Source: Sunxiuqinia dokdonensis | Lineage (GTDB): Bacteria > Bacteroidota > Bacteroidia > Bacteroidales > Prolixibacteraceae | Assembly: GCF_001270965.1 (NCBI RefSeq) | Contig: NZ_LGIA01000192.1 | Span: 1 to 54,298 of the forward strand | Reading direction: 5' to 3' | Length of the DNA stretch: 54,298 nucleotides | In this document: positions 1 through 54,298 of the stretch, piece by piece | Layout of the letters: each line of letters starts with the position of its first letter | Position numbering within the stretch: position 1 is the stretch's first letter | Notes under the pieces: generated by a model | What the model was told of the DNA's origin: nothing | Database searches by the model: none | Seen by the model: the letters and a program-made list of their open reading frames with translations, nothing else | Made by a program: the position numbers and the translations under genes

Positions 1-371
1 TCGATACCATGGAAATGAAGATAAATCAACAAAGGCAGAAAGAAGTGATGCAACAGCTTTTTAGCCAGGGACAAGACGAGTTGGCTCAATTACAACAGGC
101 CGGAGAAGAGGAAAAGCTGAATCTTCGGATGGCCGAAATCAGAGAAATGGCCAACCAAAAGATCAGCCAAATGGCACCCCTGAAAATTTCGGACGAGCGT
201 CGTGAAGTTTACACAACAGTCGGTGGCTACCCTTCGCTTGACAATGAGTACACCATTTTTGGCGAAGTAATTGAAGGGCTGGATGTTTTGGACAAGTTGG
301 CAGCGGTGGAAACAGATCAGTTTAACCGCCCGGTGAACGATATTAAAATGAAAGTGAAAGTATTGGATTGA
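1..371 (+). CDS. Cyclophilin-type peptidyl-prolyl isomerase, C-terminal part (cut by window edge)
   Basis: The frame is open to the left edge, so this is only the 3' end of a gene; the first ATG seen (position 9) is probably internal. The last 60 residues carry the end of a cyclophilin fold: YTTVGGYPSLDNEYTIFGEV followed by GLDVLDKLAAVETD and a closing beta-strand VKMKVKVLD-like segment. The same ending recurs in the next two genes. The charged Gln/Glu/Lys-rich stretch before it (about residues 1-60) matches the helical insertion seen in the next gene. The stop codon overlaps the next start (TGATG), so the two are translationally coupled. Family identity is clear, but the active-site half lies outside the window. 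Confidence 0.8.
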   Translation, partial: DTMEMKINQQRQKEVMQQLFSQGQDELAQLQQAGEEEKLNLRMAEIREMANQKISQMAPLKISDERREVYTTVGGYPSLDNEYTIFGEVIEGLDVLDKLAAVETDQFNRPVNDIKMKVKVLD

Positions 372-1177
372 TGAAGCGAATTGTTCTATTGATAATATTC
401 GGATTGTTTTTGAGTGGAGTGGTTGTGGCGCAGCGTATTGTTGAGGTGAAAACCAACCTTGGGGCGATGCGGTTTGAGCTGTACGACGATACGCCCAAAC
501 ATCGCGATGCCTTGATCAAACTGGCCGGCGAAGGCTATTACGATGGCACTTTGTTTTATCGGGTCATCGAAAACTTCCTGATCCAGGGTGGTTCCAAATC
601 ATCGCGCAATGCACCTCCCGGGAAGCGCATTGGCTACGGCGATCCCGACCACACGGTCGACGACGAAATCCGGAGTCATTATTTTCATCAAAAAGGCGCT
701 TTGTGCGCTCCCCGGCAACCCGACGAGGTGAACCCATTTAAGCAATCCGATATTTCGCAGTTTTATATCGTAAAAGGGCAGGTGTTCACTTCGGGCTATC
801 TCGACACCCTGGAGCTCGCCGTGAACAGGCCAATCCGTCAGGAGATTACAAGCCAGTACTATACTCCCGAAATCAAACAAAAGTTAAAGGAACTAAAAGC
901 GGCCGGTGAGGCTGAAGCGTTTAATGCCCTGTTGCGAAACGTGAAAAGCGACATTGAGTCGCGTTATGAACTTCACCCCGGCAAGCTGAAATTTTCGGAT
1001 GCTCAACGCCAGGCTTACACCACGGTTGGCGGCTACCCTGACTTGGATGGAAAATACACCATTTTTGGCCAATGCATTTCCGGTTTCGAGGTGATTGACC
1101 GGATTGCTGCCCTGAAAACGGACGAAAACAACCGCCCATTGCAGGATGTTAAAATTGAAGTAAATGTAATTGAATGA
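371..1177 (+). CDS. Exported cyclophilin-type peptidyl-prolyl cis-trans isomerase
   Basis: 268 residues starting at the ATG that overlaps the upstream stop; a TTG three bases earlier is also open but less likely. A signal peptide (KR, then a hydrophobic run ending VVVAQ at about residue 21) predicts export to the periplasm. The cyclophilin core follows: VEVKTNLGAMRFELYDDTP, then LFYRVIENFLIQGG, which keeps the catalytic Arg of the family motif. A helical insertion of roughly 80 residues (about 140-215) separates the FYIVKGQVF strand from the YTTVGGYPDLDGKYTIFG ending; such insertions occur in Bacteroidota cyclophilins. It catalyses proline isomerisation of exported proteins. It sits between two related genes with overlapping stop/start codons at both ends, so it is one polycistron of PPIases. 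Confidence 0.9.
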   Translation: MKRIVLLIIFGLFLSGVVVAQRIVEVKTNLGAMRFELYDDTPKHRDALIKLAGEGYYDGTLFYRVIENFLIQGGSKSSRNAPPGKRIGYGDPDHTVDDEIRSHYFHQKGALCAPRQPDEVNPFKQSDISQFYIVKGQVFTSGYLDTLELAVNRPIRQEITSQYYTPEIKQKLKELKAAGEAEAFNALLRNVKSDIESRYELHPGKLKFSDAQRQAYTTVGGYPDLDGKYTIFGQCISGFEVIDRIAALKTDENNRPLQDVKIEVNVIE

Positions 1178-2508
1178 AGCGGTCAGCCTCGATATTTGTT
1201 GCGATTCTGCTCAGTTCCGTGCTGTTCAGTTGTTCTCCTTCAGAAAAAAAGAAGGAGGCCGTTTCAGAAGAGAAAGAAGTGCAGGTGCCGGAGGAGCGTA
1301 ACCAGTCATTTGCGGCGTTCATCCCTTCAATTGTTAAAATTGAGACTTTTGATGGGGGACGGATTCTTGAAAGTGAAACGGCTTTTTTTGTTGGCGAACA
1401 GGAAGTTGTTTGCCGTCTTTCCGTGCTCGACAATGCAACCAACGCGAGAATTACGCCATACGATGAAGATAAAGCCTATGCAATTTCGGGTTATCTGGCT
1501 GTTGACCGGATCAACAACCTGGCCCTGTTAAAAGTAGAAGAAATCCGGCGCAAGCCCATTCCCTTGTATTCCGGAATTGCTCCCAATACCGCGAAAAGTA
1601 TTTATCTCACCAGGCCACAAAGCAACACCTTGCCGCTGCATACGGGAAAAGTGCTTGATTTCAGTACCATTTCAGGAGTCAGGCTCTACCGCGTGGATAA
1701 TCAGTTTCGGTCGACAATTTACGGAACCCCCGTGTTCGTATCCAATCACCAGTGTATTGGTTTAGGTTTTGCCGAAGTCGTGTCGTACGAGAATCAGAAT
1801 ATGGTTATCCCTTCAACCTATATTACCGCCTTGCTGGAGAAAAAGGCAGATGATCCGAAGAAACTGGAGAACCTGCAAACAACAACTTCAACGGCGATGA
1901 GCGAGGCGAACAGGAAAATACGTGGTTTGCGGATTGAAACGGATTTGGGGAATATTGATATTCGCCTGTTTGATGAAACGCCGCAATACCGTGATAATTT
2001 CATCCGGCTGGTGCGCGAAAATTATTACGACAGCTTGTTGATTCACCGGGTCATTAAAGGCTTTGGAATCCAGTCGGGTGCTGCCGATACGCGTTATGCC
2101 GGGCCCGATGATGTCGTCGGGTGGAAAGGGCCGGGCTACACTTTGCCGGCCCATGTCGTACCGAAGTTTTTTCATAAACGGGGCATGATTGGCTCGCCGC
2201 GTAAACCCGACCGTGGAAACAGCAAACGGCGGTCCGACGGTTCGCAGTTTTACATCGTCACCGGGCGGGTTTATTCCGACCGCGAGCTGGATGAAATTGA
2301 GCAGGAAACCGGACACCAGTTTACGGCAGAGCAGCGCAGGGAATACAAAATCAGAGGTGGTGCGCCCCACATTGACGGGACTTACACCATTTTTGGCGAA
2401 GTGACCAGCGGGCTGGATGTGGCCGACCGGATTGTACAGGTGGAAACCGATTCGGATTTTCGACCTTTGAAGGATATACGGGTGAAGAAAATTACCATCC
2501 TCGAATAG
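1174..2508 (+). CDS. Lipoprotein fusing a degenerate trypsin-like domain to a cyclophilin PPIase
   Basis: 444 residues; ATGA overlap with the upstream gene. A lipobox ending in Cys20 (VLFSC) predicts a lipoprotein. Residues about 45-225 resemble the HtrA/trypsin fold: PSIVKIETFDGG, VDRINNLALLKVE and STIYGTPVFV are recognisable counterparts of the strands carrying the catalytic triad, but the His position lies in an altered segment (CRLSVLDN), the Asp position reads Asn (NNLALLKV), and the Ser position of GNSGGPV reads Tyr (IYGTPV). Residues about 250-444 are a complete cyclophilin with LLIHRVIKGFGIQSG keeping the catalytic Arg. The protease half is probably a binding module that recruits clients to the isomerase. 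The pseudoprotease assignment is by eye, the cyclophilin assignment is firm. Confidence 0.85.
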   Translation: MKRSASIFVAILLSSVLFSCSPSEKKKEAVSEEKEVQVPEERNQSFAAFIPSIVKIETFDGGRILESETAFFVGEQEVVCRLSVLDNATNARITPYDEDKAYAISGYLAVDRINNLALLKVEEIRRKPIPLYSGIAPNTAKSIYLTRPQSNTLPLHTGKVLDFSTISGVRLYRVDNQFRSTIYGTPVFVSNHQCIGLGFAEVVSYENQNMVIPSTYITALLEKKADDPKKLENLQTTTSTAMSEANRKIRGLRIETDLGNIDIRLFDETPQYRDNFIRLVRENYYDSLLIHRVIKGFGIQSGAADTRYAGPDDVVGWKGPGYTLPAHVVPKFFHKRGMIGSPRKPDRGNSKRRSDGSQFYIVTGRVYSDRELDEIEQETGHQFTAEQRREYKIRGGAPHIDGTYTIFGEVTSGLDVADRIVQVETDSDFRPLKDIRVKKITILE

Positions 2509-2556
2509 TCTCACCGCATTTCCCAACATCAAGCTTAGGTTTTCCTTCGGAATCAT

Positions 2557-2564
2557 TATCTTTG
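2557..2564 (+). promoter_or_regulatory. Putative -7 promoter element for pheS
   Basis: TATCTTTG matches the Bacteroidota housekeeping -7 consensus TAnnTTTG and lies 25 bases before the pheS ATG. No clean TTTG at the -33 distance is seen. Confidence 0.5.
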
Positions 2565-2589
2565 TCGATCTATTTCAACAGCAGATACG

Positions 2590-3609
2590 ATGTTAGACAA
2601 AATTAAGCAGTTACAGGACGAGATTGAAGCTCTGGGCGCTTCAACCAAAGAAGAAGTGGAAGAGCTTCGCATTAAGTATATTAGCAAAAAGGGCTTGGTG
2701 AGCCAACTGTTTGCTGATTTTAAAAATGTTCCGGGTGAGCAGAAAAAAGCTGTTGGACAAGCGATCAACGTGTTGAAAAATAAGGCGCTTGACAAAATTA
2801 ACGAGCTGAAGGAAAGTTTTGAGAATGCGGAGCAGGGAGCCGGCGGAACCGACTTGAGCCGGCCCGGAGAACCCATGCGCCTGGGAACCCGCCATCCGCT
2901 GGCCATTGTTCGAAACGAGATTGTTGAAATATTTGCCCGCCTTGGTTTTACCGTGGCAGAGGGCCCCGAAATAGAAGATGACTGGCATGTATTTTCTGCC
3001 CTGAATTTTCCACCGGAACACCCGGCCCGCGATATGCAGGACACGTTTTTCATTCAGAGAGATCCCGACGTGTTGTTGCGGACGCACACGTCGAGCGTGC
3101 AGGCGCGTGTGATGGAAAAAACACAGCCGCCAATCCGGGCGATATTTCCCGGACGTGTGTTTCGTAACGAAGCCATTTCGGCCCGTGCCCACTGCATCTT
3201 CCATCAAATTGAAGGTCTGTATGTGGATGAAAACGTATCGTTTGCCGATCTGAAACAAACCTTGCTGTATTTCTCGCGTGAGTTGTTTGGCGAAAATACC
3301 GAAATCCGTTTGCGCCCTTCTTATTTTCCGTTCACCGAGCCATCGGCCGAAATGGATGTGAGCTGTTCGATTTGTGGAGGAAAAGGCTGCAATGTGTGTA
3401 AATACACCGGCTGGCTCGAGATTCTGGGTTGTGGCATGGTCGATCCAAACGTGCTTGATTTATGTGGAATCGATTCGAAAAAATACACCGGCTTCGCCTT
3501 TGGAATGGGAATCGAACGCATCACGATGCTAAAATATGGCATCAAAGATATCCGCCATTTCTTTGAAAACGACGTGCGGTTTTTGCGTCAGTTTGAAGGG
3601 ACGTACTAA
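2590..3609 (+). CDS. pheS: Phenylalanine--tRNA ligase alpha subunit
   Basis: 339 residues, the usual bacterial PheS length. The N-terminal coiled-coil (about 1-90) binds tRNA; the class II catalytic core follows with GTRHPLAIVRNEIVEIF, motif 2 (GRVFRNEAISARAH), the F-x-x-TEPSAEMDV segment, and motif 3 (GFAFGMGIERITMLKYGI). It also has the CSICGGKGCNVC insert typical of many PheS proteins. It charges tRNA-Phe as an alpha2-beta2 enzyme with PheT, which is not in the window. It has its own promoter-like element 25 bases upstream and ends seven bases before the convergent HAD phosphatase gene. Confidence 0.97.
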   Translation: MLDKIKQLQDEIEALGASTKEEVEELRIKYISKKGLVSQLFADFKNVPGEQKKAVGQAINVLKNKALDKINELKESFENAEQGAGGTDLSRPGEPMRLGTRHPLAIVRNEIVEIFARLGFTVAEGPEIEDDWHVFSALNFPPEHPARDMQDTFFIQRDPDVLLRTHTSSVQARVMEKTQPPIRAIFPGRVFRNEAISARAHCIFHQIEGLYVDENVSFADLKQTLLYFSRELFGENTEIRLRPSYFPFTEPSAEMDVSCSICGGKGCNVCKYTGWLEILGCGMVDPNVLDLCGIDSKKYTGFAFGMGIERITMLKYGIKDIRHFFENDVRFLRQFEGTY

Positions 3610-3616
3610 CGATTGA

Positions 3617-4264
3617 TTACACCAGCAATTCAAACAACTCTTCCACTTCATCTACAAAATAATCTGGTTCGAGTTCTTGAAGCTCTGCGCTGTTTCCGAA
3701 CCCGTAACCTACGGCAATGGTGCTGATTTCATTGGCTTGTCCGCCAATTATGTCGTATTTGGTATCGCCAATCATCACTACTTTTTCAGAAGGGATAACT
3801 TGATTTCGGTTCATCAGTTCGGTAATCAGTCCGGCTTTGGTGTGGCGGCCACCATCGCCGGCGCCCTGTGCGTCAATCAGATAGCGGTCCAGCTCGAAGT
3901 GCCGCAAAACGGTGATCATAAACTGGTCTTTTTTCGAAGTGGCAACAAAAAGCTGCTTGCCTTGCTGCTGTAATTCTTCGAGCAACTCAAGTACGCCTGC
4001 GTACAATTCTCCTTCATATAGTCCTTGTTGGCTGTAATATTCGCGGAAAAGCCGGATGCCGAGTTCAACCTGCTTGTTGTTAAAACCCAGCACTTTCTTT
4101 AGTCCATCCTGAATGGGGGGTCCGATAAGTTGATCGATGATCAGCTCGCCGTCCAGATCAATGCCCATTTGCCTCAGCATGTGGTTAAGCGATTTTACAA
4201 GGCCGGGTTTGGAGTTGATGAGTGTGCCGTCCAAGTCAAAAATAAGGTGAGAAAAATTGGTCAT
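3617..4264 (-). CDS. HAD-superfamily phosphatase, phosphoglycolate-phosphatase-like
   Basis: The start is placed at the ATG just before TNFSHLIFDLDGTLINS, giving 215 residues; a longer open frame to 4324 lacks family similarity. Motif I is DLDGT (nucleophile Asp), motif II is VATSKK, and motif III/IV reads GDTKYDIIGGQ. A helical cap follows motif I (RQMGIDLDGELI... GPPIQDGL), characteristic of the Gph/PgmB-like subfamily, which hydrolyses small phosphoesters. Close relatives in Bacteroidota are annotated as phosphoglycolate phosphatase, but the cap does not by itself define the substrate. On the minus strand and convergent with pheS. Confidence 0.88.
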   Translation of the reverse strand: MTNFSHLIFDLDGTLINSKPGLVKSLNHMLRQMGIDLDGELIIDQLIGPPIQDGLKKVLGFNNKQVELGIRLFREYYSQQGLYEGELYAGVLELLEELQQQGKQLFVATSKKDQFMITVLRHFELDRYLIDAQGAGDGGRHTKAGLITELMNRNQVIPSEKVVMIGDTKYDIIGGQANEISTIAVGYGFGNSAELQELEPDYFVDEVEELFELLV

Positions 4265-4350
4265 TGGTGTTTTTTTCGAGGCAAAGTAAAAGGAAAAAAT
4301 TGAATCCTGCCACTCATTTGCCAAGTGTGTCCGCGTGAATAAAATTGATT

Positions 4351-4382
4351 TTTGTAAAATAAATAAGAATGTCTTATCTTCA
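4351..4382 (+). promoter_or_regulatory. Putative promoter for the small membrane protein gene
   Basis: TTTG at 4351-4354 and TATCTTCA at 4375-4382 are separated by 20 bases, close to the Bacteroidota -33/-7 layout; the -7 element deviates from TAnnTTTG in its last two bases. It lies 23 bases before the ATG. Confidence 0.35.
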
Positions 4383-4405
4383 TTCTAAAATTTAATTCAA
4401 CATTT

Positions 4406-4870
4406 ATGGAACTTCTTTATCCGCCTTCAAGACCTCTGATCCCGTGGCAGGGCACCGTATTGGGCATCATTGGCGTAGTCGAAATTTTGTTCTCCATCCT
4501 GTTTCTCTTTATCGCGTTGTTTGGGATTGCCATTGGGGGACTGTTTTCATCATTTGCTATTCCTGACCTGGGTGCGATGATTCCTTCGCTTGCAATTGGT
4601 GTGGTTATTCTTTTGCTATTGTTTATCGGCTTGCCGCTTTTCATATTGAAAGTGGCCGTAACCATTGGTATTTTTAAGGGAAAGCGATGGGCAGTTTTCG
4701 TCACCATCGTATTTGCGGCCTTGGGATTTATGGCAAACATAGGAAATTTGAATTTCGTTTGGCTGGTATTTTCTGCTATTGAACTGGGCTTGGCTATCGT
4801 TTGTTTGAGAGAGCCATTTTATAACCAGTCCCCGTATGTTAACAACCAATCGTACCGTCCGAATTATTGA
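4406..4870 (+). CDS. Small integral membrane protein of unknown function
   Basis: 154 residues. Four hydrophobic segments are visible at roughly 17-45, 62-88, 95-115 and 117-136, the last pair separated by a short Asn/Gly turn, with an N-terminal proline-rich start (YPPSRPLIPW) and a polar tail rich in Tyr, Asn and Pro. The fold recalls general four-helix bacterial membrane proteins, but no family could be named. It stands alone between the HAD phosphatase and the permease, both on the other strand, and seems to have its own promoter. Confidence 0.7.
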   Translation: MELLYPPSRPLIPWQGTVLGIIGVVEILFSILFLFIALFGIAIGGLFSSFAIPDLGAMIPSLAIGVVILLLLFIGLPLFILKVAVTIGIFKGKRWAVFVTIVFAALGFMANIGNLNFVWLVFSAIELGLAIVCLREPFYNQSPYVNNQSYRPNY

Positions 4871-4900
4871 TGAATCCGCTCATCATAGGTGCTTAAAAGT

Positions 4901-6241
4901 CTACAGCCAAAGGCTCAATAAATAAACCGTAAGTATAGACACCACGCCTTGGAAAAAGGTGGCTACGGTGTGTGTTTTATATCCGGTTGAAACCGACATC
5001 TTACTGAATTGGGTCACCACCCAAAAGAAACTGTCATTGGCATGCGAAATGGTCATGGCACCAGCGCCAATAGCCATAACTGCTAGTGCCTTGCCGGTCG
5101 ACGAGTCCAAGCCAAGGCCTGGAAGCAAGGGAGCAATGAGTGCTGAAGTGGCCACCAGCGAAACGGTTGATGACCCTTGAGCGGTCTTTAATGCAGCCGC
5201 AATGATGAAAGGCAGGAAAATCTCCAGCTGATAATCAGCCAGCAGTGCGCCCAGTGAATCGCCAATATGCGTGGCTTTTAGCATGGCGCCAAAAGCCCCG
5301 CCAGCGCCTGTAATAATCAGGATCGAAGCCGATGCTTGAATGCCGTCGCCCACCCAATGGGTTAACTTTCCCTTCCCTTTTCCTTGCAGCAACAAAAAAG
5401 AAGCAAACAAGCCTAAAAAAAGTGCATTGACCGGATCGCCTAAAAAGTTGATGAGCTGGTAACCGATGCTTTTTTCGCTTTCGGCTGCCAAGAGCACAAT
5501 CGATCGTGCCGCAATCAACAGAATAGGGAGGAAAATTGGAAGCGTGGATAAAAACGCTGACGGCAGCTGGCGGGACGGCTCGTCTGCTTCCACCTTCAGT
5601 TCACGATCCTCCTCACTTTTGTAATGTTTTCCGGCGTAGTTTGCCCAAAGGTAACCGGTAGTCATGGCTACAGCTGACACCAGCAAACCCAAAAGAATCA
5701 CCATCCCCAATTGCTTGTCAATACCCAGATTACCTGCTGCAGCAATCGGGCCCGGGGTTGGCGGCACCAAAGTGTGCGTCGCGTAAAGTCCGGTAGACAA
5801 AGCAATGCTCATGGCAATGGCCGACTTTCCCGTCTTCTGGATAAGCGACCTTTTTAGGGAGGATAAAATAACGAAAGCGGAATCGCAAAATACCGGAATG
5901 GAAACTATGTAGCCAATGATTCCCATGGCCAGTGCCGGGTATTTCTTTCCGATCAGACGGATAACCAATTCAGCCAGTTTGATGGCAGCTCCCGATTTTT
6001 CAAGAATAGTGCCGATGATGGTTCCGAGAATAATGACAATGCCGATGTAAGCCATGATGCTTCCAAATCCATCGGTAATGATTTTCCCAATTTCTACGGC
6101 TGGCATGCCGGCCATAAAACCGACGCCATAGGTGGCCAGGAGCAAAACCAAAAAAGGGTGCATTTTTAGTTTGGTGGTGCCCAGAATGATGAAAAGGACA
6201 GCGACAAATAATGCTCCGAGTAAGATGTAATGCTGATCCAT
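4901..6241 (-). CDS. GntP-family gluconate/organic-acid permease
   Basis: 446 residues, the family length. The N-terminus (KMHPFLVLLLATYGVGFMAG) and the segment IVSIPVFCDSAFVILSSL followed by THTLVPPTPGPIAAAGNLGID are signatures of the GntP/GntT family, as are the late segments KTAQGSSTVSLVATSALIAP and ISHANDSFFWVV. About 12-14 transmembrane helices are expected. Members import gluconate or related sugar acids with protons. No kinase or dehydrogenase for gluconate is next to it, so the substrate stays open. It follows radA on the same strand after 64 bases. Confidence 0.92.
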   Translation of the reverse strand: MDQHYILLGALFVAVLFIILGTTKLKMHPFLVLLLATYGVGFMAGMPAVEIGKIITDGFGSIMAYIGIVIILGTIIGTILEKSGAAIKLAELVIRLIGKKYPALAMGIIGYIVSIPVFCDSAFVILSSLKRSLIQKTGKSAIAMSIALSTGLYATHTLVPPTPGPIAAAGNLGIDKQLGMVILLGLLVSAVAMTTGYLWANYAGKHYKSEEDRELKVEADEPSRQLPSAFLSTLPIFLPILLIAARSIVLLAAESEKSIGYQLINFLGDPVNALFLGLFASFLLLQGKGKGKLTHWVGDGIQASASILIITGAGGAFGAMLKATHIGDSLGALLADYQLEIFLPFIIAAALKTAQGSSTVSLVATSALIAPLLPGLGLDSSTGKALAVMAIGAGAMTISHANDSFFWVVTQFSKMSVSTGYKTHTVATFFQGVVSILTVYLLSLWL

Positions 6242-6305
6242 GAGCTTGATTGAGATTTATAGGGATTCTTAACTGTTCAGTAGATTCAAATTTAACTGCT
6301 TCATG

Positions 6306-7667
6306 TTATTTTCGAAACAGCTTTTTAAAAAAATCTTCGACCCGGTCCACCGGTTCTATTTGGATTTTGAATTTGCTACGGTCCAGTCCTTTGCCTGCTT
6401 TGGGGATAAAGATTTTCTGCATGCCCAACTTCTCAGCTTCCGCAATGCGTTGCTCCAGCCGGTTTACCGCGCGAATTTCGCCCGACAAACCCACTTCGCC
6501 CGTAAAGCATAGTTTGTTGTCAACAGCCAGGTCGAAGTTGGATGAGAGGATGGCGGTGATCACTGCCAAATCTATGGCCGGATCATCAACCTTCAGCCCG
6601 CCGGCAATATTCAGAAACACATCTTTGGAAGCCAGCTTGAAGCCAGCGCGTTTCTCCAACACAGCCAGCAGCATGTTCAGCCGGCGAAGATCGAACCCGG
6701 TTGACGAACGTTGCGGGGTTCCGTAGGCCGCCGTACTCACCAGCGACTGAATTTCAATCATCAGCGGGCGGTTGCCTTCAATGGCACCCGAAATGGCGGT
6801 ACCACTCAAGCCTTCGTGGTCTTTGTTGATGAGCAACTCCGAGGGATTGCTCACCTCGCGCATGCCTTCGTTATTCATTTCAAAAATACCCAGCTCGGAA
6901 GTGGAGCCAAAACGATTTTTGATGGAACGCAGGATCCGGTAGAGGTATTGGTTTTCGCCTTCAAACTGCAAAACCGTATCCACCATGTGCTCCAGCACTT
7001 TGGGGCCGGCCAGGCTTCCTTCCTTGGTAATGTGACCAATTAGGATGGCCGGAATCTGCCGCTCTTTGGAAAACTTGAGGATACCGTTGGTGCATTCTCT
7101 GATTTGACTGACTGATCCGGGTGATGACTCGATGTAAGCCGTTGAAACAGTTTGGATGGAGTCGATAATCAGCACTTCCGGTTCCAGGTGTTCGCAATGT
7201 GTGAGTATATTTTCGAGCGATGTTTCGCTTAGAAAGTAGCAGTTGTCATTTTCACGCTTCAGGCGGTTGGCACGTATTTTTATTTGCTGAATGCTTTCTT
7301 CGCCCGACACATACAAAATCCGCTTCGATTTCAAATCAAGGGCCACCTGCAACACCAGTGTTGATTTTCCGATGCCGGGTTCACCGCCCACCAGCACCAG
7401 CGACCCGGGAACCAGGCCACCGCCCAAAACGCGGTTCAGCTCTTTATTGTGACAGTCGATCCGCTGAATTTGCTCGGCGCTTACCTCGGTCAGCTTTTGA
7501 GGTTTGGCACCACTGGCTGTCCGCGAGCTCAACGGACTTTTGGTTTCTTTGACCACTGCTTCTTCAACATAGGTATTCCACTCGCCACAGTTGGTGCATC
7601 GGCCTACCCATTTGGGCGACTGGCTGCCGCAGTTTTGGCAGGTATAAACGGTTTTTATTTTGGCCAT
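6306..7667 (-). CDS. radA: DNA repair protein RadA (Sms)
   Basis: 453 residues. The N-terminal C4 zinc finger is complete (Cys10, 13, 24, 27). The RecA-like ATPase has Walker A GGEPGIGKST (about 94-103), Walker B VLIIDSIQTV and the RadA signature KNRFG. The C-terminal third is a Lon-protease-like domain (about 285-453; VFLNIAGGLKVDDPAIDLAV, FTGEVGLSGEIRAV) that acts in branch migration, not proteolysis. RadA is a helicase-like branch-migration factor for homologous recombination. Its start is one base after the stop of rfaE2, so the two are cotranscribed. Confidence 0.97.
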   Translation of the reverse strand: MAKIKTVYTCQNCGSQSPKWVGRCTNCGEWNTYVEEAVVKETKSPLSSRTASGAKPQKLTEVSAEQIQRIDCHNKELNRVLGGGLVPGSLVLVGGEPGIGKSTLVLQVALDLKSKRILYVSGEESIQQIKIRANRLKRENDNCYFLSETSLENILTHCEHLEPEVLIIDSIQTVSTAYIESSPGSVSQIRECTNGILKFSKERQIPAILIGHITKEGSLAGPKVLEHMVDTVLQFEGENQYLYRILRSIKNRFGSTSELGIFEMNNEGMREVSNPSELLINKDHEGLSGTAISGAIEGNRPLMIEIQSLVSTAAYGTPQRSSTGFDLRRLNMLLAVLEKRAGFKLASKDVFLNIAGGLKVDDPAIDLAVITAILSSNFDLAVDNKLCFTGEVGLSGEIRAVNRLEQRIAEAEKLGMQKIFIPKAGKGLDRSKFKIQIEPVDRVEDFFKKLFRK

Positions 7668-7668
7668 G

Positions 7669-8154
7669 TCAGAGGTTTTTTATTTTTTCAATTAAGGCTG
7701 AAGTGGAAATTCCTTTGGTCATTTCGATGGTTTCAACGCTGCCACCGCGGGCAAGAACCAAATCGTGCCCGGCAATTTCTTCAATGGTGTATTCGCTGCC
7801 CTTTACCAAGACATTGGGCTGTATAGCTTTGATTAAGTTGTAGGGCGTTTCGTCGTTGAACATTACCACCGCATCAACCATCTGCATGGCGGCAATTAAC
7901 AGTGCCCGCGACTGTTCATCCATGATGGGGCGGTTTGCGCCTTTTAATAGACTGACGGATGGGTCGGTGTTGAGGCCGACAATGAGTTTGTCGCCCAGCC
8001 GGGCTGCCTTTGTCAGGGAGTCGACATGTCCGCGATGCAGCAAGTCGAAGCAGCCATTGGTGAAAACCAACTTATAGTTGCTCGTTTTCCATGTTTTTAG
8101 CTTTTCAAAAAAAGCCTCGAAAGAGGGGTAGATTTTCGCGGAAATATCGTTCAT
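7669..8154 (-). CDS. rfaE2: D-glycero-beta-D-manno-heptose 1-phosphate adenylyltransferase
   Basis: 161 residues forming a stand-alone nucleotidyltransferase domain equal to the C-terminal half of HldE. The catalytic segment FTNGCFDLLHRGHVDSL holds the HxGH signature (HRGH), and the second family motif is in the ISTSALIEKI ending. It makes ADP-heptose for LPS inner core, with the kinase activity encoded elsewhere. Its stop is one base before radA. A hairpin terminator between panD and this gene separates it from the pantothenate genes. Confidence 0.92.
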   Translation of the reverse strand: MNDISAKIYPSFEAFFEKLKTWKTSNYKLVFTNGCFDLLHRGHVDSLTKAARLGDKLIVGLNTDPSVSLLKGANRPIMDEQSRALLIAAMQMVDAVVMFNDETPYNLIKAIQPNVLVKGSEYTIEEIAGHDLVLARGGSVETIEMTKGISTSALIEKIKNL

Positions 8155-8186
8155 GATTTAACTGAAGCTTATTCAGTAAAAATAAG

Positions 8187-8220
8187 AAAACCCCGAGGCT
8201 AAAAAAAGCTCCGGGGTTTT
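8187..8220. terminator. Bidirectional-looking rho-independent terminator behind panD
   Basis: AAAACCCCG-GGCT, a six-A loop, then AGC-CCGGGGTTTT form a strong hairpin with A- and T-runs on both sides. It lies 20 bases beyond the panD stop on the minus strand, and before the rfaE2 start. Confidence 0.85.
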
Positions 8221-8240
8221 AAATATGGTTTCAAACCGGT

Positions 8241-8591
8241 TTAAACGATTTTATTTGTTTCGATGTCGGGAAATACCAGGCTGGGCTTGAAGGTTTTGGC
8301 TTCTTCGAAATCCATGGTGGCATACGAAATAATAATCACCACATCGCCCACGGCCACTTTTCGTGCAGCAGGCCCATTCAGGCAAATCACGCCCGAGTTC
8401 CGCTCTCCTTTGATGACGTATGTCTCAAGCCGCTCCCCGTTGTTGATGTTCACCACCTGAACTTTTTCATTTTCGATTAAGTTGGCAGCATCCATCAAGT
8501 CCTCGTCAATGGTGATGCTTCCTACGTATTGCAGGTTCGCTTCGGTAACACTTACCTTATGTATTTTCGATTTACAAACTTCAATAAACAT
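8241..8591 (-). CDS. panD: Aspartate 1-decarboxylase
   Basis: The start is placed at the Met of [20 protein letters not shown], which gives 116 residues and puts the self-cleavage site at the canonical Gly24-Ser25 (YVGSIT); the open frame extends 12 codons further upstream without family similarity. The enzyme is a pyruvoyl-dependent decarboxylase that makes beta-alanine for pantothenate. Conserved Y-x-I-x-G-E-R-N-S-G-x-I-x-L-N-G-A-A-A-R-like segment is seen as [20 protein letters not shown]. It lies 13 bases after panC on the same strand, so panC-panD form one operon that ends in the hairpin terminator. Confidence 0.97.
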
Positions 8592-8604
8592 GTTGTCACT
8601 TTTT

Positions 8605-9447
8605 TTATTCAAATACAATGTTGTCAATTAACCTGACCTCACCACAATGAACAGCTACGCAGCCGACTTTGTTTAGTGAGCTTTCCCAACTGGATATTGG
8701 GTTAAGGTTTTCATCGTCAGTTATTTCAAAGTACTCTGTTTTCAGGAAAATATTTTGATTAATTGTGTCAATGACCCACTTTTTAAGGTCTTTTACGCTC
8801 ATGTCTCCGGCTTTGTTCCGCGCGGCCAACAGCGTTTGGCGTATGTGTGTTGCGTTTTCGCGTTGTTCGCTGGTTAGTCGTTGGTTGCGCGAGCTCATGG
8901 CCAGTCCGTCGTGTTCGCGCATCGTTGGACAAGCCACAATTTCGACTGGCAAATTTAATTGTTTTACCAACGCTTTGATAATGACGAGCTGCTGAAAGTC
9001 CTTTAATCCGAAAAAAGCCTTGTCGGGTTTAACCATATCCAGCAATTTGCTAACGACTTGCGCCACGCCGTTGAAATGTCCCGGACGAAACTGACCTTCC
9101 ATGACCTGTTCGAGCTTGCCAAAATTGAACTGGCGCGTGTCGGGTTCGGGGTACATGGTGTCCACTTCGGGGGCAAAAACCAGTTGGCAGGCGGTCTGAT
9201 TCAACAGTTCCAGATCCTGATCCAGGGTTCTGGGATAATTAATTAAATCATTTTTATCATTGAACTGGGTGGGGTTGACGAAGATGCTAACCACTACAAA
9301 ATCAGTTTGTTGTCCAGCGCTTTCAACCAGCGAGAGGTGCCCTGGATGTAAGGCACCCATGGTGGGAACAAAACCAATGGTTTTACCCGCTGTTCTCTTC
9401 CGTTCAATCAGTTCTTGTAACTCAGTTATTTCCTTTACTACCAGCAT
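8605..9447 (-). CDS. panC: Pantothenate synthetase (pantoate--beta-alanine ligase)
   Basis: 280 residues. Contains [14 protein letters not shown] (HxGH nucleotide-binding motif), [24 protein letters not shown] and the [11 protein letters not shown] signature of PanC. It joins pantoate with the beta-alanine made by PanD using ATP. Divergent from the GT5-like gene; a TAnnTTTG element stands only eight bases before its ATG, so its mRNA may be almost leaderless. Confidence 0.97.
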
Positions 9448-9454
9448 GCAGGGC

Positions 9455-9462
9455 CAAAATTA
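9455..9462 (-). promoter_or_regulatory. Putative -7 element for panC-panD
   Basis: On the minus strand TAATTTTG fits TAnnTTTG and lies eight bases before the panC start. A second near match (TACTTTG) lies a further 11 bases upstream and could be used instead. Confidence 0.45.
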
Positions 9463-9545
9463 GAGGTGCAAAGTAAATAAATAATTCAAAACAAATGACA
9501 GTCTGACTTCTTAAGTTTTTTTAAGACACCCGTAACAGCCTAAAA

Positions 9546-9576
9546 TTGAATATTCGCGATATTTTTACTAATTTTG
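9546..9576 (+). promoter_or_regulatory. Promoter for the GT5-like gene
   Basis: TTG at 9546-9548 and TAATTTTG at 9569-9576, separated by 20 bases, match the -33/-7 layout of the Bacteroidota primary sigma factor. The ATG follows 25 bases after the -7 element. Confidence 0.6.
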
Positions 9577-9601
9577 CATATTCAAATTCAGCTATTTTTC
9601 A

Positions 9602-10405
9602 ATGGAAAAGAAAAGAGTATTATTTATCTCTCAGGAAATTACACCTTACCTTCCAGAATCAGAAATGTCGGTCAAATCGAGGTTTTTACCCCAAGGCATC
9701 CAGGAAAAGGGCCGTGAGATCAGGACATTTATGCCACGGTATGGTAATGTGAATGAACGCCGAAATCAGCTCCATGAGGTGATTCGTTTATCTGGGATGA
9801 ACCTGGTTATAAACGATGCCGATCACCCCTTAATTATCAAAGTGGCTTCTATTCAGGCAGCCCGTATGCAAGTGTATTTTATTGATAATGAAGATTATTT
9901 TCATCGAAAGGAGATATTGAGAGATAAGAAGGGAAAGGAATTTGAAGATAATGATGAACGTGCCGTGTTTTTTGCACGGGGAGTGTTGGAAACGGTGATT
10001 AAACTCCGTTGGGCTCCCGATTTGATCCATTGTCATGGTTGGTTAGCTTCTCTTGTACCACTCTACATAAAAAGGGCCTATCGAGATGACCCCTTGTTTT
10101 CTAATTCAAAAGTGGTCTATTCGGTATACAATGAAAACTTCAAAAATTCGTTAAGTCCAAATACCAAACGTAATGCGATGTTGGAAGGAGTTACTGACGA
10201 TGATTTAAGACTGCTGGATGAGCCGACCTATCAAAACATGAGTAAAATTGGGATTGAATATGCCGATGCTGTTATTCAAGGTAGTGAGCAGATTAACCCG
10301 GATTTGGCGGCATTTATTCAGGCCAAAGAAAAACTATTTTTAGATTATCAGTCAGAAGACACTTACATTGATGCTTACAATGACCTTTATGACCAGGTGA
10401 TGTAA
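9602..10405 (+). CDS. Half-length glycogen/starch synthase-like protein (GT5 N-terminal domain only)
   Basis: 267 residues that correspond to the N-terminal Rossmann domain of GT5 glycogen synthase (usual length about 480). The stretch AVFFARGVLETV, the DLIHCHGWLASLVPLYIK segment and the VYSVYNENF region follow the family. The ADP-glucose-binding KTGGL motif expected near residue 15-20 is replaced (PESEMSVKSRF), and the whole C-terminal nucleotide-binding domain is absent. Such short proteins are widespread in Bacteroidota beside panC, usually annotated as glycogen synthase; from the missing parts it is probably not an active glycogen synthase. Followed 31 bases later by the DUF4270 gene. Confidence 0.8.
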   Translation: MEKKRVLFISQEITPYLPESEMSVKSRFLPQGIQEKGREIRTFMPRYGNVNERRNQLHEVIRLSGMNLVINDADHPLIIKVASIQAARMQVYFIDNEDYFHRKEILRDKKGKEFEDNDERAVFFARGVLETVIKLRWAPDLIHCHGWLASLVPLYIKRAYRDDPLFSNSKVVYSVYNENFKNSLSPNTKRNAMLEGVTDDDLRLLDEPTYQNMSKIGIEYADAVIQGSEQINPDLAAFIQAKEKLFLDYQSEDTYIDAYNDLYDQVM

Positions 10406-10436
10406 GCTTGCAAACAGAATTAAAAACAATATTTAC

Positions 10437-11807
10437 GTGAGAAGAAAACTAGAAAAATCAGGAAAACTAGCGATAGTTTTTACCGTGTTGGCTTTTGTAT
10501 TGTGGAACTGCAAGGAAGATCCGAATAGTACCGGAATGGAGTTGCTACCCGGATCGGATTTAAATACCGTAGGACAGTCGATTGAAAAAGAGTCGATTGG
10601 GGCTTTCACCCAACATGATCTCCGGCTTCGTACCGATGAGCCAAATTTCAATTTGTTTGGAACATTCAATGATCCGGTTTTTGGAAAGACGACTGCCGAT
10701 TTGGCCGTTCATGTGCGTTTGGCCAGCTATCCGAATTTCGATGAGACCATTCAGGTGGACTCCTTGGTTTTATACTTGTTATACAAAGAAGTTTATGGTG
10801 ATACAACCACCATGCAATCGCTGAAAGTCTACGAACTGGTCGAAGATGTCTTTCTGGATACAACCGATGCCAGTGGCACAGGCGACTATCCGTACTACCA
10901 GGATGTCGATTTGAAAGCTTTGGCTAGTGCAACGCCAATTGGTGAATTGGATTATTATCCGGTTTTCCGCCTGGATTCAACAGAAACCGACACGCTGATT
11001 CAGGAACTGGCCATTAAGCTGGATGATAGCGTGGCTGAAAAGCTGTACCAGGCTGACTCGCTGGATATGATTAACAACGATGCTTTTGTGAATTTCTTCA
11101 AAGGGTTGTATGTTGAGTCGCAAGATGTGAGCAGTGGTGGTGCCATGCTGAGTCTGTACACCCTGGCAACAGGTTCAAACCTGACCATGCACTATACCAA
11201 GGTCACCGATACTTTGGTCACCGATTCGCTCCGTTTTGTCTATCGGATCAATGCCAACTCGGCCCGGGTTAGCAGCTTCCGGCACGATTATTCAACCACG
11301 GTGTTTGCTGATCAGTTGGTAGAGCAACCGGAATCGCCCGACAGTTTGATTTACCTTCAAACCATGGGAGGACTGCGGGCAAAGATCGATATTCCAACTT
11401 TGGATAACTGGAGAGATTCTGTTTTAGGTGATGACAGGATTATCATTAACAAAGCCGCATTGGTATTTCAGGTTGACACGGTGGCATCGGATTACCGCCA
11501 ATACCGGATCCCAGCCGGATTGATACTTACTGGCATTGATATCATTGAAGAAAAAGAAAAAGAATATTTGCCAGCGGATTTCTCCCTTTCATCCAGCCTG
11601 TATGGTGGACGTTACAATGCAACCAATGCAACTTACACTTTCAATATTACCCACCATTTGCAGAATCTGATTGATGGCGAAGTGGAGAATTACGGGTTCT
11701 ACCTGGCTCCTTCTTTCCGGAATGAAAGAGCGCGTCGGGTGGTATTGAAAGGGGCATCAAGCCATGCAGGAATTCGTCTGGAAGTGACTTATACCAAGTT
11801 GAATTAA
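10437..11807 (+). CDS. DUF4270 family lipoprotein
   Basis: 456 residues with a GTG start. A hydrophobic N-terminal segment ends in a lipobox-like VLWNC (Cys24), followed by KEDPNSTGMELLPGSD; this start and the F-G-x-x-x-DPVFG-T-A repeat-like segment (GTFNDPVFGKTTADL) are typical of DUF4270. It is an outer-membrane-anchored beta-rich protein of unknown role. In Bacteroidota it regularly sits between the short GT5-like gene and glmS, as here, suggesting a linked role in envelope carbohydrate supply, though no experiment is known to me. Confidence 0.85.
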   Translation: MRRKLEKSGKLAIVFTVLAFVLWNCKEDPNSTGMELLPGSDLNTVGQSIEKESIGAFTQHDLRLRTDEPNFNLFGTFNDPVFGKTTADLAVHVRLASYPNFDETIQVDSLVLYLLYKEVYGDTTTMQSLKVYELVEDVFLDTTDASGTGDYPYYQDVDLKALASATPIGELDYYPVFRLDSTETDTLIQELAIKLDDSVAEKLYQADSLDMINNDAFVNFFKGLYVESQDVSSGGAMLSLYTLATGSNLTMHYTKVTDTLVTDSLRFVYRINANSARVSSFRHDYSTTVFADQLVEQPESPDSLIYLQTMGGLRAKIDIPTLDNWRDSVLGDDRIIINKAALVFQVDTVASDYRQYRIPAGLILTGIDIIEEKEKEYLPADFSLSSSLYGGRYNATNATYTFNITHHLQNLIDGEVENYGFYLAPSFRNERARRVVLKGASSHAGIRLEVTYTKLN

Positions 11808-11846
11808 AGAAGCAACCTGTTCAAACTTCAAAATTAGCATCACATT

Positions 11847-13685
11847 ATGTGCGGAATAGTAGGCTATATCGGCGATAAAAATGTATATCCAATCCTGCTC
11901 AAAGGATTGCAACGATTAGAATACCGGGGATATGATTCCGCCGGTATTGCTATTTATAACAGCTCACTGAACGTGTATAAACGAAAAGGGAAAGTGAGTG
12001 AGTTGGAAGCTTTTGTTGCCGACAAGAACATACAAGGGCACCTGGGCATAGGCCATACCCGTTGGGCTACACATGGCGAGCCAAATGATGTGAACGCACA
12101 CCCACATCAGTCTATGCATGGAAATTTTGTGCTGGTTCACAACGGCATCATCGAGAATTATGCCCGATTGAAAAAGGATCTGACAGCCAAAGGTTTTGAG
12201 TTCCGATCGGACACCGATACCGAAGTGCTGGCCAATTTGGTGGAGTACTTCTACCTGATGGAAGAAGTTGAAGATGCCGAAACGGCTGTTCGATTAGCAC
12301 TGTCGAAGGTGGTTGGAGCCTATGGAATTGTGGTGATTTGCAAGGCCGAACGCGACCGGATGATTGCCGCTCGCATGGGCAGCCCTTTGGTTATTGGCAT
12401 TGGGCAAGGCGAATATTTTCTGGCTTCGGATGCCAGCCCGATTGTGGAGTACACCGACAGTGTGATTTATTTGAATGATGGCGATGTGGCCATTGTTGAG
12501 AAAAATAGTCTGACCTTGAAGACGCTACAAAACATTCCTGCCAATTTTAAGATCACCAAAGTAGATTTGAGCATTGGAGATTTGGACAAGGGTGATTTTG
12601 ACCACTTCATGTTAAAAGAAATTTTTGAGCAGCCCAAAACCATTTCCGACACGTATCGTGGTCGAATCAGGCCCAACCAAAACGACATTGTGTTGGGTGG
12701 CTTGATCGATGTTTTTCCGAAAATAACGGCTGCCAACCGGATCATTATTATTGGATGCGGAACCTCGTGGCACGCCGCTTTGGTGGCCGAATACCTCATT
12801 GAAGAATATGCTCGTGTACCCGTCGAAGTGGAATACGCTTCCGAATTTCGATACCGCAAACCCATTATCCACGAAGGCGATGTGGTGATTGCCATTAGCC
12901 AAAGTGGGGAAACTGCCGACACACTGGCTGCCCTGAAGATGGCCAAATCAAAAGGAGCCCTGATTTTGGGAATATGCAATGTTGTTGGTTCGAGTATCGC
13001 CCGCGAAACCGATGCCGGCGTTTATACGCATGCCGGAACGGAAATTGGCGTGGCATCAACCAAGGCTTTCACGGCCCAGGTTACGGTTTTAAGCTTGTTG
13101 GCTTTTAAACTGGCCAAAGAGCGGAGCGAGATTGACCAGGAGTTTTACGAAATGCTGATTGGTGAAATGCTGGCCATTCCCGAAAAGCTGGAGACGATTT
13201 TGGTGGGGCATCCTTACATAAAAACGGTGGCCGAAAAGTACAAAGATGCTGTCAATGCGCTGTATCTCGGACGCGGATATTTGTTTCCTGTGGCTTTGGA
13301 AGGCGCGCTAAAATTGAAGGAAATCTCCTACATTCATGCCGAAGGTTATGCCGCCGGCGAAATGAAGCACGGCCCTATTGCCTTGGTCGACGACAATCTT
13401 CCGGTGGTGGTTGTTTCCGCCAAAGACAGCTACTACGAGAAAGTAGTCAGCAACATTCAGGAAGTGAAAGCCCGCAAGGGAAATATCATTGCGGTAGTTA
13501 CCGAAGGCGACAACGGCTTGCGCAAAATGGCTGATGACCTGTTTGAAGTGCCGGAGTCGCACCCGGCTGTGGCAGCTTTGTTAACGGTAGTTCCGCTTCA
13601 GCTGTTTGCCTATTACATTGCGGTGATGCGTGGTTGCGACGTGGATCAGCCCCGGAACCTGGCCAAATCAGTTACGGTGGAGTAG
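11847..13685 (+). CDS. glmS: Glutamine--fructose-6-phosphate aminotransferase (isomerizing)
   Basis: 612 residues (E. coli 609). The N-terminal Ntn-hydrolase glutaminase begins MCGIVGYIG with Cys2 as nucleophile and has GHTRWATHG and HNGIIENY. Two SIS sugar-isomerase domains follow (GCGTSWHAALVAEYL, ISQSGETADTLAAL, LGRGYLFPVALEGALKLKEISYIHAE) and the conserved end is PRNLAKSVTVE. It makes glucosamine-6-phosphate, the first step to UDP-GlcNAc for peptidoglycan and LPS. No glmS ribozyme-like leader is visible in the 39 bases upstream. Confidence 0.98.
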   Translation: MCGIVGYIGDKNVYPILLKGLQRLEYRGYDSAGIAIYNSSLNVYKRKGKVSELEAFVADKNIQGHLGIGHTRWATHGEPNDVNAHPHQSMHGNFVLVHNGIIENYARLKKDLTAKGFEFRSDTDTEVLANLVEYFYLMEEVEDAETAVRLALSKVVGAYGIVVICKAERDRMIAARMGSPLVIGIGQGEYFLASDASPIVEYTDSVIYLNDGDVAIVEKNSLTLKTLQNIPANFKITKVDLSIGDLDKGDFDHFMLKEIFEQPKTISDTYRGRIRPNQNDIVLGGLIDVFPKITAANRIIIIGCGTSWHAALVAEYLIEEYARVPVEVEYASEFRYRKPIIHEGDVVIAISQSGETADTLAALKMAKSKGALILGICNVVGSSIARETDAGVYTHAGTEIGVASTKAFTAQVTVLSLLAFKLAKERSEIDQEFYEMLIGEMLAIPEKLETILVGHPYIKTVAEKYKDAVNALYLGRGYLFPVALEGALKLKEISYIHAEGYAAGEMKHGPIALVDDNLPVVVVSAKDSYYEKVVSNIQEVKARKGNIIAVVTEGDNGLRKMADDLFEVPESHPAVAALLTVVPLQLFAYYIAVMRGCDVDQPRNLAKSVTVE

Positions 13686-13751
13686 TGGTAGCCGCACCTG
13701 GCTTTCTTCTGACAAAATAGTTGCAGAGCCTGCCAATCGAAGTGAAATGTG

Positions 13752-13759
13752 TATGTTTG
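13752..13759 (+). promoter_or_regulatory. Putative -7 element for the Ig-like lipoprotein gene
   Basis: TATGTTTG matches TAnnTTTG and lies 16 bases before the ATG at 13776. It supports that start over the ATG at 13749, which lies upstream of the element. Confidence 0.45.
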
Positions 13760-13775
13760 TACGGACGTTGATAAC

Positions 13776-15659
13776 ATGAGAAAAATCTTTCCCATACTTT
13801 TTTTTGCCTACCTCGGGTACCTGGTGTTCACCACTTCGTGCGCCAACCCCGGAATGCCAACAGGTGGAGCCAAAGATTCCATTCCACCAGTCGTGGTGCG
13901 GACAGTTCCTGAATTTAACGGGCGAAATTACAAAGGAACGGAAGTGAGCCTCACTTTCGACGAATTTGTGATCAGCGATCAGCTTAGGGAAGCGCTGGTG
14001 GTTTCTCCTCCCTTGGCGAAAAGACCCATGATCCGAACAAAGTCAAAGACCCTGATGATTGATTTGGGCGATGAGCTGAAGGAGAACCAGACCTACTCGC
14101 TTGACTTTAAGGATGCCATTGCCGATAACAATGAAAAGAATCCGCTGGAGGATTTTCGATTTTCGTTTAGCACCGGGCCTGATTTTGACAGTCTCATGAT
14201 TGGCGGTTATGTGAAGGACGCCAAAAACCTGGAACCTATTGAAGGAGCCGTGGTTATGCTGCACGCCATGACGGACGTTGGGGCTTTTAAGGATAGTATT
14301 CCGGATTATATTGCCAAAACCGACAAAGAAGGCTTTTATGTGATCAGCAACATTGCACAGGGTAACTACCGCTTGTATGCTTTGCTCGATGCCGATAACA
14401 CCTTGACCTATAATCAGGAATTGGAGCAAATCGCTTTTTTCGATTCGTTGGTTGTTCCGCAGGATTTGGCCTTGCCGGATTACGAGTCGGAGCTTAATTC
14501 CGAAGATACGCTCAGCATCAAGGATAAGCGACAGAATGCTCTGGAAACGCCTTTCTTTTTGATGCTTTTTGAAGAAGAATATTTTGACCAGTACCTGGAC
14601 GAATACAAGCGCGAACGAGCCAACCTGGTTCGATTCCATTTTCCCGAATCTGTAAGCGACTCGCTGCGGCTCGAGTTGCTTCAACCTACGCCAATGGCCG
14701 ACGACTGGAACTACCTTGAATATAACACCACACATGATTCGCTGATGCTTTGGTTGACCGACACGGTGCTGATGAATTCAGACACACTCAAATTGAAGCT
14801 GAGTTACCAGGTGGCCGACAGCCTTCAAAACCTCGTGATGACCAGTGATACGCTGGAACTGGTCTATACCAAACCCGAAGTGACTGGCAGGCGCCGAGCT
14901 AAAAAAGAAGCAGAAGACCAGCCCGAACCCATTCCGCATATCGCTTTCAAACACAATGCGAAAAGCAATGGTTTTGATGTTTACCGCGATATTGCACTGG
15001 AGGCTCCGGAGCCACTTTCGTCTTTCGACTGGTCCATGATCAGTTTGTACCAGAAAGTGGACACGCTGGAGGAAGCACGGACCTTTGAAATGTGGCAGGA
15101 TTCCCTGTCGGCACGAAAGTTCTATATCCGCTATCCCTGGGAGTTTGAAGAGGAATACCGGCTTCAGGTTGATTCGGCGGCCGCCTACAATTACTCCGGG
15201 CATCCGAACAACATGCTTAATCAGCGCATCGGGATTCAGGAAGAAAGTTTTTATGCAAAAATCATTTTAAACATTAGTGGCTTGGCAGGTGATGGTATTA
15301 TTCAGCTTTTGGAAAATACAGACAACGAAAAAGTGCTGCAGCAAATCCGAATAGCCGAGGACAGCGAAATCGAATTTCCGTACCTAAAACCTGATAAATA
15401 CAAGATCCGCCTGATTTTGGATCGAAACAACAATGGCGTGTGGGATACCGGAGATCTGGATGAAGGAATTCAGCCGGAACAGGTCATGTATTTTCCAAAG
15501 ATCCTGAAACTTCGCTCCAACTTTGAAGTGCGCGAGGCTTGGGCGCTGCCGCTAATTCAGTATGAGAAGGAATTAATTGATGAAGACAAGCAAAAAGAGG
15601 ATGCCAAAAATAAAAGCCGCAATACCCAATCGCAACGGACTGGTTCGCGTGGTTTTTAG
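13776..15659 (+). CDS. Bacterial Ig-like (Big_5-type) domain lipoprotein
   Basis: About 627 residues from the ATG of MRKIFPILFFAYLGYLVF; the lipobox is FTTSC (Cys at about residue 22). The next residues ANPGMPTGGAKDSIPPVVV are a hallmark of a Bacteroidota-wide lipoprotein family whose first domain is an Ig-like fold (about 30-125, ending FSFSTGPDFDS). A carboxypeptidase-regulatory-like segment follows (about 135-210: GGYVKDAKNLEPIEGAVVML, FYVISNIAQGNYRLYALLD), and the C-terminus has DRNNNGVWDTGD, a calcium-loop-like motif. Envelope protein of unknown role. Its 3' end overlaps the DUF3108 gene by about 80 bases. Confidence 0.85.
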   Translation: MRKIFPILFFAYLGYLVFTTSCANPGMPTGGAKDSIPPVVVRTVPEFNGRNYKGTEVSLTFDEFVISDQLREALVVSPPLAKRPMIRTKSKTLMIDLGDELKENQTYSLDFKDAIADNNEKNPLEDFRFSFSTGPDFDSLMIGGYVKDAKNLEPIEGAVVMLHAMTDVGAFKDSIPDYIAKTDKEGFYVISNIAQGNYRLYALLDADNTLTYNQELEQIAFFDSLVVPQDLALPDYESELNSEDTLSIKDKRQNALETPFFLMLFEEEYFDQYLDEYKRERANLVRFHFPESVSDSLRLELLQPTPMADDWNYLEYNTTHDSLMLWLTDTVLMNSDTLKLKLSYQVADSLQNLVMTSDTLELVYTKPEVTGRRRAKKEAEDQPEPIPHIAFKHNAKSNGFDVYRDIALEAPEPLSSFDWSMISLYQKVDTLEEARTFEMWQDSLSARKFYIRYPWEFEEEYRLQVDSAAAYNYSGHPNNMLNQRIGIQEESFYAKIILNISGLAGDGIIQLLENTDNEKVLQQIRIAEDSEIEFPYLKPDKYKIRLILDRNNNGVWDTGDLDEGIQPEQVMYFPKILKLRSNFEVREAWALPLIQYEKELIDEDKQKEDAKNKSRNTQSQRTGSRGF

Positions 15660-16452
15660 CCTGCTTTTCCTTTTGTCAGGCTTATTGTTTCCATGGCAAA
15701 CGGTGGCTCAAAAGCAGAACCGCGTGTTTTTGCCGGGCGAAAAACTGACCTACGGAGCCTACTACAACTGGCATTTTTTGTGGGTCAATGCTGGCGAAGT
15801 TGTCTTTGTAGCCGACACCGTCAACCAAAATAAAGTTCGAAAATGGAGTCTTACCTCGATCGGGAAAAGCTTTAAGGCCTACGATCTTTTCTATACCGTG
15901 CGCGATACCTTTTACAGCCGTGTGCTCGATGATAATTTTCAGCCCGATTACTTTTTCCGAAGTGTGAACCATGCGAAAAGTTCCACCTTGCACGAATACA
16001 CATTTGATGCTGCACAGCGCAAGGTTTATTCGCACGTGAAGCGTGAAAAAGGGCCTCCCTTTCGGGATACGCTGGCGTGGAAACCTGCCACCCGCGACAT
16101 GCTGAGCACGGTGTACGAATTCCGGGCGTATGAGTTTGACCGGCTAAAAAAGGGTGAGAAAGTTAATTTTAGCATGCTCGTTGATAACAAGACAGAAGAT
16201 TTGTACTTTCGTTACCTGGGGCAGGAAGACGTGAAGACCCGCAATGGGCGAAAGTTTCGATGCCACCACGTGCTGATTACTTTGCTGGGTGGCGATTTTT
16301 TCCCCGATGGTGAATACATGCACGTATGGTTCACCGCCGACCGAAACCGGATTCCGGTGAAAGTGGAAACGAAAATCCTGGTGGGCTCAGTCAACGCAAT
16401 TTTAACAAATTTAGAGAATATCAAATATCCATTAACTTCTGAAATAAACTAA
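15580..16452 (+). CDS. DUF3108 domain exported protein
   Basis: About 290 residues; the start could be the ATG at 15580 or at 15601, both inside the previous gene. The signal peptide is hydrophobic (VVFSLLFLLSGLLF) and ends WQTVAQ. The mature part starts with FLPGEKLTYGAYYNWHFLWVNAGEVVF, the DUF3108 hallmark, and has FEYTFDAAQRKVY-like and LGGDFFPDGEYMHVWFTADRNRIPVKVE segments. Periplasmic beta-barrel-like lipid-handling fold is suspected for the family, function unproven. Overlapping arrangement with the upstream Ig-like gene implies cotranslation. Confidence 0.85.
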   Translation: MKTSKKRMPKIKAAIPNRNGLVRVVFSLLFLLSGLLFPWQTVAQKQNRVFLPGEKLTYGAYYNWHFLWVNAGEVVFVADTVNQNKVRKWSLTSIGKSFKAYDLFYTVRDTFYSRVLDDNFQPDYFFRSVNHAKSSTLHEYTFDAAQRKVYSHVKREKGPPFRDTLAWKPATRDMLSTVYEFRAYEFDRLKKGEKVNFSMLVDNKTEDLYFRYLGQEDVKTRNGRKFRCHHVLITLLGGDFFPDGEYMHVWFTADRNRIPVKVETKILVGSVNAILTNLENIKYPLTSEIN

Positions 16453-16454
16453 TT

Positions 16455-16748
16455 ATGGCAAGCATTCGGGATCTTAAAAAAGACGTTGATTACTTGGTAT
16501 CGATGGTGTTGGTTGACTGTTTTCAGTACACCAATTATTTTGAAAATGCGGACAAGGAAGGGGCTTACAAAATTGTTGAGGATCTGATGGCCAAACATTC
16601 GGATTTGCGTAAGCGCATCAATCATCCGGATGGAAAAGACAACCCCAAGCTGATTAAGCAACACTACAGAAAAATTGGCGAAGATTTGCTGGCTGTTTGC
16701 GACCATGCTTACGCCGAACTGGCCCAGCTAATTGAGAAACAAGCTTAG
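16455..16748 (+). CDS. Conserved small alpha-helical protein, unknown function
   Basis: 97 residues, two bases after the previous stop, so part of the same operon. Entirely helical in composition, no signal peptide or membrane segment; features IRDLKKDVDYLV and HYRKIGEDLLAVCDHAY. It recalls a small cytosolic Bacteroidota family of unknown function often behind DUF3108. Its stop codon overlaps the stop of the convergent gene on the other strand by three bases. Confidence 0.75.
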   Translation: MASIRDLKKDVDYLVSMVLVDCFQYTNYFENADKEGAYKIVEDLMAKHSDLRKRINHPDGKDNPKLIKQHYRKIGEDLLAVCDHAYAELAQLIEKQA

Positions 16749-17140
16749 TCGATTTTACGAACAAGCTCAAGCGTTTTATCCGCAATCACCTGCCCTTCGA
16801 GGTAGGTGATTAATCGCCATGGCCCCAATTTGTCCTCAAGGGGTTCCCAAACGCAGTCGCCCAAAAAGAAACTGTAGTCGTTGCTGTTGACATAGTATTC
16901 GCCGGTAAAATCCGGTGCGATATTCCCCTGCTCATCTTTAAAAGGCGGATGAATGATCCGAAACTCCAGCTTTTTTCCCTTGCCTTTCCGTATTTTCAGC
17001 AGGTAGCCAAATTCAGTCCCAATTTCAGCCTGAATCGTATGGGCGATCTCCAAAATCTTTGGAAGTTCACGGCTCTCACGGTCCCATTTTGTATATTGAC
17101 CATAACTGTGTAAGATAATATCGACCTTTTTTTTTGCCAA
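16745..17140 (-). CDS. Small cytosolic beta-rich protein, possibly DUF3859
   Basis: 131 residues. It begins KKVDIILHSYGQYTKWDRESRELP and has YLLKIRKGKGKKLEFRIIHPPF, then PWRLITYLEGQVIADKTLELV near the end. This pattern resembles the DUF3859 family as I remember it; the name is tentative. No signal peptide. Convergent with the small helical gene and divergent from the His-rich exported protein. Confidence 0.7.
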   Translation of the reverse strand: MAKKKVDIILHSYGQYTKWDRESRELPKILEIAHTIQAEIGTEFGYLLKIRKGKGKKLEFRIIHPPFKDEQGNIAPDFTGEYYVNSNDYSFFLGDCVWEPLEDKLGPWRLITYLEGQVIADKTLELVRKID

Positions 17141-17199
17141 GGGTATGTTAAATTTTTAGTTCTTCCAATTAAGAATGATTCCAAATAAAAAACTGTGTT

Positions 17200-17207
17200 T
17201 ATATTTG
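17200..17207 (+). promoter_or_regulatory. Putative -7 element for the His-rich protein gene
   Basis: TATATTTG is a perfect TAnnTTTG and ends eight bases before the first ATG at 17216. The transcript would be nearly leaderless. Confidence 0.45.
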
Positions 17208-17215
17208 TGCCTGGA

Positions 17216-17572
17216 ATGATGCACTTGCGCAAATATATAAAACTATTTATTCTTTTGCTGTTGCCAGTTTACTTGGTTTTGCTGGGCAACTCCATGAGTA
17301 ACATGCACCTGCACGTACTTTCAAACGGAATGGTTGTCAAGCACGCACATCCCTTTGATCGAGAGGAAGACAGCCAGGAGCACCATTCGCACTCCGATGC
17401 AGAAACTTGCTACTATCAGGCGTTTTTTCTGGATTATTTTGATACGGCGGAGCCCGTGCATCCGCTTATTGCAGACCTGTCAATAGCCGAAATACTGGTG
17501 CAGCCAGCGGTACTTCATTATTCATTTCAACATACCAATCCGAATTTTCTTCGTGGTCCTCCCAACTCCTAA
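17216..17572 (+). CDS. His-rich small exported protein
   Basis: About 118 residues from the first ATG after the -7 element (17219 is equally possible). A hydrophobic N-terminal helix (LFILLLLPVYLVLLGNS) serves as signal peptide or anchor. The exported part holds a metal-binding-looking cluster: MHLHVL, KHAHPF, then DREEDSQEHHSHSDAETC. Similar small His-rich proteins precede TonB receptors in Bacteroidota, and the next gene is such a receptor, so a role in sensing or buffering a transition metal (Zn, Cu or Ni) at the envelope is the best guess. No named family recognised. Confidence 0.7.
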   Translation: MMHLRKYIKLFILLLLPVYLVLLGNSMSNMHLHVLSNGMVVKHAHPFDREEDSQEHHSHSDAETCYYQAFFLDYFDTAEPVHPLIADLSIAEILVQPAVLHYSFQHTNPNFLRGPPNS

Positions 17573-17764
17573 CTTTTCAGGGGAATTGTCTTGTTTTATG
17601 TCAATAAGTTGATTTTTGGCCTTCCGATATACCAACTAATTGGGATTGCCGGATCGGTTTGATGAAGATAATTTTGCCCTTAAAGAATTCAACCCGAAAA
17701 ATCACTTGATCGTTTTTCAATTTCATTCGGAATGGAAAAACGTAAAAAACCGCATCAACTCATT

Positions 17765-20116
17765 ATGAAGAAGTTATTTTTTATGGCGCTTATGTCGCTG
17801 ACCTGTTTTTTGGCTCAGGCCAAAGATATTCCAAATGAAAAGTTAGAGGATACCATGTTGTTTGGCGATGTGCGCTCCGGAGATGAGCACATTCCGTTTG
17901 CCACCGTCATGGTGAAAGGAACCACCGTGGGGACGGCAGCCGATGCCAGTGGGCACTACAAACTGGTGGGAATTCCTGAAGGCACCCAGCAGGTTGTGGT
18001 TTCGGCTGTTGGTTTTCAGCCCCGATCGTATGAGCTGAGTTTCAAGACTGGCGAAGCTGTCACCTTGCTGGCTGAGTTGGAGACGGACGATATCGGCCTG
18101 GAGCAGGTGGTGGTTACCGCCGACCGAAGTGAAAAGTCGCGGCGCGAAGCTTCCACTATCGTGAGCACCATCAGCCCAAGATTGTTTGAAAGTACACAGA
18201 GTGTGACTTTAAGCGAGGGATTGAGTTTTACGCCTGGCCTGCGTATGGAAAACAATTGCCAGAATTGCGGCTTCACCCAGGTACGCATGAACGGACTGGA
18301 GGGCCCTTACTCGCAAATTTTGATCAACAGCCGGCCGGTGTTTAGCGGGCTGGCCGGCGTGTACGGGCTGGAGCTGATTCCGGCCAACATGATCGACCGC
18401 GTTGAAGTCGTTCGTGGTGGCGGTTCGGCCTTGTTTGGCAGCAACGCCATTGCCGGCACCATTAACTTGATTACCAAGGAGCCGGTTCAGGATATATACA
18501 GCATCAACAGTTCCATTTCAGTCATTGGCAATAATGGTGATACCGATTTCAATTTGAGCATGAATGGCTCCATTGTGAGCGAAGATTACCGCTCGGGCAT
18601 GAGCTTTTATGGTTTTAAGCGGCAGCGCGATCCGTACGATGCCAATGACGATGGCTTCTCAGAGATGTCGACCATTGAGAACGGTACTTTTGGGGCCAGT
18701 TTTTTTAAGCGCATGGGGCTTCGTTCAAAATTGAATCTCGATTACTTTTTTATCAACGAATCGCGCCGGGGCGGCAATGATTTTGATGTTCCCAATCACG
18801 AAGCAGATATATCCGAAGCGGTGGATCACGAGATTAACTCGGTGAACCTGACCTTCGACCAGTTTATGCGCGACCACGACAAACTCAGTTTTTTTGCGGC
18901 CATGCAGCATGTCGACCGTGGATCGTACTATGGTGCGGAGAAGGATTTGTCGGCCTATGGGCACACCAAAGACCTGGCCTATTCGGTGGGATCACAGTAT
19001 CATCGCGATATCGATCAGTTCTTGTTTTCACCATCTGAACTGGTGATGGGGGTGGAGATGTCCAGCGACGACCTGACGGACCAGAAGCTGGGCTACTTCG
19101 ATTTAGAAACAATGGAGCATGTTGGTACCACGACCATCACGGATCAATCGGTGAAAACGTTTGGGTTTTTTGCGCAGAACGAGTGGGTGACCAACAAGTG
19201 GCGTTTGTCGTTAGGCTTCCGGGCCGAGCACTACGCCATTACTGATCAGGCCGATTCAAATGGCGATATTTCAGGCAATGTGTTCAGCCCACGGGCCAGC
19301 GTATTGTACAACTTGTCGGAGAGCGTTCAGCTGCGTTCCAGCTTTGCTAAAGGCTACCGTGCGCCGCAGATTTTCGACGAGGATTTACACATTGAAACTT
19401 CCGGCGCACGCCAAGTCATTCATGAAAATGACCCGGATCTGGAGCAGGAGAATTCGCACAGTGCTACTTTTTCGATCGATCTTTCGCAAGCTTTCGGACG
19501 CTGGCAAACCCAGTTGCTGGCCGAGGGCTTTTACACGGCACTCGAAAATCCTTTCACCAACCAGTATGGGGCAGCCGACGAAAATGGGAGAGTGGTTTAT
19601 ACCCGCACCAATGCCGAAGATGGTGCCAAAGTGCAGGGCATCAATCTGGAGTTCAATGCTTCGCCGGGAATCCGTTGGATGTTGCAATCGGGCTTTACTC
19701 TTCAGCAAAGCAAGTACGAAAGTCCGCAGGAATTTGATGAGCGGCGCTTTTTCCGCACACCAAACAGCTATGGTTACCTGGCCCTGAGCTATTCGCCCAC
19801 AGAATCATTTAAGGCTTCGCTTACCGGAAACTACACTGGCAAGATGCTGGTTCCGTATTTCGGCAACACCCTCGACAACCCGGAAGCCGGGCAGTTGAAC
19901 AAGGTGGACCCGTTTTTCGATTTTGGACTGAAAGTGAGTCAAAACCTGAAACTTTCGGATGACTTTTCGGTGCAGCTGTACGCTGGTGCCAAAAATCTGT
20001 TTGATGCTTACCAAAACGATTTCGACTTTGGAATTGATCGTGACCCCGGATACATTTACGGGCCGCTGTCGCCCCGCACCATCTACTTTGGAATCAAACT
20101 GGGGAATATCTTTTAA
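17765..20116 (+). CDS. TonB-dependent outer-membrane receptor with CxxC plug motif
   Basis: 783 residues from the ATG of MKKLFFMALMSLTCFLAQA (signal peptide); an in-frame ATG at 17732 is less likely. Residues about 30-105 are a carboxypeptidase-regulatory-like domain (PFATVMVKGTTVGTAADASGHYKL), about 110-230 the plug, with NCQNCGFTQVRMNGLEGPY and the RVEVVRGGGSALFGSNAIAGTINLIT ending typical of plugs, then a 22-strand barrel ending in Phe (GIKLGNIF). It takes up a scarce ligand by TonB energy. The ligand is unknown; the CxxC in the plug and the His-rich upstream neighbour favour a metal or metal complex. Confidence 0.93.
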   Translation: MKKLFFMALMSLTCFLAQAKDIPNEKLEDTMLFGDVRSGDEHIPFATVMVKGTTVGTAADASGHYKLVGIPEGTQQVVVSAVGFQPRSYELSFKTGEAVTLLAELETDDIGLEQVVVTADRSEKSRREASTIVSTISPRLFESTQSVTLSEGLSFTPGLRMENNCQNCGFTQVRMNGLEGPYSQILINSRPVFSGLAGVYGLELIPANMIDRVEVVRGGGSALFGSNAIAGTINLITKEPVQDIYSINSSISVIGNNGDTDFNLSMNGSIVSEDYRSGMSFYGFKRQRDPYDANDDGFSEMSTIENGTFGASFFKRMGLRSKLNLDYFFINESRRGGNDFDVPNHEADISEAVDHEINSVNLTFDQFMRDHDKLSFFAAMQHVDRGSYYGAEKDLSAYGHTKDLAYSVGSQYHRDIDQFLFSPSELVMGVEMSSDDLTDQKLGYFDLETMEHVGTTTITDQSVKTFGFFAQNEWVTNKWRLSLGFRAEHYAITDQADSNGDISGNVFSPRASVLYNLSESVQLRSSFAKGYRAPQIFDEDLHIETSGARQVIHENDPDLEQENSHSATFSIDLSQAFGRWQTQLLAEGFYTALENPFTNQYGAADENGRVVYTRTNAEDGAKVQGINLEFNASPGIRWMLQSGFTLQQSKYESPQEFDERRFFRTPNSYGYLALSYSPTESFKASLTGNYTGKMLVPYFGNTLDNPEAGQLNKVDPFFDFGLKVSQNLKLSDDFSVQLYAGAKNLFDAYQNDFDFGIDRDPGYIYGPLSPRTIYFGIKLGNIF

Positions 20117-20142
20117 ACCATACGCTTGATCGCTTTTCAATA

Positions 20143-20173
20143 TTTGACCGCCCACAAAATAATACTAATTTTG
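20143..20173 (+). promoter_or_regulatory. Promoter for the coiled-coil protein gene, overlapping a terminator
   Basis: TTTG at 20143-20146 and TAATTTTG at 20166-20173 with 19 bases between them are a full match to the Bacteroidota -33/-7 layout. It lies inside the terminator hairpin of the upstream receptor gene. Confidence 0.6.
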
Positions 20174-20179
20174 TGGGCG
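20149..20179 (+). terminator. Hairpin terminator behind the TonB receptor
   Basis: A 12-bp perfect inverted repeat (CGCCCACAAAAT and its complement) with a seven-base loop starts 33 bases past the receptor stop and is followed by a T-containing stretch (TTGTTTAT). Confidence 0.75.
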
Positions 20180-20206
20180 TTGTTTATAGAGCTTTAAATC
20201 TGGAAT

Positions 20207-21130
20207 ATGGGTGATTCGGAAATGAATACAAAGAAGAAATTTTCACTGGGCAGTACCGATAAAGAGAGACGCAATAACCTGATTGTGATTTTTCTTGCCG
20301 TTATTTTGATTGTGGTGGTGGTCTTGTTTGTTATGCAGCGCGGTGAGCATAAACAAATTGTGCAAGCTTTGAATGCGGAGAAAAATTCGATCGAGCAGGA
20401 ACTGACCCAGATGATTGAAAGTTACGATAGCCTGAAAACCGACAATGACACGGTCAACTCACAATTGTTTGTCGCACAGACCAAGGTGAAAGACCTGATG
20501 CTGGAGATTGGCCAGGTAAAGAAAGCCAGCTACGCACAAATTGAGCAGTATCGTGAAGAAGTGGGATCGCTACGCCGCATTATGCGGAACTACATTGTGC
20601 AGGTCGATTCGCTGAACCGCAGGAACCAGCAACTGATGGAGGAAAACGCCCAGGTAAAGCAGGAATACGCCCAAATTGAGAGTCAAAAAGCCCAGCTCGA
20701 AAAAGACAAGGAACGCTTGTCGCAGCGCGTGGAGAAAGCCGCGACCTTGGAAACACAGGGACTATCTGCCTTCGGAATCAACTCCCGCGGCAACGAGGTC
20801 AATAACAGTTCAAAAGCCGAGAAAATACAAGTCAACTTCACCCTCGCAAAAAATATCACCGCACAGCGAGGCGCAAAAAATATCTATGTCCGTATTCAGC
20901 GGCCCGACCAGATTTTGCTACTCAAGTCGAGCAATGATCTGTTTCGTTTCGAAGACCTGCGCATACCCTACTCGGCCATGCGCGAAGTGACTTATGAGGG
21001 CAACGATTTGCCGGTGAATATTTTTTGGGACAATGCGGGCGAGCCGCCTTTGATTCCGGGCGAATACACCATCGATATTTTTGCCGATGGCAATAACATC
21101 GGAACCACCACTTTTTCGTTTAAAAAATAA
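20207..21130 (+). CDS. Membrane-anchored coiled-coil protein, unknown function
   Basis: 307 residues (an ATG five codons later, 20222, is also possible). A short basic cytosolic start (KKKFSLGSTDKERRNN) precedes one transmembrane helix (LIVIFLAVILIVVVVLFVM, about 28-46). Residues about 50-195 are a long Gln/Glu/Lys coiled-coil, and the C-terminal about 100 residues form a beta-sandwich-like domain (IYVRIQRPDQILLLKSS, GEYTIDIFADGNNIGTTTFSFKK). Such proteins are conserved in Bacteroidota without known function. It stands alone with its own promoter. Confidence 0.8.
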   Translation: MGDSEMNTKKKFSLGSTDKERRNNLIVIFLAVILIVVVVLFVMQRGEHKQIVQALNAEKNSIEQELTQMIESYDSLKTDNDTVNSQLFVAQTKVKDLMLEIGQVKKASYAQIEQYREEVGSLRRIMRNYIVQVDSLNRRNQQLMEENAQVKQEYAQIESQKAQLEKDKERLSQRVEKAATLETQGLSAFGINSRGNEVNNSSKAEKIQVNFTLAKNITAQRGAKNIYVRIQRPDQILLLKSSNDLFRFEDLRIPYSAMREVTYEGNDLPVNIFWDNAGEPPLIPGEYTIDIFADGNNIGTTTFSFKK

Positions 21131-21202
21131 GCTCAATCGATTGATTAACCTTGGTTATTGGCCGGTTGCCTTTAAATCCCCAATCTTTTTTAATTCAAGA
21201 TG

Positions 21203-23425
21203 ATGAAGCAATTTTACCTGACCATCCTAATCTTTTTCGTTGGGCTTTGCCTAGCCTTTGGACAAAGCTTAAAAGGGATCGTTACTGATCATCAAAAGCG
21301 AGGAATCGAAGGAGCGTACATTCTCCACGTTCAAACCGGAAACCATGTGCACACCAGCCTGACCGGCGAGTTTGTGTTTGTTGGCGTAAAAACAGGCGAT
21401 ACGCTTCAGGTGAGTCACTTGGGTTACCAAACGCAACAGGTGCTTGTTGAGGATTTGACAAGTGAATTGATTGTGCGTATGAAGCAGGTTTTTGTTTCCT
21501 TGGATGAAATTCAAATTTCGCCAACCATCGAAGCCCTGGAACTTTTTAGCACCATCGACATTCAAACCAACCCGGTTAATTCTTCGCAGGAAGTTTTGCG
21601 TAAAGTACCGGGCCTTATTATTGGTCAACATGCCGGGGGCGGAAAAGCGGAGCAGATTTTTCTACGCGGTTTTGATATCGACCACGGTACGGACATCAAC
21701 ATCACGGTAGATGGGTTGCCGGTGAACATGGTATCGCATGCTCATGGGCAGGGCTATGCCGACCTGCATTTTCTGATTCCCGAAACTGTGGATGGCCTCA
21801 GTTTTGGCAAAGGGCCGTACCACGCCAGCCAGGGAAATTTTGCGACCGCCGGGTTTGTAGCTTTCAAAACAAAAGACCGGCTGGACAACAGTCAGCTGAA
21901 GCTGGAGGTGGGCGAGTTTGATACGCAGCGCCTCCTTGGAATGTTCAATGTGCTGGACACAGAAAGGCAAACGGTATACTTGGCATCCGAATACCTGGCT
22001 ACCGACGGGCCTTTTGATAGCCCGCAGTATTTCGACCGCATCAACCTGATGGGGAAATATACCAGCCGACTGCCCAATAACGACAAACTTTCGGTGTTGG
22101 CCTCCTATTTTACCAGCCAGTGGGACGCATCGGGGCAAATTCCACAACGGGCAGTCGATGATGGCAGCATCAGCCGCTTTGGAGCGATTGACGACACGGA
22201 AGGCGGACAAACCAGTCGAACCAATCTACTGGCCGATCATGTTCACACCATTAAGCCAGATGCTTTCATCAAAAACTCGGTTTATTTTTCGAGTTATGAT
22301 TTTGAACTGTATTCGAATTTTACCTTTTTCCTGACTGACCCGGTCAATGGCGACCAGATCAAACAGAAGGAGAGCCGCAAGTTGTTTGGAATGAACAGCG
22401 AGTTCAACCAGCAGTTTGATTGGGGAAACAGTCAGGGCCGCTTGCAGGCTGGTGTTGGCTTGCGCAAGGACCAGAGTTCCGGCAATGAGTTGTCGCACAC
22501 TGCCAACCGGCGCGAAACAATTGAGCAGCTAAAGTTAGGTGAAATCCATGAAACCAACCTGAATGCATACATCAACGCGGCCTTTGATTTTGGAAAGTGG
22601 ACCATCAACCCGGCAATCCGGATTGACTATTTTAAATTCAACTACAACGATGAGTTGCAAGACAGTTACCTCAAGCAGGCCGAATCGCAGGCTATTGTCA
22701 GTCCCAAACTGAATATTCTGTATCATTCGTCCGACTGGCTTCAGCTTTACGCCAAGTTTGGCAAAGGTTTTCATTCGAATGATACCCGTGGGGTAGTGGC
22801 ACAAAACGGACAGGAAATTCTACCGGCAGCCTACGGATCCGATCTCGGCCTGATATGGAAACCCATGTCGAGCATGATGGTGAACCTGGCTTATTGGTAT
22901 TTGTTTTTGGAACAGGAATTTGTGTACGTAGGCGACGAAGGTGTGGTGGAACCCAGCGGCAAAACCCGGCGCACCGGACTCGACCTGAGTTTACGCTACC
23001 AGCCGCTTTCGTGGTTGTTCTGGGATTTGGATGCCAATTACACCCTGGCCCGCGCAACCGAAGAAGCCGATGGTGAAGATTACATTCCGCTGGCACCCGA
23101 TTTCACCTTAATCAGCGGGCTGAGCGTTGTCCATCCCGAAGGATGGTACGGCGGACTGAAGCTTCGGCATATCAACGACCGGCCGGCCAACGAAGATAAC
23201 TCGATTGTAGCGGCGGGCTATTCGGTCATCGATTTTAATGTGGGGCACCAATGGCCGGTTTTTGATGTCAGCCTGAGCATTCAAAACCTGCTCGACACCA
23301 AATGGAATGAAACCCAGTTTGCGACCGAAACCCGGCTCCAAAACGAAGCCAACCCGGTTGAAGAAATTCATTTTATCCCCGGAACTCCGCGTTTCATCAA
23401 AATAAGTGTGGCGTATAAGTTTTAA
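21203..23425 (+). CDS. TonB-dependent outer-membrane receptor
   Basis: 740 residues (the ATG at 21200 would add one Met). Signal peptide ends LCLAFGQ; a short carboxypeptidase-regulatory-like domain (about 22-95: LKGIVTDHQKRGIEGAYILH) precedes the plug (PGLIIGQHAGGGKAEQIFLRGFD, DGLPVNMVSHAHGQGY) and a barrel ending ISVAYKF with terminal Phe. The His-containing VSHAHGQGYADLHF plug segment is characteristic of a receptor subgroup whose ligand I cannot name. It lies just upstream of the cobalamin-riboswitch operon but is not under that riboswitch, so a cobalamin role is possible but unproven. Confidence 0.92.
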   Translation: MKQFYLTILIFFVGLCLAFGQSLKGIVTDHQKRGIEGAYILHVQTGNHVHTSLTGEFVFVGVKTGDTLQVSHLGYQTQQVLVEDLTSELIVRMKQVFVSLDEIQISPTIEALELFSTIDIQTNPVNSSQEVLRKVPGLIIGQHAGGGKAEQIFLRGFDIDHGTDINITVDGLPVNMVSHAHGQGYADLHFLIPETVDGLSFGKGPYHASQGNFATAGFVAFKTKDRLDNSQLKLEVGEFDTQRLLGMFNVLDTERQTVYLASEYLATDGPFDSPQYFDRINLMGKYTSRLPNNDKLSVLASYFTSQWDASGQIPQRAVDDGSISRFGAIDDTEGGQTSRTNLLADHVHTIKPDAFIKNSVYFSSYDFELYSNFTFFLTDPVNGDQIKQKESRKLFGMNSEFNQQFDWGNSQGRLQAGVGLRKDQSSGNELSHTANRRETIEQLKLGEIHETNLNAYINAAFDFGKWTINPAIRIDYFKFNYNDELQDSYLKQAESQAIVSPKLNILYHSSDWLQLYAKFGKGFHSNDTRGVVAQNGQEILPAAYGSDLGLIWKPMSSMMVNLAYWYLFLEQEFVYVGDEGVVEPSGKTRRTGLDLSLRYQPLSWLFWDLDANYTLARATEEADGEDYIPLAPDFTLISGLSVVHPEGWYGGLKLRHINDRPANEDNSIVAAGYSVIDFNVGHQWPVFDVSLSIQNLLDTKWNETQFATETRLQNEANPVEEIHFIPGTPRFIKISVAYKF

Positions 23426-23512
23426 GAGGAAGATCATGATGTGTTCTCCGGAGGGCAATGTTTTTTTCTGGGGGCAGGCTCGACCGTTTTCCGCATTCCC
23501 GAAATATTTTTC

Positions 23513-23520
23513 TACTTTTG
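23513..23520 (+). promoter_or_regulatory. -7 element for the cobalamin operon
   Basis: TACTTTTG matches TAnnTTTG and lies just before the riboswitch aptamer. Confidence 0.55.
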
Positions 23521-23527
23521 CGTGTGT

Positions 23528-23715
23528 TGTGGTGGCTTTCTTCCCGTTACCGGGAAGTGCCTTAATAAGGGAATCCGGTGCAAAACCGGAGCAGTCCCCG
23601 CTGCTGTAAGCCTGTAAGCTTCTTCGGAAATAAACGCCACTGTCCCGATTTTTCGGGGTGGGAAGGCCCGAAGAAGGGTGAGCCAGAAGACCTGCCAGCA
23701 ACATCAATTGTTTAA
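23528..23715 (+). promoter_or_regulatory. Cobalamin (AdoCbl-class) riboswitch
   Basis: The conserved riboswitch parts occur in order: GGTGGCTTTCTTCCCG start, GGGAATCCGGTGCAAAACC with its GAGCAGTCCCCGCTGCTGTAA stretch, the B12-box region AACGCCACTGTCC, then GGGAAGGCCC and GAGCCAGAAGACCTGCC. Boundaries are approximate. It precedes btuF by about 80 bases, with a possible expression-platform hairpin between 23716 and 23760 (CGGATCTTCGG... region). It is expected to repress the btu genes when B12 is plentiful. Confidence 0.95.
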
Positions 23716-23793
23716 CCGGATCTTCGGGAAAAAAGATCGTCGGGAACTCCGTTTCCTGCCAATTTGATTTCTCTGAGGCGAAAGCCCATTTGA

Positions 23794-24624
23794 ATGATGA
23801 AAAAGTTTGGTATTTCTATTCTGACCCTTGTTTTTCTATGCCTGGTCGTGTTCACAACGTATGGAAAAACGCCGCAGCGTATTATCTCGCTTGCTCCTTC
23901 ATTAACCAAGAACCTGTATTTGCTTGGAGCCGGAGACCTCCTGGTGGGTTGCACCAGCTACTGTACGCTGCAAAGCGAAACGGATGCCGAAGTGGTGGCC
24001 TCAGCCATCCAGGTGAATTATGAAAAGGCCGTGATGCTTAAGCCCGACCTGGTCATTACCACAACCCTGACCAAGCCCAAAACCATCGATACCTTTAAAA
24101 AACTGGGGGTCGAAGTGCTGGTTTTCGAAACGCCCCAATCGTTCGATGCCATTTGCAGCCAGTTTATCGATTTGGGTGAGCAGGTAGGCAAAAAGACAGA
24201 GGCCGAAGCGACGATTGCAGATGCCAAGGAACGCCAGGAAAAAATAAAAGAAAAGATTCCTGCTGATGCTCCCCGTCAGAAAATATTTATGCAGATTGGC
24301 GCCAATCCACTGTTCGGCGTCGTTCCAAACACGTTTATGAATGATTTTGTGCGGTTCTCTGAAACTGAAAATATCGCGGCCGATCTGGCGGTTGGCAGCA
24401 TCAACCGCGAAACGGTGCTTGTGCGTAATCCCGACATCATCGTGGTGGTACTGATGGGACTGATTGGCGAGGAAGAAAAAAAGCAGTGGGAGAGTTATGC
24501 CAGCCTAAGCGCAGTGAAAAAAAACCAGATTTTCATTATGAATGCCGACAAGGCTTGCAGCCCTACGCCGTTGTCATTTGTTGAGACATTGGATGAATTA
24601 ATCACTCAAATTTACCTGCGATGA
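23794..24624 (+). CDS. btuF: Cobalamin-binding periplasmic protein
   Basis: 276 residues; signal peptide (LTLVFLCLVVFTTYGK). The helical-backbone metal-receptor fold is shown by RIISLAPSLTKNLYLLGAGDLLVGCTSYC, the LKPDLVITT strand, LGVEVLVFETPQSFDAI and the long linking helix (KKTEAEATIADAKERQEKI). It binds B12 in the periplasm and hands it to BtuCD. The riboswitch just upstream and the adenosyltransferase and BtuC/BtuD downstream fix the substrate as a corrinoid. ATGA overlap with the next gene. Confidence 0.92.
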   Translation: MMKKFGISILTLVFLCLVVFTTYGKTPQRIISLAPSLTKNLYLLGAGDLLVGCTSYCTLQSETDAEVVASAIQVNYEKAVMLKPDLVITTTLTKPKTIDTFKKLGVEVLVFETPQSFDAICSQFIDLGEQVGKKTEAEATIADAKERQEKIKEKIPADAPRQKIFMQIGANPLFGVVPNTFMNDFVRFSETENIAADLAVGSINRETVLVRNPDIIVVVLMGLIGEEEKKQWESYASLSAVKKNQIFIMNADKACSPTPLSFVETLDELITQIYLR

Positions 24625-25154
24625 AGAAAGGACTGGTTCACATCTACACGGGAACAGGCAAAGGAAAGACCACTGCTTCCGTGGGTTTGGCTGCCCGCGC
24701 CTTGGGGCAGGGGCAGGGGTTCACCGTCGTTTATGCACATTTTATGAAACGGCCTGAGTTGTATGGGTATCACGAAATTGATAGCTTGAAGGCGCTGGGT
24801 GCGACTGTTTTGGGCTTCACCGATGGCCATCCACATTTTAACAAGACGCTGAAGCCAGAAGATTTGAGAAAACAGGTGGCAGATGCGCTTGTTTATTTGT
24901 CGGGCTATTGTGTAACTTCAGCACCTGACCTGCTGATTATGGACGAAATCCTGATCTGTGTCCGGGATGGCTTTCTGGACGAGGCCGATTTGATTCGCTT
25001 TATCGAATTGAAGCCCCAATCAACGGAGCTGATACTAACCGGACGGGGTGCGACAAGGGGCTTGATTGAAAAAGCCGACTATGTTTCCGAAATCAATAAA
25101 GTGAAGCACCCGTATGATGAAGGCATGGCAAGCCGAAAGGGAATTGAGTTTTAA
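24621..25154 (+). CDS. cobO: Cob(I)yrinic acid a,c-diamide adenosyltransferase
   Basis: 177 residues, P-loop CobA/CobO/BtuR type. Starts KKGLVHIYTGTGKGKTTASVGLAARA with the atypical P-loop GTGKGKTT, then LLIMDEI and GRGATRGLIEKADYVSEI and the KHPYDEGMASRKGIEF ending, all typical. It adenosylates corrinoids to AdoCbl after uptake. Overlaps btuF by four bases. Having it inside the transport operon means salvage of imported B12 or cobinamide. Confidence 0.94.
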   Translation: MKKGLVHIYTGTGKGKTTASVGLAARALGQGQGFTVVYAHFMKRPELYGYHEIDSLKALGATVLGFTDGHPHFNKTLKPEDLRKQVADALVYLSGYCVTSAPDLLIMDEILICVRDGFLDEADLIRFIELKPQSTELILTGRGATRGLIEKADYVSEINKVKHPYDEGMASRKGIEF

Positions 25155-25168
25155 AAGGAATTACAGGA

Positions 25169-26218
25169 GTGCATGAGTGCAAAAATATAAAGGAAATCTT
25201 GATCGCACAGGGAAAATACATCAAATGGATGCTGGGCTTGCTGTTTATGCTGGGCTTGTTGCTGGCTGCCGTGGCCCTGGGCCTGTCGGTGGGCGAGCTG
25301 AACTTGAGTCCTGGCAGCGTGTTGCGCATGCTTTTGTTTGGGGGCGACGATGGGAGTATGGAGTACCTGCTCATTTCGAGGATTCGGCTGCCGCGGGTCG
25401 TACTGGGGGTTGCTGTTGGTGGCTCGCTCAGTTTGGCAGGTGTTATTTTGCAAGGCATTTACCGCAATCCGTTGGTCGAACCTTTCACGCTGGGCATTTC
25501 CGGAGGGGCTTCGCTTGGTGTTGCTTTCACCATTGTCATGGGACTGCACCTGTCACTGGGCTCATTTATGTTGCCGCTGTCGGGCTTTATTGGTGCTTTT
25601 GTCATCATCTTTCTGGTGTACACCATCAGTTCGCGAAGGGGCGCCATCAACATTCAAAACATGTTGCTTACCGGTGTGATGATTAGCTTTATCGCTTCGT
25701 CGGCCATGATGTTTCTGATGGCCACCACCAGCTCCGACAACTTGCATGGCATTGTTTTCTGGATCATGGGTTCGCTGGACGAGCCTAATACCGGACTCAT
25801 CAATTTGACCTTGATTGTTAGCCTGGTCGTGTTGGTCATTTCCTACCTTTTTGTGCAGCCGCTGAATGCCCTGCGTCTGGGTGAAGAAAAAGCGCTTCAT
25901 TTGGGCTTTAACACCAATGTGGTGATCCGGGTGCTTTTTATACTGGCTTCCTTACTGGCCGGCATTTGTGTTTCGGTTTCGGGCGTTATTGGTTTTGTCG
26001 GATTGATTATTCCGCACGTGCTTCGCCTGCTGTTTGGGTCAGACTATCGCTTTCTGTTGGGCGGATCCTTTTTGTTGGGCGGCATTTTCCTGGTGCTGTC
26101 CGATGTGGTCGCCCGAACCATTATCTCGCCCAACGAACTGCCCATTGGTGTAATTACCGGAATCATTGGCGGACTGGTTTTTCTGCTGCTGATGAGTCAA
26201 AAACGAAAGGGAAAGTAG
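25169..26218 (+). CDS. btuC: Cobalamin ABC transporter permease (FecCD/BtuC family)
   Basis: 349 residues from a GTG start preceded by AGGA. About ten transmembrane helices; family segments include SRIRLPRVVLGVAVGGSLSLAGVILQGIYRNPLVEPFTLGISGGASLGV and the late GVIGFVGLIIPHVLRLLFGSDYRFLLG (shown in short parts elsewhere), with a conserved coupling region. It forms the membrane channel of a BtuCD-type importer with BtuD encoded one base downstream. Confidence 0.93.
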   Translation: MHECKNIKEILIAQGKYIKWMLGLLFMLGLLLAAVALGLSVGELNLSPGSVLRMLLFGGDDGSMEYLLISRIRLPRVVLGVAVGGSLSLAGVILQGIYRNPLVEPFTLGISGGASLGVAFTIVMGLHLSLGSFMLPLSGFIGAFVIIFLVYTISSRRGAINIQNMLLTGVMISFIASSAMMFLMATTSSDNLHGIVFWIMGSLDEPNTGLINLTLIVSLVVLVISYLFVQPLNALRLGEEKALHLGFNTNVVIRVLFILASLLAGICVSVSGVIGFVGLIIPHVLRLLFGSDYRFLLGGSFLLGGIFLVLSDVVARTIISPNELPIGVITGIIGGLVFLLLMSQKRKGK

Positions 26219-26219
26219 T

Positions 26220-27032
26220 ATGAAACCGTCATTTTTTCATATTGAAAATTTTTCCTGCGGATATCCCGGCTTCAAATTGAGCGGGATTAACCTTAGCCTT
26301 GAAAAAGGTTCTTTCAGCGGAATTATTGGGCCCAACGGCTCAGGAAAAACCACCCTGTTCCGGGGAATTACCAGTTCCATTGCTACGCTCGAAGGAAGGA
26401 TCTTTCTGAAAGGAAAAGATCTGCAGTTGTTTTCGCTGAAAGAGCGGGCCCGCAAGATGGCCATTGTTACCCAGTTTACAGATACTGATCAAATTTCAGT
26501 AGAAGATTACGTGCTGATGGGACGCATGCCTTATCACCATCGCTTTCAGTTTTTTGAGTCCAAAAACGATGTCGAGAAAGCACACAAATACATGCAGCTA
26601 ACCGATGTGTTCAAACACAAAGACAAGTTAATGACGGAACTGAGCGGCGGCGAACAACAGCGCGCAGCCATTGCCCGGGCGTTAACGCAGGAGCCCGAAC
26701 TGCTGCTGCTGGATGAGCCGACTTCTCACCTCGACATTACCCACCAGGTACGCATATTGGATTTGCTGCACCGCCTCAACCAGGAGATGGGACTAACCGT
26801 GCTCATGGTTATTCACGACCTGAACCTGGCCTCCGAATATTGCGATCAGCTTGTTTTATTTAATGAAGGACGCTTGTTTACGCAGGGAACTCCCGAAGAG
26901 GTGCTTACTTTCGACACCATCGAAAAAGTTTATAAAACCCCAGTTATTACCCGCACTAATCCGTATTCGAACAAGCCGGTTATCTTTCTGGTAAGTGAGA
27001 AGATGATGAAACAAGGTGGGGAAAACAGGTAG
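26220..27032 (+). CDS. btuD: Cobalamin ABC transporter ATP-binding protein
   Basis: 270 residues. Walker A GPNGSGKTTL, signature LSGGEQQRAAIARAL, Walker B LLLLDEPTSHLD and switch His (MVIHDLNLASEYCD) are complete. It powers the BtuC channel. Last gene of the riboswitch operon; no terminator hairpin was seen behind it. Confidence 0.94.
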   Translation: MKPSFFHIENFSCGYPGFKLSGINLSLEKGSFSGIIGPNGSGKTTLFRGITSSIATLEGRIFLKGKDLQLFSLKERARKMAIVTQFTDTDQISVEDYVLMGRMPYHHRFQFFESKNDVEKAHKYMQLTDVFKHKDKLMTELSGGEQQRAAIARALTQEPELLLLDEPTSHLDITHQVRILDLLHRLNQEMGLTVLMVIHDLNLASEYCDQLVLFNEGRLFTQGTPEEVLTFDTIEKVYKTPVITRTNPYSNKPVIFLVSEKMMKQGGENR

Positions 27033-27322
27033 CTCGTTACATGGCTGCATTCGTGGTTGAACAACAACCTGGATGGCCTGACCCCTGACGCAATTGTTTC
27101 TTTTCTTGTACCCTTGTTTGCATCAGTAGGTGTATTTTCATACTAAATCAGCCTTTCTCAGTTTTTTATTACCTGTTCTTTTTGCCCCATTTTTCCTGAA
27201 TTTTAGGCTTTCTGAAAAAATACTTATCGAAGGAGTAAATTTTTTTTGTTGATGTAATGTGCAAGTATTCAGTTGTTTGAAGTTTTTATCAAAAATAAAC
27301 TCAAAAAATTTAGTACTTTGTA
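27033..27322. other. Gene-free AT-rich spacer
   Basis: No convincing ORF, RNA or repeat was seen in this stretch. It separates the btu operon from the promoter and long leader of the next gene group. A 69-codon frame on the minus strand has no coding character. Confidence 0.5.
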
Positions 27323-27354
27323 TTGCATAGTTCCATTTAATGTTCATATATTTG
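27323..27354 (+). promoter_or_regulatory. Promoter of the W-M-x-D protein / PadR / PspC group
   Basis: TTG at 27323-27325 and TATATTTG at 27347-27354, spaced by 21 bases, fit the Bacteroidota layout. Transcription would start near 27361. Confidence 0.55.
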
Positions 27355-27360
27355 TAATAC

Positions 27361-27553
27361 CAAATTCAAGGTAAAAAATAGAAATAGTTTAAAAAAAGTT
27401 CTATACAGAGTGTAACGAAAAGAAAAATCAGTCGTCCTAAAGACAGAAAACAGAAAATAAGAAGTCTCAAAGCCAAATGAGCAAATCAGAAAACAAAACA
27501 ATTAGACAGAAACAGAAAACAGAAACTAGAACAAAAACACAGGAGGCCAAATC
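27361..27553 (+). promoter_or_regulatory. Long purine-rich 5' leader with a perfect Shine-Dalgarno
   Basis: About 190 bases between the predicted start of transcription and the ATG at 27554, rich in repeats of the type GACAGAAAACAGAAA and almost free of U-rich or hairpin-forming segments. AGGAGG at 27541-27546 is a perfect SD, seven bases before the ATG; strong SDs are unusual in Bacteroidota. The unstructured A-rich leader plus SD predicts very high translation. Confidence 0.5.
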
Positions 27554-28030
27554 ATGAAAACACAAAACACAAAAACAGGAAACAACAACAATCAAGTTGA
27601 AAAAGTGATTTTAAGAAGTGCAGCAGTAATTATTAGCTTTGTGCTCATTAGTTTTACCGTCAGTGCCCAGGGATTCTGGAAGCAGTTATTAACCAACAAC
27701 AGCTTTGGCAAAGTCGCCCTTTTGATGGTTGAAGAATCGGTGACAGCCGATGTTGCAACCGAAAGAGCGTTGCCAGCCGAATCAGCCGGATTGTCTTTTT
27801 ATTTTGAACAAGCCTCCGACGAGGCACTGGAAATTGAAAGCTGGATGACCGATGATGCTTACTTCGGAGCCTATACAAACATGGCAGTGCCTGAAGTCGA
27901 AGCCGATTTGGAACTGGAAGAGTGGATGAAAGATGAAAGCTACTTCAGCAATAAACTAACTGTTGAAGAAAAAGAAAAGGAACTGGAGTTGGAAGCTTGG
28001 ATGACCGACGCCAGCTACTGGAGAATGTAA
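27554..28030 (+). CDS. Exported protein with three W-M-x-D repeats, unknown function
   Basis: 158 residues. A signal peptide or anchor (about 20-38: SAAVIISFVLISFTVSAQ) is followed by an acidic domain containing three imperfect copies of a 13-15 residue unit: LEIESWMTDDAYF, LELEEWMKDESYF and LELEAWMTDASYW, the last at the C-terminus. I do not know a named family. It heads a group with a PadR regulator, a PspC protein and a DUF4252-like protein, so an envelope-stress role is likely. The perfect SD suggests abundant expression. Confidence 0.7.
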   Translation: MKTQNTKTGNNNNQVEKVILRSAAVIISFVLISFTVSAQGFWKQLLTNNSFGKVALLMVEESVTADVATERALPAESAGLSFYFEQASDEALEIESWMTDDAYFGAYTNMAVPEVEADLELEEWMKDESYFSNKLTVEEKEKELELEAWMTDASYWRM

Positions 28031-28093
28031 GCCTGAATTGGGCAGGCAGCGGGAAGCATTGAGTATAAACAGAGAAGAGAGAGGGAACAAATT

Positions 28094-28426
28094 ATGAAGA
28101 TCGAGAATACAAAAGCACAAATGCGCAAAGGGGTATTGGAGTATTGCATTTTACTGGTGCTGGATGGCAAGCCCCTATATGCGAGCGACATCATTGATGA
28201 GCTGAAAACCTCGAAGATGATTGTTGTGGAAGGAACACTCTACCCACTGCTTACCCGGCTGAAAAATGCCGGACTGCTGGCCTACAAATGGGAAGAATCG
28301 ACCCAAGGACCACCGCGCAAATACTATGAACTGACCGACACCGGTAAGCAGTTTGTCGTTGAACTGGGAGACTCCTGGGATGAACTGGTTGAAGCGGTAG
28401 GAACAATCAAATCAAGCAAATCGTAA
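28094..28426 (+). CDS. PadR family transcriptional regulator
   Basis: 110 residues. The winged-helix begins QMRKGVLEYCILLVL, then LYASDIIDELKTSKMIVVEGTLYPLLTRLKNAGLLAYKWEESTQGPPRKYYELTDTGKQ (here only summarised), which is the PadR N-terminal fold with a short dimerisation helix. Likely represses its own group; PadR-PspC pairs are common in Bacteroidota and respond to envelope or membrane stress. Confidence 0.92.
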   Translation: MKIENTKAQMRKGVLEYCILLVLDGKPLYASDIIDELKTSKMIVVEGTLYPLLTRLKNAGLLAYKWEESTQGPPRKYYELTDTGKQFVVELGDSWDELVEAVGTIKSSKS

Positions 28427-28471
28427 GCGTCAAGACAAAAAGAAAGCACAAACGAACAAAAACAAAGAGAG

Positions 28472-30085
28472 ATGAAAAAGACATTTACAATCAATATTAG
28501 TGGAAGCGTTTTTCACATCGACGAGGATGCTTACCAAAAGCTTCAAACCTACCTTCAAATGCTGAATGCCCATTTTGGTTCGGGCGAAGAAGGACGCGAG
28601 ATTTTGCAGGATATTGAAACGCGCATTGCCGAACTTTTCAACGAAAAGATGAGCAAAGATGAAAAGAATGTGATCCTTGAAACCTGGGTTGATGAAGTGA
28701 TTGCCCGCATGGGTAAGCCCGAAGACTTTATGGAAGGTGAAGAAGAGGAGGAAGAAGAAAGCACTGCCGGACGAGAAGCCAGTCAGCCCGGGTACACCAC
28801 CACCGGCAAAACAAAACGCCGGATGTACCGCGATCCCGACCATCGGGTGTTGGGCGGTGTTTGCTCGGGCATGGGTGCTTACTTTGGTATCGAGCCGCTG
28901 GTGCTGCGTATCATCTGCTTTGTGTTGATTTGGGTGACTGGTGGCGTGATGATTCCGGTGTACCTGCTACTCTGGATTGCCGTTCCAAAAGCCAAAACCA
29001 CAGCTCAAAAGCTCGAAATGCGCGGGCAGGAAGCCACCGTGTCCAATATTGAAAAATCAATTCGCGAAGAAGTGAAGGAAGTGAAGGAGAGCTACAACCA
29101 GTTTCGCAGCTCCGACTCCTACAACAAAGGCCGCGAACAGGTATCGCGCTTTGGCGAGGTGGTTTACCGCGTGCTGCGTGTCGCTCTGAAAGTAGTCGTG
29201 ATATTGGTTGGAGTAGCCCTGATCCTGTTTGGGTTTGTGGGCTTGCTGACCTTTTTGACCTCGATGATTGTTGGCCATTCGGTCATGGAAGCTGCCCCTT
29301 GGTTTGGTCACTGGGGCCCCGAATTTCATATGCCCGAAATCGCACACTTTTTCATCAGCTCCGGCTCATTGACCACCTTGATGATTGCCTCGGCCTTTTT
29401 GGTGGGTATTCCGCTGCTGGCGATTCTGTTTGTGGGTACAAAAATGGTGTTCCGCTTTCAAACCAACAACAAGTTAATCTTTTTAGGTTCGCTGGGTGTT
29501 TGGCTGGTGGCGCTGGTGGTCGCCATTGTTGTATCGCTGTCGCAAGTTGGCGACTACAGCAAAAGCACCACGGTAAGCCAAAGCCAGGTAGTTGACTGCG
29601 ATAGCTGCCAGACCTTGTATCTTGAATTGGGGAACGATAACTACAGCAACAGCCACAACTACTCAATGGATCTGGATCGGATGAAAGTGGTGTCTGAAGG
29701 TGGTAAAACCCTGTTGCTGGGCAGTCCGCGACTGGATGTGGAAAGCAGTAACACCAACGACTTTGTGATTTTAACCCGCAAAAAATCGCGGGGCAGCAGC
29801 CAGGAAGTGGCCAAGGAGTATGTGGAAGAAATTGTATACAACTTCAATGTCAGCGATTCGACGGTTTATTTTGACCCGTACTATCGCCTCAAAGACGGAT
29901 CGCGTTGGTTGCAACAGGAAGTGGATATTACCATCAAAGTGCCAGAAGGAAAAAGCGTTTACCTGGGCGAAAAACTCATCAAAATTATCTACGACATCGA
30001 GAACGTGTCGAACACCTGGGATGGCGACATGGTTGGCAAATACTGGAAAATGACCGAACTGGGACTGGAAGAGGAGAACCGATAG
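28472..30085 (+). CDS. PspC-domain membrane protein
   Basis: 537 residues. The N-terminal about 90 residues (FTINISGSVFHIDEDAYQKL) form a small domain common in Bacteroidota PspC proteins, followed by an acidic stretch of Glu (about 89-97). The PspC domain is at about 112-172 (RMYRDPDHRVLGGVCSGMGAYFGIEP with its transmembrane helix). Three more transmembrane helices lie near 240-275, 295-325 and 335-365, and the C-terminal about 165 residues are a beta-rich domain with a CDSC pair after the last helix. Probable membrane-stress sensor or effector controlled by the PadR gene 45 bases upstream. Confidence 0.9.
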   Translation: MKKTFTINISGSVFHIDEDAYQKLQTYLQMLNAHFGSGEEGREILQDIETRIAELFNEKMSKDEKNVILETWVDEVIARMGKPEDFMEGEEEEEEESTAGREASQPGYTTTGKTKRRMYRDPDHRVLGGVCSGMGAYFGIEPLVLRIICFVLIWVTGGVMIPVYLLLWIAVPKAKTTAQKLEMRGQEATVSNIEKSIREEVKEVKESYNQFRSSDSYNKGREQVSRFGEVVYRVLRVALKVVVILVGVALILFGFVGLLTFLTSMIVGHSVMEAAPWFGHWGPEFHMPEIAHFFISSGSLTTLMIASAFLVGIPLLAILFVGTKMVFRFQTNNKLIFLGSLGVWLVALVVAIVVSLSQVGDYSKSTTVSQSQVVDCDSCQTLYLELGNDNYSNSHNYSMDLDRMKVVSEGGKTLLLGSPRLDVESSNTNDFVILTRKKSRGSSQEVAKEYVEEIVYNFNVSDSTVYFDPYYRLKDGSRWLQQEVDITIKVPEGKSVYLGEKLIKIIYDIENVSNTWDGDMVGKYWKMTELGLEEENR

Positions 30086-30129
30086 GTATCATCAAAGTCG
30101 GAGCAATTCAATCAAAAAAAGACAAAAAC

Positions 30130-30627
30130 ATGAAAGCATTAAAAACCATACTTTTGAGCTTTACAATCCTGGTCAGCACGGTTGCGATGGGGCAAAGCAA
30201 ATCAGATAAATTATTCGATACTTTCAGGAACAAGCCGGGGGTCAGCTACTTTGCTTTCACAAAAAGCATGACCGACGCCTTCAATATTGATTTGGACGAT
30301 GAAGGAAAAACCATTCAAGGCGATTTGAATGAAATCCGCTTCCTGTCCTACAATCCCCGGAAAGGGAACTTGAATGGCCCGGATTTCATCACGAAAGCGG
30401 CTGGTTTGCTGCCCGGTACCTACGATCGGATCTTGGAGGTTGACAGCGAGAACAATGCGGAGATCTGGATGCTGGGGAATAAGCGGAAGGCTTTGGAGTT
30501 TCATATTTTTGTCCGGAATGAATCCGCCGATGACAACCAGTTCTTAATCTCTTTTTACGGTGATTTCGATATTGATGATCTTGACGGAGTGCGTGAAATC
30601 GGATTAAGTTTATCTGTTGACAAGTAA
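30130..30627 (+). CDS. Exported DUF4252-like protein
   Basis: 165 residues from the ATG of MKALKTILLSFTILVSTVAMGQ (signal peptide); the longer open frame upstream overlaps the PspC gene and is not coding. The mature part starts SDKLFDTFRNKPGVSYFAFTKSM, which is the pattern of DUF4252 proteins. Name assigned from memory. It follows the PspC gene after 44 bases and precedes the mini-PspC gene, so it belongs to the same envelope group. Confidence 0.75.
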   Translation: MKALKTILLSFTILVSTVAMGQSKSDKLFDTFRNKPGVSYFAFTKSMTDAFNIDLDDEGKTIQGDLNEIRFLSYNPRKGNLNGPDFITKAAGLLPGTYDRILEVDSENNAEIWMLGNKRKALEFHIFVRNESADDNQFLISFYGDFDIDDLDGVREIGLSLSVDK

Positions 30628-30682
30628 GCAGGTAGAAGTAAAAAACCTCCGTTCAATTTTTTAACTGACAAAACAGACAACC

Positions 30683-30877
30683 ATGAAACGATTAACAAAG
30701 TCATACGATAAAAAATTAGCCGGCGTTTGCGCCGGAATTTCCGAATATTTCAATCCCGAGCTCGACCCCATTTTAGTGCGAATTGGGTTCGTGGTGCTGG
30801 GGGTTTTCAATCCCTTAATGCTGGTGGTGTATATCATCCTGGCGATTGTGATGCCGGAGCCGGAAACTGCAAGATAG
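30683..30877 (+). CDS. Mini PspC-domain protein
   Basis: 64 residues, just one PspC domain: KRLTKSYDKKLAGVCAGISEYF, then DPILVRIGFVVLGVFNPLMLVVYIILAIVMPEP with one long hydrophobic stretch. Last gene of the PadR/PspC group. Role as in other PspC proteins: inner-membrane stress response. Confidence 0.9.
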   Translation: MKRLTKSYDKKLAGVCAGISEYFNPELDPILVRIGFVVLGVFNPLMLVVYIILAIVMPEPETAR

Positions 30878-30959
30878 CGTCTGTCGGTTTTCTCTACATC
30901 CCCACATCATACTGATTATCCGGATTTATTTGGATGTTTAAGGTCTTGAGGTTAGGCAG

Positions 30960-31295
30960 TGGCGCAGGTTGTCATGATCCTAACCCAGGTTGGCAAGGTG
31001 CTGACCCACATTTTCATCGTTCTGACCCAGGTTAGCGTGTTCCTGACCTGGGTTTTTGCCTTCCTGACCCAGGTCAGAACGTTCCTGACCTAGGTCAGCA
31101 TGATCCTGACCCAGGTTGGCAAGACGCTGACCTGCATTTTTATCATCCTGACCCGGGTCATCATGTTTCTGACCTGGGTTTTTGTCGTCCTGACCCGGGT
31201 CAGAAGATCGACAACCTGGGTTGGCAAGGCTGTGACCCGGGTTACCATCACGCTGACCCAAGTTACAGCCTCTCTGACCTGGGTCACAAACCGGG
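30960..31295. repeat. Tandem array of about 16 units of 21 bp, each centred on a TGACCYRGGTYA near-palindrome
   Basis: Units start at 30960 (degenerate), 30981, 31002, 31023 and every 21 bases to 31275. The core TGACC-YR-GGTY recurs with near invariance; several units are perfect palindromes (TGACCCGGGTCA at 31149, TGACCTAGGTCA at 31086), while the next nine bases vary. A larger period of 126 bp (six units) is visible: the block from about 30976 recurs at about 31102. Since 21 is divisible by three every frame is open in heptads; on the minus strand an ORF (31372-30980) would encode about 14 heptads of the form [ND]-[PL]-G-Q-x-x-x, ending in a stop within the array. I judge the DNA itself more likely functional than this ORF, but cannot exclude coding. 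Confidence 0.85.
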
Positions 31296-31568
31296 CACCT
31301 AGCCATTGAAGAACCCAAAGACGGTTTCAAGCGCAAAAAAACCGAAAAGGCGGATGAAGTGGATAATGACACAAGCTAAAGAGGAGTGTCCCCAAAACGG
31401 TGTAGATCGGATTAAGCTCGTGAATGGCAGGGATCAATGGATTTGAAGTGCTTGCGGTGACCTTTTAGCCGAAGGCGTGATCGGCTCCTCATTTTCTCCT
31501 TGACTCTTAGTGAAATGAAGGCTTACCGTGTTTCCGGTTTTATGTCCTGCCCAAGCCCAAAAAATTTC
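31296..31568. other. Spacer between the repeat array and ileS
   Basis: No ORF or RNA gene was recognised. A segment near 31384-31410 (GAGTGTCCCCAAAACGGTGT and following) looks like a terminal repeat of an insertion sequence, but no partner end or transposase is in the window. Confidence 0.4.
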
Positions 31569-31576
31569 TATATTTG
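31569..31576 (+). promoter_or_regulatory. -7 element for ileS
   Basis: TATATTTG is a perfect TAnnTTTG, 36 bases before the ileS ATG. Confidence 0.5.
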
Positions 31577-31612
31577 TACCTCTTAAAAAAAGAACGATAA
31601 AAAAGGAATCCA

Positions 31613-34600
31613 ATGAGCAATAAATTCCCGGTATACAAGCAATTAGACCTTTCTCAGGTAAACAAGGATGTTCTGAAAAAGTGGGAAACCGATGATACCT
31701 TTCATAAAAGCATCAGTACCCGCGAGGGGAATGAGACCTTTGTGTTTTACGAGGGACCACCATCGGCCAACGGAATGCCGGGAATTCACCATGTGATGGC
31801 GCGTGCCATAAAAGATACCTTTTGCCGCTACAAAACCATGAAAGGCTTCCGGGTTCACCGTAAGGCGGGCTGGGATACGCATGGTTTGCCGGTTGAGTTG
31901 AGCGTGGAAAAATCGCTCGGAATCACCAAGGAAGATATTGGCAGTAAAATTACCGTTGAAGAATACAATGCTGCTTGCCGGCGGGAGGTGATGAAATACA
32001 CCAGGGAGTGGGAGGATCTGACCCGCCTGATGGGCTACTGGGTGAACATGGATGATCCTTACGTGACTTACGATAACCGCTATATTGAAACGGTTTGGTG
32101 GTTGCTCAAAAAGCTGTTCGACAAGGGCCTGTTGTATAAAGGATACACCATTCAGCCCTATTCGCCGGCTGCCGGGACCGGCTTGAGCTCGCACGAGCTG
32201 AACCAGCCGGGCTGCTACCGCGATGTGAAAGATACCACCGCTGTTGCCCAGTTTTCCGTTGTTCGTGATGAGAAATCGGAATTTTTATACGAAGGCGTGG
32301 ATTCACCCCTTTATTTCCTGGCCTGGACCACCACGCCCTGGACTTTGCCGTCGAACACGGCCTTATGTGTCGGCCCGAAAATCACCTACGTGAAGGTGAA
32401 GTCTTTCAATCCATACACAGGCGATCCGGCAACGTTGATTTTAGCCAAGGATTTGCTGAGTGCCCACTTCAACCCAAAACATGCCGGGCTGCCGTTTGAC
32501 GAATATCAACCGGGCGACAAGAAAATTCCGTTTGAAGTACTTGGTGAGTATACCGGCGACCAATTGGCCGGCGTCAATTACGAGCAGCTGATCAACTGGG
32601 TGCAACCCAAAGGCGAGGCGTTCCGCGTCATCACCGGTGATTTTGTCACCACCGAAGATGGAACCGGAATCGTGCATATTGCGCCAACCTTTGGTGCCGA
32701 CGATGACCGGGTAGCCAAGCAAAACAACATTGCTCCGTTGCTGGTTGAAGATCAGGAAAAGAAAAACCAGCCACTGGTTGACCGCAAAGGCCGCTTCTTC
32801 AAAATTGAAAATATGGATGCCAGCTTTGTTGCAGCCCAGGTCAATCAGGAAACTTACACCGAGTTTAGCGGTCGTTATGTCAAAAATGAATACGACGACC
32901 TGTTAGATGAGTCGTATTCAACGGTTGATGTGGACATTGCGGTGATGCTGAAAAAGGAGAACAAGGCATTCAAAATCGAAAAACACGAACACAGCTATCC
33001 GCACTGTTGGCGTACCGACAAACCAATTCTCTACTACCCGCTCGACAGTTGGTTTATTAAAACCACGGCGGTAAAAGACAAGCTCATTGAGCTGAATAAT
33101 ACGATCAACTGGAAGCCCAAATCAACCGGCACTGGCCGATTTGGAAACTGGTTGGAGAATTTGGTGGATTGGAACCTGAGCCGGTCGCGCTTTTGGGGAA
33201 CACCGCTTCCCATTTGGCGTACCGAAGATGGTTCGCAAACCAAGTGCATTGGCTCGGTTGAATATTTGATGACTGAGATTGAGAAAGCGGTAGCCGCCGG
33301 CGTGATGACGAAGAATCCTTTTGAAGGGTTTGAGGCCGGAAAGTTTGACTCCGAAAACTACGACAAAATAGATCTGCACCGGCCTTATGTTGACGATATT
33401 TTCCTGGTGAGCGATGATGGCCAGAAAATGTTCCGCGAGCCCGACCTGATTGACGTTTGGTTCGATTCGGGAGCGATGCCTTATGCACAGAACCACTTTC
33501 CGTTTGAAAACGCGGAGCGTTACAGCCCTGAAAAAGGGAAAGGTGTGTTCCCCGCCGACTTTATTGCCGAGGGCGTTGACCAAACACGCGGCTGGTTTTT
33601 TACCTTGCACGCCATCGCGACCATGATTGATGAGTCGGTAGCGTTCCGCAACATCATTTCAAATGGTTTGGTGCTCGACAAAAACGGAAATAAAATGTCG
33701 AAACGACTGGGCAATGCGGTCGATCCGTTTGAGACTATCGAGCAGTACGGTTCCGATCCGCTGCGCTGGTACATGCTCACCAACTCGCAGCCCTGGGATA
33801 ACCTGAAGTTTGATGTGGGTGGAGTTGACGAGGTGCGCCGCAAATTCTTCGGAACTTTATACAATACGTACGGATTTTTTGCTTTGTACGCGAATGTCGA
33901 TGGATTCCGCTTTAAAGAAGCGGAAATTCCGGTTAGTGAGCGTCCCGAAATCGATCGTTGGATCATCTCCTTGCTCAATTCGTTGATCAAAGAAGTGGGC
34001 GACAGCCTCGAAACTTATGAACCAACCCGCGCCGGCCGGGCCATCTCCGAGTTTGTAACTGAAAACCTGAGCAACTGGTTTGTGCGCCTCAGCCGCAAAC
34101 GTTACTGGGGTGGCGAGTACGACCAGGACAAGCTGTCGGCTTACCAAACCCTGTACACCTGTTTGGTTACTGTAGCTAAACTGGCCGCTCCGATGGCGCC
34201 ATTTTATGCCGATCAGCTTTATTCCGATCTGAATCAGCTGACAGGTCTTGAGCCTGACCAAAGTGTTCACCTGGCTGAGTTTCCAACAGCCAACGAATCG
34301 TTAATCGATGCTGGCTTGGAGGAAAAGATGGCGATTGCACAAAAGGCTTCGTCCATGATCCTGGGTTTACGCCGGAAAGAGAAGCTGAAAGTGCGTCAGC
34401 CGCTGTCCAAAATTATGGTGCCGGTTCTGAATGCTCATTTTAAAGAGCAGTTTGAGGCAGTCGAAAGCATCATTCTTTCCGAAGTGAATGTGAAAGAAGT
34501 GGAATACCTGACCGACACCGCTGGAATCATCAAAAAGAAAATCAAGCCAAATTTCAAGACTTTAGGGCCTAAGTTTGGTAAAATGATGAAGCAAATTGCC

Positions 34601-35065
34601 GGTGCTGTGGCGCAGTTTGGGCAAGAAGAAATTGACACTCTCGAAAAAGAAGGCCGTTACGAATTGACGGTGGGGGCTGAAACGATTGTGCTGAATTCGG
34701 AAGATGTAGAAATCATGACTGAGGATATTCCGGGATGGCTGGTTTCGACTGAAGGTGGCATGACCATCGCATTGGACATTCATCTGACTGAAGAATTGAA
34801 GCAAGAGGGAATTGCCCGGGAATTTATCAACAAAATTCAGAATTTACGAAAAGAAAGCAACTTTGAAGTGACCGACCGGATTACCATAAAAATCGAAAAG
34901 CATGATTTTTTCAATGAATCCGTTCTGAGTTTCAGAGAATATATCGGCAACCAAACCTTGGCAGAAAGCTTGGAACTGGTAGATAAACTAAGCGATACAG
35001 CGGCTACCCGGGTGGAGATCGATCAGGATGTTTCGGCCTTGATTCAGCTAAATAAAATAAGTTGA
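31613..35065 (+). CDS. ileS: Isoleucine--tRNA ligase
   Basis: 1150 residues, class I synthetase. The HIGH-type signature is GMPGIHHVMAR (His-x-x-His form), the CP1 editing domain has TTTPWTLPSN and the conserved GTGIVHIAPTFGADD, and KMSKR appears as NGNKMSKRLGN. The length and the start (GNETFVFYEGPPSANGMPG) match the longer IleRS type also found in eukaryotes (often called type 2, which in some bacteria is less sensitive to mupirocin; inference from family knowledge). Lacks the C-terminal zinc ribbon of the E. coli type. Preceded by a TAnnTTTG promoter. Confidence 0.98.
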   Translation: MSNKFPVYKQLDLSQVNKDVLKKWETDDTFHKSISTREGNETFVFYEGPPSANGMPGIHHVMARAIKDTFCRYKTMKGFRVHRKAGWDTHGLPVELSVEKSLGITKEDIGSKITVEEYNAACRREVMKYTREWEDLTRLMGYWVNMDDPYVTYDNRYIETVWWLLKKLFDKGLLYKGYTIQPYSPAAGTGLSSHELNQPGCYRDVKDTTAVAQFSVVRDEKSEFLYEGVDSPLYFLAWTTTPWTLPSNTALCVGPKITYVKVKSFNPYTGDPATLILAKDLLSAHFNPKHAGLPFDEYQPGDKKIPFEVLGEYTGDQLAGVNYEQLINWVQPKGEAFRVITGDFVTTEDGTGIVHIAPTFGADDDRVAKQNNIAPLLVEDQEKKNQPLVDRKGRFFKIENMDASFVAAQVNQETYTEFSGRYVKNEYDDLLDESYSTVDVDIAVMLKKENKAFKIEKHEHSYPHCWRTDKPILYYPLDSWFIKTTAVKDKLIELNNTINWKPKSTGTGRFGNWLENLVDWNLSRSRFWGTPLPIWRTEDGSQTKCIGSVEYLMTEIEKAVAAGVMTKNPFEGFEAGKFDSENYDKIDLHRPYVDDIFLVSDDGQKMFREPDLIDVWFDSGAMPYAQNHFPFENAERYSPEKGKGVFPADFIAEGVDQTRGWFFTLHAIATMIDESVAFRNIISNGLVLDKNGNKMSKRLGNAVDPFETIEQYGSDPLRWYMLTNSQPWDNLKFDVGGVDEVRRKFFGTLYNTYGFFALYANVDGFRFKEAEIPVSERPEIDRWIISLLNSLIKEVGDSLETYEPTRAGRAISEFVTENLSNWFVRLSRKRYWGGEYDQDKLSAYQTLYTCLVTVAKLAAPMAPFYADQLYSDLNQLTGLEPDQSVHLAEFPTANESLIDAGLEEKMAIAQKASSMILGLRRKEKLKVRQPLSKIMVPVLNAHFKEQFEAVESIILSEVNVKEVEYLTDTAGIIKKKIKPNFKTLGPKFGKMMKQIAGAVAQFGQEEIDTLEKEGRYELTVGAETIVLNSEDVEIMTEDIPGWLVSTEGGMTIALDIHLTEELKQEGIAREFINKIQNLRKESNFEVTDRITIKIEKHDFFNESVLSFREYIGNQTLAESLELVDKLSDTAATRVEIDQDVSALIQLNKIS

Positions 35066-35181
35066 ACCGACGCGCGTTTAGTATGTTTTAAGACCTGATA
35101 CAATTAAAAATATTTTTATAATTTAGGGTCCACATTGATGATCACTTGATTCCCTTTTGGGATCGCAAAAATTTTTCGGTT

Positions 35182-35559
35182 ATGGCAGAAAAAACGAGAT
35201 ATACAGATGCAGAGTTGGCTGAATTTAAAGAGCTGATTTTGGGGAAGCTTGAAAAAGCGAAAGAGGACTACGAGATCTATAAGAATTCGATTACGCAGAG
35301 CGATGGCAACGATACGCAGGACACTTCGCCCACATTTAAAGTGTTGGAAGAAGGTGCCGCCACGCTTTCGAAGGAGGAAGCAGGAAAATTGGCCCAGCGC
35401 CAGCTGAAGTTCATTCAACACCTGCAGGCCGCTTTGGTGCGTATTGAGAATAAAACTTACGGGATCTGCCGTGAAACCGGAAAGTTGATTGCTAAGGAAC
35501 GCCTGCGTGCCGTTCCACATGCTACCTTGAGCATTGAGGCAAAAAACAGTCAGGGTTAA
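35182..35559 (+). CDS. TraR/DksA-type protein lacking the zinc cysteines
   Basis: 125 residues from the ATG of MAEKTRYTDAELAEFKELIL; the open frame extends 12 codons upstream without similarity. A helical hairpin (about 5-85) is followed by the C-terminal end TYGICRETGKLIAKERLRAVPHATLSIEAK. In true DksA the latter forms a C4 zinc ribbon; here only one Cys remains. Bacteroidota homologues are like this too. Probably a regulator binding RNA polymerase through the secondary channel; effect unknown. Follows ileS and ends in a hairpin terminator. Confidence 0.88.
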   Translation: MAEKTRYTDAELAEFKELILGKLEKAKEDYEIYKNSITQSDGNDTQDTSPTFKVLEEGAATLSKEEAGKLAQRQLKFIQHLQAALVRIENKTYGICRETGKLIAKERLRAVPHATLSIEAKNSQG

Positions 35560-35581
35560 CCCGCTAAAACAACCATATTTG

Positions 35582-35618
35582 AATGATTGGGGGTCGTTAG
35601 CTTCCAATCATTTTTTTA
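35582..35618 (+). terminator. Rho-independent terminator behind the DksA-like gene
   Basis: AATGATTGG and its complement CCAATCATT form a 9-bp stem with a loop of about 13 bases, followed by TTTTTT. Confidence 0.8.
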
Positions 35619-35634
35619 TAATGAAGTTGAAAAC

Positions 35635-36300
35635 ATGTCAAGATTAACAAAGTCCTTAGGGTTGGTTTTTATTGTTCTTTTGGTCGATCAGTTGCTAAAG
35701 GTGTGGATCAAAACCAATATGTACCTCGGGCAGGAGTTTTCTGTTCTGGGCGATTGGTTTCTAATTCATTTTGTTGAAAACAACGGAATGGCATTTGGGA
35801 TCGAATTTGCAGGTGAATATGGAAAAATGTTCTTGAGTCTCTTTCGGATTGTTGCTGTGGCCGGAATTGGTTGGTATATGATTAAACTGATCAAAAAGGA
35901 AGAGGTACCCATGGGATTCATCTTCTGTATTGCTTTGATTTTTGCAGGTGCCATCGGAAACATTATTGATAGTGCTTTTTATGGGCTTATTTTTAACGAA
36001 AGTTACGGGCAGGTGGCCCAATTGCTTCCCGAGGAAGGTGGCTACTCCTCTTTTTTGCATGGTAAAGTAGTGGATATGTTTTATTTTCCGCTGTTTTCAG
36101 GCCGATACCCCGAGTGGTTACCATTTTGGGGTGGTAATGATTTTTTGTTTTTCCGGCCCGTATTTAATATCGCCGATTCGGCCATCACCATCGGAATCTT
36201 CAGCATTTTACTGTTCTACCGGCAACTGTTCAGCGAGTTGGAGCACAAGGAAAAACAAGCTGAAGAGCTTGCTGAAACTCCCTCAGAGCAAGAATCGTAG
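35635..36300 (+). CDS. lspA: Lipoprotein signal peptidase (signal peptidase II)
   Basis: 221 residues from the ATG of MSRLTKSLGLVFIVLLVDQ; an open frame to 35587 is upstream of or inside the terminator and unlikely. Four transmembrane helices. The family motifs are present: DQLLKVWIK, VENNGMAFGI, GAIGNIIDSAFYG (first catalytic Asp) and FNIADSAITIGI (second catalytic Asp). A longer periplasmic loop between the two Asp motifs (about residues 122-175) makes it longer than E. coli LspA, as in other Bacteroidota. It cleaves prolipoprotein signal peptides. Confidence 0.96.
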   Translation: MSRLTKSLGLVFIVLLVDQLLKVWIKTNMYLGQEFSVLGDWFLIHFVENNGMAFGIEFAGEYGKMFLSLFRIVAVAGIGWYMIKLIKKEEVPMGFIFCIALIFAGAIGNIIDSAFYGLIFNESYGQVAQLLPEEGGYSSFLHGKVVDMFYFPLFSGRYPEWLPFWGGNDFLFFRPVFNIADSAITIGIFSILLFYRQLFSELEHKEKQAEELAETPSEQES

Positions 36301-36422
36301 ATCATAGAAATATTTGTTTTTGCTTGTGTATTTTAAGCTAATGTTGTAAACTTGCAATCCGAATTTCGACAGGTCGTTTCATGCTTTCATGAAGTGGAAT
36401 GTCGAAATAAAAAAGGTTTTTA

Positions 36423-36497
<75 letters not shown>

Positions 36498-36506
36498 AGC
36501 AATAAA

Positions 36507-36540
36507 CAAGGCACTTTCAGCGATGAAGGTGCCTTGGTGT
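36507..36540 (+). terminator. Terminator behind the tRNA gene
   Basis: CAAGGCAC-TTT and AAGGTGCCTTG form an 11-bp hairpin with an eight-base loop, followed by GTGTTTTT. Confidence 0.75.
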
Positions 36541-36550
36541 TTTTGAGGCG

Positions 36551-36570
36551 GGTACAACATAGGTACAACA
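36551..36570. repeat. Short direct repeat GGTACAACA next to the tRNA
   Basis: GGTACAACA occurs at 36551-36559 and again at 36562-36570, two bases apart. A pair of short repeats just behind a tRNA gene is where integrase arm or attachment sites sit; no recombinase gene is nearby in the window, so this is only suggestive. Confidence 0.3.
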
Positions 36571-36604
36571 AATTCGATTCTCTATGATATTTTAAAGATC
36601 AAAT

Positions 36605-37921
36605 CTATTCAACATTATTCTTAAAGATTGCTACAAGAGGCTGAACCAATCGTTCAATTAACTTCCTGTCGTTTGTAATAATTTCAACAACTCCTTGCAT
36701 TTCCTGAATGAAAGGCAATTCCTTGCTATAATTGGTTACCAGACCATTCGATAGTCGCACTTCTGCGGTATAATATCCTCCTCCTTCGGGTGTTTTTACC
36801 GGAACCATGGAAATATTAGTTATCGTACTTTCCAGGAGTCCGTATTCCATGTATGGGAAATTGTCGAGTTTGATATTTACTTTTTGCCCTACCTCTACCT
36901 TACCTGACCCTGAAACAGGAATAACCATTTTACCGATTATTTCTTGCTCCGTTTCCGGAACCATAGTAAAAATACTGTTACCAACCAGAACAGGCTGTTT
37001 TTCCGACCACAAATCAGTGAATGCCACTTTCCCATCAATGGGAGCTGTCAGCACATAGGTTTGTTCCCATGTGTCAAACTGCGCCTTGAGATTGTCACTG
37101 CGTTCTTTCAAGGTAGACAGGAATCTGCTTTCCTGCTCATTTTTCTGGATATCTAGTTCCAATATCTGCTGCTTTAATTGGTTAATCTGTATTCGCGTAT
37201 TTGATATTCCCGAGACCGAACTCCTGTAATTATATTTCTGCTTGTAAAAAATTTGTTGGGACTGTTCATATTGCACTTCTGACAAGACCTTTCCCGCATA
37301 TAAAGTAGAATCCCTTTTAAGTTGTTTTTCATTTAAATCAAGGTCTCTTTTCAATATACTGGTTTGTTCTTCAAGTTGAACCAGGTATCTTTTATAATCA
37401 ATGACTTGCTGTGATAAAGACTCCATCTGTTGCCCCAAATGATTAAGCCGGACATAGTTTAAATATTCTTCCCACTGACTGACGAGTGAAGAATAATAGC
37501 TTTGACATTGACCTAGTGCTAATGTTTTGGGAAAACTAAAAGCTCTCAATCGATCTGTTGAACTAAAAGAAACACTTATGCTGTCCAGTAGACTTTTTAG
37601 TATCACCATATCATCAAAGATAGCGGGGTTTTCTATAACCGCAACAGCTTGCCCTTTCTTCACATTCTTTCCATCGGTAACAAATAACAACTCCAATCGC
37701 CCACTACTTCTCGCTACAATGGGAATAGGCGGGTTTTGCGAAACAATAGTAATGTGACCAGAAATGATATCAGGATATTTATAAAAGAAGCTTCCCAACA
37801 ACAAGGAAAGTACGATCAACAGAATAACAGATATTGAACTTCGCACAATCCATCCCGGCGGACTACCCAGAATCTCCCTGACTTCCTCACTTCGTAGTTC
37901 TATATTGTTATTCTCTGACAT
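36605..37921 (-). CDS. HlyD-family periplasmic adaptor of the lanthipeptide exporter
   Basis: 438 residues. Short cytosolic N-terminus (SEEVREILGSPPGWIVRSSI), one transmembrane helix (about 29-47), then a biotinyl-lipoyl-like half-motif (GRLELLFVTDGKNVKKGQAVAVIEN), a long coiled-coil (about 140-285) and the second half (APIDGKVAFTDLW). It links an inner-membrane ABC exporter to the outer membrane. The partner exporter gene lies 51 bases upstream on the same strand. No TolC-like gene is in the window. Last gene of the minus-strand cluster. Confidence 0.92.
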   Translation of the reverse strand: MSENNNIELRSEEVREILGSPPGWIVRSSISVILLIVLSLLLGSFFYKYPDIISGHITIVSQNPPIPIVARSSGRLELLFVTDGKNVKKGQAVAVIENPAIFDDMVILKSLLDSISVSFSSTDRLRAFSFPKTLALGQCQSYYSSLVSQWEEYLNYVRLNHLGQQMESLSQQVIDYKRYLVQLEEQTSILKRDLDLNEKQLKRDSTLYAGKVLSEVQYEQSQQIFYKQKYNYRSSVSGISNTRIQINQLKQQILELDIQKNEQESRFLSTLKERSDNLKAQFDTWEQTYVLTAPIDGKVAFTDLWSEKQPVLVGNSIFTMVPETEQEIIGKMVIPVSGSGKVEVGQKVNIKLDNFPYMEYGLLESTITNISMVPVKTPEGGGYYTAEVRLSNGLVTNYSKELPFIQEMQGVVEIITNDRKLIERLVQPLVAIFKNNVE

Positions 37922-37972
37922 TTCCTATTGCTTTTCAAATTCATGGTTTAATTTTGGCATCGATAGAACTTG

Positions 37973-40177
37973 TCAACTTCCCAGTTCCAACTGGTTTTTT
38001 ACCAGATTATAGTATGTACCTTTTCGGTCAACTAGTTCGCTATGGGTACCTATTTCAGTAATTTCACCTTTGTCCAACACAATAATTTGGTCTGCATTTT
38101 TTACAGTACTTAACCGATGGGCAACAGTAACTACAGTTTTACCTTGAAAGAACTCATCTAAGTTACTCATGATTTCCTTCTCATTATTGGCATCCAGCGC
38201 ATTAGTTGCTTCATCAAAGAAAAGAAACTCAGGATTTTTATACACTGCCCTTGCTATTAATATCCGCTGCTTCTGTCCCTGGCTTAAACCAACCCCTTCC
38301 TGCCCTATTTTCGTATTATACCTAAGTGGCAATCCTTCTATATATTCTCTGATATTTGCTGTTGTTACGGAATGAAAAAGTCTGTCCTTGTCCGGGATAT
38401 CATCAGCGACTGCAATGTTATTGGCAATGGTGTCAGAAAAGATGTAGCCGTCCTGCATGACCGTTCCACACTTCTTTCGCCACATATCCATGCTGAATTG
38501 TTGAAATTCGATGTCCCCCAAACTGATTTTCCCCTCATTGGGCGGGTAAAAACCCAAAAGGAGTTTCAATAATGTAGTTTTACCACTCCCACTCGCGCCC
38601 ACAATTGCAGTGATTTTATTTTCGGGAATAGTCAGGTTGATATCCTTTAATACCCGGGGTGATCGGGGACCTTCGTAATGAAACGATAAGTTTTCAATTT
38701 TCAGTGTGCGTTGCGATTGCACAGGGAGTTCTTCTATCTTTTGCATATCAGCAGGTTCCTCTTCCTCGCGTTCATGAATTTCCCCTAAACGTTCCAGACT
38801 TATTTTTGCATCCTGGGCGGTTTGGATAAATCCGATAAATTCATTGATAGGGGAATTCAGTTGTCCTATAATGTATTGAACCGCCACCATCATTCCCAGG
38901 GTCAAATCGCCTTCGATCACAGCCTTGGCTGATATAAAAGAGATTAGAATATTCTTGGCCTGGTTGATAAACACCGATCCTGCCTGCTGGTTTTGCTGCA
39001 ACATTAATCCCTTTATACTGACCCGGAACATACTTGTTTGTATTCGTTCCCATTCCCAGCGTTTCTGTTTTTCGCAACTGTTTAACTTAATTTCTTGCAT
39101 GCCGGTAATAAGCTGGTAAATATTACTCTGGTTGTCAGCCGAAACAGCAAAGCGTTTATAGTCAATCTCTTTTCTTCTTTTCAGGAACAATAGAATCCAC
39201 GTGACATACAGGATGCTACCGGCATAAAAAACTAACAGGATCCGCAAGTCATAGTATGCCATGATGAAACTGTAAATGATGAACATGAACACGCCAAATG
39301 ACATGCTGATCAGATTACCCGTTAAAAAAGATTGGATCCGCTGGTTATCATCTATCCGCTGCCTGAGATCTCCTATCATTTTTGTGTCAAAAAACCGGAT
39401 GGGGAGCTTCATAAGTTTAATCAGGAAGTCTGAAATCAAAGAAATGCCAACCCGCACACTGACATGGAGCATAATCCAGCTACGGACGAATCCTACTGCT
39501 GTCTGGCTTATAGTTAGGACTAATTGTGCAACCAGTACCAGCACAATAAAATTCAGATTATTGGTTGCAATCCCCACATCAACGATGGCTTGTGTAAGAA
39601 AAGGCAGGATCAGGCTCAGCAGGCTTCCGGTCAGAAAACCGAGTATGAGTTGCAAAATTAATCTACGATAAGGTTTAATATACTTCAAAAGGTACCTAAA
39701 CCCCGCTTTATTCACTTTTTCCCCCTTCTCACTATAAAAATCAGGCGTTGGTTCCATAAACAGGGCAATCCCCTTTTGTTCTCCGTCCTCTTTAGTGCTG
39801 GCCCAACATCTCAGGAATTCATCTTTGGAATATTGTAACAACCCGACAGCCGGATCAGAAATAAATACGACAGCTCCACTTCTGTTTGATCTAATTTTAT
39901 AGACTACGACAAAATGGTTTTGATTCCAGTGCAGAATGCAAGGAAATGTTGCTTCTTCTAACTGCTCAAATCCTAGGCGCACGCCCTGCGTTCGAAATCC
40001 GATCTTTTCAGCAGCGTCGCTTAACGACAATAAAGAAACTCCTTCGCGAGATTTATACGTCAGCTCTCGTAAAACATGCAGATTATAGTGTTTCCCATAA
40101 TATTTGGCCACAATCCGCAAGGCAGTCGGACCACAGTCCATGGCATCAGGTTGTTTATAGTGAGGGAACCTTTTCAT
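37973..40177 (-). CDS. Peptidase-containing ABC exporter of the lanthipeptide (C39 bacteriocin-processing type)
   Basis: 734 residues. The N-terminal C39 peptidase has Cys15 (DCGPTALRI), His88 (NQNHFVVVY) and Asp108 (ISDPA), the full catalytic set, so it cuts double-glycine leaders during export. Transmembrane ABC region about 160-440, then ATPase with GASGSGKTTLL, LSQGQKQRILIARA, FLFFDEATNALD and AHRLSTVKNAD. The precursor gene about 6.4 kb upstream encodes a GG leader that fits. Overlaps the upstream LanB elimination-half gene by four bases. Confidence 0.95.
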   Translation of the reverse strand: MKRFPHYKQPDAMDCGPTALRIVAKYYGKHYNLHVLRELTYKSREGVSLLSLSDAAEKIGFRTQGVRLGFEQLEEATFPCILHWNQNHFVVVYKIRSNRSGAVVFISDPAVGLLQYSKDEFLRCWASTKEDGEQKGIALFMEPTPDFYSEKGEKVNKAGFRYLLKYIKPYRRLILQLILGFLTGSLLSLILPFLTQAIVDVGIATNNLNFIVLVLVAQLVLTISQTAVGFVRSWIMLHVSVRVGISLISDFLIKLMKLPIRFFDTKMIGDLRQRIDDNQRIQSFLTGNLISMSFGVFMFIIYSFIMAYYDLRILLVFYAGSILYVTWILLFLKRRKEIDYKRFAVSADNQSNIYQLITGMQEIKLNSCEKQKRWEWERIQTSMFRVSIKGLMLQQNQQAGSVFINQAKNILISFISAKAVIEGDLTLGMMVAVQYIIGQLNSPINEFIGFIQTAQDAKISLERLGEIHEREEEEPADMQKIEELPVQSQRTLKIENLSFHYEGPRSPRVLKDINLTIPENKITAIVGASGSGKTTLLKLLLGFYPPNEGKISLGDIEFQQFSMDMWRKKCGTVMQDGYIFSDTIANNIAVADDIPDKDRLFHSVTTANIREYIEGLPLRYNTKIGQEGVGLSQGQKQRILIARAVYKNPEFLFFDEATNALDANNEKEIMSNLDEFFQGKTVVTVAHRLSTVKNADQIIVLDKGEITEIGTHSELVDRKGTYYNLVKNQLELGS

Positions 40178-41076
40178 TTATTAACTTTGTTTTCAACTCC
40201 ATACTGTAACCTGGCTGCCTGCGAACTATAAAACTTGCACATAAAATAATATACTACCAGTTCATGCATCCGCTGTTTGGTCCGAAACAAACGGTTAAAG
40301 TGCATATGAACCAAACTGGACAACAAGTTATTCAGGGGCATTTCTATTTTCCCTTGATCAGATATCTTCACAATGTCTTGGATTATTGGCTGGGCACTAC
40401 TCATATATCCCGAAATATGTCCTAACCCCGGAAAGTTTTTCCCATTTTCTAAATCAATAATATTGGTTATGTGTTTTATTTCCTTCCTGTACTTTTTATC
40501 CAGTTGTATTCTCATGGACTTATTTATTTGAAATTCCGAGGAATAACCATCATTGAGCATTTTGTAGAATTTTATCTTGTCTGATAATGATAAACCAAAT
40601 TGTTCCAGTAATACATCCATACACTTTACACCCCACAACCACTTGATTAGATCATTTCCAGCTTCTTCGGTTTCCTTTAAAAAATTAACGATTGCTAAAC
40701 TATCCAAGCAGAACAGGCTTTCCATTTCTGTTATGGTTAGTTTCCCATATCTTTCCAGTTCTCGGCTATAGGTATCAGCAGAAACATTCCAGACCAACCT
40801 GTTGTCCAAGTAATATTTTAAACTGTTATTTAAAAGCCTGATCACCACATTTAGTTTAGACACATCCCGCAAATGAAAACGGATTCTCAAATGATAATCA
40901 GGATCTGTATATCGGATAAAAAAGAATTTATCAATTATTTTAGTTTGAAACAACTCCGTCACAACCTGATGTAATTCCCGAGTCAAAATGGTTTCCAGAG
41001 TTTTAGGGCCTGAATAAATCTTAAAATATGCCCATTGATCACCTAAAATAAACCTTCTCTGTACTTCATTATTCAT
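40174..41076 (-). CDS. LanB elimination domain as a separate protein (SpaB C-terminal / thiopeptide-type)
   Basis: 300 residues. Starts with the typical IYSGPKTLETILTREL and FFIRYTDPDYHLRIRFHL; the latter is the hallmark of the lantibiotic-dehydratase C-terminal (elimination) domain. It removes glutamate from glutamylated Ser/Thr to leave Dha/Dhb. It overlaps the glutamylation-half gene by eight bases and the exporter gene by four. Together the halves (757 + 300 residues) match a full LanB. Split LanB pairs are known from pinensin producers (Chitinophaga). Confidence 0.92.
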   Translation of the reverse strand: MNNEVQRRFILGDQWAYFKIYSGPKTLETILTRELHQVVTELFQTKIIDKFFFIRYTDPDYHLRIRFHLRDVSKLNVVIRLLNNSLKYYLDNRLVWNVSADTYSRELERYGKLTITEMESLFCLDSLAIVNFLKETEEAGNDLIKWLWGVKCMDVLLEQFGLSLSDKIKFYKMLNDGYSSEFQINKSMRIQLDKKYRKEIKHITNIIDLENGKNFPGLGHISGYMSSAQPIIQDIVKISDQGKIEMPLNNLLSSLVHMHFNRLFRTKQRMHELVVYYFMCKFYSSQAARLQYGVENKVNK

Positions 41077-43342
41077 TGGTCGGCTTTTTGTCCTTGTAAA
41101 AACTCAAAATCACCTGGTTGGTAAATACCTCTTCATCCCTTTTTACCAATGGGTATTGGTCATCAAATAAAAACTCTTCGAGCCTGAAAGGTTTTTTCTT
41201 AACCTCAGAGAATAGCATCTGAACAGATAATTCATGGTTAAAATCGATCAGTAGTTTATTATCACCTTGAACCAATAAAACTTTGTCCGGTATGTTTCTT
41301 TTCTTTTTGAACTCTAAAGCTCTTTTGTGGAAATGTTTATCTGCTATTTTCGGAACTTGTTTTGTATCATCAGGAACTATATTCCATATCGCGGGAGAGA
41401 AAATACTGTTCTCGTATCTAACTCGTGGCAGAAAGGGTTTACTTTCCAAGATTGGGCCCCAGTTAAACCCAATCCAGCTTCGTAACCCTTGTGTTTGCAT
41501 CGCACATAAAAAATGATAAACGGGCAATGAATTGCTAGGGAAGTTATGTGCACAGGAAAGTCTGGGTAAAACTTCTTTATTCAATCGTTTTGACCACAAT
41601 TTTATATATTTGCCGTGGGGAACTGAGACCATCAAGTCCGCTAACGGGATAACATTGCTTCCAACCGAAGGATTAGCCAAATATGGGATTTCGTATTCCC
41701 GTAACACGGGACGCATTAATATGTTGCCTATCCGGGATTCTGGCAGATGGACAATTTCCGCCAGAACCTTATCCGGATTTAGTTCCTGTTCTTTTTCTGT
41801 TATTTGTTTTACATGCTTATGAATTTTTTCATCCAAATAGCAGAAGCGCCCCAGCAAGCTGGATGCGGATGATCCTCCTGCCTGTCCCATTGTAATAAGT
41901 GGGTCTTCAAAGCATTCCTCTGTTCGAATCACCTCGATCATGACGGAAATCGTATCAGGCAAATCATCCCAAGTTTCAGGAAAAGGTTCTAAATCTTGAT
42001 CGGTAATTCTAATCTCCTTCGTCTGACCATCTTTTAGAAAATCATCGTATTTTTTTAGAAGCATCCGTTGTACCGGTGTGATTTTTATGTCCTGTACAAT
42101 GAATTGCTGACCGGCAAAAAATACTCCCTCCAATAACGGCGCTATATCTCCGTTCTGTCCGTCTATTTTTCCGAATCCAGCCCCGGCTTCAACGTCAAGG
42201 GCCTGAAGTAGAGATATTTCTTCATCTTCGTATTTCTTATAAAAGTCTTTCCGAAATTTTTCTAACAATGGATTTTCATATGGAGGGGTTAAACGGTTAA
42301 AGGCTTTGATAGCCTGATAAGCGGTATTACATATCGTATCACTGACCGATGCTTGTTTGGGTGCTACAAATAAATCTGACTGGAACAGGTATTTTTCATC
42401 ATAGTTGGTTTCGAATGGTTTAAGCTGTTCTTTTACGCTTTCGTAAAGGGCAATCGGTCTGCCAATAGGGTTGTTATCTATATTCTGTAATGAAGCTTCA
42501 ATCTCCTTTAACGAAGAGATTATTTCTTCTGTTCCATCAAAATCTTCCAGCTTACCAATGAATTGTGTCAACAAATCATCTCCCGTAACAGACGGATCCA
42601 ATTCACTGGCTAGAATCTGGTTATTGATTAGCTCATTAATATACTCCCTGGCGTATTCAATGGTAATATCTTCATCAACTAGTAAATTCGCCATGCCGTC
42701 AATCGTTTCCCCATTTGCTGCTTTTTGCAGAACTTTCTGCAAATACTCAGTCTGCTCCGCTTGTGACAAAGTAAATTTCCTTTTGGCTTTAAAAAAATGA
42801 TATTCCGTATAGCGCAAATCTTTACCCGATTCATAAAGGCTGGTGTTAGGATAGTATCGGGCTTGATTTTTTATCAATTCAGTTTTGGAGACATCCTGAA
42901 TTAAAGCGCAAAGATAGCTCATATCCAGGCGGGTGCTGCTCTTGAATTTATTCAGTTCTGCAAGCTCAATATAACTATGTTGTCCAATTTCTCCAACGCC
43001 ACATCCAGCAAAAAGACCAAAAGGTGTACAACGGGTATGCATGCGTACATAATATTTTAATAAGGAAATTCGCGATTTTAGAAGTTTAATACTTGCCTTC
43101 TTTCTTACTAATTCCGGTTGAATTTCGTTAGTCAATACTGGTGAAGCTAAAAATGTGGCTTCGTGAAATATGCTATTGTTTGCCCATGAAGAGTCAACTG
43201 TAGTACATTCTTCATTCAAAATATTCAAAGGACAAATAGATGTTCTAAAAATGAATGAATGAAATTTTTGAAAAGTTGCTTTAAATTTGCCACTCATTGT
43301 TTTCAAATAAAAAGAATAAAAGTTATATTGTTTAGTTCGCAT
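41069..43342 (-). CDS. LanB glutamylation domain as a separate protein (lantibiotic dehydratase N-terminal)
   Basis: 757 residues; the ATG at 43297 is an alternative start. Family segments include FRTSICPLNIL near the start, the RCTPFGLFAG motif (about 105-114), DVEAGAGFG, and near the C-terminus RYENSIFSPAIWNI. This domain transfers Glu from Glu-tRNA to Ser/Thr of the precursor, which the second half then eliminates. Function is assigned by homology. About 190 bases separate it from the upstream oxidoreductase gene. Confidence 0.92.
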   Translation of the reverse strand: MRTKQYNFYSFYLKTMSGKFKATFQKFHSFIFRTSICPLNILNEECTTVDSSWANNSIFHEATFLASPVLTNEIQPELVRKKASIKLLKSRISLLKYYVRMHTRCTPFGLFAGCGVGEIGQHSYIELAELNKFKSSTRLDMSYLCALIQDVSKTELIKNQARYYPNTSLYESGKDLRYTEYHFFKAKRKFTLSQAEQTEYLQKVLQKAANGETIDGMANLLVDEDITIEYAREYINELINNQILASELDPSVTGDDLLTQFIGKLEDFDGTEEIISSLKEIEASLQNIDNNPIGRPIALYESVKEQLKPFETNYDEKYLFQSDLFVAPKQASVSDTICNTAYQAIKAFNRLTPPYENPLLEKFRKDFYKKYEDEEISLLQALDVEAGAGFGKIDGQNGDIAPLLEGVFFAGQQFIVQDIKITPVQRMLLKKYDDFLKDGQTKEIRITDQDLEPFPETWDDLPDTISVMIEVIRTEECFEDPLITMGQAGGSSASSLLGRFCYLDEKIHKHVKQITEKEQELNPDKVLAEIVHLPESRIGNILMRPVLREYEIPYLANPSVGSNVIPLADLMVSVPHGKYIKLWSKRLNKEVLPRLSCAHNFPSNSLPVYHFLCAMQTQGLRSWIGFNWGPILESKPFLPRVRYENSIFSPAIWNIVPDDTKQVPKIADKHFHKRALEFKKKRNIPDKVLLVQGDNKLLIDFNHELSVQMLFSEVKKKPFRLEEFLFDDQYPLVKRDEEVFTNQVILSFYKDKKPTNE

Positions 43343-43532
43343 CTCTGATTTTTGATCTCAATATATTTGCTACATTTCAGAAATAGTAGCTATACCGATA
43401 AAAAACCACCCATCATTAAGAGGATTAAACTGCTTGTGAGTTTATGACTCATACTTTCTATAAAACACCGATGATCTATAAGATCGACGGTAAACAGTTT
43501 CTCGCTTACGCTTGTCATATCAGTAATTTGGA

Positions 43533-44669
43533 TTAGTCATCATATTTATATACTACCTTGCCAAATCGGGCAGGGTCATTAAATGTACGGTCAAAAAAGT
43601 ATGACAATTCCGGACCAGACACTACACTGTCGACTGGAATGTTAAAATTGCCAGATATATAATCATTAATAGCTTGCTTTAGGTGCCTACGTTCTCCTAA
43701 GCAACTCCCAATGAGTGATATATTTTTTATAATTAAATACGGAATAGCTTCGGGTAGTGTTTTCCCAATATATTCGTTGTTATTTTGCTCAACTGTTTTA
43801 CACTGACCTGAGAAACCACATGTCAAATACCTAGAATTAAAGCCCATACAATCAATCAGTCTCCCGAAATGCAAATCAGAGAAAGGATCAAAGACAACAT
43901 CAAAACCTCCAGTTTGTCTTACAAACTGTGTAATTTCCTGAGAGTGCATCAGGTTTGTAAGATGTTTTTCCAACTTAAAAACTTTTTTGACCCCTAGCCT
44001 TTCAAATTCTTCACCAAAATTATCACTTGTCGTTAGCCCATATACATTGCAGTCCAAGTTTTTTATAGCTTCAGCAAATATGAGTGATGTGTTTGATTTC
44101 AATGATGTTATCAATATATTTTCCTTTTCTCTTATTTGAGCTTTCTCTCTAATATTATAGATCGTATGTCCCGCTATGGTAAAAGCAGCCGCTATTTCAT
44201 CAGGCATATGTTCTGGAATTCTGATTAACTGGTCCTTATGAAAAAGTTGATAGCGCTTAGAAGATGTATTTGATGGTATTCCAGGAAGTAAACTTTTATT
44301 AAAGTGAAATGGATAGGGTGCAACGGGTATTACTCTATCACCAACATTTATCTCTGTTACATTAATTCCCTTTTTTATAACTGTGCCAACAAATTCAGAT
44401 CCTATAGCACTATACATGGCATCCTCACCGCTCATTTGTTTTTTCATCCTATTCAAGAATTCAAAAAGAAGAGCTTTGTCTCTGTAGTTAAGAGAAAAGG
44501 CATTCTTTTTTAACAGAACAAGATTGCCACCATTTTCTTCGCCTAAGAATATAGGCTCTTTCTGGTCTACAATAGCGATGGGTATCCTTACCTTCTCTAA
44601 AAAGAAATGGTCAAGATATTTAACGGAACCCTCAACCACATTGTTACTGCAAATCACTATATTATTCAT
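43533..44669 (-). CDS. Medium-chain dehydrogenase/reductase family protein, candidate lanthipeptide reductase
   Basis: About 378 residues from the ATG of MNNIVICSNNVVEGSVKYL; an open frame to 44702 overlaps lanC. The MDR fold shows GSEFVGTVIKKGINVTEINVGDRVIPV (GxExxGxV), the N-terminal GroES-like part and a Rossmann segment (ENILITSLKSN with LGVKKVFK). The Cys/His residues binding catalytic and structural zinc in alcohol dehydrogenases are not evident, so it is quinone-oxidoreductase-like. In lacticin 3147 the MDR protein LtnJ reduces Dha to D-Ala; the place of this gene between lanC and lanB suggests a similar tailoring, by inference only. Confidence 0.75.
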   Translation of the reverse strand: MNNIVICSNNVVEGSVKYLDHFFLEKVRIPIAIVDQKEPIFLGEENGGNLVLLKKNAFSLNYRDKALLFEFLNRMKKQMSGEDAMYSAIGSEFVGTVIKKGINVTEINVGDRVIPVAPYPFHFNKSLLPGIPSNTSSKRYQLFHKDQLIRIPEHMPDEIAAAFTIAGHTIYNIREKAQIREKENILITSLKSNTSLIFAEAIKNLDCNVYGLTTSDNFGEEFERLGVKKVFKLEKHLTNLMHSQEITQFVRQTGGFDVVFDPFSDLHFGRLIDCMGFNSRYLTCGFSGQCKTVEQNNNEYIGKTLPEAIPYLIIKNISLIGSCLGERRHLKQAINDYISGNFNIPVDSVVSGPELSYFFDRTFNDPARFGKVVYKYDD

Positions 44670-44674
44670 AATTA

Positions 44675-45796
44675 CTATTTTAACAACATTAATTTTTCCC
44701 ATTGTAGATGGTCATTCTTTAAAAAGCTTAAGAGTACGAGACCTACCCCGCTTAGCCCTGTAAGAAAGCCGGTGCGAGAATACTTCTTCTCTTTAAGAAA
44801 CCTTAACGTAGTATTTAACCAGTAAAAAGCTGTTTCTTCAAATCGTTTGTCCTTAGTAAGCTTATACGCATTTAAGAATATTATAGCCAGTCCAGCACTT
44901 CCATGACAAAAATATGGGTCATCGACCTGACTGTCCGAGACATCTCTCCTGATTGCAGAATGTAAAAGAATCTCTTTGCCGAATTCGTAGACTTCCGTAT
45001 TACCTATTTTATTGCCGGAAATTAGGAAAGTTATACCGATTCCAGCATCTCCATAACACCATGCTAAACGACAATTTTTATCAATTCGATTTTTGGAAGA
45101 TATACCATAAGCAAACAAAGAGGTGTTTTTACTCGTGTGATTCTCGTTACTTAAGTAAAACTGGTAGATTTGCTCGACTATTCTTTTTGCGTGCCAAAAA
45201 TTGGGATATTTGAAGTAAGTCTCTGCCATAATTCCGACTATTGCGGCCATTCCATGTGCTAATCCGAGGTTAACGTAGCTTTTATCAAAAGTTACCCTAT
45301 GATATGATTTCCAAAATATACCATGTCCATTTTTGTTGCGAAATGCTAGTAAATCATTGATCATTTCTTCGAGAAATGGAACTGCTACGTCATCAGGGCG
45401 ATTCAAGAAATAAAACATATACCCGAGTCCCCCGAAAAGGAATTCATAGTTATTTGGCTTCAACGACTTTTTAAAAGTTGAAAACATTTGATTATCTGTG
45501 TCATAGGTTACCTCTAATGGTATCTCCAACGTCTTGTTTATCAGGCAAAATGCTGTTAATATGCCGCAAAGACCATTCGCATAATTATATGTATAAGGTC
45601 TGGATTCAATTTCCCCTATAACCCTCGGTATAGATTGATTTAAATAATTTGTAATGTTTTTATCTTCTTGAAAGTTCAAATACTCAGACAAAAACAAGAT
45701 CTTTCCTATCTCCCCTTCAAGAAGCCCAATCTGTCTCAAATTATCTTTCGTCACCTCGTTAGCAATATCACTGATTTTATTGATCATGAATGACAT
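44675..45796 (-). CDS. Lanthionine synthetase C (LanC cyclase)
   Basis: 373 residues. The zinc ligands are Cys247 (LAWCYGDAG) and Cys297-His298 (YFCHGSAG), with the conserved LAHG His181; inner-barrel repeats such as GLLEGEIGKILFL, GLAHGMAAIVGIM and GFLTGLSGVGLVLL mark the alpha-toroid fold. It adds Cys thiols to Dha/Dhb to form lanthionine rings. It overlaps the preceding lipoprotein gene by about 20 bases and precedes the MDR gene by five. Confidence 0.95.
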   Translation of the reverse strand: MSFMINKISDIANEVTKDNLRQIGLLEGEIGKILFLSEYLNFQEDKNITNYLNQSIPRVIGEIESRPYTYNYANGLCGILTAFCLINKTLEIPLEVTYDTDNQMFSTFKKSLKPNNYEFLFGGLGYMFYFLNRPDDVAVPFLEEMINDLLAFRNKNGHGIFWKSYHRVTFDKSYVNLGLAHGMAAIVGIMAETYFKYPNFWHAKRIVEQIYQFYLSNENHTSKNTSLFAYGISSKNRIDKNCRLAWCYGDAGIGITFLISGNKIGNTEVYEFGKEILLHSAIRRDVSDSQVDDPYFCHGSAGLAIIFLNAYKLTKDKRFEETAFYWLNTTLRFLKEKKYSRTGFLTGLSGVGLVLLSFLKNDHLQWEKLMLLK

Positions 45797-46499
45797 TATT
45801 AGTTGAAGGAGGCTTTTTCATACATTTTTGCGATTGAAGGTGTTCTATGACACCTGTAAACCTTCTTTTATTCATTTTGCCCTTAACATTCTCGTTGTAC
45901 AATATTTCTATTGCAGACTTCGCCAGCTCTTTTAACTCAAAATGTTCTAATGAAGAATCTCGTTCTTCAAAAGTTTTTACAGGGGGAAAACCCAGAACTC
46001 CGTTGTGGTATATAAGTGGATCGGGGTCATCGAATCCTAAAACATGCATCATTTCATGATAGAAAAGCTTCTTTCGAGTGCCCCCACTATTTATAGGGGA
46101 TATCCAAACATGACACTTGTAAAGATAACCCAGGGCAGTCCATTTTCGTCTAGTCAAAGCCGAATAGCCTTTGGGTGGATCACTAAAGTCAACTTTGACA
46201 TTCCCGTTAGAATTAACTCTCATTATAGGTAATTTAGGGACTAAACTATGTATTAACGCAATAAAATCATCGATCATTTTTATATCTTCTTCATAAAAGA
46301 GACCGGCTGCTTCGATTCTCATTTCGGATTTCCATTTAACGATAAACTTTTCATTAACGAATCCAGTCATAATAAAATGCTCTAATTCTTTATCATTATA
46401 ATTTCCGAGAAAAGACAAATCAGTATTTTCATTCAAGGTACACGACAAAAAGAATACAGATAATGGAAATATAATGATAGATAATATCTTTTTTTTCAT
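45777..46499 (-). CDS. Lipoprotein with metzincin-like zinc-protease motif
   Basis: 240 residues. A lipobox ending at Cys20 (FFLSC) predicts a lipid-anchored, extracytoplasmic protein. Residues 148-158 read HEMMHVLGFDD, i.e. HExxHxxGxxD with Asp158 as third zinc ligand, the form known from snapalysin-type metzincins. No named family was recognised for the rest. It lies between the precursor and lanC. Possible roles: trimming the exported peptide, degrading it as self-protection, or cleaving host proteins; none is proven. Overlap with lanC makes cotranscription certain. Confidence 0.8.
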   Translation of the reverse strand: MKKKILSIIIFPLSVFFLSCTLNENTDLSFLGNYNDKELEHFIMTGFVNEKFIVKWKSEMRIEAAGLFYEEDIKMIDDFIALIHSLVPKLPIMRVNSNGNVKVDFSDPPKGYSALTRRKWTALGYLYKCHVWISPINSGGTRKKLFYHEMMHVLGFDDPDPLIYHNGVLGFPPVKTFEERDSSLEHFELKELAKSAIEILYNENVKGKMNKRRFTGVIEHLQSQKCMKKPPSTNNVIHDQ

Positions 46500-46520
46500 A
46501 ACACGTGTGATTCGAAATAT

Positions 46521-46548
46521 GAAAACAGGATGGAATATTCCACCCTGT
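46521..46548 (-). terminator. Hairpin terminator directly behind the precursor gene
   Basis: On the minus strand ACAGGGTGGAA and TTCCATCCTGT pair (one G-U) around a two-base loop, followed by TTTTC. It starts ten bases after the precursor stop. Leaky termination would give precursor in excess over the modification enzymes. Confidence 0.7.
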
Positions 46549-46557
46549 CATGCGTAT

Positions 46558-46857
46558 TTAACAATATTGAGCAGAGCCATAAACATCAACTCCCGTTATT
46601 TCACATATCGGCTCTCCATTTGGTCCGGTATAGATTAACTGATCTGATGGTTGAGCTGGTGGTTCATCACCACCTCCGATCGTATAGCCAATAACAGAAC
46701 CGACTATTGCAGAAATAGTAGCTACGCACAAGTTAGAAGAATACGTAACTGTTGTAATAGGGCTAGTACCCCCCACAACATTTGACTGTTGAACATCGTT
46801 GAGTTCTACAATTCTCTGCTTCTTCAATTCTAATCTTTTCAACTTTTTCTTTTCCAT
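46558..46857 (-). CDS. Lanthipeptide precursor with GG leader
   Basis: 99 residues. The basic leader (1-30) has the spaced Leu/Ile pattern common in Bacteroidota class I precursors, e.g. KLKRLELKKQRIVELNDVQQ, ending VVGG at Gly29-Gly30. The core (31-99) would have 69 residues: a Ser/Thr-rich start (TSPITTVTYSSNLC), a Gly/Ala/Ile-rich hydrophobic segment (about 45-63) and a polar tail with Pro, Asp and Gly. Cys44, Cys85 and Cys99 can form up to three rings with the many Ser/Thr. The core is much longer than those of typical lantibiotics. It lies between the dead LanC-like gene and the metzincin lipoprotein. Confidence 0.88.
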   Translation of the reverse strand: MEKKKLKRLELKKQRIVELNDVQQSNVVGGTSPITTVTYSSNLCVATISAIVGSVIGYTIGGGDEPPAQPSDQLIYTGPNGEPICEITGVDVYGSAQYC

Positions 46858-46988
46858 AACAAGATTTTTATGGATTGATAATTCGTTTTTTAATTTCCAC
46901 TATCGCAGGACTTTGTTAACCAATCGGCCTGTTGACTACACGGCACACCAGGCTTAGCCATGACAAATAGGTAAAAAGATTCTTCCTG

Positions 46989-47018
46989 TTTGCTGATCGT
47001 ATTTCTTGTGTATCTTTG
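46989..47018 (+). promoter_or_regulatory. Plus-strand promoter within the minus-strand cluster
   Basis: TTTG at 46989-46992 and TATCTTTG at 47011-47018 with 18 bases between them match the Bacteroidota layout, pointing right against the surrounding genes. Confidence 0.5.
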
Positions 47019-47024
47019 CCGGCA

Positions 47025-47096
47025 ACTACATTGATTTGTGGTTATTATGCTTATGGAACCGGCGAAGGGGGCGAGCCTGACCCGGTTCTTTTATGA
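47025..47096 (+). ncRNA. Candidate small RNA (or 19-residue ORF) between precursor and LanC-like gene
   Basis: From the predicted start near 47025 the sequence runs into GAACCGG (47056-47062) paired with CCGGTTC (47082-47088), followed by TTTTAT, a terminator in plus direction only. The product would be about 70 bases. An ORF of 20 codons (47047-47106) starting ATGCTTATGGAACC overlaps; it would end after the terminator, which speaks for RNA and not for translation. No known RNA family was recognised. Confidence 0.4.
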
Positions 47097-47110
47097 TTCT
47101 ATATAAAATT

Positions 47111-48091
47111 TTAACTCATTTGCTTCTCCAACTCAACGTTTAGTTTAAAGAAGCAGAGCCAATTCTTTACACTTCCTTTATGTTCGGTAAACATTATCGC
47201 ATCTTTGATCAACCCCAAACCAAGACCGGTCAAGCCTCTTTTAAAAAAAAGATCAGATACGGTCAAATCAGTAATAATAGCGTTAAAATATTCATTGGCA
47301 ACTTTGAGGTCGATTGCTGGACTCTCATTTGGCAAATAGAGTAGGTTTTGCCAGATATTTTCTATTTCATATTCCTTCTTTTCGGGTTTCATCATTGTTT
47401 CCAATTTTTGCACTAAAGTTGATCGCTCTATTATTGAACTATCTACGTTCTTCAAAAGCTTTCTGAAAATTATTAAATCTTCATTTGGAAAACTGGAAAG
47501 GTCTTTTCCAATCAAGCATTTTAGAGATTTGACTAAGACATTTTTAACTATTTCATTTTCAAAGCCTGATACACACAGTCGAGTCAGCAAGAAAACAACA
47601 CAGTTGTAATAGGCTAAACCTTGTGTTGAATTATCCAGATGTTTGTTGATTCCTTCAAGCACCTGAACAATTAGATCCTGAAGCCAGTCGTGCTGAGACT
47701 GTCTATTGTCCCACCGACATAACCAATAAAGCATTTGTGTATTTTCGGGTGGTTTATTATTCGAAACAGAGGTTTGTAGTCTTTGGTCAATGTCATAAAG
47801 AATATCATCAGGATCACCTTCTACGAAATTTGCTTTGATTAAATGGTTGGTGCCGATGCCAACTTCAAATAATTCGTGCGAAAGGATAGGAAGCTTATTA
47901 TCTTGTATCTCCGTGAAAACATCGTCAAGCATTTCATCTGCGACCTTAGTATAAATTGGCTGTTTTATGAATCGACCATAGTGATAAAAAAAGACAATTA
48001 TGCCTATTCTCCCCTCAAACAGTCCAACCTGAGAAATATCTTGAATATTTATCATTAATGTATTGGCGATTTTCTGTAATAATCTTTTCAT
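47111..48091 (-). CDS. LanC-like protein without zinc ligands
   Basis: 326 residues. The N-terminal SQVGLFEGRIGIIVFFYHY parallels the true LanC start RQIGLLEGEIGKILFLSEY, and the end FFKRGLTGLGLGLI parallels GFLTGLSGVGLVLL, so it has the alpha-toroid repeats at both ends. The WCYG and CHG zinc motifs and the LAHG His are missing. It cannot be a normal cyclase and may bind or present the precursor, or serve as scaffold. Two bases downstream of the glycosyltransferase stop, upstream of the precursor. Confidence 0.65.
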   Translation of the reverse strand: MKRLLQKIANTLMINIQDISQVGLFEGRIGIIVFFYHYGRFIKQPIYTKVADEMLDDVFTEIQDNKLPILSHELFEVGIGTNHLIKANFVEGDPDDILYDIDQRLQTSVSNNKPPENTQMLYWLCRWDNRQSQHDWLQDLIVQVLEGINKHLDNSTQGLAYYNCVVFLLTRLCVSGFENEIVKNVLVKSLKCLIGKDLSSFPNEDLIIFRKLLKNVDSSIIERSTLVQKLETMMKPEKKEYEIENIWQNLLYLPNESPAIDLKVANEYFNAIITDLTVSDLFFKRGLTGLGLGLIKDAIMFTEHKGSVKNWLCFFKLNVELEKQMS

Positions 48092-48092
48092 G

Positions 48093-49931
48093 TCAATTCT
48101 TTTTTTGTTCGATAACTTTTCTAAAAAAGGAAGTTAAGGCAGGAACGTGATAGTCAAACGAGAATAGCATCCTTTTGTCCATAACGTTGCATGCTAATTT
48201 CTCCATCAAATCCTGATCTCTGAGTTTCAAACATAAATCCTCGCAATCTTTAAATAAGATTCCAATGTCAAACTTCTTGATCTTTGTTTCTGTCGCAACA
48301 ATGTGACCCTTGTTATTTTTTTGAATAACAGGAAGTCCGGCTGCCATATATGTATTTATCCTGGCAGGTATATTCAGGTCGTCCCATGAAGCTTTCATCA
48401 GGCTTCCCTGATTTTGACTCTCAAAACTATGTAGCCAGCCTGCATCGTATTGTGAGAATTCTTTTACCCAGTTTGAATGGGAACAATGCGGGTGGACATG
48501 AAAGTGACTGGGAGCCACTCTTTTGTATTCATTAATCTGCTTTTCTCTCGAGTCATGATAATTCTCTGTATAAAGATGGATGTGGATGTTATTTTTCGAT
48601 AGTTCCAGAAGGTCCTTTGTAGATATGCCGACCATTCTTCCCGCAATTACGGTATGTATGGCTCCATCTTTAGCTGACAGCTTTGGTGAGAAGTTAGTTG
48701 TAAAATAATCGGCTTTCGGCAAATCGCCATCCAATATATAGGACGCATTTGATGAGGGGATAAACTGTTCATACCATATCCGAATGGTTTCATTCAAATA
48801 TATCCTCCCATCTGCATGGCTATACAAATGAAGTAACTCATTCCAGGTTCCCTGTCGCAAACAAACTGAAGGCCCTTCCTTAAAATGCCAAACAAAAGGG
48901 ATTTGCGGACAACTTGTAAGAACCTCATAGGCAAGAGGGACTGCTCCAAAATTCAACAGCCCATAAATAATATCCGGCTTTACTTCTTCGACCTTGTTTT
49001 TCCAGTCGCGATAAGGAATATCCTCAACGTGTCCAAAAGGCAAATGCCCAACAGTATTGAAGCTAAAAGAGGGTTTTTGAACCCATAATCCATATAGCTT
49101 ATGACCAGCCTCTTCCAATGCGTAAATTCGTTCCGGGTTGTAGGCCAGTTCGCCAACAATCAATATCTTTAATGAGTGTGCAATAGCTTGGGACTGCTTT
49201 CTAAAAGAACCATAGAGCTTTTCCTCATCAACAAATTTATATTTTGAAACCTTTAGCCTTATTGGTTCTGATACACCATAATAGCTCCTGAAATAATTTA
49301 AGCCCCCACCATATTTCTCACCTAAAATTTTATGTCTTTGATGGGGATGATTAGTCCAATAACAGGTTACCTTCCTGGTTGGAGCAAATATTCCATCTCT
49401 AAGTAACTTATGCCAATACATAGAAGCCAGGTTTTCCGTAACCCACTCACTCCTCTCCAACCATTTGTGATTTGATTTTCGATGTGATGTTTGCACCAAC
49501 TGGAGACAATAACCTTTTTTTATTGTAATACACGATTGGTTGGCAGAGAAAGACATCGTATCAGAAGTCTCGTATTTAACGCCACTAAATGTCAACGAAA
49601 TATCGGGAGACTCGGCAAACTTTTCTGCCAATGTTTCCAAATGACTTTCAAAGTAATAATCATCAGAAGGCAGGTAAGCAATATAGTCATATTTCGCTTG
49701 AATAAGTCCTTGATTAAGGGCAGCTCCCAATCCCGTATTTTTTTCATTTCTAAAATAACGAATTCGCTTATCGCTAAGAAAATCCGAGACATAAAACTCC
49801 GTTTCGTCGGTGGAGCCATCATTGATAATAATTAGCTCCCATTTGCCATAGGTTTGGCCTTGCAGACTGACAATAGCACGTCGGATAAAAGAGGCTTGGT
49901 TATAGGTTGGCATTAGCACAGAGAAATACAT
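48093..49931 (-). CDS. Two-domain glycosyltransferase (GT2 plus GT-B-type)
   Basis: 612 residues. Residues about 1-230 are a GT2 domain: SVLMPTYNQASFIRRAI, IIINDGSTDETE, NTGLGAALNQGL and PSDDYYFESHLE with the DxD-like Asp pair. Residues about 245-612 form a second, GT-B-like part (LKILIVGELAYNPERIYALE, GRIYLNETIRIWYEQ, PARINTYMAAGLPVIQKNNKG). Two-domain architectures like this occur in polysaccharide and antibiotic clusters. It is first in the minus-strand operon and ends just before the LanC-like gene, so it probably glycosylates the peptide or a partner; the acceptor is unknown. Confidence 0.85.
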   Translation of the reverse strand: MYFSVLMPTYNQASFIRRAIVSLQGQTYGKWELIIINDGSTDETEFYVSDFLSDKRIRYFRNEKNTGLGAALNQGLIQAKYDYIAYLPSDDYYFESHLETLAEKFAESPDISLTFSGVKYETSDTMSFSANQSCITIKKGYCLQLVQTSHRKSNHKWLERSEWVTENLASMYWHKLLRDGIFAPTRKVTCYWTNHPHQRHKILGEKYGGGLNYFRSYYGVSEPIRLKVSKYKFVDEEKLYGSFRKQSQAIAHSLKILIVGELAYNPERIYALEEAGHKLYGLWVQKPSFSFNTVGHLPFGHVEDIPYRDWKNKVEEVKPDIIYGLLNFGAVPLAYEVLTSCPQIPFVWHFKEGPSVCLRQGTWNELLHLYSHADGRIYLNETIRIWYEQFIPSSNASYILDGDLPKADYFTTNFSPKLSAKDGAIHTVIAGRMVGISTKDLLELSKNNIHIHLYTENYHDSREKQINEYKRVAPSHFHVHPHCSHSNWVKEFSQYDAGWLHSFESQNQGSLMKASWDDLNIPARINTYMAAGLPVIQKNNKGHIVATETKIKKFDIGILFKDCEDLCLKLRDQDLMEKLACNVMDKRMLFSFDYHVPALTSFFRKVIEQKKN

Positions 49932-50072
49932 CGTAAATAGTTAACTTTAGTTAGGATAAAAAACAACAGTCATATTATATACTACCAGAATGATAAAAAA
50001 TATTTTTTTAATCTTTGTTTCTCGATAACTAATACATCCTAATACAAGTTTATACTCATAAACAAAATTGAA

Positions 50073-51182
50073 ATGTTTGATTTTCTTATTGTAGGTTCAG
50101 GTTTATATGGAGCAGTCTTCGCTCACGAATGCAGGAAAAAGGGGTTTAAATGTCTTGTTCTTGAGAGAAGGGACCATATTGGTGGAAATCTTTACTGCAA
50201 AAATGTCAATGACATCGAGGTTCACTGGTATGGCGCGCATATATTCCACACTTCCAGTCCGGAGATCTGGGATTACATGAATCAATTTGCTCAATTTAAC
50301 CGGTACACTAATTCTCCTATGGCCTTTTATAAAGAAAACCTCTACAATCTTCCTTTTAACATGAATACTTTCTATCAACTTTGGGGGACAAAAACCCCTG
50401 CTGAAGCCCGTCTCAAAATTGAGGAACAAACAGCCCGACATAAAGGTGCCCTCCCGGCAAACCTTGAAGAGGCTGCTTTGCAGATGGTTGGAGAAGATAT
50501 TTATTTCAAGCTTGTCAAGGGATATACTGAAAAACAGTGGGGAAAAAAGGCCACTGAAATACCGGCTTTTATTATCAAAAGAATTCCTTTAAGGTTTATT
50601 TTTGACAATAATTACTTCAATGATCCATTTCAGGGAATTCCAAAAGGTGGGTATAATGTGATTATAGAAAGACTGTTAGAGGATATTACAGTTCATCTAA
50701 AAACCGATTTCCTGGAAAATCGGGATCATTGGATGACGGTGGCGAGGAAAATTATTTTCTCGGGTGAAATAGATCGATTCTTCAATTACAAATTAGGCAA
50801 GCTGGAATATCGAAGTTTACAGTTTGAGCATAAACTTTTAACCGGAACATCAAATTACCAAGGCAATGCCGTTATTAATTACACCGATGCAGAAGTGCCG
50901 TATACCCGGATTATAGAACACAAACATTTCGACTTTGGGACACAGAAGGACACTTTCATCTCTTATGAATATTCAGCTGATTTTAAAGACGGACTTGAAC
51001 CATATTATCCCATAAATGACGAAAAAAACAATACGCTTTATCAACGATACAAAGAAGAAGCGAAGAAGCTCCCACAAGTTCATTTTGGGGGAAGACTTGG
51101 ATCATACCGGTATTACAATATGGATCAGGTTGTAGCAGAAGCGCTAAAGGACAGTAGAAGCCTCTTAATATCTTTGACATAA
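50073..51182 (+). CDS. glf: UDP-galactopyranose mutase
   Basis: 369 residues. The FAD-binding start FLIVGSGLYGAVFAHE, GAHIFHT, and the C-terminal RLGSYRYYNMDQVVAEAL are characteristic; the RSLQFEHKLL segment matches the substrate-binding region. It converts UDP-Galp to UDP-Galf, the donor of galactofuranose. It is divergent from the glycosyltransferase gene with 141 bases between them. A functional pair is likely but an origin from an O-antigen cluster cannot be excluded. Confidence 0.95.
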   Translation: MFDFLIVGSGLYGAVFAHECRKKGFKCLVLERRDHIGGNLYCKNVNDIEVHWYGAHIFHTSSPEIWDYMNQFAQFNRYTNSPMAFYKENLYNLPFNMNTFYQLWGTKTPAEARLKIEEQTARHKGALPANLEEAALQMVGEDIYFKLVKGYTEKQWGKKATEIPAFIIKRIPLRFIFDNNYFNDPFQGIPKGGYNVIIERLLEDITVHLKTDFLENRDHWMTVARKIIFSGEIDRFFNYKLGKLEYRSLQFEHKLLTGTSNYQGNAVINYTDAEVPYTRIIEHKHFDFGTQKDTFISYEYSADFKDGLEPYYPINDEKNNTLYQRYKEEAKKLPQVHFGGRLGSYRYYNMDQVVAEALKDSRSLLISLT

Positions 51183-51631
51183 ACTACTGTGTTTTAAAAC
51201 ATAGCACACTTAATTTTTGTTTCTTTCCAAACAGTTTGGAAGTCGTGACGACCAAAAAGAATAAAAAAAGCATCATATGTTATTTAACGTGAAAAAACAG
51301 AGGTTACCTTCTTATTTTTTCAGGATTAATTTTACAGCCTCAAAAGTAGCTTCCAAGGCCCAATTTTTTTTATTCAATTCGTTGTTGGTTTTTAATAATT
51401 TCATCAACAAATATAGTCTCACGATTCTCGGCTATTATCAAATCATTCTCGCTGCGATGATCTTCGTATGGTTGTAGCTTGCCTATTCTCCAAATTTCCC
51501 ACCCCCCACCCAATTCAACCCAAAATCCACCAAACCATACACCGGCGCAATTTTCATTTGACTGCATTTATTTTATTTATTAAGTTTAATCCTTCATAAC
51601 CAGGGCTGTTGAAAACAAAAATGACAGGAAA
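51183..51631. other. Gene-poor spacer between glf and the mobile-element genes
   Basis: No credible gene; two frames (51277-51477 and, opposite, 51370-51567) lack family similarity. A small hairpin TTCCAAA-CAG-TTTGGAA lies at 51225-51241, possibly ending the glf transcript, though without a T-run. The rest is AT-rich with a C-rich stretch near 51500-51520. Confidence 0.45.
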
Positions 51632-52300
51632 ATGGATGCACTAATACGCAAAGCCGGCCAGATTTTGTACCTGTTGGATTTAAGGATCAGGAAGCTGCTT
51701 TATTACAGGATCCTTCGAAACCATACCTCCATGATTCTTTTTATTTGGATTTTCCTGACGGTAATTTTTTTGACGGTATTGTGGGGACTGGGATATCCAT
51801 CCGAAAAAGCGATTATGTATTCCATTGGGTTAAGCGTTGTGTTCTTCATTATGCTGGTTTTAATGGGGGCATACTACGAAGCAAAACGCTTACAAGCCAA
51901 TGAACTCAACTCGTGCTTTCATTTCACCCGCTCCAACATGAATGGCATCCTCATTTCAGAATTGGGCTTTTCAGAAACGGACCGTGAAAACCTGAACCTT
52001 GTGCTCAATAACCTTCAGCCCAAAAGTAAAATCGATTTCAAACTGGTTTCCGACAACCGGATTGCAGCAGACTATAAAAAACTTCTACGAGTTATTCATT
52101 TACTGATTGTTGGCGGGATCAGGGATTTCAAAAAGGAACAAAAGGAACTGCTCTTTAAATTCGTGGAGGCCAACTTCACCTTGAATGGATCACCGGTGAA
52201 CCGGGCCAGTTTTAATTCCCGGTTTTCGGAACTGGTCAACGAAAAGGAACAGGAATTCCAAAATAACCTGGAGCCTTTTCAAAAAGCACTTCGGAAATAG
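51632..52300 (+). CDS. Membrane protein of the mobile element, unknown function
   Basis: 222 residues. Two transmembrane helices at about 31-55 and 62-84 with a basic N-terminal start, then a soluble C-terminal domain (about 90-222) with LNSCFHFTRSNMNGILISELGF and RDFKKEQKELLFKFVEANF. No named family recognised. It is the first gene of a set (this, an excisionase-like gene and a primase-helicase) that typically occurs at one end of Bacteroidota integrative elements. Confidence 0.7.
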   Translation: MDALIRKAGQILYLLDLRIRKLLYYRILRNHTSMILFIWIFLTVIFLTVLWGLGYPSEKAIMYSIGLSVVFFIMLVLMGAYYEAKRLQANELNSCFHFTRSNMNGILISELGFSETDRENLNLVLNNLQPKSKIDFKLVSDNRIAADYKKLLRVIHLLIVGGIRDFKKEQKELLFKFVEANFTLNGSPVNRASFNSRFSELVNEKEQEFQNNLEPFQKALRK

Positions 52301-52430
52301 ACGGTATTTCTCCCGTAATTACCCCGTAACTGCAAATACTTTCTTGATGATCAGTCAGATGCGAGCCTATATTCGCTGATGACAATTTGTTGCACCTGGC
52401 AACATGAGTAATCATCAAAAAACATCTGCC

Positions 52431-52745
52431 ATGGAAAATGAAGCAATTATTTCAAAAGCAGTTCTAAATGAACTCAAACAGATCAAAAGCCTGCTATTCG
52501 AGAACAAGACGGTTTTCAATGTTGAAGATCTCTCGCAGTACACCGGGCTTTCGAAAAGCAAAATCTACAAGCTGCTTAGCCAGAAACTCATCCCAACGGG
52601 GAGCAATGCCAACATCCGCCAGAAGTTTTTCTATAAGAAGGACATCGATGAGTGGCTGATGGGCTTTTCCCGCGAAGACCTGGAAACAGAAGAAGCTTTT
52701 AACCAGTCCCTTTCCAGCAACAGGAAATTCGGGCAATCCCTGTAG
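52431..52745 (+). CDS. Excisionase-like helix-turn-helix protein
   Basis: About 104 residues from the ATG of MENEAIISKAVLNEL; an earlier ATG at 52404 is possible. The central segment VFNVEDLSQYTGLSKSKIYKLLSQKLIPTG is a MerR/excisionase-type winged helix-turn-helix, and YKKDIDEWL completes it. Such proteins regulate excision or replication genes of mobile elements. It precedes the primase-helicase gene by three bases. Confidence 0.88.
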   Translation: MENEAIISKAVLNELKQIKSLLFENKTVFNVEDLSQYTGLSKSKIYKLLSQKLIPTGSNANIRQKFFYKKDIDEWLMGFSREDLETEEAFNQSLSSNRKFGQSL

Positions 52746-52748
52746 CGT

Positions 52749-53954
52749 ATGGAAAAGGTAGCATACATCCGGGTTGGGACGTCCTATTTCAAACAAGTGA
52801 ACGCACCGACCATTGCCGGCGAGTTCAACCAGATCCTTGTTCCGTGGAATATTGATACCATCAAACAGGACTACGGAAAGGATTTCATCGGGCAAATTCC
52901 CAAGTATGACGGTTTTACCTGTATTCCCAGCCATACCAACTTCAAACAGGTTTGCTCGGGATTCTATAACCGCTATTCTCCGCTCAGTCATAAACCTGAA
53001 GAAGGCCCAATTGAAGTTTCTCTGCGTTTTTTGAATCACATTTTTGGAAGCCAATCAGAACTGGGCCTGGATTACCTGCAATTGTTATATCAAAAGCCCG
53101 TTCAGATTTTGCCGATCCTGTGCCTGGTGTCAAAGGAAAGGTCAACAGGAAAAACCACGTTCCTGAAGTGGCTGAAAACCATCTTCGAAAACAACCTGAC
53201 CTACCTGACAAACGATAGTTTTGGCAGCCAGTTCAATTCGGATTGGACCAATAAACTGCTGATTTGCATCGATGAAGTCCTCTTTAACAAGGAAGAACTG
53301 ACCGAACGGATCAAATACCTCAGCACAACCAACTACAATAAACTGGAAGCCAAAGGCAAGGACAAAGTTGAAGTTGAGTTCTTCGGGAAGTTTATCCTGT
53401 GCAGCAACAACGAAGACAACTTCATTAAAATCGATGCAGCGGAAGAACGGTTTTGGGTCAGGAAAATCCCAAAGTTCAAAACGGAAGACACCGGTTTATT
53501 GCGCAAACTGGTCCGGGAAATCCCCGCTTTCCTGTTCTTTCTAAAAAGCAGGAAACTCAGTACCGAAGAAAGCAGCCGGATGTGGTTTCCTCCGTCAAAA
53601 ATCAGAACCAGCGCTTTGCTGAACCTGGTGAAACACAACCGGAGCCGGGTGGAAAAGGAGCTGGCCAATATCCTGCTAATGGTCATGGAGAAATACGACT
53701 TGGACGAACTGGATTTTTGCCCGTTGGATGCCATGTACGCCGTCAACCAGACCAGGGTAAAAACCGACCTGACCCAAATCAGGCGGTTGCTGAAAAACGA
53801 ATGGAGATTAAGCCCGAAAGAAAACTCACTTACCTATGAAAAATTTGCCATTTGGAATAAAGGTGATATCACCCGGGAAACCAGCACCGGGCGCTTCTAT
53901 ACCGTGAAAAAGGATTTTTTACTTGAAAATTTTGATGAATTGATGAGAGAATAG
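52749..53954 (+). CDS. Superfamily-3 primase-helicase (phage/plasmid P4-like, DUF5906)
   Basis: 401 residues. The helicase part has a Walker A of the form SKERSTGKTTFL (about 128-139), Walker B LLICIDE (about 170-176) and motif C FILCSNNEDNF. The N-terminal about 100 residues have no recognisable domain (a PriCT or origin-binding role is possible) and the C-terminus has a winged-helix-like tail (LTYEKFAIWNKGDIT). It likely starts autonomous replication of the mobile element. Iteron-like repeats overlap its 3' end and follow downstream. Confidence 0.88.
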   Translation: MEKVAYIRVGTSYFKQVNAPTIAGEFNQILVPWNIDTIKQDYGKDFIGQIPKYDGFTCIPSHTNFKQVCSGFYNRYSPLSHKPEEGPIEVSLRFLNHIFGSQSELGLDYLQLLYQKPVQILPILCLVSKERSTGKTTFLKWLKTIFENNLTYLTNDSFGSQFNSDWTNKLLICIDEVLFNKEELTERIKYLSTTNYNKLEAKGKDKVEVEFFGKFILCSNNEDNFIKIDAAEERFWVRKIPKFKTEDTGLLRKLVREIPAFLFFLKSRKLSTEESSRMWFPPSKIRTSALLNLVKHNRSRVEKELANILLMVMEKYDLDELDFCPLDAMYAVNQTRVKTDLTQIRRLLKNEWRLSPKENSLTYEKFAIWNKGDITRETSTGRFYTVKKDFLLENFDELMRE

Positions 53955-54130
53955 ATTATGCTGCTGAAAATAAATAAGATAACCTCTCATCAAAACCTCA
54001 TCAAAGGCTCATCAAAATGAAAAGTGATGAGGATTACTTAAAACCAGAAAATCAAAACTGATGAATTGATGAGAAAATGATGTGATGTAAGTAGCTGACA
54101 GAAAGAGGAGTTAGGAGGTATCTCATCAAA
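53933..54130. repeat. Iteron-like repeat cluster, possible replication origin
   Basis: Three CTCATCAAA units occur in tandem at 53986, 53997 and 54008 (11-bp period), a further copy at 54122, and inverted forms TGATGAG in between. A 16-bp direct repeat TGATGAATTGATGAGA stands at 53933-53948 (in the end of the primase gene) and at 54059-54074. Next to a primase-helicase this is the usual layout of a plasmid or ICE origin. Function inferred. Confidence 0.6.
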
Positions 54131-54168
54131 TCATCAAAAAAATAAGGAGAACACTGCTGATGAAACGA

Positions 54169-54219
54169 ACATGTTGCTCCGCACACAAACACGAATGAAA
54201 ATAATTTTCAGCAACATGT
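54169..54219. repeat. Inverted repeat behind the iteron region
   Basis: ACATGTTGCT at 54169-54178 and its complement AGCAACATGT at 54210-54219, 31 bases apart; the core is ACATGT. It could be an operator or part of an origin. The remaining downstream sequence to the window end is AT-rich and gene-free. Confidence 0.5.
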
Positions 54220-54298
54220 GAGTTCCATCAGACCATTAAAAAACAAATTATTATCTTCCGCATTCAAAAAAATCAAAACTCCTAATTTTTAAAATAGA

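Follow-up and report, generated by a model that had tools for sequence, protein, structure and literature searches.

A probably mobile class I lanthipeptide-type cluster of Sunxiuqinia dokdonensis with a LanJA-family oxidoreductase and a zinc-less, glycosyltransferase-associated LanC homologue

Ten minus-strand ORFs at positions 36605-49931 of a 54,298-nucleotide stretch of Sunxiuqinia dokdonensis DNA (the window) form a class I lanthipeptide-type system together with four extra proteins. In the reading favoured here, to which a probability of about 0.6 is given, this is a probably mobile class I cluster whose product would be tailored by LanJA-type reduction and by glycosylation guided by a LanC homologue without zinc ligands.

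36423-36497, plus strand: tRNA-Met (cat)
36605-37921, minus strand: HlyD-family export adaptor, 438 aa (HMM match HlyD_3, 1.3e-11)
37973-40177, minus strand: C39-peptidase ABC exporter, 734 aa (C39, 2.2e-32; ABC domains)
40174-41076, minus strand: stand-alone LanB elimination-domain protein, 300 aa (PF14028 Lant_dehydr_C, 5.9e-68)
41069-43342, minus strand: stand-alone LanB glutamylation-domain protein, 757 aa (PF04738 Lant_dehydr_N, 1.3e-141)
43533-44702, minus strand: MDR of the LanJA family, 389 aa, predicted to reduce dehydroamino acids (ADH_N, ADH_zinc_N)
44675-45796, minus strand: LanC cyclase, 373 aa (LANC_like, 2.1e-37; zinc-site motifs WCYG and CHG)
45777-46499, minus strand: DUF2927-like lipoprotein with HExxHxxGxxD motif, 240 aa (protease or immunity candidate)
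46524-46549, minus strand: terminator-like hairpin directly after the precursor gene (possible attenuator)
46558-46857, minus strand: precursor LanA, 99 aa (NCBIfam NF038153)
47111-48091, minus strand: zinc-ligand-less LanC-like protein, 326 aa (LANC_like, 4.8e-5; glycosyltransferase-associated clade)
48093-49931, minus strand: glycosyltransferase (GT), 612 aa (N-terminal GT2, 5.9e-32, and a second conserved domain)
50073-51182, plus strand, divergent: UDP-galactopyranose mutase (Glf), the sole PF03275 match in the genome
51632-53954, plus strand: mobile-element-like module (one protein with no Pfam match, one HTH_17 and one DUF5906 protein)

Gene content, precursor and genomic setting

The initial annotation had placed all parts of a lanthipeptide system on one strand, and the ten ORFs, with the C39 exporter and HlyD protein among them, were confirmed there. 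The glutamylation and elimination domains of LanB are both present, on two proteins as had been described, and mark the system as class I. The LanC at 44675-45796 has the full zinc site ascribed to it (WCYG at residue 246, CHG at 297). Five neighbouring pairs of genes are separated by 1, -20, -28, -8 and -4 bases, an operon-like spacing. As before, a scan of 14 ORFs (the ten and four at 50-54 kb) revealed no recognisable LanRK or LanFEG gene. By its genes the region is a class I lanthipeptide-type cluster, and lanthionine is predicted in its product.

The precursor was correctly called a GG-leader peptide. Its leader of 30 aa reads LELKKQRIVEL...VVGG and matches the NCBIfam class I leader family at 27.5 bits (cut-off 22), and the core of 69 aa holds 15 Ser/Thr and 3 Cys. 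The hairpin after the gene has an 11-pair stem; terminator-like sites number 14 across the region, where shuffled sequence gives 9.1 (sd 3.2). A second precursor in the gap at 46858-47110 was considered and rejected, the ORFs there all being of 52 aa or less with no leader recognised.

A precursor without homologues in related clusters, or genes degraded in relatives, had been named beforehand as signs of a decaying remnant. GG-leader ORFs bearing the motif were found at 62 of 108 LanB loci, a set with five duplicates and some short contigs, and in L059 the genes run LanA-lipoprotein-LanC-LanBn-LanBc. A minority of relatives carry an interrupted LanB (LanBn in L048, L049 and L059; LanBc in L036/L091, L041 and L097), which may be decay or assembly error, whereas the genes of the window are open and tightly packed. 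A decaying remnant is thus unsupported for the window.

Similarity to six genomes of the same genus stops at 36497-36572, just beyond tRNA-Met. The cluster DNA is low in GC and adjoins both this tRNA gene and the mobile-element-like module; the interval 51884-54165 is 75% identical to another genome of the genus. No att duplication of the tRNA end (suffixes of 12-17 bases) was found in the window, and the contig stops at 54298, before the element's far end comes into view. The cluster is probably mobile.

The protein at 45777-46499 had been called a metzincin-type lipoprotein. The metzincin motif is HExxHxxGxxH/D, and HEMMHVLGFDD is present at residue 148. No Pfam family and no PDB match of note were obtained, and the structure model (AlphaFold, two sequences) has a mean pLDDT of 36; the name therefore stands for the motif and not for the fold. 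The homologue in L059 is a DUF2927 protein lacking both His. Matches were found in 2 of 140 genomes of the family, the window's own and one weak (E 4e-4). The lipoprotein appears DUF2927-like and is a candidate protease or immunity protein.

A LanJA-family oxidoreductase

The MDR oxidoreductase reported initially is present, and is reread here, by homology at about 30% identity, as a LanJA-family dehydroamino-acid reductase. Comparison with LtnJ (lacticin 3147, pMRC01) by BLASTP gave 29.5% identity over 92% coverage and 142 bits, the E-value of 1e-42 referring to a three-protein database. A profile-profile alignment extended over 332 columns (E 7.4e-49), and a tblastn search matched pMRC01 at E 3e-31 among 72,556 plasmid records. 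As a single query the window MDR found no PDB chain at E 0.001; in the PDB comparison a three-row profile reached at best 48.6 bits (E 5.6e-12) and LtnJ 33.8 bits. By bit score the protein is much closer to this characterised LanJA enzyme than to PDB MDRs, and the two have unusual motifs in common. Membership of the family suggests that dehydrated Ser/Thr would probably be reduced to D-Ala/D-Abu.

LanA, MDR and split LanB are also found together in relatives L046 and L140, whose genomes hold LanB and LanJA without a LanC above the Pfam cut-off. LtnJ and RodJA of rodencin, compared by sequence and by description respectively, resemble the window MDR in sequence family, over nearly the full length, and in standing beside a dehydratase and a precursor. 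They are paired with class II LanM, whereas the window MDR accompanies a class I split LanB. According to the available text of PMC7268733, each of the four classes has clusters with zinc-dependent dehydrogenases, and D-residues had at that date been observed only in class II.

The zinc-less LanC and its glycosyltransferase

The ORF at 47111-48091, previously described as a dead LanC homologue, does lack the ligands: neither WCYG (nor any WCxG) nor CHG occurs in it, and the zinc-binding triad of a LanC cyclase is missing. Its Pfam LANC_like match (22.5 bits) lies under the cut-off of 23.2 and covers residues 23-116 only. In Foldseek the top three matches of its model were chains of the lanthipeptide synthetase CuvL, at weak E-values (best 0.022, none at 0.001) and a TM-score of about 0.4 by query length; the C-terminal third is poorly modelled.

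In a LanC-like tree 22 zinc-less rows form one clade (98/97), in which the window protein pairs with that of L166 (99/72). The other 4 of the 26 zinc-less rows (L101, L111, L110 and L059) fall outside, those of L101 and L111 adjoining luciferase-like enzymes. A single origin of all zinc-less rows was seen in no bootstrap tree, and the program warns of long branches. Simple paralogy with the window's own LanC is unsupported, as the two do not group in this tree, in which the latter has no firm position.

Across 393 genomes of the order, 19 of 20 zinc-less LanCs had a glycosyltransferase fused to them or nearby (no more than three genes and 4 kb away), as did 2 of 33 other LanC-like genes (p 3e-11), both exceptions among the latter lying in clusters that also hold a zinc-less LanC. 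In 15 of the 19 cases the glycosyltransferase was either fused or directly adjacent in the same orientation, in two it was two or three genes off and in two on the opposite strand; one zinc-less LanC had none nearby. When only glycosyltransferase queries from an unrelated locus were used, the counts were 13/20 versus 1/33 (p 1e-6). GT2 domains are fused to zinc-less LanCs in L046 and L175, and a radical SAM domain in L173. The window protein belongs to this associated clade by tree position and by its adjoining glycosyltransferase.

The 20 zinc-less LanCs represent 12 genomes, one of which contributes five, and part of the extended glycosyltransferase panel had been drawn from tested loci. A first test, confined to LanB loci, was partly circular because its query glycosyltransferases were taken from the same loci; redone with five from an unrelated locus on the 103 unique loci of the 108, it gave 4/8 zinc-less-LanC loci versus 0/95 others. 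The repetition on the order was carried out on a sample picked by LanC alone. Out of 60 matches 2 were left out and 5 set aside, namely two fragments (99 and 102 aa) and three ORFs removed by hand as unreported by the LanC profile, before one was tested. If these five are counted as zinc-less without a glycosyltransferase, the result is 19/25 versus 2/33 (p 3e-8), or 13/25 versus 1/33 (p 2e-5) with unrelated-locus queries. The training set of the LanC profile was partly zinc-less LanCs, the 52-bit cut was set after inspection of the list, and 2 of the 33 other LanCs are without CHG. At most five candidates were scored per genome, so the LanC counts are lower bounds. For a Pfam control 101 of 108 neighbours of other LanCs were scanned, and 73 of zinc-less ones, which include the GT half of the L046 fusion; seven (four from the window, two from L047, one from L033) were omitted because they lie in clusters of the zinc-less set or are LanC fragments. 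For the neighbours of other LanCs the best 25 of 83 families were considered, the last with two members, and a glycosyltransferase family matching up to two proteins is therefore possible beyond them.

The window GT proved to be a two-domain protein as annotated. Its second half, unnamed by Pfam and with one weak NCBIfam match, is known mainly through homologues. Homologues of the GT (about 52%) stand beside zinc-less LanCs in two loci without LanB, L166 (53.0% over 483 aa and 50.0% over 92 aa, in two ORFs) and L167 (52.1% over 505 aa). L166 is a radical-SAM GG-peptide cluster of the GG-Bacteroidales system (TIGR04148/TIGR04149/TIGR04150), in which a Glf with 55% identity comes next. Zinc-less LanC, two-domain GT (about 53%), Glf, GG-leader precursor and C39 exporter are common to L166 and the window; peptide maturation there depends on radical SAM and pseudo-rSAM proteins, unlike in the window. 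Neither L166 nor, at E 1e-20, the genome it belongs to gave a LanB match. Among the 108 LanB loci, many of them short stretches, Glf was found in the window only, where it is probably part of the glycosylation module.

Proposed pathway, alternatives and known systems

From the genes, homologies and motifs above we infer a series of reactions on LanA. The split LanB would glutamylate and then eliminate core Ser/Thr (15 present), LanC would use the three Cys to close as many as three thioether rings, and the LanJA-family MDR would reduce the remaining dehydroresidues to D-Ala/D-Abu. The zinc-less LanC may be a peptide-binding adaptor that guides the GT to the GG-leader peptide; its family travels with sugar-attaching enzymes and thus looks like a docking helper, not a relic. 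The GT would add a sugar, plausibly galactofuranose from the adjoining Glf. The C39 exporter would cleave after VVGG and export the peptide together with HlyD, and the lipoprotein may trim the peptide or protect the producer.

Alternatively, the region could encode an ordinary Bacteroidetes class I lanthipeptide, with the zinc-less LanC a decaying paralogue and GT and Glf unrelated surface-glycan neighbours. The core genes fit the described type, the GT could act on a cell-surface glycan, and Glf is usual in cell-surface glycan loci and is transcribed divergently here; an apparent glycan locus, read by eye, follows the same tRNA in a genome of the genus (L150). This is unlikely, as all 20 zinc-less LanCs sampled from the order belong to a single clade, 19 have a close or fused GT, and the frames of those not fused remain open for 233-372 aa. 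In addition, GT and zinc-less LanC are 1 base apart in the window, and the two recur with Glf in L166, in a genome without LanB match. The zinc-less LanC might instead be a metal-free cyclase, perhaps working on other residues. Class III cyclase domains are active even though they lack zinc ligands (PMC10604976, in the part available), so the label 'dead' may be wrong, and ring formation by such LanKC cyclases is described there and in PMC7268733. The L046 genome, with LanB and two core Cys in its precursor, has a zinc-less protein as its sole LanC-like domain (E 0.001). A cyclase nevertheless seems quite improbable, given that the Pfam alignment is confined to residues 23-116 with a gap at the zinc-site region, and that 17 of 20 zinc-less LanC loci showed no LanB match in the surrounding stretch examined, so that Dha/Dhb may be absent there.

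The MDR, for its part, could serve another redox step (on a sugar nucleotide or side chain, for example) rather than act on dehydroresidues. MDRs are versatile, the PDB relatives of the window protein include enoyl reductases and alcohol dehydrogenases, and identity to LtnJ is only about 30%. Such a role is quite unlikely in view of the far greater closeness to LtnJ than to any PDB MDR, and of L140, where the MDR sits with LanA and split LanB in a genome without LanC at E 0.001 and no glycosyltransferase was noticed in the stretch. LanJA-type reduction combined with guided glycosylation is the preferred reading of the cluster.

The initial annotation knew of no described cluster with this gene set. 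The set is indeed unusual, but the core, with its LxLxKx5L...GG leader, C39 exporter and split LanB, is of the Bacteroidetes class I type described in the accessible text of PMC7268733. Leader motif, GG-C39 export, split LanB and LanC are common to that type, pinensin (compared by description) included; LanJA, the zinc-less LanC with GT and Glf, and the DUF2927-like lipoprotein go beyond it. Zinc-less LanC-like genes are also described in the Bacteroidales rSAM clusters BGC3-5 (PMC10352776, in the sections available), which by description share with the window a LanC-like protein without the C..CH triad, BGC3 also having a glycosyltransferase. In those sections no LanB is reported from 1,136 Bacteroidales genomes, and the LanC-like proteins are held to be nearer endoglucanases and probably no part of lanthipeptide clusters. 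Here, in contrast, zinc-less LanCs form a clade, occur in some cases with LanB and are linked to glycosyltransferases.

We tentatively extend this, at somewhat less than even odds, to a general scheme. The zinc-less LanCs of Bacteroidota would be recruitment domains, separate or fused, that direct glycosyltransferases, and in a single fusion a radical SAM enzyme, to the GG-leader peptides of different RiPP machineries. The window would then carry such a module on LanB, LanC and LanJA and make a galactofuranosylated D-amino-acid lanthipeptide, and LanC-free relatives would make D-amino-acid peptides without lanthionine.

LanB was found in 26 of 393 sampled genomes of the order at E 1e-20, the window's included (many are draft assemblies), and is thus present in an order where the survey of 1,136 genomes, in the text available of PMC10352776, reported none. 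Zinc-less LanC-like genes are found in Bacteroidales, human-associated species included. If they recruit glycosyltransferases, they would point to sugar-bearing ribosomal peptides as a group yet to be explored and hint at a transferable element for peptide glycosylation, and the pairing of LanB with LanJA would bring D-amino acids to class I chemistry.

Gene content and layout of the cluster

All ten open reading frames that the initial annotation had placed at 36605-49931 on the minus strand were present at those positions. HMM searches supported the precursor (LanA), LanC, two-protein LanB, C39 ABC exporter and HlyD, and likewise found three of the extra partners it had proposed: another LanC-like protein, the MDR oxidoreductase and a glycosyltransferase (GT) of GT2 type. 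The features needed below are:

36605-49931, minus strand, lanthipeptide cluster
44675-45796, minus strand, LanC with zinc-site motifs
47111-48091, minus strand, zinc-less ("dead") LanC
50073-51182, plus strand, UDP-galactopyranose mutase (Glf)
36423-36497, tRNA-Met

The cluster is a coherent system. The GT and dead LanC genes are 1 base apart, and overlaps are found at lipoprotein/LanC (20 bases), LanC/MDR (28), LanB glutamylation/elimination domain proteins (LanBn/LanBc, 8) and LanBc/C39 (4). Gaps of 58 and 51 bases precede the lipoprotein (from LanA) and HlyD (from C39) genes; wider ones separate the dead LanC from LanA (253 bases) and the MDR from LanBn (190 bases). A terminator-like stem of 11 pairs lies directly 3' of the precursor gene. 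The precursor leader, MEKKKLKRLELKKQRIVELNDVQQSNVVGG, matches the LxLxKx5L motif and GG end that the available text of PMC7268733 ascribes to Bacteroidetes class I precursor leaders, and the 69-residue core contains 15 Ser/Thr and 3 Cys. A 26-codon open stretch facing the cluster strand at 47016-47096 (+), ICGYYAYGTGEGGEPDPV, could be the surviving tail of an otherwise lost small gene.

The lipoprotein carries the motif HEMMHVLGFDD and a lipobox-like start, judged by eye; it had no family match in HMM searches. Its homologue in the compared locus L059, a DUF2927 protein (28% identity) likewise placed between LanA and LanC, lacks both motif His. Elsewhere, an exported hydrolase of changing family is seen near the precursor or dead LanC (L046:7945-8901, L058:7477-8454, L065:8092-9369, L166:3904-5133, L172:4528-6255); those near the precursor are of the TraB type in three loci (L046, L058, L059), of the erythromycin-esterase type in two (L065, L172) and aspartyl-protease-like in L166. 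Our guess for the lipoprotein is trimming or self-protection; it might fill the vacant immunity-gene slot.

Association of zinc-less LanC proteins with glycosyltransferases

The initial annotation knew of no described cluster with this set of genes. The leader type, C39 exporter and split LanB are already described in Bacteroidetes, and LanJA-type dehydroamino-acid reductases are found across clusters of all four classes (PMC7268733, available text). The dead LanC and GT module exposed by the window is the more novel part of the cluster. In the accessible portion of PMC10352776, zinc-less LanCs occur with radical SAM genes, in one cluster also with a GT, and are considered nearer endoglucanases. 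Among the papers listed by a literature search that covered few subscription papers, none presents zinc-less LanCs as GT partners. The same portion of PMC10352776 gives LanB in 0 of 1,136 Bacteroidales genomes, in contrast to the LanB N-domain matches in 26 of our 393 sampled genomes of the order.

Both zinc-site motifs of LanC are absent from the window's dead LanC. Its Pfam alignment covers residues 23-116 of 326, the zinc-site region being a gap. The AlphaFold model is all-helical (mean pLDDT 68.6), and its top three Foldseek matches, all weak (E from 0.022, none at 0.001), were chains of the lanthipeptide synthetase CuvL.

A PF05147 search of the 393 genomes gave at least 60 matches in 38 genomes. 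Of 58/60 examined, 20 were dead LanCs (12 genomes; CHG absent, score no higher than 52 bits, length 200 aa or more), 33 were others (26 genomes; over 52 bits) and 5 were set aside. A GT, either fused or within three genes and 4 kb, accompanied 19/20 dead LanCs as compared to 2/33 others; these two are in the window and L047, clusters that also contain a dead LanC. When queries were restricted to GTs of an unrelated locus, the values were 13/20 and 1/33. Pfam neighbour scans agree with this association: the 73 neighbours of dead LanCs gave GT2 (14), GT4 (7), GT7C (4), Gly_transf_sug (2) and Branch (2), multiple matches per protein being possible, and GT families were absent among the 25 commonest of 83 families in 101 neighbours of other LanCs.

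In a 55-row tree, all 20 dead LanCs form one clade (98/97) that also takes in L065 and a further dead domain of L175, its second; within this clade the window's protein stands next to that of L166 (99/72). Four dead rows (L101, L111, L110, L059) lie outside it, some placements being unsure with long branches. GT2-dead LanC fusions occur in L046 and L175. A dead LanC-radical SAM fusion is encoded by a 588-aa ORF at L173:4819-6585 (G472:C206), with the zinc-less LanC domain at residues 23-112 and the radical SAM domain at 340-446. In the Flavobacteriaceae loci L101, L111 and L121, the first two of them in the tree, another zinc-less LanC adjoins several tandem precursors and two luciferase-like proteins, the latter being the LanJC family (PMC7268733, available text).

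The LanJA-like oxidoreductase

By sequence comparison, the window oxidoreductase is LanJA-like. When it was combined with two relatives in a profile, LtnJ, the LanJA enzyme of lacticin 3147, was matched across 332 columns (E 7.4e-49); the window MDR alone gave 29.5% identity, 92% coverage and 142 bits. Against PDB MDRs the three-row profile reached at best 48.6 bits, and the window MDR alone matched no MDR chain at E 0.001. Among 72,556 plasmid records, 72 matched, the lacticin 3147 plasmid pMRC01 at E 3e-31; Pseudanabaena, Azospirillum, Pediococcus, Staphylococcus and Lactococcus head the best 25 of 72. In three plasmid regions compared, LanM adjoins the MDR in Pseudanabaena and Lactococcus, and a HopA1-family gene and ABC transporters lie alongside in Pediococcus. 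LanJA enzymes reduce Dha, and RodJA of rodencin reduces Dhb too (PMC11519912, available text).

Relatives of the window MDR are rare (2/393 genomes of the order and 2/395 of the phylum, the window's own included in both). No LanC over the Pfam cut-off was found in the other two genomes, G271 and G749, and the sole LanC-like domain of G271 is a zinc-less one fused to a GT. Their loci, L046 and L140 respectively, combine LanA, a LanJA-like MDR and split LanB. Since LanB and LanJA occur there without LanC, the products could possibly be D-amino-acid peptides lacking lanthionine.

Probable mobile context and the shared glycosyltransferase cassette

GC content is 0.376 in 36573-51880 versus 0.471 in 1-36497. 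All six same-genus genomes keep lspA and tRNA-Met, and similarity to the window ends in them at 36497-36572; in one, L155, the contig itself stops about 100 bases past this end. In the five relatives whose ORFs were compared by eye, genes beyond tRNA-Met appear to differ in each, and the tRNA-Met after lspA resembles a variable insertion site of the genus. The stretch 51884-54165, encoding HTH_17 and DUF5906 proteins, has 75% identity to one about 11 kb beyond the same tRNA in one same-genus genome. The mini-cluster of L140 (LanA, MDR, LanBn, LanBc) adjoins a YWFCY/TraG protein, a MobA-type relaxase and a MobC-like protein. No integrase was noted, and the far end of the element falls past the contig end. 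The GC drop, the breakpoint at tRNA-Met, the match beyond the same tRNA and the mobilization neighbours of L140 suggest that a mobile element, sitting at a tRNA hotspot, probably carries the cluster.

Compared with the window GT, that of L167, whose ORF starts within the GT2 part, shows 52.1% identity over 505 aa; in L166 two ORFs align with it, at 53.0% identity over 483 aa and 50.0% over 92 aa. In both loci a dead LanC follows the GT, with 26-39% identity to the window's over 117-181 aa. L166 also encodes a Glf with 55% identity to that of the window, whose genome has no other PF03275 match. Neither the L166 and L167 stretches (L167 being a 3.6-kb contig) nor, at E 1e-20, the corresponding genomes G444 and G408 gave a LanB match. 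L166 belongs to the GG-Bacteroidales systems, with TIGR04149 precursor, TIGR04148 radical SAM and TIGR04150 pseudo-rSAM; its peptide is matured with radical SAM, whereas the window, which shares GT, dead LanC and Glf with it, has LanB. The module would add a sugar, with the dead LanC as a putative adaptor. Because these genes recur in L166 (GT and dead LanC in L167) without LanB, they look like a single sugar-adding module joined to two different RiPP machineries.
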